In this document: positions 1 to 41,663 of the stretch, in pieces | Layout: the number at the start of each line of letters is the position of its first letter | How positions within the stretch are numbered: position 1 is the first letter of the stretch | NCBI GenBank assembly: GCA_030451825.1 | Contig: JAKDNL010000007.1 | Coordinates: 1-41,663, forward strand | Length of the DNA stretch: 41,663 nucleotides | Direction: 5' to 3' | DNA from: Pseudonocardia sp. | Lineage (GTDB): Bacteria; Actinomycetota; Actinomycetes; Mycobacteriales; Pseudonocardiaceae | Made by a program: the position numbers and the translations under genes | The notes under the pieces: model-generated | The model's input: the letters and a program-made list of their open reading frames with translations, nothing else | Told to the model about the DNA's origin: nothing | Databases searched by the model: none

Positions 1-1
1 G

Positions 2-334
2 GGACCGGTCACCGACCCCGACGCCCGGACCTACGAGCCGGAACCCGTGCAGCTCGCGGCTCTGCGGCGCTACGCCTCGGAGTGGCTGCCCGGGGTCGAC
101 GCCGACTCCCCGGTCCCGATCAGCTGCACCTACACGACCACGGGCTCGGAGGACTTCCTCCTCGGGCGCAGGGGCCCGTTCGCGATCGGCGCGGGATTCT
201 CCGGCCACGGCTTCAAGTTCGCTCCGGCGATCGGCCGGATCCTGCTCGACCTGACGGAGGGGAAGGACGCGCCCGAGCGGTTCTCCGGCCCACTCGCCGT
301 CGCGGCGGACGCGCCACTGAACCGGTGTCTGTAA
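2..334 (+). CDS. FAD-dependent amine oxidase, sarcosine oxidase / N-methyltryptophan oxidase type (3' end only)
   Basis: The reading frame is open from base 2, so the gene begins outside the window and only the last ~110 residues are seen. The end contains the hallmark segment of the monomeric sarcosine oxidase / SolA family, TTGSEDFLLG followed by GFSGHGFKFAPAIG, where the family binds the flavin close to the active site. Members oxidise secondary or tertiary N-methylated amines and release hydrogen peroxide. The substrate cannot be told from this tail. It converges on the monooxygenase gene downstream. Family assignment is good; exact enzyme unknown. Confidence 0.8.
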   Translation, partial: GPVTDPDARTYEPEPVQLAALRRYASEWLPGVDADSPVPISCTYTTTGSEDFLLGRRGPFAIGAGFSGHGFKFAPAIGRILLDLTEGKDAPERFSGPLAVAADAPLNRCL

Positions 335-354
335 ATCCCGGGACATCACGTGCC

Positions 355-384
355 CCTCACCATGGTCGGTCCGTAGGGGTGAGG
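355..384. terminator. weak hairpin between convergent genes
   Basis: CCTCACC (355-361) can pair with GGTGAGG (378-384), a 7-bp stem with a 16-base loop. It lies between the stop of the oxidase and the stop of the convergent monooxygenase gene. No T tract is present. A terminator role is inferred from position only; nothing else is seen in 335-452. Confidence 0.3.
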
Positions 385-452
385 CCGCGCTGCCCCGGGC
401 GAGGGACCTGCTCGTGATCGCCACCGTCGGCAGGGCCGATGGCGGAGCAGGC

Positions 453-1973
453 TCAACCTCCGACGGGGACGGGGGCTCCGAACCACCGGTGGGCCGCGGC
501 GCGCAGGTCGTCGGCGCCGGCGATCGGGTCGCCCGCCCACGCCACGTACTGGTCGGGCCGCACCAGCACACCGGCCGGTCGGTCGTCACAGGGCGGCAAT
601 AGCAGCGCCTCGACCCGGTCGGTGACCGCGGCGAGGGCGGTCGCCGCGGTGCCGTCCGGTGTGCGGTCCAGCAGGAGCGGGCGTCCCGTGGCGAGCGCCG
701 CCCGCGCCTCCGGCCCGGGATCGGCCAGCAGCCGCCCCACCAGTGGGTGCGCGTCCGGCCCGGCTCCCATGTCGTAGCGCAAGTCGGAGCCGGCGGTGAG
801 CGCGGCGAGCCGATGCAGGGTCGCGTCGTCGGCGAGCAGCTCGGCGAACAGCTCCCGGAGCGCGGCCACCTCCGGGCCGGGCATGAGCAGCGCGGTGATC
901 GAGCCCGCATGCAGCAGCACCCGGCGGGCGGCGGCCCGCCGCTCGGTGTCGTAGGAGTCCAGCAGGTCCTCGGGCACGTCCCCACGGACGACGGCGGCGA
1001 GCTTCCAGCCGAGGTTCACCGCGTCCTGCATGCCCAGGTTGAGCCCCTGCCCGCCCGCCGTGTCGACGTGCGCCGCGTCGCCGAGCAGCAGGACCCTGTC
1101 GTCGCGGAACCGCTCCGCGTGCCGGTTGTTGCCGCCGTTGAGCCGGCGCAGCGGGTGCGGGCCGGGACCCTCCGGCGCCTCGAACGGGATGTCGGCGCCG
1201 AGCACCCGGGCCACGCTCGCCCGCAGCTCGCCGAGGGTCATCGGCCCGTCGGCGGCCGGCTGGTCCCACTCGACGGCCGAGAGAAACGGCGCCCGGCCGG
1301 GCAGCGGGGCCCACGTCACCCCTCCGCGATCGGTCCGCACCCCGACGAACGGCGCCAGCGTGCCGAACCCGGGCACGACGAGGCCGCCGGTGACCGGGTC
1401 CAGGTCTCCTGGCCGGACGCGGACGGCGCCGAACCGGGAGGTGGAACGGTCCTGGCTGACCCCGGGGAAGGCGATCCCGCAGCGCTTGCGGACCATGCTG
1501 TGTGCACCGTCCGCCCCCACCAGGTACGCGGCGTCGATCCCGTAGCGACCGTCGGGACCCTCCACGTCGAGACCGATGCCGCCGGTGCCCGGCCGGAGGT
1601 CGACGAGCTCGTGGCCCCACCTGATCTCGGCTCCGAGCTCGGTGGCCCACTCCGCCAGCGCCTCGACGATCCGGAGCTGCGGGACGGGGACGGCCTGCAG
1701 CGGGTTGTCCGCCAGCCGCCCCAGGTCCAGCGGCAGCCCGGCGAAGGCGTACCCGGGCGCCGGCGGGACCGGCCGGTCGTCGCCGGTCATGCGGGCGATC
1801 AGCCCACGCCGCTCGAGGACCGTGACGACCTGCCCGACCAGGCCGTTGGCCTTCGGCACGGGATCCGGTCCGGGCGCCCGTTCCAGCACGATCGGCCGGC
1901 AACCGGCGAGTGCGAGCTCGCAGGCCAGCATCAGCCCGTTCGGGCCCGCACCGGTGACGACGACATCGGTCAT
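453..1973 (-). CDS. FAD-dependent aromatic-type monooxygenase
   Basis: 506-residue class A flavoprotein monooxygenase, NAD(P)H-dependent by family. The Rossmann fold motif GAGPNG is at residues 8-13, the DG motif (GADGAHS) at about 153-159, and the GD motif GDAAHVDTAGGQGLN at about 298-312. These are the FAD and NAD(P)H sites of the phenol hydroxylase / PgaE / rifampicin monooxygenase group. The start ATG overlaps the stop of the upstream TetR gene by 4 bp (ATGA, 1970-1973), so the two are translationally coupled and probably under TetR control. The likely role is hydroxylation of an aromatic or polyketide-like compound, perhaps detoxification. The substrate is unknown. Confidence 0.85.
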   Translation of the reverse strand: MTDVVVTGAGPNGLMLACELALAGCRPIVLERAPGPDPVPKANGLVGQVVTVLERRGLIARMTGDDRPVPPAPGYAFAGLPLDLGRLADNPLQAVPVPQLRIVEALAEWATELGAEIRWGHELVDLRPGTGGIGLDVEGPDGRYGIDAAYLVGADGAHSMVRKRCGIAFPGVSQDRSTSRFGAVRVRPGDLDPVTGGLVVPGFGTLAPFVGVRTDRGGVTWAPLPGRAPFLSAVEWDQPAADGPMTLGELRASVARVLGADIPFEAPEGPGPHPLRRLNGGNNRHAERFRDDRVLLLGDAAHVDTAGGQGLNLGMQDAVNLGWKLAAVVRGDVPEDLLDSYDTERRAAARRVLLHAGSITALLMPGPEVAALRELFAELLADDATLHRLAALTAGSDLRYDMGAGPDAHPLVGRLLADPGPEARAALATGRPLLLDRTPDGTAATALAAVTDRVEALLLPPCDDRPAGVLVRPDQYVAWAGDPIAGADDLRAAAHRWFGAPVPVGG

Positions 1974-2638
1974 GACTCCCCCTCGGGGTCGGCAGTGGTG
2001 CAGGCAGCCGGTTCGGCGAGGCCCGCGGTGAGCCGGTGGAGCGCGTCGCGCAGCACCGGTTTCATCGGGATCGGAGGCGTCGCGCCCAGGCAGTGCGTGA
2101 TCGTGACGTCCACGGCGGCCCCGACGGCCGCGGCGACCAGCTGCGGGTAGGTGTCCCGCGCCGGGTCGGTTCCGGTGTGCGCGGCGACGGCGGCCGCGAG
2201 CGCGTCCTGCGCGGTCGCGCTCGCCCTGGTCAGCTCACCCTGCAGGGCCGGCTCGGCCAGCATCAGCCGCACGGCGGCCGCACGCTCCGGATCCGGCGCC
2301 GACCGTCCTTCGTCCTCGGGGGCGAGCTCGGCCACCGCCGCGTCGATGAGCGCCGCACGCAGCGGGGTTCCCGCGGGGAGACCGGCCACGGTCTCTGCCA
2401 CCCGCAGCATCCGGTCCGCGTGTCGCCCGGAGATCGCGGCGGCCTTGGTCGGGAAGTAGTTCCGGAAGGTGCGCGGGGCGACGCGGGCCCGCGCCGCGAT
2501 GTCATCGATCGTTACGGCCGACCAGCCCCGCTCGGTGACGAGCTCGATCGTGGCCAGGCTCAGCGCATCCCGGGTCTCGCGCTTCTTCCGCTCCCGCAGG
2601 CTCGGTTCCGATGCTTCCACGGCCCCGACACTACTCAT
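1970..2638 (-). CDS. TetR-family transcriptional regulator
   Basis: 222 residues. The N-terminal helix-turn-helix (about 15-65) runs from RKKRETRDAL through TIDDIAARARVAPRTFRNYF, the standard TetR DNA-binding signature. The C-terminal ligand domain is alanine-rich and not specific. The ATG at 2638 was chosen because the DNA-binding domain begins within 12 residues and longer in-frame extensions run back into the hydrolase gene. Two palindromes start 3 bp upstream of this ATG, so it most likely represses itself and the coupled monooxygenase. The ligand is unknown. Confidence 0.88.
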   Translation of the reverse strand: MSSVGAVEASEPSLRERKKRETRDALSLATIELVTERGWSAVTIDDIAARARVAPRTFRNYFPTKAAAISGRHADRMLRVAETVAGLPAGTPLRAALIDAAVAELAPEDEGRSAPDPERAAAVRLMLAEPALQGELTRASATAQDALAAAVAAHTGTDPARDTYPQLVAAAVGAAVDVTITHCLGATPPIPMKPVLRDALHRLTAGLAEPAACTTADPEGES

Positions 2639-2640
2639 AT

Positions 2641-2672
2641 TTGCCGAAACGGCAAGATTGCCGATCCGGCAG
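2641..2672. promoter_or_regulatory. two tandem TetR operators
   Basis: TTGCCG-AAA-CGGCAA (2641-2655) is a perfect 6+3+6 palindrome. TTGCCG-ATC-CGGCAG (2658-2672) is the same with one mismatch. Centres are 17 bp apart. They occupy the gap between the hydrolase stop (2707) and the TetR start (2638), as expected for an autoregulatory operator. Confidence 0.7.
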
Positions 2673-2706
2673 ATCAGACGGGTCCACGCGGGCCAGGAGA
2701 CGCGCC

Positions 2707-3546
2707 CTAGCCCGAGCGCACGGACACGTTGCGGGTGTGCTGCAGGATCGTCCACGCGACGAGCTCGGGGTTGTCCACCATCGGCACGTGCCCGACCCCC
2801 GGCAGCACGACGAAGTCCGCGTCCGGGACCGCCTCCAGCATCGGACGGCCGTAGCTGCGGAACGGGATCGTCCGGTCCGAACCGGCCCAGGCGATCCGGA
2901 CCGGGCAGGGCACCGCAACGAAGTTCCGGATCGGGCCATCGATCGTCGCCCGCGCCAGCAGCGGGCCGAGCACGCTGCATCCGGCCATGTCGTCGAAGAG
3001 CACCTCGACCTCGTCGCCGGAGTAGCGGTCGGCGTGCTCGGAGATCGAGCGCATCAGGACCCGGCGCAGCCACGGAACGGTCGCGGCCAGGCGTTGCATC
3101 GGCCCCCAACCGGCGACCACCGCGCCGACCCGGAACAGCGAGAGCAGCCGGTACATGTCGAGCGGCATCGCCCACGCCCCGGCCGGGGACAGCGCGACCA
3201 CCGAACGCGCCCGCCCCCGCCGGGCGAGCTCCAGGGCCACCCAGCCGCCGAGCGAGTTGCCGGCCACGTGCGGACTGTCCAGGCCGAGCTCGTCGAGCTG
3301 CACGCACAGCTCGTCGACGATCGCATCGATCGTGACCGGCTCACCCTCGGGCATCGGAGGGCCGCCGAAGTGCCCGGGCATCGTGATCGCGTAGACCTCG
3401 TGGTGGCGTTCGAGCATCGCCATGATCGGGCGCCACGCCCGCCAGGACGACGTCATGCCGTGCAGCAGCACCAGCGGTGTCCCCTCGCCGCCCCGGTGCA
3501 GTGCTGGTGGTATCGGGGCAGGAGGGGTCACCGCGGGCGGGCTCAC
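2707..3546 (-). CDS. alpha/beta-fold hydrolase
   Basis: 279 residues. LVLLHGMTSSW (about 26-36) is the oxyanion-hole region, GNSLGG (96-101) the nucleophile elbow with Ser98, and Asp224 and His253 (GVGHVPMVDNP) complete the triad in the expected order. The GTG start at 3546 overlaps the TGA of the upstream acyltransferase (GTGA), so it is the last gene of the plsB-plsC-DGAT operon. Mycobacteria also carry an esterase gene beside this block (LipQ, Rv2485c), but family membership here is the broad esterase/lipase fold. A role in glycerolipid turnover is inferred from context. Confidence 0.8.
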   Translation of the reverse strand: MSPPAVTPPAPIPPALHRGGEGTPLVLLHGMTSSWRAWRPIMAMLERHHEVYAITMPGHFGGPPMPEGEPVTIDAIVDELCVQLDELGLDSPHVAGNSLGGWVALELARRGRARSVVALSPAGAWAMPLDMYRLLSLFRVGAVVAGWGPMQRLAATVPWLRRVLMRSISEHADRYSGDEVEVLFDDMAGCSVLGPLLARATIDGPIRNFVAVPCPVRIAWAGSDRTIPFRSYGRPMLEAVPDADFVVLPGVGHVPMVDNPELVAWTILQHTRNVSVRSG

Positions 3547-4970
3547 CGGGGCAGCACCGGGTCGGCCGACCCCGGGTTCAGCGCCAGCACCTCGGAGAAC
3601 CCGCGGGCCAGGCAGTCGGTGAACAGCTCCCGGTCGGTGATCGCGGTCGTGTCCAGGTTCGCCCCGATGCAGCAGACGTCCCCGTGCGTCACGAGCGTGA
3701 TCATCGCGGCGCAGCCGGGCAGCGGCGCGAACGGGTAGAGCCGCTCGATCCGGGCACCGCACAGGTAGGCGTCGAACGGAAGCCCCGGCACGTTGCTGGC
3801 CTGCAGGTCGTTGCCCGTCGTCGTGGCGCCGCCGACCATCGTGAGCAGCCGCCCGGGCAGGCGCGCCAGCAGCGGCGCCACCACGTCGGTGCTCTCCAGG
3901 GCCGGTTCGGCACGGGCGGCCCGCATCTGGGCAGAGATCGCGCCGATCCGCTCCGCCGGGTCCACGATCCCCATCGGCCCGCCGATCCGGGCCGGGGCGA
4001 AGCGGTTCCCGCCGTCGCCGTCACCGGAGCGGCGGATCGAGACCGGCACCGACACCCGCAGCGTCGCCTCCGGGGCCACCCGGTGCCCGGACTCGAGGTG
4101 GTAGAGCCGGAACGCCCCGAGCAGCGCGGCGAGGTAGGTGTCGTTGAACGACCCGCCGACCGACTTGCCGGCCGCGCGCAGGTCGGCGAAGTTCACGTCC
4201 AGCGCGGCGAACCGCCAGGACATCCCGCGCGGGCGCAGCAGGTCCGAGGTGGCGCCCGGGGGCGGTGAGAGCACCCGGGCCGCGGAGCCCAGGTAGCGCA
4301 CGGACTCGGTGACGGCGCTGATCGGCCGGGTCAGGGCGCCCAGCACGTCGCGGGTGGCGCGGGCGGCCGCCGGGACGACCCCCATCTCGCGGCGGACGAG
4401 ACGGTCCATCTCGCGGATGTGGTCGACCGGCTGCGGTTCCGGGGCGTCGGGCTGGGGCTTGTCCGGGTCGTGCTCGCGGCGGCGCGAGTGCAGCTGGCTC
4501 AGCAGCGCGATCATGCCGAGGCCGTCGGTGAGCACGTGGTGAATCTTGAGCAGGTAGGCCGAGCGTCCGCCGGACAAGCCCTCGACCAGCGTCGCCTCCC
4601 ACGGCGGGCGCTCCCGGTCGAACGGGGTCATCATCACCCGCTCGGCGACGGCGGCCAGCTCGTCCCAGCCCCCGTCACCGGCCAGGCTCACCCGACGCAG
4701 GTGGTAGTGCAGGTCGAACGCGCTGTCCTGGATCCAGTACGGCGTGCCCAGCCCGCCGAGCGCGTCGCGCACCCGCTCCCGGAACCGCGGCACCATCCGC
4801 GACGCCCAGTCGTGCGCGGCGACCATCCGGTCCCAGTCGGGCGTGACGTCCAGGATCTCCAGCGCCATCACCGGCGCCCGCAGCCGCGGGTCGGACTCCG
4901 CGCGCCACATCATGACCTCGAACGGCGACATCTCCCGGGCGGTGCCCCAGGCCAGCCTCGGGGCACTCAT
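3543..4970 (-). CDS. WS/DGAT-family wax ester synthase / diacylglycerol O-acyltransferase
   Basis: 475 residues, the usual family length. The catalytic motif HHVLTDG is at 144-150 (HHxxxDG, His145 as general base), preceded by PPWEATLVEGL at about 122-132. These enzymes transfer acyl groups from acyl-CoA to diacylglycerol or alcohols to make triacylglycerol or wax esters at the membrane. The start ATG overlaps the upstream stop by 4 bp (4967-4970). With plsB and plsC immediately upstream the cluster covers both acylations of glycerol-3-phosphate and the final acylation, matching Rv2482c-Rv2483c-Rv2484c order. The acceptor is not proven. Confidence 0.88.
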   Translation of the reverse strand: MSAPRLAWGTAREMSPFEVMMWRAESDPRLRAPVMALEILDVTPDWDRMVAAHDWASRMVPRFRERVRDALGGLGTPYWIQDSAFDLHYHLRRVSLAGDGGWDELAAVAERVMMTPFDRERPPWEATLVEGLSGGRSAYLLKIHHVLTDGLGMIALLSQLHSRRREHDPDKPQPDAPEPQPVDHIREMDRLVRREMGVVPAAARATRDVLGALTRPISAVTESVRYLGSAARVLSPPPGATSDLLRPRGMSWRFAALDVNFADLRAAGKSVGGSFNDTYLAALLGAFRLYHLESGHRVAPEATLRVSVPVSIRRSGDGDGGNRFAPARIGGPMGIVDPAERIGAISAQMRAARAEPALESTDVVAPLLARLPGRLLTMVGGATTTGNDLQASNVPGLPFDAYLCGARIERLYPFAPLPGCAAMITLVTHGDVCCIGANLDTTAITDRELFTDCLARGFSEVLALNPGSADPVLPR

Positions 4971-6409
4971 TCCGCCTCCGGCCAGTGCACGAGCGTGTGG
5001 ACGAACCGGTCGCGGACGTCCTCGGTGTGCTGCGCGACGTCCTCGCGCCTCCAGCCCGAGGTGTCGATCGGCTCCAGCACGGCGACCTCGACGATCCCGC
5101 CGCGCAACGTCTGCGCGCCCCGCCACATGATCTCGCCAGCGTTGCGGATCACGATCGGGACCACCGGCACCCCGGCCTGCATGGCGATGTGGAACGCGCC
5201 CTTCTTGAACGGGCCGAGCTTCGGCGTCGGCGAGCGGGTGCCCTCCGGAGCCATGGCCAGCGAGATCGCGTCCTCACGCAGCCTGCGCACGGCGGGTTCG
5301 AGGGCCTCCTTGGCCTTGGTGGTGTCGCTGCGGTCGATGAACGCGACGTCCGCGGCCTGGAACAGCTGGCCCCACAACGGGATCGACGCGGCCTCCTTCT
5401 TCGCGACACCGGTGAAGCCGCCGCGCAGCAGCTTCATCAGGATCGGCACGTCGAACTTGGACTGGTGGTTGAACAGGAACACGCACGGCCGCGCCGAGAC
5501 CAGGTGCTCGGCGCCGATGACCTCGACGTCGATCCCGGCCAGCCCGAACCCGACGTCGGCGCCGACCCCGCAGGCCATGTCGATGAAGCGCCGGCGCGAC
5601 CCGTGCAGCAGCCCGGCTCCGACGGCGGCGCCCATCCCGCCGAGCATGCCGCCGTAGAACACGGCGGTGCGCGCGACGTCGGCGACGTCCGGGAGCAGCC
5701 CGCCGCGCGGCGCGCAGTCCAGGATCGGCCAGCCCCGCTCGGTGGCCAGCGCGCGCAGCTCGTCGGTCGGGGACACCGCGACCGGGTGCCCGACCTCGGC
5801 CAGGAAGTCGACGTCCTCGGTGCCGTTGGCGTAGGCGAAGCAGTGCTGGAGGTCGACGCCGCGTTCCTCGGCGTCGGCGACCACGGCGGCGGCCTTGCCC
5901 GGCCCCCACAGCGGTGTGCCGTCCGGACGGCCGGTCAGCACGCCGTGGCGCACCTCGAGCTCGGTGCACAGGACCTTGTCCGCGCCCAGCTCGTCGGCCA
6001 TCGGCTGCACCTGGAAGCGGGTCGCCGAGGACGCCATGACGACGATGTGCCCACACTCCTTGTGCGTGGCGACGAGCTCCCAGGCCTCCTGGTGCAGCTG
6101 CCCGGCGATCTCGGAGACGAACAGCTCCCGGCCCAGGTCGAACAGCTCGGCTTCGGTGCGTCCCTGCCAGGTGGCCAGGGTGAGCGCGAGGAACTCGCGG
6201 AAGTCGTCGTTGGTGCGGATGCCGCGCACCCCGGCCGCGATCGTGCGCAGCAGCTCCACCGCGCCGACGTCGAACTCCCGCAGCCGGCGCCGGTAGAACG
6301 CGCCGGCCGAGTAGCCGTCGATGATGGTGCCGTCGTAGTCGAAATAGGCCACGGTGCCCGGGCCCGGCGGGACCGCGCGGATCGCGCGGAGGCGGTCAGC
6401 TTGCGACAC
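4967..6409 (-). CDS. plsC: HAD-IB phosphatase fused to 1-acylglycerol-3-phosphate acyltransferase (PlsC)
   Basis: About 480 residues in two domains. The N-terminal HAD domain has motif I FDYDGT at 23-28, then MASSATRF (motif II-like) and a motif IV-like NGTEDVDFL. The C-terminal PlsC domain has NHQSKFD (314-320, HX4D catalytic) and PEGTRS near 388-393 (phosphate binding). PlsC adds the second acyl chain to lysophosphatidate; the HAD half could act as a phosphatidate phosphatase, as proposed for actinobacterial fusions. The GTG at 6409 was chosen because it overlaps the plsB stop by only 14 bp with GGAC upstream. An alternative GTG at 6496 would overlap plsB by 100 bp. Confidence 0.87.
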   Translation of the reverse strand: MSQADRLRAIRAVPPGPGTVAYFDYDGTIIDGYSAGAFYRRRLREFDVGAVELLRTIAAGVRGIRTNDDFREFLALTLATWQGRTEAELFDLGRELFVSEIAGQLHQEAWELVATHKECGHIVVMASSATRFQVQPMADELGADKVLCTELEVRHGVLTGRPDGTPLWGPGKAAAVVADAEERGVDLQHCFAYANGTEDVDFLAEVGHPVAVSPTDELRALATERGWPILDCAPRGGLLPDVADVARTAVFYGGMLGGMGAAVGAGLLHGSRRRFIDMACGVGADVGFGLAGIDVEVIGAEHLVSARPCVFLFNHQSKFDVPILMKLLRGGFTGVAKKEAASIPLWGQLFQAADVAFIDRSDTTKAKEALEPAVRRLREDAISLAMAPEGTRSPTPKLGPFKKGAFHIAMQAGVPVVPIVIRNAGEIMWRGAQTLRGGIVEVAVLEPIDTSGWRREDVAQHTEDVRDRFVHTLVHWPEAE

Positions 6410-8798
6410 CGCTGGGTCCGATGTCGTCGGCGCCGGACGGGGTCGAATCCCGTTCGCCGTCCGCGCCGGCCGCGCCTTGCGTGTGGGTGCTGCCACCCAG
6501 GACCACCTCCAGTCGCGCCCGTTCCAGGCGCCCGATACGGGTCAGGTCGTCGATCAGCCCGGCCAGCTCGTCGCGCCAGGCACGACGCCGCGCCTGCAGC
6601 GGCGCGGCTCCATCACCCCCCGACGGCTCGACCAGGTCGCGGTTGTCGGCCAACCGCAGCGCCGTGGCGTGCAGCTCGCGCGACACCGAGTCCGCGCGGT
6701 CCAGCCGATGCTGCAGCAGCATCTGCCGCCCGACACCGAGGCAGGTCTCCAGGAACTCGTCGGGGTCCCCGAGCGGGCCGTCCTCCAGCGCGACGAGCTG
6801 CTCGGCCACCACCAGCTGCGCGTCCAGGAACGAGCGCAGCACCCCGGGCGCGACCAGCAGGGGCGCCTGCCGCAGCGCGGCGTGGGCGTCGGACGGACGG
6901 GCACTGCCGTGACCCCACTGCGGGTCCAGCACCGACAGCTCGCCGCGGATCTCGGCGGCGAACTCGCGCTTGTCGGAGAAGAAGAACTCGAACTTCATCA
7001 GGTCGCGCAGGCGCGCGAGCTCCCGCCAGCCGAGCTCGAGCAGGTCCTCGCCGTCCCCGGCGTCGCCGGCGCGCAGCAGGGCCACCTCGGTCAGCGCCCG
7101 GTTGAGCAGATGGTGCAGCGCGCCGTTGCGGTAGAACGCGGCCACGTGGTGGCGCCCGGAGCGGATCGAGAACACCGGCTCTGTGCCACCGGAGTAGATC
7201 GTCACGACGTGCGCGTCGGCGAGCCGGTCCAGCGTCATCCGCAGCCCGTGCCGGGTCCGCAGCTCGGCCTCCGGTACCGGCACCCCGCGGGCCTCCAGGT
7301 AGTCGGCCAGCGGCGCGACGACGTCGCGGAGCTGCTGCAGCGTCAGCGCCCGGTCTCGTGCGGTGAGCAGCGCGAACGTGACCAGCGACGTCGCCGTCGC
7401 CGGGCTCACGCGGTTGATCCCGGCACACACCCGGAACGCGACCTTCTCCAGCTGCGCCGAGCCCTGCTCGGTCTCGGTGAGTGCCTGGCGCAGCGAGAAC
7501 GGCTCCGCGAACCGGACCCGGGCGGTGCCGATGTGGCGGCGCTGGTCGCGGAAGTACCCCGCCAGCCAGCCCAGCCCCTCGGCCTTCTTGGACCCGCCGC
7601 GCTGCTCGGCGGCCATCGCACCGACCTCGTGCAGCTGGTCGTAGACGATCGAGACCGGGACCAGGATCGCGTCCGACCCGGGCCGATCCTCCAGCGCGGC
7701 GGCCAGGTAGCGCAGCAGGCCGAAGCGCGGGCGGCGCAGCTTGCCGGTGCGGCTGCGACCGCCCTCGATGTACCACTCGAGGTTGAACCGCTTGGCCATC
7801 AGGTGTCCGAGGTACTCCTGGATCGCGGCCTTGTAGATCGTGTCGCCGCCGAACGTCCGGCGGATGAACACGATCCCGGCCCGGCGCCCCAGCGCGCCCA
7901 TCGGCCAGAACGAGAGGTTGTTGCCGCCCAGGACGTGGTTGCGTGGGAAGTTGCGGTCGTGCAGGACCTCGGCGAACAGCAGCGGGTCGGAGTAGGAACG
8001 GTGCGAGGGCAGGAACACCAGCGCGTGCTCCTTGTTGAGCTCGCGCAGCCGCTCCAGCCCGTCCTCGTCGACCTTCACGTCCCAGGCCTTCGTGTGCAGC
8101 GGGCCCATCAGCGTGCGGAACGTGTCGATCGCCGGCGGGCTCTGCACCGCGGCCATCTCGTGCAGGCAGGACTCCAGGTCGTGCTCGACCTCGGATCTCG
8201 GCTTCCCGACCTCGATGCTCAGGCGCTCGGCCAGCGCGCGGAAACGGGCCGACGCGGTGATCTGCTCGACCATCCGGCGCGGGACCTTGTACCGGTCCCC
8301 GAGCAACCGCCGCTCGCTGCGATCACACGCCAGCGTCGCCTGTCGCACGACGAACCGGGCGAACGCGCCGGCGCGCCCACCCCCCTCGGAGGGCGCTCCG
8401 CCCTCCTGCGCCGCGAACCGCGACGCGAGATCGCCGACGGTCGCCGGCTCGCCGACCACGATCCGCGCCGACTCGGGGACGCGCCGGGCCATCTGCCCGT
8501 GCAGCCGCCACGGCGCGCGGCGCATCGCCAGCGTGGACAGCAGTTCGGTGGCCCGGTTGAACGCACCCGGCTCGCCCTCCGGCGGGATCCAGGCGATCCG
8601 CACGGGGACGACGAGCGTCTCGTCGACGCCCAGCCGGGACTCCAGCTCGGGCGGCGCCGCGGGCCCGTCGCCGTACCCGACGACCGGTGCCCCCGGATGC
8701 TGCTGCGCCGCCCATTCCCCCAGCAGGGACCGCTCGGTGGCCGAGCGCGCCTGGGTGAGGACGACCGCGTCCACGTCGCCGACTCCGTCTGCCGCCAT
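6396..8798 (-). CDS. plsB: glycerol-3-phosphate 1-O-acyltransferase
   Basis: About 800 residues, close to E. coli PlsB and mycobacterial PlsB2 lengths. Catalytic block I HRSYSDP is at about 266-272, followed by GGNNLSFWPMGALGR, IRRTFGGD and block III EGGRSRTG at about 345-352, then ILVPVSIVYD. It acylates sn-1 of glycerol-3-phosphate at the membrane, the first step of glycerolipid synthesis. The ATG at 8798 is preceded by GGGGG at 5-nt spacing; another ATG at 8810 is possible. First gene of an overlapping four-gene operon. Confidence 0.92.
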   Translation of the reverse strand: MAADGVGDVDAVVLTQARSATERSLLGEWAAQQHPGAPVVGYGDGPAAPPELESRLGVDETLVVPVRIAWIPPEGEPGAFNRATELLSTLAMRRAPWRLHGQMARRVPESARIVVGEPATVGDLASRFAAQEGGAPSEGGGRAGAFARFVVRQATLACDRSERRLLGDRYKVPRRMVEQITASARFRALAERLSIEVGKPRSEVEHDLESCLHEMAAVQSPPAIDTFRTLMGPLHTKAWDVKVDEDGLERLRELNKEHALVFLPSHRSYSDPLLFAEVLHDRNFPRNHVLGGNNLSFWPMGALGRRAGIVFIRRTFGGDTIYKAAIQEYLGHLMAKRFNLEWYIEGGRSRTGKLRRPRFGLLRYLAAALEDRPGSDAILVPVSIVYDQLHEVGAMAAEQRGGSKKAEGLGWLAGYFRDQRRHIGTARVRFAEPFSLRQALTETEQGSAQLEKVAFRVCAGINRVSPATATSLVTFALLTARDRALTLQQLRDVVAPLADYLEARGVPVPEAELRTRHGLRMTLDRLADAHVVTIYSGGTEPVFSIRSGRHHVAAFYRNGALHHLLNRALTEVALLRAGDAGDGEDLLELGWRELARLRDLMKFEFFFSDKREFAAEIRGELSVLDPQWGHGSARPSDAHAALRQAPLLVAPGVLRSFLDAQLVVAEQLVALEDGPLGDPDEFLETCLGVGRQMLLQHRLDRADSVSRELHATALRLADNRDLVEPSGGDGAAPLQARRRAWRDELAGLIDDLTRIGRLERARLEVVLGGSTHTQGAAGADGERDSTPSGADDIGPSGVAS

Positions 8799-8815
8799 AG
8801 AGGCCCCCATCCACA

Positions 8816-8835
8816 CGACACCCGCCGTGGTGTCG
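8816..8835. repeat. perfect inverted repeat upstream of plsB
   Basis: CGACACC-CGCCGT-GGTGTCG, a perfect 7-bp stem with a 6-base loop. It sits 18 bp upstream of the plsB start and 80 bp past the cvpA-like stop. It could be a terminator for the upstream gene or a binding site for a regulator of the lipid operon; the sequence does not decide. Confidence 0.5.
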
Positions 8836-8914
8836 CGCCGAAACCTTCGCACAGACCACCGGCGCGGACGCACCCATGAACAATTTCTCCCGGCGCGCCA
8901 CCCCGACTCGTGTG

Positions 8915-9436
8915 TCACCGGGCCGTTGGCGCCACCTCGCCGACCAGCACACGCACGGTCTCGGTGGTGTCCGGCAGCACCTGCTCGACCGAGTCGACGA
9001 TCACGCTCCGCCCGCCGAGGGACTCCCCGATCGACGTGACCGGAGCCAGCGGGCCGGGCCCCACCACGGCCGGGACGAGCCAGGACACCAGCCAGATCAG
9101 CAGCAACGCCGACGCGGCGCCGGTCAGGGCCCCGACCAGCCGATCGAGGAACGACAGGTGCGCCCGGTTGAGCACCCGCGACACGAGCCCGCCCAGGAAC
9201 CCACCGACCAGGACGCCGAGCAGCAACCCGGCCACGGCCCCGATCAGCACCAGCACGTAGACCGACCCGACGCTCGACCCGTACCCGGCCAGGCGCCCGC
9301 TGAACGCCGCGCCGATACCGGCTCCGACCAGCAGCCCCAGCAGCCGCCCCCCGCGGGCGGCGCCGCCCAGGGTGCGGAACCCCCCTATCGCGGCAGCGAT
9401 CACGATCACCACGACGAGTATGTCCAACCAGGTCAT
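8915..9436 (-). CDS. CvpA-family membrane protein
   Basis: 173 residues with four hydrophobic stretches: LDILVVVIVIAAAIGG at the N terminus, glycine-rich LLGLLVGAGIGAAF, VYVLVLIGAVAGLLLGVLVG, and ALLLIWLVSWLVP. The order and the connecting SFLDRLVGALTGA fit the CvpA (colicin V production) family, which in actinobacteria also forms the membrane anchor of the acid-resistance protease MarP. No protease domain follows here. ATG at 9436 has GGGGGAG upstream. Not part of BREX by family; 133 bp separate it from brxHI. Confidence 0.72.
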   Translation of the reverse strand: MTWLDILVVVIVIAAAIGGFRTLGGAARGGRLLGLLVGAGIGAAFSGRLAGYGSSVGSVYVLVLIGAVAGLLLGVLVGGFLGGLVSRVLNRAHLSFLDRLVGALTGAASALLLIWLVSWLVPAVVGPGPLAPVTSIGESLGGRSVIVDSVEQVLPDTTETVRVLVGEVAPTAR

Positions 9437-9569
9437 GGACTCCCCCGTTTCTCTCGATACGACCCGCGACGTTCCGGGCGCGCCCCTCCAGACTGGCCCG
9501 AGATCCTGAGCGCGGGCTGAGACCGGCGCGGCACCTCGTCGACCCTGTGGCGAACCGGGACGGTGAGGC

Positions 9570-11672
9570 TCACTGATCCGTGGTCAGGGTGCGGTTCTCC
9601 CGAAGGGCCACCTCGGCCCCCGATCGGTCCCCGAGACGTTCGGCGACCGTCGATGCGGCCAACGTCTCGGGAAGTGCGTCGGCGAACTTCAGCCCGCGCA
9701 GGCCGCGCGGGTCGACGGCCGGTTCCCGGAGCTCCTGGGCCTGGGACCCGCGCAGCTCGGACGCCGCTTCCCGCAGTCCGATGCCGTGTCGGAGGCGAAG
9801 GGCCTGATCCCCGATCCGCTGCCGGGGATCGACGACGTCGAGCGAGGCATGGAGTGTCCGGTTCGCCGCCGATCCCGCCCAGGTCCACCAGTGGACGTCG
9901 CCGTCCGCACTGCGTCTGAGCACCGTCCCGTCGGCGTCGACGCTGCCCGAGTGGTGCTCATGCAGATCGTCCAGCACCGCCCGCCCCCGACGGGAGAGTC
10001 CGACGCCGGGCAGGTCGGCACCGAGCAGGACGTCACGCATGCCGCGAGTGATCTCGAACGACAATCCGCCCGGCTGCCCGCCCCACTTGGCCCGTCCCGG
10101 CAGGTCGGTCAGCTCGACGTGACAGCGCCGCCGCTTCCAATCGACGTGGGTGACCAGCCATGCGCGACCGGCGAGCAGGAGCACCCGCGGGGCACCGCCC
10201 GTGTCCGCGAGCAGCACGTCGTCACCGACGGAACCGACCTCCTCCCGTCCGGCGAGGACGGTGAACTCCGGGGCAGCGGTGAACACGGCCATCAGGTCCA
10301 TGAAATGCCGTCGGCCGAAACGGCGCTCCGCCTGCGGCCCGATGAAGGCGAGTCCACCATCGGTCTCCAGGAAGCCCTCGGCCACGAGATGCTCGAGTAT
10401 CTCCGCCCCGTCGGCCGCCATGGGGGCCAGGCCGTGCCACCAACGCGGCCACGTGCGGAGACCGAGGGTGTGTTCCTGCAGCGTGAGGGCAAGGAGCTGC
10501 TGGGCCACGATGTGCCGGGGCGAGGGCGGCGGCACCACCGGTTCGACCCAGCCCGCTGCCCACGTCGAGAGCAGGCCGGCCGCATGGAGAACCTGGTCCT
10601 GGTCGAGCGCGAGAAACAGGCAGTTCCGGGAGCTGCCCGGCCGCCGGCCGGTCCGGCCGAGGCGTTGCAGGAACGACGCCACGGTCCTCGGGGCCCCGAT
10701 CTGGATGACGCGGTCGAGGTCGCCGACGTCGATGCCGAGCTCCAGGGTCGACGTCGCCACGATCACGCAGTCGCGGGCCTCGGCGAAGGCCAGCTCGGAG
10801 CGTCGCCGCTCCCCCACCGACAGCGACGAGTGCGACATGTGGGTCTCCACGTCCCGGCTACGCAGCGCGGCTCCCAGCTCCTCCGCGCGGCGCCGGCTGT
10901 CGACGAACACCAGCCGCTTCTCACCCCGGTGCAGGCGGCTGATCACGGTCGCGGCCCCGTCGAGCGAGCCCACGTGGTCGAGCTGGACGTCGGAGTCGAG
11001 CCCGGCAGCCGGCGGTGACACGACGTGGCGAGGCCGATCCGCGGCTGCGCCCTGAAGCCACAGCAGGAGGTCGTCCGGGTTGCCGACGGTGGCCGACAGG
11101 CCGATCCGCTGAATCGGCCTGTAGGCGATCCCGGGGATACGTTACAGCAGGTGCAGCAGGTGCCAGCCGCGATCGTCGCCGGCGAAGGCGTGCACCTCGT
11201 CGACGACCACGACGCGTACGTCGGCCAGGAACCGGTGGGCGTCCACCGTCGCCGACACGAGCATCGATTCCAGCGATTCGGGCGTCGTCAGGAGTACATC
11301 GGGCCGTTCCAGCTGGGTCTGCCGCCGCGCGGCCTGGCCCGTGTCGCCGTGCCAGTAGCGGGCCGAGCGACCCAGCCATGCGGCGTAGTCCGCGAGCCGG
11401 GGTTGCAGGTTGTTCAGCAGGGCCCGCAGCGGGCAGAGGTACAGCACGGAGGTGCCGGTCCAGCCCTCACGCGCCATGCGACTGAACAGGGGCAGCATCG
11501 CCGCTTCCGTCTTGCCGCCCGCGGTCGGGGCGAGCAGCAGGCAGTCGACCCCGTCGAGGACGGGCCGCACCGCGGCGTCCTGCAACGGACGCAGTCCCGG
11601 CCACTGCAGGGTGTTGACGACGTGGTGCTGGACCACCGGATGCAGAAGATCGAACGCGGGCTCACCGGACAA
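9570..11672 (-). pseudogene. brxHI: BREX-2 helicase BrxHI, interrupted by an in-frame TAA stop
   Basis: The reading frame continues for 700 codons, the size of an intact BrxHI, apart from one TAA at codon 177 (bases 11142-11144). Before the stop: Walker A APTAGGKT (48-55), TTPESLESML, and the DEVH box VVVDEVHAF. After it, in the same frame: motif III GLSATVGNP, then STLELGIDVGD and LGRTGRRPGSS of the second RecA lobe. The stop falls where the surrounding sequence would fit a charged or polar residue; a single base change (for example GAA to TAA) explains it. The TTG start lies 3 bp after brxD. Either a real nonsense mutation or one sequencing error. As read, the first product lacks the whole second lobe. 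Confidence 0.85.
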
Positions 11673-11675
11673 CAG

Positions 11676-12992
11676 TCAGACCTCGAGATCGATATCGTCC
11701 GGCGACGCCGCTTCCCGCTCGCTGCCGGTCAGCTCACCGTCGGTGATCGTGAGCGCATAGTCCCTGCGGGGGTCGAAGTCGGCGAACTGCTCGACCCGAT
11801 CGAGGACATCGCCGACGAGCTTGCGCAGGAACACACGCGGCGCGACACCGACCTTCCCCCCGAGTCCGCCGGCGACCGCGCCACCCAGTACACGGAGGTA
11901 GTCGTCGTCGACGACCCTGCGGATCCGATCGGGGTCGGTGGCACCGTCGGCGAACAGGTCCCGCACCCGGCCTCCGACATCGACCAGACGCTCGAGGTCG
12001 AACCCGAGCAGGCGCACCTGAGGTGCCCGCGGGTTGTCGAAGCGCGGATCGGTGGAGAAGTCGGTGTGCAGACGCTGAGCCAGGGGCGGCAGCAGCGCGA
12101 TGCCCTGACGGCCGTCGTAGAAGGCGGGCGTCCCGGTGATCACGAGATACAAGCCGGGGAACCGGCCCCCGTCGACCTCGTCGAGCAGCTGTCGCAGGGC
12201 GTTCAGTGCCTTCGAACGGGCGTCGCTGCGCACCCGTTGGAGAGTCTCGACCTCGTCCAGGACCAAGACCAGGCCCGGATGGCCGGCGTCGCGCAGAACG
12301 GTGAGCAGCCCCTGCAGGAAGCCCAGGGCGAGGAAGTGGTCGATGTCGCCGCGCACCCCCGCGGCTCGTTTGGCCGAGGCCGCGACGTGTGGTTGCCCGG
12401 CGAGCCACGCCGCGACGCCGTCAGCGGTCTCGATCTCGCCCTCGGCCAGTGCCCGCCGGTATCCGCGCAGCCCGGCCGCGTACCCGGGCGCGGTCCGCCC
12501 GACCTGGGCCAGACGCCGTTCGAGCAGAGCATCGACGGCGCGGCCGAGCTCGTCGGGATCGTCGGCGGGAACGGTGCCGTCGGCCAGCACGTCCTCTTCC
12601 AGGGCGTACAGCCAGGAGTCCAGGACGGGACGGAACGCGCTCGGCGTGTCGCTGGCGGTGCCGAGCCTCTCGCACAGCCGCCGGTACACCGTCTCGAGCC
12701 TGTGCAGCGGTGTCTCGGTCTCCGAGATCTGGACCTCGGCGAAGGCCATGCCACTCGCCTTGGCACGTTCACCGAGCCAGCGGGAGACGAACGTCTTGCC
12801 GGACCCGTACTCCCCGCGCACGGCGGTGAACGACGCCGCGCCCCCACGGCATGCGGCCAGCTCGATGTCGACGGTGGGTTCGAGTCGCTCCAGCCCGACC
12901 GCGAGCAGGTCGAGCCCACTGTCCGGCACGGTCCCCCGGCGCAGCGCGGCGAGGATCGTCCTGCGACGGGCCGGGCTGACCGGCGTGCTCAT
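11676..12992 (-). CDS. brxD: BREX-2 ATP-binding protein BrxD
   Basis: 438 residues. Walker A GEYGSGKTF at about 60-68 and Walker B-like LVLDEVETL near 240 mark a P-loop ATPase of the BrxD/DUF2791 group. Start ATG overlaps the pglZ stop by 4 bp. In type 2 BREX loci brxD lies with brxHI downstream of pglZ, exactly as here. Its biochemical role is not established beyond ATP binding; it is probably an AAA-type partner of the BrxHI helicase. Confidence 0.88.
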   Translation of the reverse strand: MSTPVSPARRRTILAALRRGTVPDSGLDLLAVGLERLEPTVDIELAACRGGAASFTAVRGEYGSGKTFVSRWLGERAKASGMAFAEVQISETETPLHRLETVYRRLCERLGTASDTPSAFRPVLDSWLYALEEDVLADGTVPADDPDELGRAVDALLERRLAQVGRTAPGYAAGLRGYRRALAEGEIETADGVAAWLAGQPHVAASAKRAAGVRGDIDHFLALGFLQGLLTVLRDAGHPGLVLVLDEVETLQRVRSDARSKALNALRQLLDEVDGGRFPGLYLVITGTPAFYDGRQGIALLPPLAQRLHTDFSTDPRFDNPRAPQVRLLGFDLERLVDVGGRVRDLFADGATDPDRIRRVVDDDYLRVLGGAVAGGLGGKVGVAPRVFLRKLVGDVLDRVEQFADFDPRRDYALTITDGELTGSEREAASPDDIDLEV

Positions 12993-15601
12993 CCCGCCCC
13001 GTCCGGCGGGAACTGTTCATCGAGCAGCGTGCGGTTGAGCTCGACGGCACGTCCCGAGTCGGCGAGCTTCAGCACGGCGTACCCGTCCCGGTTCAGCACC
13101 CGGCCCATCGTGGTGATCAGTCCACGGGGATTCCGCCCGGCCGCACCGGCCGCCTGGACCGCCGCACCGAGCGGCAACCGGCCACCGGCTGCCGCGAGGG
13201 CGTCGATGACCGCCCTGAACACCTCCGGGGCGGGGACACGGTTGGCCGGCTGGTCCGCGTGTGCCTCGAGGAAGGCCGCCGAGGCGACGAGGGTGCCGCC
13301 CCGACCGGCGGGCGGTCCGGACGACGGGAGGTCGAACAGCCCGTCCCCCTGTGGCGTGGACTTCTTCGATGGCCGCTTCTGTACCGGGGCAGGCGCCACC
13401 GGAAGGGCCACGGTGTGGGCGGGCCCGTCCCACCATCCGGGCGGGGTGCCGTGGTGGGGGAACCATCGGTCCGGGACCGGGACGCCCGGCGGGAGCAGGA
13501 CGGTCAGCGGGATCGCCGCCTCGGCCAGCGTGGCCCCACCGTGGTAGCCGTGCGCCCGGGCACCGAAGCGGATCTCCTCGGTCGCGGCCAGCACTGCCCG
13601 TTCGTCGGGGACGAGGACGCGGGGTCCGGTCACGACCACCTCGTCGTCGGCCGGGTCGCCGGGATGCCACCGCGCGCCGCCACCGGGGCGGGACCGGAGC
13701 TCCGAGCCGTGCTCCAGGACGTGACCGTGGTCGCTGGTCAGGACGACCACACGTCCGGACTCGGCCGCCCGTTCGAGCAGGGGAGTGAGCCCGGTGACGT
13801 CCTCCGGTTTCCAGGCCGGATCGCGCGACTGCCGTCCCGAGGTCAAAGAGTCATCGACGGAGTTCAGCACCACGCCGACGACGCGGCGACCCGCAGGACC
13901 GAGGGCGTCGTCCAGCTCCGACCCGAGATCCGCGCCGTCGCGGCCGGCGATTCCGGCCTTGTGCACGAGCGTCGCGCCCCCGGCCTGCCAGAACGGGTGC
14001 TGGGCGAAGGCCGATCGCTCGGTCGCCTGGTCGCCGCGGCGCAGCTCGGCACAGAGCAGGCTGGTCCTGCTGTAGGTGGTCTCGGTGGGGAACGCGGCCA
14101 ACACCGCTTCCCGATCACCGTGCTCGGACCGGACGACCTCCGACCAGCCGCTGCGGTCGGTGATCCGCTCGGCGAGATCGCCGGCCACCGCGCCGGACAT
14201 CCCGTCGACGACCACGAGCAGCACCGGCTGCTCCACCGCGAGCGGCGCCACGACCTGCGCCAAGAGCGTCTCCACCGCAGGTGCGCCGGTGGGTGTCGTT
14301 GCGTCGGCGGACAGGCGCGCCGCGAACGTCCGGTCGTGTTCGGCACGGGCGACACCCGCGCGCCGCGCGACGGCGTCGAGCACCGCCCGCACGCGCGGGT
14401 CCGCGTCGCCCGCGCGGATCTGGGCCAGCGCCCGGTCCACCCAGGACAATGTGCGGGCGTGGTCGGTGATCCCCTCGACGGCCGTCGCGTACGACGGTTC
14501 GGACCGGCCCTCCAGCCACCGTTGCAGGCGTGCCGCACACCGCACCCGCTCGACCCGGTGGGCTTCCGCAGGTGCCCGGATGTGCTTAGCGAGCCGCTCG
14601 AACGCCTCGACACCGAAGGTCTCCGCGGCCTGCACGAGCCGCTCGGTCAGCCCACGCGGCAGCACCGGACTGAGCACGACGAGCTCGAGCGCACCCAGGT
14701 CCTCGAGTGCCGTCTCGGCATGGCGCACCTGCTGCGCGAGCCGCGCCGAGGGCGCGTCACCGGCGCACACGACGGCAGCGGCTGCCGCGGCGGCCAGCGC
14801 CTCCCGGTCCGGGCGTGGCTTGGCGAACCGAGAGGTGACGAAGCCACCGAACGCCGCCGCTGACCGGGGGTCGGCGGAGGGCGCGGCGGTGATCACCTGA
14901 GCGGCCAGCAGGTCGCCCAGCACGTCGTCGCTCGTGTCCGGGAGCGCGACCACGACACCGGCCCCGGCTCCGTGGCGGTCGACGAGATGATCGGTCAGTC
15001 CCGTTCGCTCCGCCGCGTCCAGCTCCCTCCACCGGATACGGACTCCGACGTCGTCGAACGCGGCGACCAGGGACGGCAGGTCGGCCTGCTCCGGGTCGAG
15101 GCCGAGCCGGGCCTGGCCGACCAGGCCGACGGCACGTTGGTATCCGAGGGTGGCCCCAGTGCTGGTCGGGATCTGCTCCGCGCTCACGAGCGCGATCAGC
15201 GCGTCGACGAGCCAGGCCTCGCCGCGGATCCGTGGATCCACCGCACGGGCTCCGAGCAGGTCGGTGAGCAACGTGTACCGGTCGGCCTCGAGCAGCTTGC
15301 CGCGGTGCAGGCGCGCGAGCACGGCGTCACCGAGCTCGCTCTCCGGAAGGTCGGTCACCAGCACGGTGACCTCGCCCTCCCGGACCGCGGCGAGGGCGTC
15401 CAACACGGCGAGAACCGACCCGCACGGGGCGATCCGGACCCGCACGCCGGCGAGCTCCGACTCGCGTGGCCCGGCCCAGTGTGGTTCGTCCGGGGACCGG
15501 ATGCCGACCACCCGGCATCCCGCGCCGAGCCGGTCGAGCTGGGTCCGAACCCTCCCGAGGACCGCCCGCTCGCTCGCGGACGCGATCTCAGCTGTCGCCA
15601 T
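12989..15601 (-). CDS. pglZ: BREX-2 phosphatase-like protein PglZ
   Basis: About 870 residues. The alkaline-phosphatase-superfamily core shows LLVVVDGMSG with a metal-site Asp near 466 and VLTSDHGHVLEHG with Asp624-His625. PglZ is the signature protein of all BREX systems. The C-terminal 150 residues hold a basic linker (QKRPSKKS) and a domain ending near the stop. ATG at 15601 overlaps the pglY stop by 14 bp; the longer upstream frame is a shadow of pglY. Third position of the pglY-pglZ-brxD-brxHI unit. Confidence 0.93.
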   Translation of the reverse strand: MATAEIASASERAVLGRVRTQLDRLGAGCRVVGIRSPDEPHWAGPRESELAGVRVRIAPCGSVLAVLDALAAVREGEVTVLVTDLPESELGDAVLARLHRGKLLEADRYTLLTDLLGARAVDPRIRGEAWLVDALIALVSAEQIPTSTGATLGYQRAVGLVGQARLGLDPEQADLPSLVAAFDDVGVRIRWRELDAAERTGLTDHLVDRHGAGAGVVVALPDTSDDVLGDLLAAQVITAAPSADPRSAAAFGGFVTSRFAKPRPDREALAAAAAAAVVCAGDAPSARLAQQVRHAETALEDLGALELVVLSPVLPRGLTERLVQAAETFGVEAFERLAKHIRAPAEAHRVERVRCAARLQRWLEGRSEPSYATAVEGITDHARTLSWVDRALAQIRAGDADPRVRAVLDAVARRAGVARAEHDRTFAARLSADATTPTGAPAVETLLAQVVAPLAVEQPVLLVVVDGMSGAVAGDLAERITDRSGWSEVVRSEHGDREAVLAAFPTETTYSRTSLLCAELRRGDQATERSAFAQHPFWQAGGATLVHKAGIAGRDGADLGSELDDALGPAGRRVVGVVLNSVDDSLTSGRQSRDPAWKPEDVTGLTPLLERAAESGRVVVLTSDHGHVLEHGSELRSRPGGGARWHPGDPADDEVVVTGPRVLVPDERAVLAATEEIRFGARAHGYHGGATLAEAAIPLTVLLPPGVPVPDRWFPHHGTPPGWWDGPAHTVALPVAPAPVQKRPSKKSTPQGDGLFDLPSSGPPAGRGGTLVASAAFLEAHADQPANRVPAPEVFRAVIDALAAAGGRLPLGAAVQAAGAAGRNPRGLITTMGRVLNRDGYAVLKLADSGRAVELNRTLLDEQFPPDGAG

Positions 15602-18600
15602 CGCCGAGGATCCGATAGGTGATCTCCACCCTCGCCCCGTCCGGCACCGCGTCGCGCAGGCGGCCCAGGACGTCCTCCCGTGCACCGCGGAAGGTGCGCT
15701 CAGGTGGCGGCGATGACCGAGGTAGGGGCGGCGGGGGCGGGAGCGACGGGACGACGATGAGCTCGAGCGTGTGCTTGCGCGCCTGAGACAGGACGCCCGC
15801 CATCGGGGCGGCGTCCTCGTTCGTCGCCGCCCCGGTCCGGAGCGTCTCGCGCACCGCCTGGGCACCCTGGATGCCGAGGGCCCGGAGCTGGTCGAGCAGC
15901 TGCCACTCGGTGGTCCGCAGCGTCTGCGCGACCTGAGCGGCCGAGGAGAGCGACCGGCCCAGGGTCACCAGCGGCATGTCGATCTCGGCCGTCGCCAGGG
16001 CCGTCACGAGCGACGCGGAACCATCGGCCCGGCGGAGCTCGGCGAGCAGCCGCTGCGCCGTCACGGCGGTGTGCAGCCGCGGCGACCCCCCTTCCACTCC
16101 GAGGCGGGGCAGCTGCTCCTCCAGGACGGCGACGAGATCGGCGGCCGGCGCCCGCAGCGTGTCCAGCGTCGCCCCGATCCGGGCGAACCGGGCCAGTGAC
16201 CGCGGCGAGATCACCCGGGCGTCGACGTCCGCGCCGAACAGCGCACCGGCACGCTCGACGGCGACGGCCCAGTGCTCGGGATCCGGCATCGGCTGCGGGC
16301 GCAGCAGCATGTCGTCGCGGACCTCGTCGACGCTCGTCGGCGGGTCGACGATCTGGTTCGCCCGTACCCATGCCCGCCGGCTCAGCTCGGCGTAGGTGGC
16401 CACGACGAGACTCTCCACGCGCGTGTCCAGTCCCAGGTCGGCCAGCCACCCGCGAACCTCGCGGACCGGTACGTCCTCGCCCGGCAGGCGGGCGGCGCGG
16501 CGCTCGAACTCGGTCTCCCAGTGCCGGGAGAGCACGAACGGCCCGCCGTGTTCCTCGCCGAGCCGCAGCGGATGCGCGATTCGTTGCAGCGCCGGGCGCT
16601 CCGCCTTGTCCGTCTCGGTGCGGCCGCCGTCGGAGTCGACGGCCCGGCGCACCACGCCGAGGACGGTCTTCAGCTCGGCCGTCGTCATCGGCTGGCCCTT
16701 ACGCTGCGGGTCGAGGTCGGGGTGGTCCGGGTAGGTCGCGGCGAAGCTCTGCTCCACCAGCGAACTGAGCGCGTCCGGGAACGAGCGGCCCACCTCGAGC
16801 CGGGGCGCGAGCGCGGGATCGAGGCTGATCAGGTGATCGGACCAGTCCAGGACGTTGGCCTCGTCCGGTTTGGCCAGCCCGTAGGCCTGCTTGAGCACGG
16901 TGCGGAGCTCCGAGCGAAGGTTCTCGCCCTGGTTGCGCAGCAGGTCGCGCGCCCGCTGACGGTCGTCGGCCCCGAGCCGGGTCGCGTTCTCGTCCAGGCG
17001 GGTGCCGGAGAGCAGGTGGTCGATCCGGACGAGCGTGCCCACCTTGCCCAGCACCTCGCGGGTCACGAACCCGGGCAACCAGGCCACGCAACGCGCCGGG
17101 CCGCGGCCTTTCAGCTCGGTGAGCCGGTTGCGGTCCTCGGCGGCCGAGAAGTGCGAGGCGTCGAACGGATAGTCCAGGACGATCCGCCAGCGACCGCTCT
17201 GTGCGGGCGCGAACACCTCGTCGCGCAGCTCGGTGCGATCCCGGACGTTGCCGTAGACGATCTCGACGATCCGACGGCTGCCGCGCCAGACGATCGAGTG
17301 CTCGAGCTCGAACGCGCCGTCGTCACGGACCCCGAGCTCGCCGAGCAGGAGCTCACGGAACAGGCGGCGGTGCGCGGCGTCGTTGTCGACGTGCGCGACC
17401 AGCTCCAGGATCTGCCCGGTGTCGACGCCGACCAGCTGCAGCCGCACGCTCGGATCGTCCTCGCTGCCGACCTTCAGCTCCGGGACCCGGCTGGCCCAGC
17501 TGCGCAGGCGCCGGATGACCTCCGCGACCTCCTGGCCGGGGATCATCGCCTGCACGGTGCCGTGGTTGAGCGATGCCAGCCGACGTGCCGTCATGCCGCG
17601 CAGCGCCGGGACGTCCGGCGCGAGCGCCGACAGCAGCAGCGTCTTGACCAGCCGGTCGTCGGCGCGGAACGCGGCCACGACACCGGCCTGCGCCTCGGCC
17701 GTCCCACGCGCCTGGTCCTCGGCGAGCCCGCGCTGTTCGAGCAGCATCGGACGCAGGGTGCGGCGGTAGAGCGTGCCGGCCTGGTCGAACTCGTGCTTGA
17801 GCTTCTCGGTGAACGGCTGGTCGTTGCCGTCCGCGATGGCGTCGAACAGGTCGCCGAGCGGCACCAGCTGGCCGAGCCGGAGGTCCTCGCGGCGATCGAC
17901 GAGGATCTGCTGCATCAGCTTGAGCGCGGTGCGCTCGCGCTGCAGCGCCGAGGACACGTGCACCAGGGTCTGCATGAACGCCGGGCTGAACGGGTAGGTT
18001 CGCCGGAACGCGTCCCCGTCGCCGTCGGTGAGCAGCACGTCCCGGGTGGCGCCCGGCAGCGCGTCGGTGCGCTTGAACGCGTCGGCGATCTGCTGCCCGG
18101 CCTCGGCGCTGATCGGGCGCAGGATCCGGCGCTCGGCGATCATCTCGAGGTTGCGGTCCTCCAGCGTGACGGTGAAGAACCGCCCGTCCCAGTACTTCAG
18201 CTGGTCCTGGAACGACAGGCTCTCGGCCCCTGTGCGGTTGCTTCCGATCAGCTCGCGCAGGTCCCGCTGACGGGCGATGAAGCTGACGATCGGGATCTCA
18301 CGGGACGCGTCCGAGGACTCGACGAGCTTGGCCACCTTCTCCGTCTCGCGGGTGACGAACGCGGGGTCGCCGATCTTTCCCGCCAGCCAGAGCACGAGCT
18401 CGTCCAGGAACAGCACGACGCCGCCGTAGCCGAGCTTCTTCGCGTGCGCGCTGAGCGCGGCCAGTCCCTGGTCCAGCGGCACGAACGCGTTGGCCGAGCC
18501 GGCCACGGAGTCGACGTAGCTGGGCATGAACGCTCCGACGGCGCTGCTGATCAGCTCCTGCGCCTCGACGGAGTCCGGCGCGGCCCGGAATGCCTGCTCG

Positions 18601-19211
18601 ACCTTCTCCTCGGTCCAGCCGCTGTCCACGTCGCCCCACCCGCCGTCACCGCCGGGCAGCTCGGCACGGAACGCGTCGACACCCATGCGCCGGCGAATCG
18701 CCTGAGCGTCGTCGAGCAGCCCCTGCGCCCGGTAGACGGCCGGCAGCGGAGCCTCGGGATGCATCTCGCGCACGTGCGCGACGTAGCCGCCGAGGACGGC
18801 TGCTTCGAGGCTCTCGGCACCGATCAGGTGATACGGAACGAGCAGGAACTTCTGCTCTCCCAACCAGCTGTGCTTGGCCAGTGCTTCTGCCAGCTCGGGA
18901 CGGGAGCGGGCGGCGACGTCCCCGCGCAGCAGCGCGTGCAGCACCGCCATGAAGTGGCTCTTGCCGGACCCGAACGAGCCGTGCAGATAGCTGGCCTTCG
19001 AGCGGCGGTCCGTCAGGGCGGATCCGATCAGACCGAGGGCCTGGTCGAACGACGTCTCCAGCTGGGGGGTGATGACGTACGAGTCGAGGGTGGACTTGGA
19101 CTGCTGCACACCTTCGGTCAGCCGCAGGACGAAGTCGCCCTGATGGATCCGCTCCGGGATTTCGATCAGCTCGCGGAGCAGCGGCTGCCCCGTACGTGCA
19201 GGCATCGTCAC
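15588..19211 (-). CDS. pglY: BREX-2 ATPase PglY
   Basis: 1,207 residues, the usual PglY size. Walker A GSFGSGKSHF lies near residues 78-87; FLDELVLWLAGK further on is Walker B-like. The family (BrxC/PglY, DUF6079-type) are large P-loop ATPases required for Pgl phage resistance. GTG at 19211 was chosen: GAGGGGA lies 9 bases upstream; the alternative ATG at 19205 would leave a 15-base gap. Upstream 20-24 kb is not BREX but an insertion island, so this gene starts a second transcription unit. A damaged copy of its first codons lies at 21090-21178. Confidence 0.92.
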   Translation of the reverse strand: MTMPARTGQPLLRELIEIPERIHQGDFVLRLTEGVQQSKSTLDSYVITPQLETSFDQALGLIGSALTDRRSKASYLHGSFGSGKSHFMAVLHALLRGDVAARSRPELAEALAKHSWLGEQKFLLVPYHLIGAESLEAAVLGGYVAHVREMHPEAPLPAVYRAQGLLDDAQAIRRRMGVDAFRAELPGGDGGWGDVDSGWTEEKVEQAFRAAPDSVEAQELISSAVGAFMPSYVDSVAGSANAFVPLDQGLAALSAHAKKLGYGGVVLFLDELVLWLAGKIGDPAFVTRETEKVAKLVESSDASREIPIVSFIARQRDLRELIGSNRTGAESLSFQDQLKYWDGRFFTVTLEDRNLEMIAERRILRPISAEAGQQIADAFKRTDALPGATRDVLLTDGDGDAFRRTYPFSPAFMQTLVHVSSALQRERTALKLMQQILVDRREDLRLGQLVPLGDLFDAIADGNDQPFTEKLKHEFDQAGTLYRRTLRPMLLEQRGLAEDQARGTAEAQAGVVAAFRADDRLVKTLLLSALAPDVPALRGMTARRLASLNHGTVQAMIPGQEVAEVIRRLRSWASRVPELKVGSEDDPSVRLQLVGVDTGQILELVAHVDNDAAHRRLFRELLLGELGVRDDGAFELEHSIVWRGSRRIVEIVYGNVRDRTELRDEVFAPAQSGRWRIVLDYPFDASHFSAAEDRNRLTELKGRGPARCVAWLPGFVTREVLGKVGTLVRIDHLLSGTRLDENATRLGADDRQRARDLLRNQGENLRSELRTVLKQAYGLAKPDEANVLDWSDHLISLDPALAPRLEVGRSFPDALSSLVEQSFAATYPDHPDLDPQRKGQPMTTAELKTVLGVVRRAVDSDGGRTETDKAERPALQRIAHPLRLGEEHGGPFVLSRHWETEFERRAARLPGEDVPVREVRGWLADLGLDTRVESLVVATYAELSRRAWVRANQIVDPPTSVDEVRDDMLLRPQPMPDPEHWAVAVERAGALFGADVDARVISPRSLARFARIGATLDTLRAPAADLVAVLEEQLPRLGVEGGSPRLHTAVTAQRLLAELRRADGSASLVTALATAEIDMPLVTLGRSLSSAAQVAQTLRTTEWQLLDQLRALGIQGAQAVRETLRTGAATNEDAAPMAGVLSQARKHTLELIVVPSLPPPPPLPRSSPPPERTFRGAREDVLGRLRDAVPDGARVEITYRILGDGDS

Positions 19212-19242
19212 TACGTGCAGTCCCCTCGTCAACCGTGCGGGC

Positions 19243-19254
19243 AGCCTAGTCCCC
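19243..19254 (-). promoter_or_regulatory. possible -10 element of the pglY-pglZ-brxD-brxHI unit
   Basis: On the minus strand GGGGACTAGGCT, containing TAGGCT (TANNNT type), 32 bp upstream of the GTG. The pglW leader has the near-identical GGGACTAGCGT 42 bp upstream of its start. No convincing -35 is seen for either. Low confidence as a promoter, but the shared word is real. Confidence 0.35.
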
Positions 19255-19469
19255 GGCGTCAGCGCGTGCGCGCCCGCCACGATCGAGTGACGGCCAGACG
19301 CGGGCCCGGCTGGGCGCTCCGAGCCACTCCCCACTCGGCCCGGGGGCCTCACCCCGGCCTCCGCGTGATCGACTCCTTCCGCCTCGGCTGCCCCGGCGGG
19401 TACAGCTATCGACGAGCATCTCGCCCACCGTCGCGGGCATCTCGGTCGCGGATGCCCATGTGAGACGAG

Positions 19470-19499
19470 GTGTAGCACTCTTGGAGACCGGTGTTACAC
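19470..19499. promoter_or_regulatory. paired operator half-sites upstream of vapB
   Basis: GTGTAGCAC (19470-19478) and the perfect palindrome GTGT-T-ACAC (19491-19499) lie 21 bp apart, two helix turns, and end 7 bp before the antitoxin ATG at 19507. This layout suits cooperative binding of a VapB dimer pair for autoregulation. With so little leader the mRNA may be nearly leaderless. Role inferred. Confidence 0.5.
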
Positions 19500-19506
19500 T
19501 TAGCAC

Positions 19507-19770
19507 ATGCCGACCGCGCGTCCTCGTCATTTCGTGACCGAGACCGACGATCTCGCCGCCGCACTGGACGCAGCAGCGACCCGGTGGCCCGGACTGAGTC
19601 GTGCCCAGCTACTGGTGCAACTGGCCCTGGAGGGACACAAGGCCGCCCAGCATCTCCACGATGAGCGGCACCGCCGTCGACACGCCGCCGTGCGTGAGCA
19701 CAGCGGGGCCCTGACCGGCGCTTACCCCACCGGCTACCTGGATCGACTGCGCGAGGAATGGCCGGCGTGA
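19507..19770 (+). CDS. VapB-type antitoxin
   Basis: 87 residues. The first half resembles short actinobacterial VapB antitoxins, with LAAALDAAATRWPGLSRAQL forming a predicted helical DNA-binding segment; the arginine- and histidine-rich second half (HDERHRRRHAAVREH) would wrap the toxin. Its last 13 bases overlap the PIN toxin gene, the classical vapBC arrangement. Divergent from pglY. The exact antitoxin family is not recognised; the identity rests mainly on the partner. Confidence 0.72.
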   Translation: MPTARPRHFVTETDDLAAALDAAATRWPGLSRAQLLVQLALEGHKAAQHLHDERHRRRHAAVREHSGALTGAYPTGYLDRLREEWPA

Positions 19771-20153
19771 TCGTGCTGGACGCCAATGTGATCATCGCCT
19801 ACCTCGATGGGGACCACGTCCACCATCGGCGTGCCGAGCAGCTGCTCGCCCGCGAGGTCGACGACGACTTCGGCGCCAACTCGTTGACCCTCGCCGAGGT
19901 GCTGGTCATACCCGCCCGCGAGCAGTGTCTGGATGTCGTCCGGACCGTCCTACAAGACCTGGAAATCCAGGAGCTACCGTTTCCCGGCGACACTGCTCTC
20001 CAGCTCGCCCAGCTCCGCGCGGACACCGGGCTGACGATGCCCGATTGCTGCGTGCTGCTTGCCGCCGAGCACGCCACCGCACGCGTGGCCTCGTTCGACG
20101 AGCAACTCACCAGGGCAGCGACCGCCCGCCACCTCGAAACCGTGACCGACTGA
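19758..20153 (+). CDS. VapC-type PIN-domain ribonuclease toxin
   Basis: 131 residues. The four acidic PIN residues are visible: Asp8 (VLDANV), Glu47 (LTLAEVL), Asp96 (MPDCCVL) and Asp114 (ASFDEQL). PIN toxins cut tRNA or rRNA when not bound by their antitoxin. It overlaps the antitoxin gene by 13 bp. Inserted between the two halves of the BREX locus on the opposite strand. The metal-binding set is complete, so it looks functional. Confidence 0.87.
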   Translation: MAGVIVLDANVIIAYLDGDHVHHRRAEQLLAREVDDDFGANSLTLAEVLVIPAREQCLDVVRTVLQDLEIQELPFPGDTALQLAQLRADTGLTMPDCCVLLAAEHATARVASFDEQLTRAATARHLETVTD

Positions 20154-20437
20154 CCGGCATTCGGCCGGCAGGTAGCGCACTCGCGACCGCCTTTCCGTGC
20201 ACCTCTCGGAGGCAGCCGCGAGCGCCGAGGTCGAAGGCGCACAACGTGGGCATGTCGCCTACCTGCGCCGACAGGGTCGTCCGAGTGGCAGGAACACGTT
20301 CGGCTGACCGGAGGTGGCGCCGATCGCGTCGGAACCACCAGGTGTGCGATCTCGACCGGATCGCGGCCCCGTCGCACGGCAGGCTCGACCCGGCGTCGCA
20401 CCGGGCGGTCGGACTATCAGAGTGATATCGTCGCGGC
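20154..20437. other. intergenic region between the two toxin-antitoxin pairs
   Basis: About 280 bp without a convincing gene. Short frames on both strands lack family features. The only feature found is the palindrome at 20415-20427 before the second antitoxin. Confidence 0.6.
20415..20427. promoter_or_regulatory. palindrome upstream of second antitoxin
   Basis: TATCA-GAG-TGATA, a perfect 5+3+5 inverted repeat ending 10 bp before the ATG at 20438. Likely operator for the ribbon-helix-helix antitoxin by position and symmetry. Confidence 0.5.
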
Positions 20438-20683
20438 ATGGACGTGCTGATCAGAGACTTACCGACTGACGTCCACGCAGAGCTGGCCCGTCGCGCTGCC
20501 GCCGAGGACAAGAGTCTTCGCGCCTATCTACGCGAGGTGCTCACTGAGCATGTGGCCGTTCCTTCGATGGACCAGTGGCTCGAGCACCTGCGCGAGCTTG
20601 GGCCGAACCACGTGGTCCCACCAACCGGGGCCGAGCTCGTCGCCGCTGCCCGTGCCGAGGACGACGAGCTGATGGGCCGTTGA
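20438..20683 (+). CDS. ribbon-helix-helix antitoxin, FitA/VapB type
   Basis: 81 residues. The N terminus MDVLIRDLPTDVHAELARRA followed by SLRAYLREVL is the ribbon-helix-helix signature of FitA-like antitoxins. The C-terminal tail (LVAAARAEDDELMGR) is the probable toxin-binding part. The stop TGA overlaps the toxin's TTG start (TTGA). Autoregulation through the palindrome just upstream is likely. Confidence 0.83.
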   Translation: MDVLIRDLPTDVHAELARRAAAEDKSLRAYLREVLTEHVAVPSMDQWLEHLRELGPNHVVPPTGAELVAAARAEDDELMGR

Positions 20684-21075
20684 CGATCGCCGTCGTCGAT
20701 GCCGCCACAGTCGTCGACCTGATCTGTGACCTGCCTGCCGCCGACCCGTTTCGGCATCACCTGACCGCGGCCGACGCTGTTGCCGCTCCCGCCCACCTGG
20801 ATGCCGAGGTGCTCTCGGCACTGGGTCGACTGAAGCGTGCCGGCCAGCTGACCCGCGAGGCCGAGCGTGTGGAGGCACTTCGCACATTTGGCGCCAGACG
20901 GTGGCCCCTTCGGCCTCTGTTGTCGGCCGCCTGGGCGCTGACGGACCGTATCGCGGTCCGCGATGCCCTTTATGTGGCTCTGGCGACGTCGCTCGACGCG
21001 ACCCTGGTCACCTCCGACGCGCGCCTCCGGAGGGGTGCGTCTGACATCGTCAACGTCGTCGAACCGAACGACTGA
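20680..21075 (+). CDS. PIN-domain toxin (VapC/FitB type)
   Basis: 131 residues from the TTG at 20680 which overlaps the antitoxin stop. Acidic PIN residues: Asp7 (VVDAAT), Glu43 (LDAEVLSAL), Asp95 (VRDALYVAL) and Asp113 (TSDARL). A longer frame back to 20575 lies inside the antitoxin and was rejected. Likely an intact sequence-specific RNase with its own antitoxin; the target RNA is unknown. Confidence 0.85.
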   Translation: MTIAVVDAATVVDLICDLPAADPFRHHLTAADAVAAPAHLDAEVLSALGRLKRAGQLTREAERVEALRTFGARRWPLRPLLSAAWALTDRIAVRDALYVALATSLDATLVTSDARLRRGASDIVNVVEPND

Positions 21076-21089
21076 GCCTGTTGTGCGCA

Positions 21090-21178
21090 AGTCGAGAGTG
21101 GACCCGGCCTGCTGCACGCCCTCGGTCGGCCGCAGGACGAAGCCGCCCTGGGTGGACCCGTTACGGGATGTCGATCAG
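21090..21178 (-). pseudogene. fragment of the 5' end of pglY
   Basis: About 89 bp aligns with bases 19082-19169 of the intact pglY at clearly over 80% identity by eye, with a one-base length difference. On the minus strand it reads LIDIP, then after a shift QGGFVLRPTEGVQQ, matching pglY LIEIP and QGDFVLRLTEGVQQ. It lies about 1.9 kb upstream of the real gene in the same orientation. It marks an old pglY copy, recombination scar or the previous boundary of the BREX unit. Confidence 0.75.
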
Positions 21179-21336
21179 ACCCTGGCAGCCGTCTCGGCAA
21201 GGCGAACCTTGCGGTGGCCGTCGGGCGGCCGGATAATGCCGTACTCGACCTCGGCGAGAGTGATCGCCGTGGTGTGCAGCCGACCCACCGCGTCGGATCA
21301 GGCGAGCACGTCCGGGTCCGGTTCGATGACGATCAC
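21175..21336 (-). pseudogene. VapC/FitB-type PIN toxin relic
   Basis: From a GTG at 21336 the frame reads VIVIEPDPDVLA, then a TGA (21298-21300), then in the same frame RLHTTAITLAEVEYGIIRPP and DGHRKVRLAETAARV. This matches the N-terminal third of FitB-like toxins. The stop, the missing C-terminal two thirds and the direct junction with the pglY fragment show that it is dead. Confidence 0.65.
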
Positions 21337-21559
21337 GGAATGTCCGGCAGGTCAGCTGCGCGGGCCATGTCCGACCGCGGTGGAGCGTGCACGTCGGCGC
21401 GACCGATCGCCGCGAAACGGATCGCCTGGGCGAGGTTGAGCTGCTCGTCGTCCGGCGCGATGACCGCATCGGTCAGGATCGCAGATCGACGCTGTCGGCC
21501 AGCCCGTGCATGGCGTCGCTGGTGAAGATTGTCCACTCGCGGTAGTCCGTTCCCGTCAT
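21333..21559 (-). pseudogene. small unrecognised gene, frameshifted, preceding the VapC relic
   Basis: ATG at 21559 (MTGTDYREWTIFTSDAMHG) runs into a stop near 21475; the adjacent frame continues ILTDAVIAPDDEQLNLAQAI and ends RAADLPDIP with TGA at 21333-21335. A one-base shift near 21480 would join them into about 76 residues. It ends overlapping the GTG of the PIN relic and starts 8 bp after the upstream gene's TAG. Position is that of an antitoxin, but no antitoxin fold is recognised. Confidence 0.45.
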
Positions 21560-21567
21560 CTGTCGGT

Positions 21568-22869
21568 CTACTCGATGACGCGAGCCTGCCAGGACACGTC
21601 GCTGTCATCGTGCCCGAGCTGCGGATGCGGTCGACCGTGTGCGTACGGCAGACACCGGTCGGCCAGTTCCGGCGTGATCGCGCCGCCTGTGCTCAGCCAT
21701 CGGACCCAGTCGGGAAGCAGCGCCACGAGCTGTTCGGCGAAATCTTCCACGTAGTAGTTGCGCACGTGCAGCACGCACAGCGCGACCCGGTGCGGAGAGC
21801 AGGTGGCGAACACCGCGCCGATGCGGCTCAGATTCCAGGAATCGGCCAGTTCCTCGGCGTACGCGTCCAGAACCTCCGACTGCGCCGAGTCGTCGGAGAC
21901 CCTGCCCCGGAGCCATGCGGTGAACTCGACTGCCGCGGTGGCCGACGTCAGATCCGTGTCGGGCCGGCCCTCCGTTGCCGGTACGACGGGAAGAACGACC
22001 TCGGCCAACCGCTTACTGCGGTGATACTCGGCGAACTGCTCGGCGTTCTCGCCACCGGGGCGCATGAACCCCGTGTCCGCGGGCAGCAGGGAAGCCAGGA
22101 GCGACCGGTCCGTGGCCGGGGCCAGGACGGTTCCGGCCGATGCGGTCTCACCCACGCCGTCCTGCCAGCCGGCGAACGCCGCCTCGGAGGACGGGTAGTA
22201 GGCACTGTGCACGGTGAAGGCATCATGCCCGCAGACGTCGATATCCCAGAGTACCAGCGAACGGACGTCTCCGCGGTCTTGATGGGGGCGGTGACGGCGA
22301 ACCGGCTGCCGTACCGGTCCGAGGTCCACAGCACCGGTCCCGTGACGTCCGGTTCGGACGGCGCGACCGGCAGCGCGCGTCCGGCGGGCAGGTTCCGCAG
22401 CCGGTTCATCGCCTCGACAACGGCATCGACATGCGGGTGTGGCAGCACGTGCGTCAACGCGGTCAGGACCCGCCACTGCGCGCGGCAGGTGTGCGAGGGC
22501 CCGGTGGTCACCGTCAACGCCTCGGTGATTGCGGCTTCGATTTCTGCGAGCAGCGCCTCGGCCAGGTCGTGCGGGCGCGCGCCCTCGGCCACCGATGACC
22601 GCTCTTCCTCGGTGAGCACGGCTCCCAGTCGCGCGCACACGGCGTCGGCCACGATGATGTCAGGCTCGTCCGCCACAGCCCGTGTGACGTCTGTGACCAG
22701 ATCCGTCGCCAGCGCCGCAGCTCGCGACCCCCGCTGCCCATCGATCTGGGCTCGTTGGGCGGTCAACCGTTCGGACGCCCGTGGCAGTTCAGAGAAGTCC
22801 TGCGCCGGGGCAGGGCCAGTTCGGCGACGTCGGGTGCCCGCACGTCAGGGCCGTAGCAGCGCGCGACAT
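21568..22869 (-). pseudogene. unrecognised gene broken by two frameshifts
   Basis: Three frames join into one protein of about 430 residues. It starts at ATG 22869 (MSRAATALTCGHPTSPNWPC), shifts near 22811 at CTGCCCCGGC into AQDFSELPRASERLTAQRA, and shifts again near 22270 between APIKTAE and VRSLVLWDIDVCGHDAF. Removing one C at the first and adding one G at the second restores the frame. The last part (NYYVEDFAEQLVALLPDWVR) runs to the TAG at 21568. No family is recognised. RBS-like GAGAGAAG precedes the ATG. Two independent lesions make sequencing error less likely than decay. Confidence 0.6.
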
Positions 22870-22878
22870 GGGCTTCTC

Positions 22879-22980
22879 TCATTCCAGCAACGACTCGTTG
22901 ACCCACTCCGGGCACTTGTTCTCCGGGTTCGCATTCGGCGGGAGCTTGCATTCTGACGTCGCCCACACGTCTGCGCAGAG
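22879..22980 (-). pseudogene. truncated 3' end of a gene cut by the HNH insertion
   Basis: The frame directly after the HNH gene's TGA reads LCADVWATSECK then LPPNANPENKCPEWVNESLL and ends at TGA 22879-22881, 9 bp before the ATG of the next (frameshifted) gene. Cysteine and tryptophan content is protein-like and the spacing to the next gene is operon-like, so it is probably the tail of a lost gene. Family unknown. Confidence 0.45.
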
Positions 22981-24375
22981 TCAGGAAGGCGGCGCGCCGG
23001 AAAGATCGTCCAGGTTCGCGATGCGGACACCGGTCGCGGGGTCGCGTTTCGCGGCACCGGCGGTCGGCATGTCGCGCCGCCGTTCCGGGATATCGATCAT
23101 CGGTCCGGGCTGTCGGCGCGGTGTCCGGCCCGGATCGATCCACGCCGGCGGGACGAACTCCGGGAGTCCGTCGCGGATGCGGACCAGCCATCCGGAATGA
23201 TGAATCAGCCGATGATGCCGCCTACACAGCATCACCAGATTCTCGAGTTTCGTATCGCCGAGTTCCTCCCACGGAAGAATATGATGAATTTCCGACCACG
23301 AGGGCGGCCGATCACATCCGGGATGGGCGCATCCTGTATCTCGGGCGGTCACCGCGCGGCGGAGTCCGTCGGGAATGGTCCGCGTTGCCCGTCCGACGTC
23401 GAGGGGCTGACCGTTGCCGTTCATCACGATCGGGATGACGGCGGCGTCGCAGGCCAGCATCCGCAGTGTCTCGGGTGAGGTCTGGCCGCCGAAGTCGAGC
23501 ATCCCGGACCGGGCGCGCTTCTCCAGATCCTCGAGGCGCACAATCACCGAGATCTGCGGGCGGCGCCCACCGGTCTCCGGCACCAGCGAGGTGGGCCCGT
23601 GTTCGAGGGCGAACCCGCACACCTCGGCCAGCGCCTCCGCCTGACGTTGGGCTGGTTCGCGGGTCTCGTCCGACGACGCCGGCTTGGACTTGGCGTCGAT
23701 GACGGTGGCGATGGTGTCGAACATGGCGGCGTCGTCGAAACGGCCGGTGATCTTCCCGCCGGGCCGGTTGCGGTGACGCACCAGCCGCAACTCGTTGATC
23801 TCGGGTTCGGGACGGTCGTCGGGCTCGGGGCCGTCCTGGTCGAGCTTCTCGATCAGCTCTGTGCCCCACGCCTGCAACTCGGAGGGCGTGTACTCGCCGG
23901 TGTGGGCTGCCAGCTCCACCTCGGCGGCGGCCCAGACTTCCGGTGCCAGTCGTTCGGCCGCGCGGCTGCCGAGGACCTTCGCCACGACCTCGACGTGGCG
24001 AAGACTGGTGCGGCCGGCGTCGAACACCTCGGTGGTCGACGGCAGTCGCGGCGGCAGCACGGTGCCGTCCAGCGCGACCTTGCCGACGACGTTCTCCGCG
24101 GCCATCACGTGTCGGCGGGCCTCGAATCGTTCCCAGCCCAGCAGATCCGCCAACGCGGAGGCGCTGGACTTGTAGCCGCGGGAGGTGAACACGTCCCGCC
24201 GCTCGACGGTGGCCAGAGTGCCGACCGAGAGGTGATCGAGCCGCCGCCGTCCGGCCTCGCACGCGATCAGCACGGAGAGCTGCTCGGCATCGCCCGCCCC
24301 GGTCGTAGCCGCGCGCAGCTCCTCGACCGCCTCGATGAGGCGGTCGTGCGCGGCAGCGACCCGACCGTCGGACAT
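22981..24375 (-). CDS. DUF222 / 13E12-repeat-type HNH endonuclease
   Basis: 464 residues. N-terminal DUF222 helical domain (about 1-330) with ALADLLGWERFEARRHV, then a C-terminal HNH domain at about 350-395: CAHPGCDRPP, EIHHILPWEELG, NLVMLCRRHHRLIHH, with the two-cysteine clusters and catalytic HH. This is the REP13E12 family scattered in mycobacteria and relatives and associated with mobile DNA. ATG at 24375 has GGAGGC upstream. The promoter at 24382-24410 carries an SOS box. The cut gene tail downstream suggests it came in by insertion. Confidence 0.9.
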   Translation of the reverse strand: MSDGRVAAAHDRLIEAVEELRAATTGAGDAEQLSVLIACEAGRRRLDHLSVGTLATVERRDVFTSRGYKSSASALADLLGWERFEARRHVMAAENVVGKVALDGTVLPPRLPSTTEVFDAGRTSLRHVEVVAKVLGSRAAERLAPEVWAAAEVELAAHTGEYTPSELQAWGTELIEKLDQDGPEPDDRPEPEINELRLVRHRNRPGGKITGRFDDAAMFDTIATVIDAKSKPASSDETREPAQRQAEALAEVCGFALEHGPTSLVPETGGRRPQISVIVRLEDLEKRARSGMLDFGGQTSPETLRMLACDAAVIPIVMNGNGQPLDVGRATRTIPDGLRRAVTARDTGCAHPGCDRPPSWSEIHHILPWEELGDTKLENLVMLCRRHHRLIHHSGWLVRIRDGLPEFVPPAWIDPGRTPRRQPGPMIDIPERRRDMPTAGAAKRDPATGVRIANLDDLSGAPPS

Positions 24376-24381
24376 GCCTCC

Positions 24382-24410
24382 ATGTTACTCGAACACACGT
24401 TCGCATTCAA
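24382..24410 (-). promoter_or_regulatory. promoter with LexA (SOS) box for the HNH gene
   Basis: On the minus strand: -35 TTGAAT (24405-24410), a 17-bp spacer, -10 TAACAT (24382-24387). The spacer contains TCGAAC-ACAC-GTTCG-C (+ strand 24389-24404), 11 of 12 positions of the actinobacterial LexA consensus TCGAAC-N4-GTTCGA. LexA bound here would block RNA polymerase. Several 13E12 genes of Mycobacterium tuberculosis are known LexA targets. Confidence 0.75.
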
Positions 24411-24479
24411 GTCCGTCGTCGCAGGTCGGAGACCACTCGGCGCAGCCTCCTCAGACGCCTGCCCGATCACGGAGCACTC

Positions 24480-26786
24480 TCATGCCGGCCACCGCTTGCG
24501 CTGGTAGTCGTAGGTCTCCTCCGGTGACAGCTCCCTGGTCGAGCTGTTCATCCGGACCAGGAACGTCTGCCGCTGGTCGCCCTTGGACGGGGTGACGAAC
24601 ACCGGGCGAGCGGCCGGCCCGACGACGACCCGTGCCACGGTTCCGCCGTCCATCTCGGTGAAGCCCAACGTCACATCGGTCGCCGCAGCGCGGCCCAGGC
24701 GGGTCGACAGCAGATCGGTCAGCCACAGATCCCAACCGTCGGTGTCGCGCTTCTTGCCCTGGAACGGGTAGTCCTGCTCGATCCCGACGACCGCACCGTC
24801 GTCGGACACACCGACCAGGAGCGTGCCGCCGTCGGCGTTCATGAACCCGGCGACGGACTTCAGGACGGCGTGCTCCATGGCCGCGTCCTTCTCCCCGGTC
24901 CGCAGGTTCTTCCGCCCGGTCGACTTGAACTCGACGACCCTGCTCTCCCCCGCCGCGATGACCCGGCGGATCTCCCCGACGACGTCGGTCCCGTCGGAGG
25001 CGTAGGGATTGTCCGACCCGTCGGCCAGGCGGTTGACCGGCTTTCCGGTGGCGTCCTCGATCTGCTTGAGCAGCCGTTCGAAGCGAGCGGTGAAGAAGGC
25101 CGGGAAGTCGTCGGCGCGCAGCGCGAGGGGGTCGATGTCGTGCGAGCGCAGGATCGCATCGAGCTCCTCGGGCGCGATCGCGTCCTTCGACTCGATCCGG
25201 GCCAGGTACGCGCTCGGTGCCGCGCCCCCGATTCGGCGGTTGGTCCGGGCGTCGATCGTGGTCTTGTTGACGATGCTGTCCACCAGTGAGGTGGACTCGC
25301 CGGTTCGCGCAGCCCACGCCTTCGGGAAGATGTGGTGCACGTCGACCGCGTCGTCCACGTAGGTGTGCAGGTCGATGGCGGTGCCGGTGCGGAAGTCGCG
25401 ACCGCCGCGCTTCATCTGCTGCGCATACAGACCCTTGTAGGCCGCGCTGTTGCGGGTGCGCATGGACAGCAGCCGGCCGGCCTGGAACTGGGACTCCCGC
25501 ACGGTGCGTGGCTCGTCGCCGCCACCGACCCACGCGACGACGTCGGGCAGGTCGTAGGCGAACCGCGTCTCGGTCGATCCGCCGTACATCTCGCCGAACA
25601 CGCCGCACCAGAACCACTGCCGCAGTCGCTGGGTGACGGCGTAGCCATCAGCCTGGTCGCCGAGTACGACCATCATCGCCGTCAGGGGGACGAGTTGGGT
25701 CGGATACGGCAGGTCCCGGGCGACGAAGATCCGCTCGCCGTGCAGGAAGCGCACGACCTGCGACAGTGCGCCCGTCACATCGTCCGCCCACCTCCGGTAG
25801 TCCTCGAGCTCGAGGTCCAGGACGTCGCGGCGCTTACAGGACACCGCCGGCACCCGGTCGTCGCCCGGCTTCTCCGCGATGTGGCGCTCCCGGCGGGCGT
25901 AGGTCGCCAGCAGCGTGATGATCTGCAGGAAGTCGGTCGACGGGAACTCGCCGAGGACCGCGTAGGCCCCCAGTTCGGCCTTTCGCTTGTCCCAGTCGTC
26001 ACGCAGGCTGAAGTTGTCCGCGGCGAACGTGGCGGTGAGCAGCTCGAACACGCTCAGGGATACGCCGCCGGTGTTCACCTTCTCGAAGACCTGGCAGACG
26101 GCCTCCTTCGGCGTGGAGCGCGCGAGCTCGATCACCGGGACGCGGTACTGCAGGAACGGCGCGATGACGGCCTCGTGGAACGCCGCCCAGACCGGGAACC
26201 GGCCGGCCGCGTCGGAGGCGAGGAAGTCCTGCTGCCATCGCATCGTCTCGATCGGGTCGAGCACGATGTCGAGCGGGAACAGCTGCGCCTCGACCTGTGC
26301 GCTCCGCGTCGATGCGTCCACGTCGACCTCACCGCGGAAGTTCCGGCGCACACCGTCAGCCGGCAGCGAGACCATCGCCTCCTCGCGGTCGGCATCCGGG
26401 TCGATGCACTGCCGGATGTCGGCGAAGTAGCGGCGCGATATCGGGTTCTTGCGCACGTCCCGGGTCGGCACCGGCACCCCCGAGCGCAGCGCGAGGTAGA
26501 GCGACGTCGTGCGCTGCTGACCGTCGAGCAGCAGGAACTCCGGCTCGACCTCACCTCCCGCCACGCCCTCCAGCACCCGGGGCTTGAACTTGACCTCGGG
26601 GTTGCCGGTGCGCAGCGTCATCACCGCGCCGATCGGGTACGACCGCGACACCGACGCGAGCAGGCTCGCGATGTGGACGTCGTCCCACACCCAGCCACGC
26701 TGGAAGTCGGGAAGCTGGAGCGCACCCCCGTGGGCCCGGTCGAGCAGGGTGCTCAGTGCCATCGCGTCGCTGGTGAACGTGTCCAC
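24480..26786 (-). CDS. DUF262-DUF1524(HNH)-AlbA_2 fusion, GmrSD-like restriction factor
   Basis: About 768 residues in three parts. DUF262 (GmrS-type, 1 to ~350) has LPDFQRGWVW (25-34) and LLLDGQQRTTSL (86-97), the nucleotide-dependent core of type IV enzymes. DUF1524 HNH nuclease has HHIFPKAW at about 484-491 followed by NKTTIDARTNRRIG. The C-terminal ~165 residues form a Schlafen AlbA_2 domain: EFKSTGRKN, then GFMNADGGTLLVGVSDDG. GTG at 26786 was chosen (43 bp after pglX, GGAA upstream); an earlier GTG at 26858 would overlap pglX. GmrSD proteins cut modified phage DNA; the AlbA_2 fusion in a BREX-2 unit is unusual. Function inferred. Confidence 0.85.
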   Translation of the reverse strand: MDTFTSDAMALSTLLDRAHGGALQLPDFQRGWVWDDVHIASLLASVSRSYPIGAVMTLRTGNPEVKFKPRVLEGVAGGEVEPEFLLLDGQQRTTSLYLALRSGVPVPTRDVRKNPISRRYFADIRQCIDPDADREEAMVSLPADGVRRNFRGEVDVDASTRSAQVEAQLFPLDIVLDPIETMRWQQDFLASDAAGRFPVWAAFHEAVIAPFLQYRVPVIELARSTPKEAVCQVFEKVNTGGVSLSVFELLTATFAADNFSLRDDWDKRKAELGAYAVLGEFPSTDFLQIITLLATYARRERHIAEKPGDDRVPAVSCKRRDVLDLELEDYRRWADDVTGALSQVVRFLHGERIFVARDLPYPTQLVPLTAMMVVLGDQADGYAVTQRLRQWFWCGVFGEMYGGSTETRFAYDLPDVVAWVGGGDEPRTVRESQFQAGRLLSMRTRNSAAYKGLYAQQMKRGGRDFRTGTAIDLHTYVDDAVDVHHIFPKAWAARTGESTSLVDSIVNKTTIDARTNRRIGGAAPSAYLARIESKDAIAPEELDAILRSHDIDPLALRADDFPAFFTARFERLLKQIEDATGKPVNRLADGSDNPYASDGTDVVGEIRRVIAAGESRVVEFKSTGRKNLRTGEKDAAMEHAVLKSVAGFMNADGGTLLVGVSDDGAVVGIEQDYPFQGKKRDTDGWDLWLTDLLSTRLGRAAATDVTLGFTEMDGGTVARVVVGPAARPVFVTPSKGDQRQTFLVRMNSSTRELSPEETYDYQRKRWPA

Positions 26787-26829
26787 GCGGTTCCGTTCGT
26801 CGGGGTGGATGTGATGGAGAGTGCGCCGG

Positions 26830-29800
26830 CTATCCGGCCGGCTGGTACCGCATGCCACGCCGCTGCCCGGTGCTGACCAGCCGGCCGTCGTCGACCAGGT
26901 GCTTGGCGACGGCTCGGGCCCCGGCCGCGTCGAGACCGGTCAGGTCCCGGATCTGCTCGTTGGACAGCGGACCGCTCGACGCCGCGGTGAGCACGGCGTC
27001 GAGATGCTCGGGCTCGGGAGCGGACCGTGGACGGCGCGGTGCCGGCGCCGCCGCGGAAACACCGGACCGCCTGGACAGCGCCCGCGTGCGAGGCAGCGGC
27101 GCGACGTCGACCCGCCCCGCCGGAGCCCATCCCGCCAACCCGGCGCGGCTCAGTTCGAGCTCGCCGAGCTGGGCGTCGAGGAAGCCGTCGTAGATGTCGC
27201 CGGGAGCCGCGCCGTAGACCGGATCCACCTCGGCGTGCCACTGGTGCACCCACGGCAGCACCTCGGCCAGGCCGGCCAGCAGCGGCGTCACGCGCTCCCC
27301 CGACCACCCGTCCTCGCCGCGCCGCTGCCCGACCAGCACGGCGAGCGCCTGCGCCTGCTCGCGGTGGTCCCAGCCGGCCCAGCCGAGCAGCAGGCTGCCG
27401 TCGCCGTCCCGGCTCGCGGCCGGGTAGGAGACGAATCGCTCCTTGGGCACGTCGAGCTTGCCGCGCTGGGACCAATAGCTGCCGCGCAGGAAGTCCGACG
27501 ACCCGTACTTGGGCGGAACCGGGACGTCTCCGACCTCCTTCTTGATCGCCGAACGGACCTCGGGATGGGTGACGTCGTCGTGGCCCATCCGCGCCGCGAC
27601 CGCGTCCTCGGCGCGCTGCAACGTCCAGGTGTGCTCCCACTCCGCCCGCTTGGCCAGACCGGCCGGCTTGTAGCGGTAGGCGGCCAGGAACGGGACGTGC
27701 TCCTCGTCGACGAGCGCGCCGACGACCTCGGCCAGCTCGGCGTCCGGGCGGCCCAGCGCGTCGCCGGCCCACAACCGTGCGACGGAGACGACGTCGGCGT
27801 CTGCGCGGAGCTGGTCGGTGAGGGAGCGCACGGTCTGCGGTGCGGGCTGCTCGTCGCCGTTCGCGTCGGGGGCGGACCAGAGATGATGGGCCTCGAAGCG
27901 GTCCAGCAGCCAGTTCCGGAGGGCACGCTCCTGCTGCTTCTCCCAGGACTCGCTCGCCCAGCGACGCTTGCACTCCGGACGCTCGATCAGCGCGAGGTCG
28001 CGACGGCGCTCGATCAGCGCGATGCGCGCCTCGACGGTGCGTCGGTACTCGTCGGACCAGTGGGCGGGCAGTTCGGTGATCGGGGTGGAGCCGTGGCGGG
28101 TGAACCACTGCGTCTCGATCTCTCCCGCGGCGACCTTACGGGCGAGGACGATCTCGAACGCCCGTTCACCGAGATTCAGCGGTTCAGCCGCTACTTCTGA
28201 TAAGACAACCTCGGACGCCTCAGCAATGGAGAGCAGGCCGTATTGGCAATAGACCTCCCAGTCCAGCTCTTCCTGAGCCGAGATCATCTCAGCGCGAACG
28301 CACCCGTACTCGGCACGCGATGCAGCCATACGCTCCCCCGTTGGCCTACTTGTCGGAGAAGCAGTCCCAGGAGCGGAAGAGGCGAGACTTGACGCGAGGG
28401 TGTCGATATTGCGGGCGCGATCAAGCGGAAATTCATCAGGCAGCGGAAGACCTTCAACCCGAGTCCCGTTGAACTGAAAGCGGTGCTCCCAAGGCTCGTC
28501 GGCACCAGCCTGCTCTGCACCAGGCCGGCCTTTGTTATGAGACATGCGTCTCAGCCAAAAGCACGCCGTTGACGAGTTCAACGCACCAAGGAGGCCAAGA
28601 TGAGCATCTTCGCCAGCTTCCGTCGACAGTTTAATGACGGGAGCAGTTTGCTTGAAGACTTTGCCACCTCGGTCTAGAACGAAGTGGTTCTGAGTAGCAA
28701 CCTCCGCGAATACGATCGATCGTCCCACTTCGTATCGCTTTCGATTCCAGCGATACCAGGACCACCACGGATCGCCAGACTGGAGGCGCGTCTCTCCGCC
28801 AAAGCTGGTAATTGACTGCAAGACACGACGGTTACGCCAAAGATAGCGAGCCCAGCCAGACCTCATATCAATCTCAAGCAGTTCATAGGTCTTCCCATAT
28901 GGAGCGACCGCCACCTCTCCAGTTCGGATCTCAAAATCCCGAACCAGGTCTCCAAGAATTACCGGCCGAACGACGGCGTCTTCTAACCGATTCCTGTGAA
29001 GATCGCCCATCTCGGCAAAAAAGACGTCATCAGCTCCAGGGAAGCTCGCAAATCCGATCCTCCCTTCAATGACATCCTTTAATGTTGATCTTGCATTTCG
29101 CTCGATCTTTTCCAGAAGGTCGCTCGCGCCACCCCCGGACAGGGACCATGGATGGTTCGCGAGCCTCGAACGAGGCACATCTACTACATTTACCCAGTCA
29201 GACTCACTGCCAGGATTCTCTACCTGCTTCTCGATCGCAGACCACACCAAGCCGGATTCTGGACTGTCGGGCTGCTCTGGCTCCCCCCGCACTCCGAGCA
29301 CTGCCCGAACCGCACCTCGCCTCGCCGGCGTCGCGCGCCGGCCGATGAGGATCACTGTCGGCGTCCCGTGCCCCGGGATGTACGCACCCGATGTGTCCAC
29401 GACGTAGTCCAGCTCGATCGTCGGCAGGAAATCCTCGACCAGCTTCGTGCCGAACTCCCGTTTCATGAACGCATTCGAGGTGATCTGCCCGGTGTATCCG
29501 GCGCCGAAGCCGTCATCATCCGCGCGGCGGGCAAGATCGAAGATCCGCTGCGCGAAAGGGACCGTCAGCTGGAACTGGCGGTGACAGGCCGACCAGTGCT
29601 TGCGGTAGTACTCGTTCTGCTCCGGATCCTTCACCGTGATGTAGGGCGGATTGCCCACCACCGTGTGGTAGCTGGCCGATTCGAGCAGTCGCTCGTCGGC
29701 GAAGTCGTCGACGTCCTCCCAGCGCGCCCGGTGCCCGACGGCCGCGCCCGCCTCGGCGATCGACTCCGAGCGCTCCGTGGCGCGCAGCGAGTCGGCGCAT

Positions 29801-30738
29801 CCCACGATTGAGCTCCAGCGCTGGCGCGACGCTCGGGCCAGGGTTGTGACACCCGCGGTCCGCAAGGCCGCGACCAGCAACCGAAACCGCACGATCGCCA
29901 CGGCGAATGGGTTGGTGTCCACGCCGTGCACGGAGTCGAGCGAGCGGCGCACAAGCTCGTAGTCGTCCAGGGTCGGTGCCGCCTCCCGCCACGCCTCGAC
30001 CAGACGGTCGAACGCGCCGAGCAGGAAGTGCCCGCTCCCGCAGGCCGGGTCGATCAGGCGTAGCCCGTCGAGTCCGAACTCCTCGATCGCGGGGGCGAGC
30101 GTGCGCTGCAGGATGAAGTTCTCGATGAAGCGGGGCGTCTGCAGCAGCGCGTAGCGCTTCTTAGCGTCTTCGGACAGGTCCTGGTAGAGGTCGCCGAGGA
30201 AGCGCGTGTCCCAGGAGGGGTCGGTGAAGTCGTGCCGCAGCCCGTTCCCGTCTGTACTGCGCCAGAACGCGACGAGTGCCTTGGCCGCGTCGTGCGAGAT
30301 CGGCACCCAGTACATCGGGTTGTGCTCGGGGTCGAACAGGAGTCGACCGGCGTCGGTGCTGCGCAGCACCTCGAACTGCCCGGCCAGCCAGTCTCCGTCG
30401 TTGTGCTCGGGGTGGCGGCGATAGTGCGCGAGCTGGGCGTCCTCAGCGACCGCGAGGCGGTCCCCGGGCCCGGAGAGCACCGGCTCGATCAGGCCGTTGT
30501 CCTCCGACCAGCGCAGGAACACCGTCCCCAGCACCCAGGCGACCGCGATCTGGGTGAGCTGCGCGTCGCGCCAGGCCGGCCACTCGGACGCGGTGCGGCG
30601 GGCCTTGCGCTCGGCGTCGTACTCATCGCGCAGCAGGACAGCGGGTGCCGAGTCGGGGGCGAGCTGCTCGGACAGGTCGGTTTCGAGAAGCTTCACCTGC
30701 TTCTGCAGGTCGGCCAGCAGCCTCTTCGAGTCGATCAT
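26830..30738 (-). CDS. pglX: BREX-2 adenine-specific DNA methyltransferase PglX
   Basis: 1,302 residues. SAM-binding motif I DPACGSGHF at 230-238 and catalytic motif IV NPPYIT at 363-368 define an N6-adenine methyltransferase of the Eco57I/PglX type. The region after the catalytic domain (about 487-850) should read the DNA target; it includes FKQTAPVIKLS and LGALNSSTACFWLRRM, typical of such specificity domains. Its DNA (about 28190-29280) is far lower in G+C than the flanks. ATG at 30738 has GGGGGAGA upstream; a longer frame to 30801 is rejected. Essential for Pgl/BREX defence in Streptomyces coelicolor. Confidence 0.93.
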   Translation of the reverse strand: MIDSKRLLADLQKQVKLLETDLSEQLAPDSAPAVLLRDEYDAERKARRTASEWPAWRDAQLTQIAVAWVLGTVFLRWSEDNGLIEPVLSGPGDRLAVAEDAQLAHYRRHPEHNDGDWLAGQFEVLRSTDAGRLLFDPEHNPMYWVPISHDAAKALVAFWRSTDGNGLRHDFTDPSWDTRFLGDLYQDLSEDAKKRYALLQTPRFIENFILQRTLAPAIEEFGLDGLRLIDPACGSGHFLLGAFDRLVEAWREAAPTLDDYELVRRSLDSVHGVDTNPFAVAIVRFRLLVAALRTAGVTTLARASRQRWSSIVGCADSLRATERSESIAEAGAAVGHRARWEDVDDFADERLLESASYHTVVGNPPYITVKDPEQNEYYRKHWSACHRQFQLTVPFAQRIFDLARRADDDGFGAGYTGQITSNAFMKREFGTKLVEDFLPTIELDYVVDTSGAYIPGHGTPTVILIGRRATPARRGAVRAVLGVRGEPEQPDSPESGLVWSAIEKQVENPGSESDWVNVVDVPRSRLANHPWSLSGGGASDLLEKIERNARSTLKDVIEGRIGFASFPGADDVFFAEMGDLHRNRLEDAVVRPVILGDLVRDFEIRTGEVAVAPYGKTYELLEIDMRSGWARYLWRNRRVLQSITSFGGETRLQSGDPWWSWYRWNRKRYEVGRSIVFAEVATQNHFVLDRGGKVFKQTAPVIKLSTEAGEDAHLGLLGALNSSTACFWLRRMSHNKGRPGAEQAGADEPWEHRFQFNGTRVEGLPLPDEFPLDRARNIDTLASSLASSAPGTASPTSRPTGERMAASRAEYGCVRAEMISAQEELDWEVYCQYGLLSIAEASEVVLSEVAAEPLNLGERAFEIVLARKVAAGEIETQWFTRHGSTPITELPAHWSDEYRRTVEARIALIERRRDLALIERPECKRRWASESWEKQQERALRNWLLDRFEAHHLWSAPDANGDEQPAPQTVRSLTDQLRADADVVSVARLWAGDALGRPDAELAEVVGALVDEEHVPFLAAYRYKPAGLAKRAEWEHTWTLQRAEDAVAARMGHDDVTHPEVRSAIKKEVGDVPVPPKYGSSDFLRGSYWSQRGKLDVPKERFVSYPAASRDGDGSLLLGWAGWDHREQAQALAVLVGQRRGEDGWSGERVTPLLAGLAEVLPWVHQWHAEVDPVYGAAPGDIYDGFLDAQLGELELSRAGLAGWAPAGRVDVAPLPRTRALSRRSGVSAAAPAPRRPRSAPEPEHLDAVLTAASSGPLSNEQIRDLTGLDAAGARAVAKHLVDDGRLVSTGQRRGMRYQPAG

Positions 30739-30855
30739 CGTGCGTCTCCCCCTCGGAGCTGGTGCGAGCGCCCGTCGCCGCGTGCACGGCGGGTACGTCA
30801 CCCGGCGTCGCGGGATCGTTACCCGCGGCGCCGGCCTGTATGTGATCGAGTGCGG

Positions 30856-33800
30856 TCAGGCCGCCGTTAACGACGCCCAGCTCGACGGCGCGACGACCCA
30901 CTCCTCGCCGGTCACCAGCCCGACGGCGTGGGTGCCGATCCGCGGCGGCTCGTTCTCGTCCTGCGCCGCGCAGAGCACGACCACCACCCGCGGGCCCGGG
31001 TCCTGGCCGCCGCGGCGGGCCGCCTCGAGAATCCGGTGCAGCACCGCCATGCCGCCGGCGTAGCGGCCGAACGGGGTCAGGCTGTCGAGTACCAGCACGT
31101 CGGTGACCGCCCACTGTGCCTCGAGTCGCTGCCAGGCCTCCTCGACCACTCGGCCCAGGTTCGTGCGGGCCCGGGTGTCGGCGTCCGGGGCGTCTGCGCG
31201 CAGGACGACGTCGAAGTCGGCGATGCGCCGGTCGTGGGCCACGCCGCGCAGCGCCTCGACGAACGCGGCCGACGCGTCGACCGGCTCCACTCCGGCGAGC
31301 CCCTCGACCCGTTCCCGGGTGGCCAGCCAGCGCGAGCGCCGGAACGTCACCACGCGCACGCCACCGCGCCGCCTCGCGTGCCCGAGCCGGGCGTCCGGAC
31401 CGCCCTCGGCCGAGGCCGCCACGAGTGCCGAGTGGGCGGAGCCGGACGAGAGGCTGGTGTGCCGGGAGCTCGACGAGTTGCCGATCGTCGGAGGGACGAG
31501 CCGGTCGCCGTTCCAGCGCAGCTCGATCCCGAGCTCGCGCAGCTGAGATGCCAGCTCCGGGCCGTCCGGGAGCGGGGCGATGCCCGGGAAACGGGCCGAG
31601 ACCCGGCGGCCGAGGGCCTCCGGCGTCAGGCCCTCCGGCGGGATCCCGGCTCCTGCTTGCGACAGCCTCAGGGCCCGCAGCGGGTCGAGATCGGTCGGGT
31701 AGAGCTCCAGCCGCGCGTTGGCCAGGACCGTCCCGGCGGCGGCCGCGGCGAGCTGCACCATCCGCTGCTCGGCCAGGACGAGCTCGAAACGACGGGTCAC
31801 CGTCTCCAGTGCGCGAACCACCGCGACCGGGGTCGGCAGCGGGTCGACAGCTGCCAGCCGGATCGCCTCGTCGGCGAGGTCGGCGGCCATGTCGATCAGG
31901 TCGTCGTCGTTCGCGATGTCCAGGGACTCGTCCTCACCCACCTGCAGCGCCACGAGCATGCGGTCCCCGTGGCGGCGGGCGCGGAACCGGGGCGCCTCCG
32001 CGACGGAGTCGGCCTCCACCACGGCTCGCAGTACCGCGTAGCCGCAGGCCCACCGACGGTCGGGATCGTCCTCGTCGGCGCACCCGCGGGCCACGAGCAG
32101 CTCGGCGACGAGCTCGCTCGCCGCGGCCACCCGGCCGCGGCCGCGCAGCGTCTCGGCCACGTCGTCGGCCAGGTCGCGGACGGCGGGCAGGTCGGCCCAC
32201 TCCAACCGGCGCTTCTGGGTGAGCTGGCTGATCCGGGCGCGGGTGAGCCCGAACGCGGGAGCCAGGTCGGTCATGCTCGGCCACCGCACCGGCGGGGGCT
32301 CGCCGGCCCCGTCCGGCAACCCGAGCACCGCACGAGCGACCTCGCGTTGATCGACGCCCTTGGTGTTCTGTGCCGGAAGCAGCGCGAGGGCGATCGTGTC
32401 CAGCGCGCGGGGAGACTCGACCGGGGTCACCGGGTCGTCCGGCGGTGCCGGTGTACCGGGCGCGGGCAGCTTCTTGCGCCAGGTGCCGGCCCGGTTCACC
32501 AGCTCGAGCCGGGTGTTGCGGGACAGGCCGCGGGCCCGCCACAGCATCCGGTTCGGGATTCCGATCAGCTCACCCACCGTGTCCGCGCCGAGGCGCTGGG
32601 CGACCGCGACCGCACGCAGCGACAGCCCGGCCGCACTCAGTGCGGTGTCCGCCGTCGCGGCGGCGGCGGCCTCGTCGCGCTGCTCCTGGGGGTCGTCGGA
32701 GTCGCTGTGCGAGGTCGTCGCCGGGCGTTCGGCGTCCATCGCGGTGAAGATCCGGTTCCAGGCCTGGCGCATCGCCGCGGCCGTGGGGAACCGCTGGTCG
32801 GCGTCGCGGTGCAGGGCGGTGGTGAGGAATCCGACCAGGCCGTCGCGCAGGCCGGCGTCGAACACCTCGGACGCGAGGGTCACCGACTCGACGAACTGTG
32901 CGTCGCTGCCGTCGTCGCCCCAGGCCGGCAGCTCCAGGCTGGCCATCTCGTGCAGCGTGACCGCGACCGCGTACAGCTCGGCCGCACGGTCGAAGGTGGG
33001 ACGGGTGGGAGGCCCGAGGAAGGGGTCCCGGTAGCCGCGGGTACCCGCGGTTACGTCGGTGGTCGCCGCGCCGGCCAGCGAGAAGTCGAACAGCATCAGG
33101 TCCGGGCCGCGCTTGGGGTGGCGGCTGACGCCGACGTTGTCCGGCTTGATGTCGCGGTGGAAGACCTCCTTGCCCTCCAGATAGCCGACGGCGTCGAGCA
33201 GCTGGTCGCCGAACCGTTGCAGCTGGTCGGGCAGCTGGACGCCCTCGTCGCGCAGCAGTCCGCCCAGGGTCTGGTCGCCGGCGTAGTCGATCTCGATGGC
33301 GTGCCGGCCGCCGCCGAGGGCGAACGCACCGCGCTTGAGCGAGACGAGATGGTCGTGACGCAGGCCGTCGAGCACGACGGCCTCGTCGTCGAGACGCTGT
33401 TCGGCCGCGGCGCTGCGCCCCACCTTCAGCACCGACCGGTGGCCGTCGCGCTCCACGAGGAAGGCGCGGGCGGTGGCGCCGGTCCCGAGCACGCGCTCGA
33501 CGGCGTAGCCGTCGGAGAGTTCGGTTCCGGCCTGGGCCTCCCAGGGGTCGACGACCGGCGGAACGTCGTCGGTGCCCGACAGCGACGCAAGGTGCTCGAG
33601 GAAGAACTCGACGTCGGCGATCCGGTCCTGCACCAGCGGGCGGGTCGAGTCGAAGATCAGGTCGTCGAGGTCGCCGGGCAGCGAGTCGTCGACGGCGCTG
33701 GGGTGCAGACCGCCCGCGGTCTTCAGCTGCTCCGCGAGTGCCGCGCGGTCCGCGGCCGGGGCCTTCCCGGTCAGGATCAGGTACGCCGTCGCGCCCAGAC

Positions 33801-35046
33801 CGAACAGGTCGATGGCCACCGTGCCGTCCGCGTCCTGGGTGAACTCGGGCGCCAGGTAGACAGCGGCCGAGGCCTCGACGTGCCGTCCGGCGTGCGTGGT
33901 CGGCGCGACGCGGTGGCTGGTGCTGGACGAGGACAGCCCGCGCGCCGCCGACTGCCACTCCCCCACCCGCACGCGTGGTGCGTCCCACCCTTCGTCCTGG
34001 CTCGGCTCGACGATCACCGCCCGCGGCGAGAGCGCTCGGTGCACCAGCCGGCGCTCGTGCGCGTACCCGACGGCCTCGGCCAGCTGGCGCACCAGGCCGA
34101 TCCGCGCCGGGAGATCCAGGCCGGTCCCGTCGGCGGCCAGGTAGTGGTCGAGACGCTGGGCCTCGGGGTGCTGTTCGATCAGCAGCGCCGGGCCCATGTC
34201 GTGGTCGAGGATGTCGCGCGGGGCCAGCAGGCCCGGGTGCTCGATGCCCTGGGTGGCCAGCAGCTCCCGCTGGGCGGCGCCGCGCACCGACTCCCGGGTC
34301 TGCGGATCGGACTCGCGCTCGTAGAGGTAGATCCGCACCCGTCGGTACTGGCCCGCGATGTCCTCGCGGCTCGCATGATGGTCGACCCAGGTCGGGCCGG
34401 TGTCGAACGGACGCGGGTCGATCTGCCAGGGACCGACCGTGAGGCTGCGGCGGGTGCGATGGATACCCACCTTCTCCAGCAGCCGAGGCAGGGCCCGGAA
34501 GAAGTCCTGGTCCGGCGGGGCGTGCCGCACCGGGCCCAGCAGCAGGTCGGCGCCGACCCGGCCCAGCACACCGGCGGACCGGGAGTCGTCGGGCACGTAG
34601 AGGTGGTGGCGCTGGTTCTCCTCCAGCGCACACTCCATCCCCGGCTCGGCCAGGAACACGCAGCCGCGCAGGAACGGCACCCGCACGCCGCGGTCCTTCT
34701 GCGCGGCCCGGCCGAGCAGGGACTTGAGCTCCTTGGCCTTCTGATCGGCCAGCGGCAGCGGGTTGTCGAACGACCGCGTCCGGCCGCCGGCGAGCGTCCA
34801 GGTCGCGCCGCGGTTGGTCAGCCGGCCGCGGAAGTTCTTGATCTCGATGAGGAACAGGCCGGTCGGGGCGGCGACCAGCAGGTCGACCTCGCGGACGTGG
34901 CCCTGGTCGGAGAGGAACGTGAAGTTCGACCATGCCTGGTAAGGGGTGCGGTCCGGCAGCAGGTCACGGACGTGGGCCAGGGCGGCCTTCTCGTGGTCGA
35001 ACGAGGACGGAGTGATCTCGTTCCAGCGGCTCGAGCTCTGCTCCAC
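30856..35046 (-). CDS. pglW: BREX-2 serine/threonine kinase PglW with NERD and pseudokinase domains
   Basis: 1,396 residues. NERD (nuclease-related) domain at about 15-130 with VDLLVAA and LFLIEIKNFRG. A degenerate kinase lobe follows (about 235-490): HRALSP at 336-341 in place of HRD and VGEW at 361-364 in place of DFG, so no catalysis expected. The active kinase (514-780) has GTGATARAF (521-529), Lys541, HRDIKPDN (630-637) and DFS (654-656). C-terminal 600 residues include a helix-hairpin-helix-like patch (TVGELIGIPN) and a helix-turn-helix-like FGLTRARISQLTQ. GTG start with GGAAGGA upstream. First gene of the BREX unit; 117 bp to pglX. Confidence 0.92.
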   Translation of the reverse strand: MEQSSSRWNEITPSSFDHEKAALAHVRDLLPDRTPYQAWSNFTFLSDQGHVREVDLLVAAPTGLFLIEIKNFRGRLTNRGATWTLAGGRTRSFDNPLPLADQKAKELKSLLGRAAQKDRGVRVPFLRGCVFLAEPGMECALEENQRHHLYVPDDSRSAGVLGRVGADLLLGPVRHAPPDQDFFRALPRLLEKVGIHRTRRSLTVGPWQIDPRPFDTGPTWVDHHASREDIAGQYRRVRIYLYERESDPQTRESVRGAAQRELLATQGIEHPGLLAPRDILDHDMGPALLIEQHPEAQRLDHYLAADGTGLDLPARIGLVRQLAEAVGYAHERRLVHRALSPRAVIVEPSQDEGWDAPRVRVGEWQSAARGLSSSSTSHRVAPTTHAGRHVEASAAVYLAPEFTQDADGTVAIDLFGLGATAYLILTGKAPAADRAALAEQLKTAGGLHPSAVDDSLPGDLDDLIFDSTRPLVQDRIADVEFFLEHLASLSGTDDVPPVVDPWEAQAGTELSDGYAVERVLGTGATARAFLVERDGHRSVLKVGRSAAAEQRLDDEAVVLDGLRHDHLVSLKRGAFALGGGRHAIEIDYAGDQTLGGLLRDEGVQLPDQLQRFGDQLLDAVGYLEGKEVFHRDIKPDNVGVSRHPKRGPDLMLFDFSLAGAATTDVTAGTRGYRDPFLGPPTRPTFDRAAELYAVAVTLHEMASLELPAWGDDGSDAQFVESVTLASEVFDAGLRDGLVGFLTTALHRDADQRFPTAAAMRQAWNRIFTAMDAERPATTSHSDSDDPQEQRDEAAAAATADTALSAAGLSLRAVAVAQRLGADTVGELIGIPNRMLWRARGLSRNTRLELVNRAGTWRKKLPAPGTPAPPDDPVTPVESPRALDTIALALLPAQNTKGVDQREVARAVLGLPDGAGEPPPVRWPSMTDLAPAFGLTRARISQLTQKRRLEWADLPAVRDLADDVAETLRGRGRVAAASELVAELLVARGCADEDDPDRRWACGYAVLRAVVEADSVAEAPRFRARRHGDRMLVALQVGEDESLDIANDDDLIDMAADLADEAIRLAAVDPLPTPVAVVRALETVTRRFELVLAEQRMVQLAAAAAGTVLANARLELYPTDLDPLRALRLSQAGAGIPPEGLTPEALGRRVSARFPGIAPLPDGPELASQLRELGIELRWNGDRLVPPTIGNSSSSRHTSLSSGSAHSALVAASAEGGPDARLGHARRRGGVRVVTFRRSRWLATRERVEGLAGVEPVDASAAFVEALRGVAHDRRIADFDVVLRADAPDADTRARTNLGRVVEEAWQRLEAQWAVTDVLVLDSLTPFGRYAGGMAVLHRILEAARRGGQDPGPRVVVVLCAAQDENEPPRIGTHAVGLVTGEEWVVAPSSWASLTAA

Positions 35047-35087
35047 GCGGTTCCTTCCGCCTCGTTCTCCACTCCGGTGGACCCGTC

Positions 35088-35098
35088 ACGCTAGTCCC
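35088..35098 (-). promoter_or_regulatory. possible -10 element of the pglW unit
   Basis: Minus strand GGGACTAGCGT with TAGCGT as the -10-like hexamer, 42 bp upstream of the pglW GTG. The same word GGGACTAG occurs before pglY. No clear -35 is visible. Confidence 0.35.
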
Positions 35099-35170
35099 AT
35101 GATCGGGCCCGGTACGGCCGCAGGTCACATCGTCACGCCGCTGCCGTCGCACCGAGCGAATACGGACCGT

Positions 35171-35185
35171 GCTCAGACACTGAGC
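35171..35185. terminator. hairpin after the SMP-30 gene
   Basis: GCTCAG-ACA-CTGAGC, a perfect 6+3+6 stem-loop starting 8 bp after the stop of the lactonase gene on the minus strand and ahead of pglW. No T tract; terminator role is inferred from position. Confidence 0.45.
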
Positions 35186-35193
35186 CTGCGCCG

Positions 35194-36153
35194 TCAGTCG
35201 CTGCGCCCGTCCGCCGTCCAACCCGGTCCACTGACCTGCTCGATCTCCCGGTCCGGGTTCAGCCCCGGTACTCCGACCCGAATCCTGCCGACCTCGGTGA
35301 ACGTCGTGAAGAAGATGGTCCTGAGATCGGGTCCGCCGAAGCAGAAGTTGGTCACCGGGACTCGCGGTAGCTCCAGCGTGGCCAGATGCGTCCCGTCGGG
35401 CGCGACGACCCAGATCCCACCCGGCCCGGTGCACCAGATGTTGCCGAGTGCGTCGAGTTTCATGCCGTCCGGATGACCGGGCCGGTCGGCCGGCATCGTG
35501 ATCACGGTCCGGTCGGAGTCCAGGTCGAGACGAGCGCCCGCGACGCTCCACGAGTCCACCGAGAAGGCCCGGACGTGCATCCGATTCGTGTCGTTGATGT
35601 AGAGCGTCTGCTCGTCCGGAGAGAACGCCAGCCCGTTGGGCATGTTGAAGTCCCGGGCGAGGAGGTTGATCCGGCTCAGGTCGGGAGCGACCCGGTAGAC
35701 CCCGGCGAAGTCGAGATCCGTGTCGACCTCGAAGGTCAGCGGGTCGGTGAACCAGATCGACCCGTCCGACCGCACCACCACGTCGTTCGGACGGTTGAGC
35801 GCCAGCCCCCGATAGTTGTCGGCGACGACGGTGACCGAGCCGTCCGCTTCCTCCCGGCTCACTCGCCGGGTGGCGTGCTCGCAGGACACGAGCCTGCCCT
35901 GCCGGTCCCGGGTGGAGCCGTTGGCGTCGTGCGTTCCGGTGCGGGCCACCGTCACCCCGCCCACCTCGGTCCACCGGTAGCGAACGGCGTTGCCGCTGTC
36001 GTTGAAGCTCAGGGCTTGCCGATCCGGCAGCCAGACGGGCCCCTCCGCCACACCGAGCATCGCTCCGCCCTCGGCGAAGGCCCCGTACCCGGACCCGAGC
36101 CACTCGACCTCGGCCCCCGCCTCGAGCAGCTGCCCGTCCACCGTGCTCGTCAT
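35194..36153 (-). CDS. SMP-30 / gluconolactonase-family lactone hydrolase
   Basis: 319 residues, a six-bladed beta-propeller by family. Metal ligands fit: Glu38 (VAEGPVW), Asn173 (MPNGLAFSPD) and Asp229 (HPDGMKLD), with the RPNDVVV-WFTDP signature at about 121-137. These enzymes open lactone rings of sugars or other acids. ATG at 36153 has GAGAGGA 6 bases upstream. Divergent from a TetR gene; its promoter (-35 TTGTTA 36241-36246, 17 bp, -10 TAGCGT 36218-36223 on the minus strand) overlaps the TetR operator. Substrate unknown; likely tied to the CoA-ligase pathway next door. Confidence 0.87.
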   Translation of the reverse strand: MTSTVDGQLLEAGAEVEWLGSGYGAFAEGGAMLGVAEGPVWLPDRQALSFNDSGNAVRYRWTEVGGVTVARTGTHDANGSTRDRQGRLVSCEHATRRVSREEADGSVTVVADNYRGLALNRPNDVVVRSDGSIWFTDPLTFEVDTDLDFAGVYRVAPDLSRINLLARDFNMPNGLAFSPDEQTLYINDTNRMHVRAFSVDSWSVAGARLDLDSDRTVITMPADRPGHPDGMKLDALGNIWCTGPGGIWVVAPDGTHLATLELPRVPVTNFCFGGPDLRTIFFTTFTEVGRIRVGVPGLNPDREIEQVSGPGWTADGRSD

Positions 36154-36217
36154 CGAGCCGTCCTCTCGTCGTTCCCTGCGGTCATGCCCGGCAGGCGAAG
36201 CAAGGCATGCGGACACC

Positions 36218-36255
36218 ACGCTAGAACGTCGACCGACGCCTAACAAGTGATTGTT
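36218..36255. promoter_or_regulatory. lactonase promoter with TetR operator site 1
   Basis: Operator AACAA-GTGA-TTGTT at 36242-36255. On the minus strand the -35 TTGTTA overlaps it, with TAGCGT as -10 after a 17-bp spacer. It lies between the divergent lactonase and TetR genes, 72 bp before the TetR start, so it could control both. Confidence 0.72.
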
Positions 36256-36327
36256 TATCCACCGAGACCGCCAGCCACCCAGGTCCGTGACAGGATGGAA
36301 TCCACAGTTGAGAGGAGGTCGGCCGGA

Positions 36328-36936
36328 GTGGCGACCACACGCGGTGAACGGCGCGCCCGCGGCTCAGGCCCGGTCTCCGCCGAACAGATCGAAGAGCAGG
36401 CGATCCTGCTCTTCGCGGAGAAGACCTACCCCGTGATCGGCATGCGGGACATCGGTGACGCGGTCGGCCTGCTGCCCGGCAGTCTCTACGTGCACATCAG
36501 CGGGAAGGAGGACCTCCTGCTGCGCATCGTCGAGAAGGGCATTCAGAACTATCTGGACGCCATCGGTCCCGCCGCCGACGCCCGCGGATCGGCCGGGGAC
36601 AGGCTGCGGGCCGCCTTCACCGCGCATTTCGAGGTGCTGGGCCGTAGCCGCGAACAGACCAGGGTCGCCTTCTTCCAATGGGGCTACCTGTCCCCCGAGA
36701 AGCAGGGCCGCGTGATCGCCATGCGACAGCGGTACGAGGACCTCTTCGTCGACATCGTGCGGGACGGTGTCCGCACCGGCGAGTTCCGCCAGCTACGGAG
36801 CCCTCGCGTGACCGTGCTCGCCTTCATCGGCATGCTGAACAACGCCACCGAGTGGTTCCGGCCGGACGGTCGACTCTCAGCGGTCGAGGTCGCCGACGAG
36901 GTCGCCGACGCCGCACTGAAGGGCATCCAGGCCTGA
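36328..36936 (+). CDS. TetR-family regulator of the CoA-ester cluster
   Basis: 202 residues. The helix-turn-helix is AEQIEEQAILLFAEKTYP then MRDIGDAVGLLPGSLYVHI, typical of the AcrR/FadR-like TetR branch. GTG at 36328 was chosen because AGGAGG lies 10 bases upstream; the ATG at 36295 has no ribosome site. It sits among four AACAA-N4-TTGTT palindromes placed in front of itself/lactonase, the acyl-CoA ligase, the CoA-transferase and the last ligase, so it is the obvious candidate repressor. The inducer is probably a pathway acid or its CoA ester. Confidence 0.87.
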   Translation: MATTRGERRARGSGPVSAEQIEEQAILLFAEKTYPVIGMRDIGDAVGLLPGSLYVHISGKEDLLLRIVEKGIQNYLDAIGPAADARGSAGDRLRAAFTAHFEVLGRSREQTRVAFFQWGYLSPEKQGRVIAMRQRYEDLFVDIVRDGVRTGEFRQLRSPRVTVLAFIGMLNNATEWFRPDGRLSAVEVADEVADAALKGIQA

Positions 36937-36979
36937 CCGGCAAGGGTTGACCGGTGCGGTCGTCCTACCTCATCCTACG

Positions 36980-36993
36980 AACAACCATTTGTT
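36980..36993. promoter_or_regulatory. TetR operator site 2
   Basis: AACAA-CCAT-TTGTT, extended to a perfect 6+4+6 palindrome GAACAA-CCAT-TTGTTC (36979-36994). It ends 10 bp before the ligase ATG, right against its GGAGG ribosome site. A TTGACC (36947-36952) upstream could be the -35. Confidence 0.75.
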
Positions 36994-37003
36994 CGGAGGT
37001 GTC

Positions 37004-38692
37004 ATGGCCGTCCCGCAGCACACGACGTCCGCCGAGGCGGGAGGCGCCCACCGGCTCGCGGCCGACGCGCGGCTGCTCCGCGGCACGGGGCCGGGCTTCG
37101 GCCCGCTCGTCAACCGCTTCCCCGAGGCTCAGCGCACTCTCCTCCATGTGCTGCGGGCCCAGGCCGAGGTCGTCCCGGACCGGGACTGGCTGGTGTTCGA
37201 CGGGAAGGACCGGCTGACCTTCCGGGAGGCGGACGACCGGTCGCACCGGGTGGCCGCCGCTCTTGTCGCACGCGGCGTCGCCGGTGGGCGGGTCGCCCTG
37301 CTGCTCCGGAACCAGATCGAGTTCATGCCGCTGTTCCTGGGCACCCTCGCCGCGGGCGGGGTGGCCGCGCCGATGAACCCCGAGCTGCGCGGCCGGCTAC
37401 TGACCCTGCTCCTGCAGCGCTGCGACCCCGAGGTGCTGGCGGTCCGCACCGACCTGCTGCCCCGGCTCGAGGAGCTGCCCTCGCTGGGCGGCGTACAGCT
37501 CGTCGTCGCCTGCGGCGACGGAGATGCCCCGACGGAGATCCACGGCGTACCGGTGGTCGCGTTCGCCGACATGGTGGCGGCGTACCCGGCGGCGGAGGCC
37601 CCGCAGACCCTTCCCCGACCGTCCGATCTCGCGGTCCTCATGTTCACCTCGGGCACCAGCGGCGGATCGAAGGCGGCCATGTGGCCGCACCACTATCTCT
37701 ATCTCGCCTCCGCGGCCGCCTCCGACACTCTCGGGCACACACCCGACGACGTGCTGAGCACCCCGATGCAGATGTGCCACATCGCCGGACTCCAGGTCTT
37801 CGCCAACTCGGCTCTGCACGTCGGGTGCACGGCCCACCTGAAGAGCAGCTTCTCGGCCCGGACGTGGTGGAAGGAGATCGCCGACGACGGCGCGACGTTC
37901 GCCATGCTGATGGGCCAGATGGCGGCGATGATCCTGGAGGCCGTCCCCGAGGCTCCGGACCACCGGCTCTCGCACGTCTACGTCCTCCCCCAGCCGCTGG
38001 GCCGGGTGGAGTTCGAGCGCCGCTACCGCACCAGCGTGATCTGGCAGGGCTGGGGGATGACCGAGATCTTCCCCCACCTACCGCGCAAGCAGCGGATCGA
38101 GGACGTCCCCCCGGACACGATCGGACCGGCACCGTCCTGGGTGGACCATGGGGTCGTGGACGAGTCCGACCGAATGCTCGCACCTGGCGAGATGGGTGAG
38201 CTGGTCTACCGGCCGCTGATCCCCGATGCGATGGCCCGGGGCTACTTCGAGGACCCCGAGACGACCAACCACGCCTTCCGCAACTTCATGTTCCACACCG
38301 GGGACCTGGGCTACTACGACTCCGACGGCCGGGTGCACTTCGTCATGCGCAACCAGGACGGCATCCGGCGACGGGGGGAGAACATCTCCGCCGTCGAGCT
38401 CGAGAACATCGTGCTCGGCCACCCCGCGGTGACCGACGCTGCCGCCTACGCCGTGCCAGCCGAGATGGGCGAGCACGAGGTCAAGCTGGACCTCGTCGTG
38501 CGGGACGGGACCGAACTCGACGACCTGCACGCGTGGTTGCGCGACCAGCTCCCCCGGTTCATGGTCCCCCGCTACCTCGAGTCCCGCGGGGACCTTCCGC
38601 GGACACCCAGCCAGCGGGTCGAGAAGTACAAGCTCGCCGCCGGCGGGGTGGACCGGCCGGCCGTGCGGGAGTACGACCTCCGGCGACGGTGA
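37004..38692 (+). CDS. AMP-forming acyl-CoA ligase, CaiC-like
   Basis: 562 residues of the ANL superfamily. P-loop TSGTSGGSK at 215-223, QGWGMTE, FHTGDLGYYDSDG, RNQDGIRRRGENISAVELE (hinge) and the C-terminal PRTPSQRVEKYKL with the catalytic Lys near 541. It activates a carboxylic acid to its CoA thioester through an acyl-adenylate. Sequence style is closest to crotonobetaine/carnitine-CoA ligases, and a CaiB-type CoA-transferase lies nearby, but the acid is not known. ATG at 37004 follows GGAGG; operator site 2 is immediately upstream. Confidence 0.88.
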   Translation: MAVPQHTTSAEAGGAHRLAADARLLRGTGPGFGPLVNRFPEAQRTLLHVLRAQAEVVPDRDWLVFDGKDRLTFREADDRSHRVAAALVARGVAGGRVALLLRNQIEFMPLFLGTLAAGGVAAPMNPELRGRLLTLLLQRCDPEVLAVRTDLLPRLEELPSLGGVQLVVACGDGDAPTEIHGVPVVAFADMVAAYPAAEAPQTLPRPSDLAVLMFTSGTSGGSKAAMWPHHYLYLASAAASDTLGHTPDDVLSTPMQMCHIAGLQVFANSALHVGCTAHLKSSFSARTWWKEIADDGATFAMLMGQMAAMILEAVPEAPDHRLSHVYVLPQPLGRVEFERRYRTSVIWQGWGMTEIFPHLPRKQRIEDVPPDTIGPAPSWVDHGVVDESDRMLAPGEMGELVYRPLIPDAMARGYFEDPETTNHAFRNFMFHTGDLGYYDSDGRVHFVMRNQDGIRRRGENISAVELENIVLGHPAVTDAAAYAVPAEMGEHEVKLDLVVRDGTELDDLHAWLRDQLPRFMVPRYLESRGDLPRTPSQRVEKYKLAAGGVDRPAVREYDLRRR

Positions 38693-38694
38693 CC

Positions 38695-38731
38695 GGGCGC
38701 GGTGGCAGCCGGAGGGGCCGCCGCCGCGCCC
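38695..38731 (+). terminator. terminator hairpin after the acyl-CoA ligase
   Basis: GGGCGCGG-T-GGC (38695-38706) pairs with GCC-G-CCGCGCCC (38720-38731): a 12-bp stem with one G-U pair and a 13-base loop, starting 2 bp after the ligase stop. No T tract, which is common in high-GC actinobacteria. Confidence 0.6.
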
Positions 38732-38732
38732 G

Positions 38733-39145
38733 TCATGCGCGACGGCGGAGGGCCCAGGCCACGCCCAGGACGAGCAGCATGAACACGTCGAGGACGATCG
38801 GCAGGCCCAGTTCGCGCAGCGCGACATCGACGAACCCCGCCTTGGGCGACGCGAGCAGGACCCAGTCGATCGCCCCCGCGATGGACGGGACGAGCAACGA
38901 CACCACGGGCAGGACGCCGGCGAGCCAGCCGAGTCGTGCGGTCGTGCGCTCGCTCAGCCAAGCGAAGAGCGCCGCGATCACGACCGCCGCTGTCGTGCTC
39001 GCCACGAGCACGACAGCGGTGCTTCCCAACATCGGCAGCAGGTTCGAGGATCGCAGCACGTCGCGGGCGGCAGCACCGAAGGTCGGGCCGTCGGCGGCGA
39101 TGCCGCCCACGGTGCGCGCCAGGGGGTGCGGGTCCGTGTACGGAC
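38733..39145 (-). pseudogene. ABC transporter permease remnant
   Basis: The minus strand reads TDPHPLARTVGGIAADG, then LRSSNLLPMLGSTAVVLVAS, and on through two or three membrane segments to a stop. It resembles the start of the second half of iron(III)/polyamine-type inner-membrane permeases, but only about 130 residues remain of several hundred. Upstream it is fused out of frame to the ATPase fragment near 39145. Confidence 0.65.
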
Positions 39146-39280
39146 CCTCGGCGCGCGCACGGTCGTGCCGTCCCGCCGCGTGAAGGTCTTCGTCAGACCG
39201 TGGACGGCGATGCGCGTGGTTGGGGCCCCGCCCCGGGGCTCGGCTTCACCGGGGCGGGGCTCCACGACAGTTGCCGCCAT
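39146..39280 (-). pseudogene. ABC transporter ATPase remnant (N-terminal end)
   Basis: ATG at 39280 overlaps the stop of the binding-protein fragment by one base (TGATG). It reads MAATVVEPRPGEAEP then TRIAVHGLTKTFTRRDGTTV, the usual first strand of an ABC ATPase, and is lost at about residue 44 before the Walker A motif. Confidence 0.6.
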
Positions 39281-39378
39281 CAGGCCAGCCACAGCTCGGC
39301 CAGCAAGCCGGCCTTGACCGCGGGGAGCTCGCGGATCGCGGGGTCGACGTACCCGGCCGGGAGAGCCGTCGTCTGGCG
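39280..39378 (-). pseudogene. ABC substrate-binding protein remnant (C-terminal end)
   Basis: Minus-strand frame PAGYVDPAIRELPAVKAGLL ends at TGA (39280-39282), as in the last helix of iron(III)-type binding proteins. Its upstream part is inverted on the other strand (39379-39618). Confidence 0.55.
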
Positions 39379-39618
39379 AAGGGATGGTTCGAGAGGTTCG
39401 ACAGGGCCGCGTTGCCGAACCTGCAGCGGTTGCCCGACCGGTTCTTCACCGACGGTGCCGCGGTGACGGGGGTGAACGTGCTCGGCATCGGCTACAACAC
39501 CACCGAGGTGCAGAACCCGCCGAAGACCTCTGAGGACGCGCTCGCGCCCGAGTACCGGGGAAAGATCCTCCTGGGCGACCCGCGCAACGCCCCGTCGTAC
39601 GTGGGCGCGGCTGTGGTG
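39379..39618 (+). pseudogene. ABC substrate-binding protein remnant (middle part, inverted)
   Basis: Plus-strand frame KGWFERFDRAALPNLQRLPD, then VTGVNVLGIGYNTTEVQNPP and LAPEYRGKILLGDPRNAPSY, characteristic of the middle of extracellular binding proteins (EYRGKILLGDPRNA type). It has no start, signal peptide or end and abuts the C-terminal fragment in opposite orientation, so an inversion broke the gene. Confidence 0.65.
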
Positions 39619-39688
39619 ACGATCCCGAGGCCCGTGAGCAGTCGCCTCATCGCGACCGCCTCCTTCCGTTCAGCCGGTGGTGTCCCGT

Positions 39689-40885
39689 TCAGCTGGTGAT
39701 ATCGAGGAGCTTCGCGATCTCCTCGTCGGAGAACCCGCTCTCCCGGAGGACGACCTCGGAGTGCTCACCGAGCCGAGGGGGACGCCCCCGGGCGGTCCCG
39801 GGGTCGTCGATGGGCAGCCGCACCATCGGCAGGGCGGGAGCCTCCCCCGCGGCCTGCTCCGCCTCGAGGACGGTCCCGCGGTCCACCGCGACCGGGTGGT
39901 CGACCGCTTCCCGCAGGTCGTGCACCGGGCCGACCGGGATCGCGGCCTCACGGAGCACCGACAGGCAGTGCTCGGTGGTGTAGGTCCCGACGCAGGCCTG
40001 GATGATCTCGTGCAGGACCTCACGGTTGCGCACCCGGGCTGCCGAGCCGGCGAACCGCTCGTCCGCGAGTAGCTCGGGTACGCCGAGGGCCCGGCACAGT
40101 CTGCGGAACAGGCCGTCGTTGCCCGCGGCGATCATCACCCAGCCGTCGTCGGTCTCGAAGCACTCGTAGGGCGCGGTGATCGGCGACGCCGAGCCCAGCG
40201 GGCCGGGGGTCTCCCCCGTTGCGTACATACCGATGATCTGGTGACAGAGCAGCGCGTAACCGCTGTCGACGAGCGTCGCCTCGACGTGCTCCCCAACTCC
40301 GGTGAGATCCCGACGGCGCAGAGCCGCCATGATCGCCATGGCGGCCCACATGCCGGTGGTGAGGTCCGTGAGCGACGGCGCGACGCGGACCGGGGCTCCA
40401 CCCGGCTGCCCGGTCATGCTCATCATCCCGGTGAAGGCCTGGATCAGCGGGTCGTATCCGGGCAGGCCCGCGGCAGCGCCGGAGGCGCCGAACGCGGAGA
40501 CCGAACAGTAGACGGCCCGCGGGTTGCGCCCGTGCACGTCCGCCCAACCCAGTCCGAGATCGTCCGCCGCACCGGGTCGATAGCTCTGCACGACGACGTC
40601 CGCCGTTTCGGCGAGACGGAGGAATGCCTCCCGGCCTGCCGGGTCCTTCAGGTCGAGCACGATGCTCCGCTTGTTGCCGTTCACCGCGTGGAAGACCGCG
40701 CTCTCCGACACCGCGCCGGTGACCCGGTGCGGCGGCATGCTCCGCGCGTCGTCGCCACCGCCCGGGCGCTCCACCTTGATCACCTCAGCGCCGAGATCGG
40801 CGAGGATCATCGCGCTGTAGGGCCCGGCGATCGTGGTCGTCAGTTCGAGGACCCTGACGCCCTTGAACGTATCAGCGCTGCTCAC
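39689..40885 (-). CDS. CaiB/BaiF-type (class III) CoA-transferase
   Basis: 398 residues. N-terminal VLELTTTIAGPYSAMILADL and EVIKVERPGGGDDAR are the CoA-binding signature; Asp145 in PGYDPLIQA is the catalytic residue that forms the acyl anhydride. Members move CoA between carboxylic acids (formate/oxalate, carnitine, succinate/itaconate and similar). GTG at 40885 was chosen because the family's conserved start follows within 10 residues. Operator site 3 lies 95 bp upstream beside a TATAGC-like -10. It probably works with the two CoA ligases on one substrate set. Confidence 0.9.
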   Translation of the reverse strand: MSSADTFKGVRVLELTTTIAGPYSAMILADLGAEVIKVERPGGGDDARSMPPHRVTGAVSESAVFHAVNGNKRSIVLDLKDPAGREAFLRLAETADVVVQSYRPGAADDLGLGWADVHGRNPRAVYCSVSAFGASGAAAGLPGYDPLIQAFTGMMSMTGQPGGAPVRVAPSLTDLTTGMWAAMAIMAALRRRDLTGVGEHVEATLVDSGYALLCHQIIGMYATGETPGPLGSASPITAPYECFETDDGWVMIAAGNDGLFRRLCRALGVPELLADERFAGSAARVRNREVLHEIIQACVGTYTTEHCLSVLREAAIPVGPVHDLREAVDHPVAVDRGTVLEAEQAAGEAPALPMVRLPIDDPGTARGRPPRLGEHSEVVLRESGFSDEEIAKLLDITS

Positions 40886-40979
40886 CGCTCCGGCCCGCCT
40901 TCCACCCCAGAGGGGCGCCGCTTCGTGCTTGGACCCGGAGGTTCCGGGCGATCCGACGCTACGACGCGGCGATGCTATA

Positions 40980-40993
40980 AGCAAACATTTGTT
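40980..40993. promoter_or_regulatory. TetR operator site 3
   Basis: AGCAA-ACAT-TTGTT, one mismatch from the shared palindrome. On the minus strand it lies directly upstream of TATAGC (+ strand 40974-40979), the probable -10 of the CoA-transferase promoter, so binding would block transcription. Confidence 0.68.
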
Positions 40994-41042
40994 TTTTAGC
41001 GACGGAGCGAGGTACGACGGTCCGTCACGGCAACCCGGAGCG

Positions 41043-41072
41043 TTGACACGCTGGCACGGAGACTCCTACGCT
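41043..41072 (+). promoter_or_regulatory. promoter of the second acyl-CoA ligase
   Basis: -35 TTGACA (41043-41048, perfect consensus), 18-bp spacer, -10 TACGCT (41067-41072). Transcription would begin near 41079, at the edge of operator site 4. Confidence 0.65.
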
Positions 41073-41079
41073 CGCCTAC

Positions 41080-41093
41080 AACAAACGATTGTT
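41080..41093. promoter_or_regulatory. TetR operator site 4
   Basis: AACAA-ACGA-TTGTT, a perfect 5+4+5 palindrome just after the predicted start point of transcription for the gene at 41237. Confidence 0.73.
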
Positions 41094-41236
41094 TCCGGCC
41101 GTGCCGTACGATGTCCCGCGTCGGACGGATCGAGGTACGTCACAGGCGTCAACCTGCCGGTGGACGCCTACTGTCCGACCGAAAGCACAAAGTGACCTCC
41201 GCCGGCACGGGGCCGGCAGGAAAGAGGCCATCGAGG

Positions 41237-41663
41237 ATGGGCAGGAGTACCCGACGCCCTGTGGCGGAACGCCGTGCCGCCCTCGAGGCGCGACACCCGG
41301 TGTGGCTGCCCCACACCACCGCGACGCTCCTCGACGACGTCGCATCCGCCCACCCGTCCCGGCCACTGCTTCTCGAGGACGGGACCCCGATCACCTACGC
41401 CCAGATGTCGAGCCGGTCGAGCAGGCTGGCGGCCGGTCTGGCAGCGATCGGCGTGCGAGCGGGAGATCACGTCGCCGTCGATCTGCCGAATCGTCCCGAG
41501 ACCGTCGCGCTGCGGTTCGCACTCGCGCGGGTCGGAGCCGTCACGGTCTCGGTCAACACCCAGCTCCGTCACCAGGGGCAGCGCGAACTCCACCCCCCCT
41601 ACCCCCCCCCGCCCCACGGGGCCGCCCCCCCGCTTACCCCCCAGGGTGCTCCCTTCGGGCCCC
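41237..41663 (+). CDS. AMP-binding acyl-CoA synthetase (5' part, runs off the window)
   Basis: The frame is open from ATG 41237 to the window end. LLDDVASAHPSRPLLLEDGT, then ITYAQMSSRSSRLAAGLAAI and GVRAGDHVAVDLPNRPE with ALARVGAVTVSVNTQLRHQ are the first ~115 residues of an ANL-family ligase. After about 41585 the frame becomes proline-only from C runs, so the true sequence there is doubtful. AAAGAGG lies about 10 bases upstream. Operator site 4 and a TTGACA promoter precede it, placing it in the same regulon as the other ligase. Confidence 0.78.
   Translation, partial: MGRSTRRPVAERRAALEARHPVWLPHTTATLLDDVASAHPSRPLLLEDGTPITYAQMSSRSSRLAAGLAAIGVRAGDHVAVDLPNRPETVALRFALARVGAVTVSVNTQLRHQGQRELHPPYPPPPHGAAPPLTPQGAPFGP
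41586..41663. other. low-complexity C-rich tail, probable base-call artefact
   Basis: Runs of 7-9 C dominate the last 78 bases. The ligase frame degrades to prolines precisely here, where conserved family sequence should follow. Likely low-quality contig end rather than biology. Confidence 0.65.

Follow-up and report, generated by a model that had tools for sequence, protein, structure and literature searches.

Directly after the methyltransferase gene of a BREX-2 locus in Pseudonocardia sp. lies a gene that joins a GmrSD-type core to a Schlafen-like C-terminal tail. Does this gene belong to BREX-2, and what would the tail add to it? The window, here meaning the whole analysed stretch of 41,663 nucleotides, holds a BREX-2 locus in which pglW, pglX, pglY, pglZ, brxD and brxHI are all present. 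These genes and the fusion gene are placed as follows.

30856..35046, minus strand: pglW (NF033442, 1382.6 bits)
26830..30801, minus strand: pglX, the BREX-2 methyltransferase gene, start uncertain (NF033451, 1624.9 bits)
24480..26786, minus strand: GmrSD-HNH-AlbA_2 fusion gene, coding for 768 aa with a predicted GTG start codon
15588..19478, minus strand: pglY (NF047891, 1200.5 bits, cut-off 1700; PADLOC BrxC-PglY, 1381 bits)
12989..15865, minus strand: pglZ, start uncertain (NF033446, 637 bits)
11676..12992, minus strand: brxD (NF033438, 642.7 bits)
9570..11672, minus strand: brxHI, with one in-frame stop (PADLOC BrxHI, 315.8 and 594.9 bits, in two pieces)

The matches of pglW, pglX, pglZ and brxD exceed the NCBIfam cut-offs, while pglY falls below its own and is clear by PADLOC; because the pglY family match begins at residue 99, the start of this gene is probably near 19184. 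In brxHI, a stop at 11142-11144 (minus strand) splits the gene between the helicase halves with the frame unchanged. This is either a broken gene or an error in the draft, a 968-contig genome with 8.3% contamination, therefore the BREX-2 copy in the window may be inactive, or the draft erroneous. A second BREX-2 pglX-pglW pair is present on contig C575 of the same genome (L100), with a GmrSD_N gene upstream of pglW.

The interval between pglX and pglY contains other genes besides the fusion. Directly after the fusion is a DUF222-HNH gene (22981-24375, minus strand). This genome has five more copies or fragments of it, 70-83% identical, and one other match of only 30 bases. Just upstream of the DUF222-HNH gene, at 24390-24403, is a CGAAC-N4-GTTCG palindrome, which resembles the actinobacterial LexA/SOS box of 13E12-type repeats. 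Two PIN-domain toxin-antitoxin-like pairs are on the plus strand at 19510-20153 and 20438-21075; their toxins are Pfam PIN proteins, the second antitoxin is a FitA-like RHH protein, and the first antitoxin matches no family. A gene at about 21568-22766 (minus strand) appears to shift frame in the draft, and neither of its pieces matches Pfam.

The initial annotation had described one protein made of DUF262, HNH and AlbA_2 parts. The gene is real, begins 43 bp past the pglX stop on the same strand, and contains the following features.

26025..26753, minus strand: GmrSD_N domain (DUF262, ParB/Srx-like), residues 12-254 (Pfam, 8.8e-27)
26511..26525, minus strand: DGQQR motif, residues 88-92, with Q91 and R92 aligning with Q101 and R102 of BrxU
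25107..25445, minus strand: HNH nuclease region, about residues 448-560 (Cas9-HNH fold matches)
25323-25337, minus strand: HHIFP motif, residues 484-488, inside the HNH region
24528..24947, minus strand: AlbA_2 (Schlafen/SAMD9-type) tail, residues 614-753 (Pfam SLFN_AlbA_2, 5e-13)
24924-24947, minus strand: E614 to K621 of the tail

Pfam and fold matches together bear out the three-part architecture: a DUF262 domain with the DGQQR motif, a DUF1524-type HNH domain and an AlbA_2 fold. In the Pfam scan GmrSD_N and SLFN_AlbA_2 were called and DUF1524 was not; a second scan gave an identical GmrSD_N span. The AlbA_2 fold, on which the proposal had been made to depend, was found both by Pfam and by fold matching, and the tail modelled alone matches SAMD9 and SLFN folds. 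Within the tail, E614, E619 and K621 correspond to the catalytic E209, E214 and K216 of SLFN11, the register being set through an SLFN14 profile alignment, and all three are invariant in the nine tails of the fusion type. The domain order is shared with eight further genes, of which L144 is broken and L146 is cut at a contig end. Core and tail have a common codon composition. The suggested kinship to BrxU also holds; the DGQQR motif is at least 90% conserved in 37 core rows and invariant in a 14-row alignment, and H485, F487 and P488 of the HNH region are invariant across the 37 rows.

A core-family scan of a named-genome collection (84,980 species) gave at least 587 matching stretches and at least 512 confirmed relatives, and the counts given here refer to the best 80 of these confirmed relatives. 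Seven of the 80 have an AlbA_2 tail and 71 have no recognised tail (fewer than 70 aa after the core), therefore the core can do without one. One has an OLD-like TOPRIM tail (L159:2062-4896), showing that the C-terminal tails of this core family are exchanged, and one has a Ser/Thr protein kinase tail (L218:10001-12535). The seven tailed relatives are from Streptosporangium, Micromonospora, Nonomuraea, a Candidatus Binatia MAG, an unplaced bacterium MAG, a Vicinamibacteraceae MAG and Leucothrix; the Nonomuraea gene is broken by a frameshift and a stop in its draft. Cores of tailed proteins are 44-63% identical to that of the window and those of untailed proteins up to 53%, and a protein from genome G729 (L102) shares 59% identity with the window protein along the whole length. 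In a tree of 93 cores, of a quick kind without bootstrap, the window, the G729 protein and six tailed relatives form one clade (SH-aLRT 99). Leucothrix is placed among untailed Pseudomonadota (support 100 with Roseospirillum), apart from the window clade, so that two changes are required in the core tree. The core is also near the PADLOC candidate families PDC-M55C (7.6e-25) and HEC-05 (3.9e-17), which tailed relatives match too. Comparisons of three close members give dN/dS ranges of 0.09-0.13 (core) and 0.09-0.21 (tail); the tail is under purifying selection.

The tail is also found on other proteins. A tail-profile search, covering part of the collected stretches with the window excluded, identified 37 ORFs with the tail, representing 36 genes (L029 and L118 are one gene); this set is biased, having been retrieved with the fusion as query. 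At most five residues follow the tail in 31 of the 37 ORFs, and 10-21 in the other six. The hosts, assigned by Pfam or by blastp to Pfam-checked members, are as follows.

GmrSD cores: six of the window's clade and one from Leucothrix
Other GmrSD subfamilies: L115, L116, L117, L118, L122, L123 and L124
BrxL (five): L226, L227, L228, L233 and L234
Type I HsdR (eight): L223, L224, L225, L229-L232 and L235, with L039 a probable ninth
REase (MTES_1575)-helicase: L222
Weak STAND NTPase match: L237
Incomplete distant core: L121
No family match: L014, L025, L032, L034 and L040, several apparently membrane-anchored on visual inspection

In a tree of the 37 tails, those of GmrSD, HsdR and BrxL proteins fall in several places, with seven changes for four groups (the minimum being three) and a weakly supported base. 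On these sequence comparisons the tail looks like a portable C-terminal defence module carried by several kinds of restriction protein, a point absent from the initial annotation.

What the tail does can be approached through its conserved residues. The pattern E-x4-E-x-K/R, which spans residues essential in SLFN11, is kept in all 37 tails. As a control, it is present in three of six other Pfam AlbA_2 proteins of BREX-2 genomes, and for L141, one of the other three, the match begins too far along for the motif to be judged. Five AlbA_2 proteins that lack a recognised restriction domain have it too, as E-x4-E-x-K, and together with the control this means that the motif is no proof of RNase activity. 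It is possible that the tail binds or targets nucleic acid without catalysis, helping the core to locate phage DNA or RNA and keep hold of it, or sensing a nucleic-acid signal by which the core is opened. However, the host proteins bind DNA already, and a pattern kept in every tail, and in only half of the other AlbA_2 domains, exceeds what binding alone should need. An RNase role for the tail is given about an even chance and a purely binding role a clear minority share.

The relationship to BREX-2 was investigated across genomes. BREX-2 pglX was present in 50 of 397 genomes of the order and eight of 396 of the phylum, three genomes being in both, and the linkage test covered 55 distinct genomes with 58 pglX loci and 69 GmrSD_N places, the window included. 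GmrSD_N is within 5, 10 and 15 kb of 7, 14 and 18 of the 58 loci, against about 0.14, 0.25 and 0.35 loci expected by even scatter; for AlbA_2 there are 3, 4 and 5 loci, against 0.07, 0.12 and 0.17. GmrSD-type genes do therefore recur beside BREX-2, although defence islands are unevenly spread and such enrichment is evidence of linkage, not of function. Five genes in the 55 genomes have both GmrSD_N and AlbA_2: that of the window and those of G811, G729, G659 and G687. In G811 (L122) the gene shares a strand with pglW and lies about 0.18 kb upstream of it, and the core of this fusion is 27% identical to the window core over residues 11-285. The G729 fusion is 0.8 kb from a PglX-like gene, with no pglW, pglY or pglZ in the stretches examined, and the G659 and G687 genes sit away from pglX.

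Such positions might suggest that the fusion is an integral BREX-2 effector, activated by or acting on DNA marked by PglX/PglW and firing within BREX-2. The 43 bp spacing after pglX in the window, the gene upstream of pglW in G811 and the recurrence of GmrSD_N within 10 kb would fit with this, as would a Deltaproteobacteria MAG (L218), in which the same-family GmrSD-kinase begins 56 bp past the point where the pglX match ends and lies in the pglX-pglY interval; PglW of this BREX-2 locus is itself a kinase. Distant GmrSD matches also follow pglX in L057, L065 and L077, where pglY is not in view, and a second stretch from the genome of L077 (G139, L133) places the GmrSD gene between pglX and pglY. 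Against this, in the 47 loci other than the window with both pglX and pglY in view (nine further loci were unmeasurable), the pglX-pglY interval is at most 300 bp in 26, 0.3-2 kb in six and greater than 2 kb in 15. The initial annotation had called for a survey of how often the fusion follows pglX; using tblastn (E 1e-5), its GmrSD part has no match in any of these 47 intervals. The AlbA_2 part alone is matched in one of them (L072), by the STAND-like protein of L237. The GmrSD part is thus not general to BREX-2 loci, and the fusion is cargo rather than BREX-2 core. Very different GmrSD subfamilies occupy BREX-2 sites, as the G811 core shows, and no BREX-2 genes were found by tblastn near any of the seven tailed relatives among the best 80, in flanks of up to 10 kb. 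Integral membership of BREX-2 is accordingly improbable. Of the proposal of a BREX-2-linked defence factor, the architecture, the BrxU kinship and the recurrence of GmrSD genes beside BREX-2 stand; the tie to BREX-2 in particular is not supported in the form proposed.

The neighbours of the seven tailed relatives include other defence genes, and three of the seven belong to loci of type I, type IIG or Druantia-like kind. L163 is between two HsdM genes with 4-bp overlaps, with an HsdS gene next; L143 comes after type IIG, DruE-like and UvrD-like genes; and L146 is upstream of a type IIG/DrmMI-like enzyme and a Snf2/DrmD-like helicase. L144 comes after an Mrr-type nuclease gene, and L145 after AbiEii-type and Gp49/HTH toxin-antitoxin-like genes. 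On contig C145 of the window's genome (L101), counterparts of the L143 type IIG end and its DruE-like and UvrD-like genes are present at about 40% identity, adjoined on the opposite strand by a different DUF262 protein. For L142 and L147, no defence family was found among the neighbours scanned, the remaining neighbours being judged by eye. This, and the presence of the tail at the end of proteins lacking a recognised restriction domain, would be expected if the fusion were a plain defence-island passenger, its BREX-2 neighbourhood without functional meaning and its tail regulating its own gene. Such a reading is very unlikely, given the enrichment of GmrSD_N beside pglX, the occurrence of this tail in separate lineages and on several restriction proteins, and the purifying selection on the tail.

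The best explanation, as probable as its alternatives taken together, is that the protein is a GmrSD-family (BrxU-like) DNase whose portable AlbA_2 tail is probably of RNase type, and that its gene is accessory cargo between BREX-2 pglX and pglY. The N-terminal ParB-like domain would bind and hydrolyse nucleotide and so gate the recognition of (probably modified) phage DNA, which the HNH domain would cut; by analogy with BrxU, cutting may be gated by nucleotide-driven switching between dimer and monomer. The AlbA_2 tail would be a second, RNase-type effector, most likely tRNA-cutting. Triggering of the GmrSD part would release or pair this tail and thereby halt translation in cases where restriction of the DNA is insufficient. 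A dimerising GmrSD core could join or part two AlbA_2 lobes, comparable with the two-lobed Schlafen core, and such pairing could couple phage DNA sensing to tRNA cutting.

More broadly, it can be proposed, tentatively, that unrelated DNA-restriction effectors (GmrSD subfamilies, type I HsdR, BrxL and REase-helicases) have acquired a SAMD9/Schlafen-type RNase tail at their C-termini in repeated, separate events. The products would be two-target enzymes that attack invading DNA and, as a built-in safeguard, tRNA of the host or the phage. Effectors of type I, type IV and BREX systems are generally regarded as acting on DNA alone. A shared tail with Schlafen catalytic residues would unite DNA restriction and translation shut-off in one polypeptide, suggest a route from restriction to abortive infection, and relate the restriction systems of bacteria to SAMD9 and SLFN11/13/14, which are antiviral tRNases. 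Human antiviral tRNases would in that case have a common ancestor with a module added on to bacterial restriction enzymes and their kin. Natural tailed and untailed proteins exist for comparison, making the question directly testable.

Among known systems, the nearest characterised fold matches of the tail are the tRNase (AlbA_2) domain of SAMD9 (7ksp, 9o0d), at about 17% identity, although SAMD9 comes from animals, has other domains and is not among the sequence matches of the tail; the highest-ranking individual fold match is the uncharacterised 3lmm. The SAMD9 domain also binds DNA, and a rabbit SAMD9 fragment is inactive unless extended. SLFN11, 13 and 14 have two AlbA_2-like lobes in a dimeric core, and human Schlafens act as two-lobed dimers, whereas the window protein has a single lobe on a restriction enzyme; it is therefore not a Schlafen, and its tail is at most Schlafen-like. 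SspE and DndI, DUF262 enzymes that belong to phosphorothioate defence (Ssp/Dnd systems), match the window protein more weakly than BrxU does. The PADLOC candidate-defence models PDC-M55C (554 positions) and HEC-05 (583-621 positions) match the GmrSD part only.

No report of an AlbA_2 fusion to GmrSD was found in the open-licence PMC literature. GmrSD (ParB-HNH), Schlafen-family RNases and PIN RNases are already catalogued as BREX auxiliary effectors in the available part of PMC12839542, where GmrSD and Schlafen are separate proteins and the fusion partners of Schlafen are a histidine kinase and wHTH. Sections 19, 22 and 35 (part 1) of that paper contain no GmrSD-AlbA_2 or BrxL-AlbA_2 fusion, and the words 'AlbA' and 'DUF262' are absent from its main text as available. 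BrxL C-termini are described in the same available text as LonP or HKD; the five BrxL proteins listed here end in AlbA_2 at this position. For the GmrSD family, the extra domains named in the accessible text of PMC4619093 are DUF4268, DUF4357 and DNA_binding_1.

The closest parallel is BrxU of Escherichia fergusonii (PDB 7P9K/7P9M), a GmrSD-family type IV enzyme of about 17% identity to the window protein, which lies beside type 1 BREX rather than BREX-2 and is without the AlbA_2 tail. Its DHIYP motif, in which D474 and H475 are both essential, corresponds to HHIFP in the window: H485 aligns with H475, and H484, which is almost invariant in the subfamily, takes the place of D474. The histidine at the catalytic position is absent in three of 14 core rows (L109, L113 and L132). 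By analogy with BrxU and type 1 BREX, shown in the available part of PMC8565348 as co-carriage of complementary layers, the BREX-2 link of the fusion is best seen as co-carriage of the same kind.
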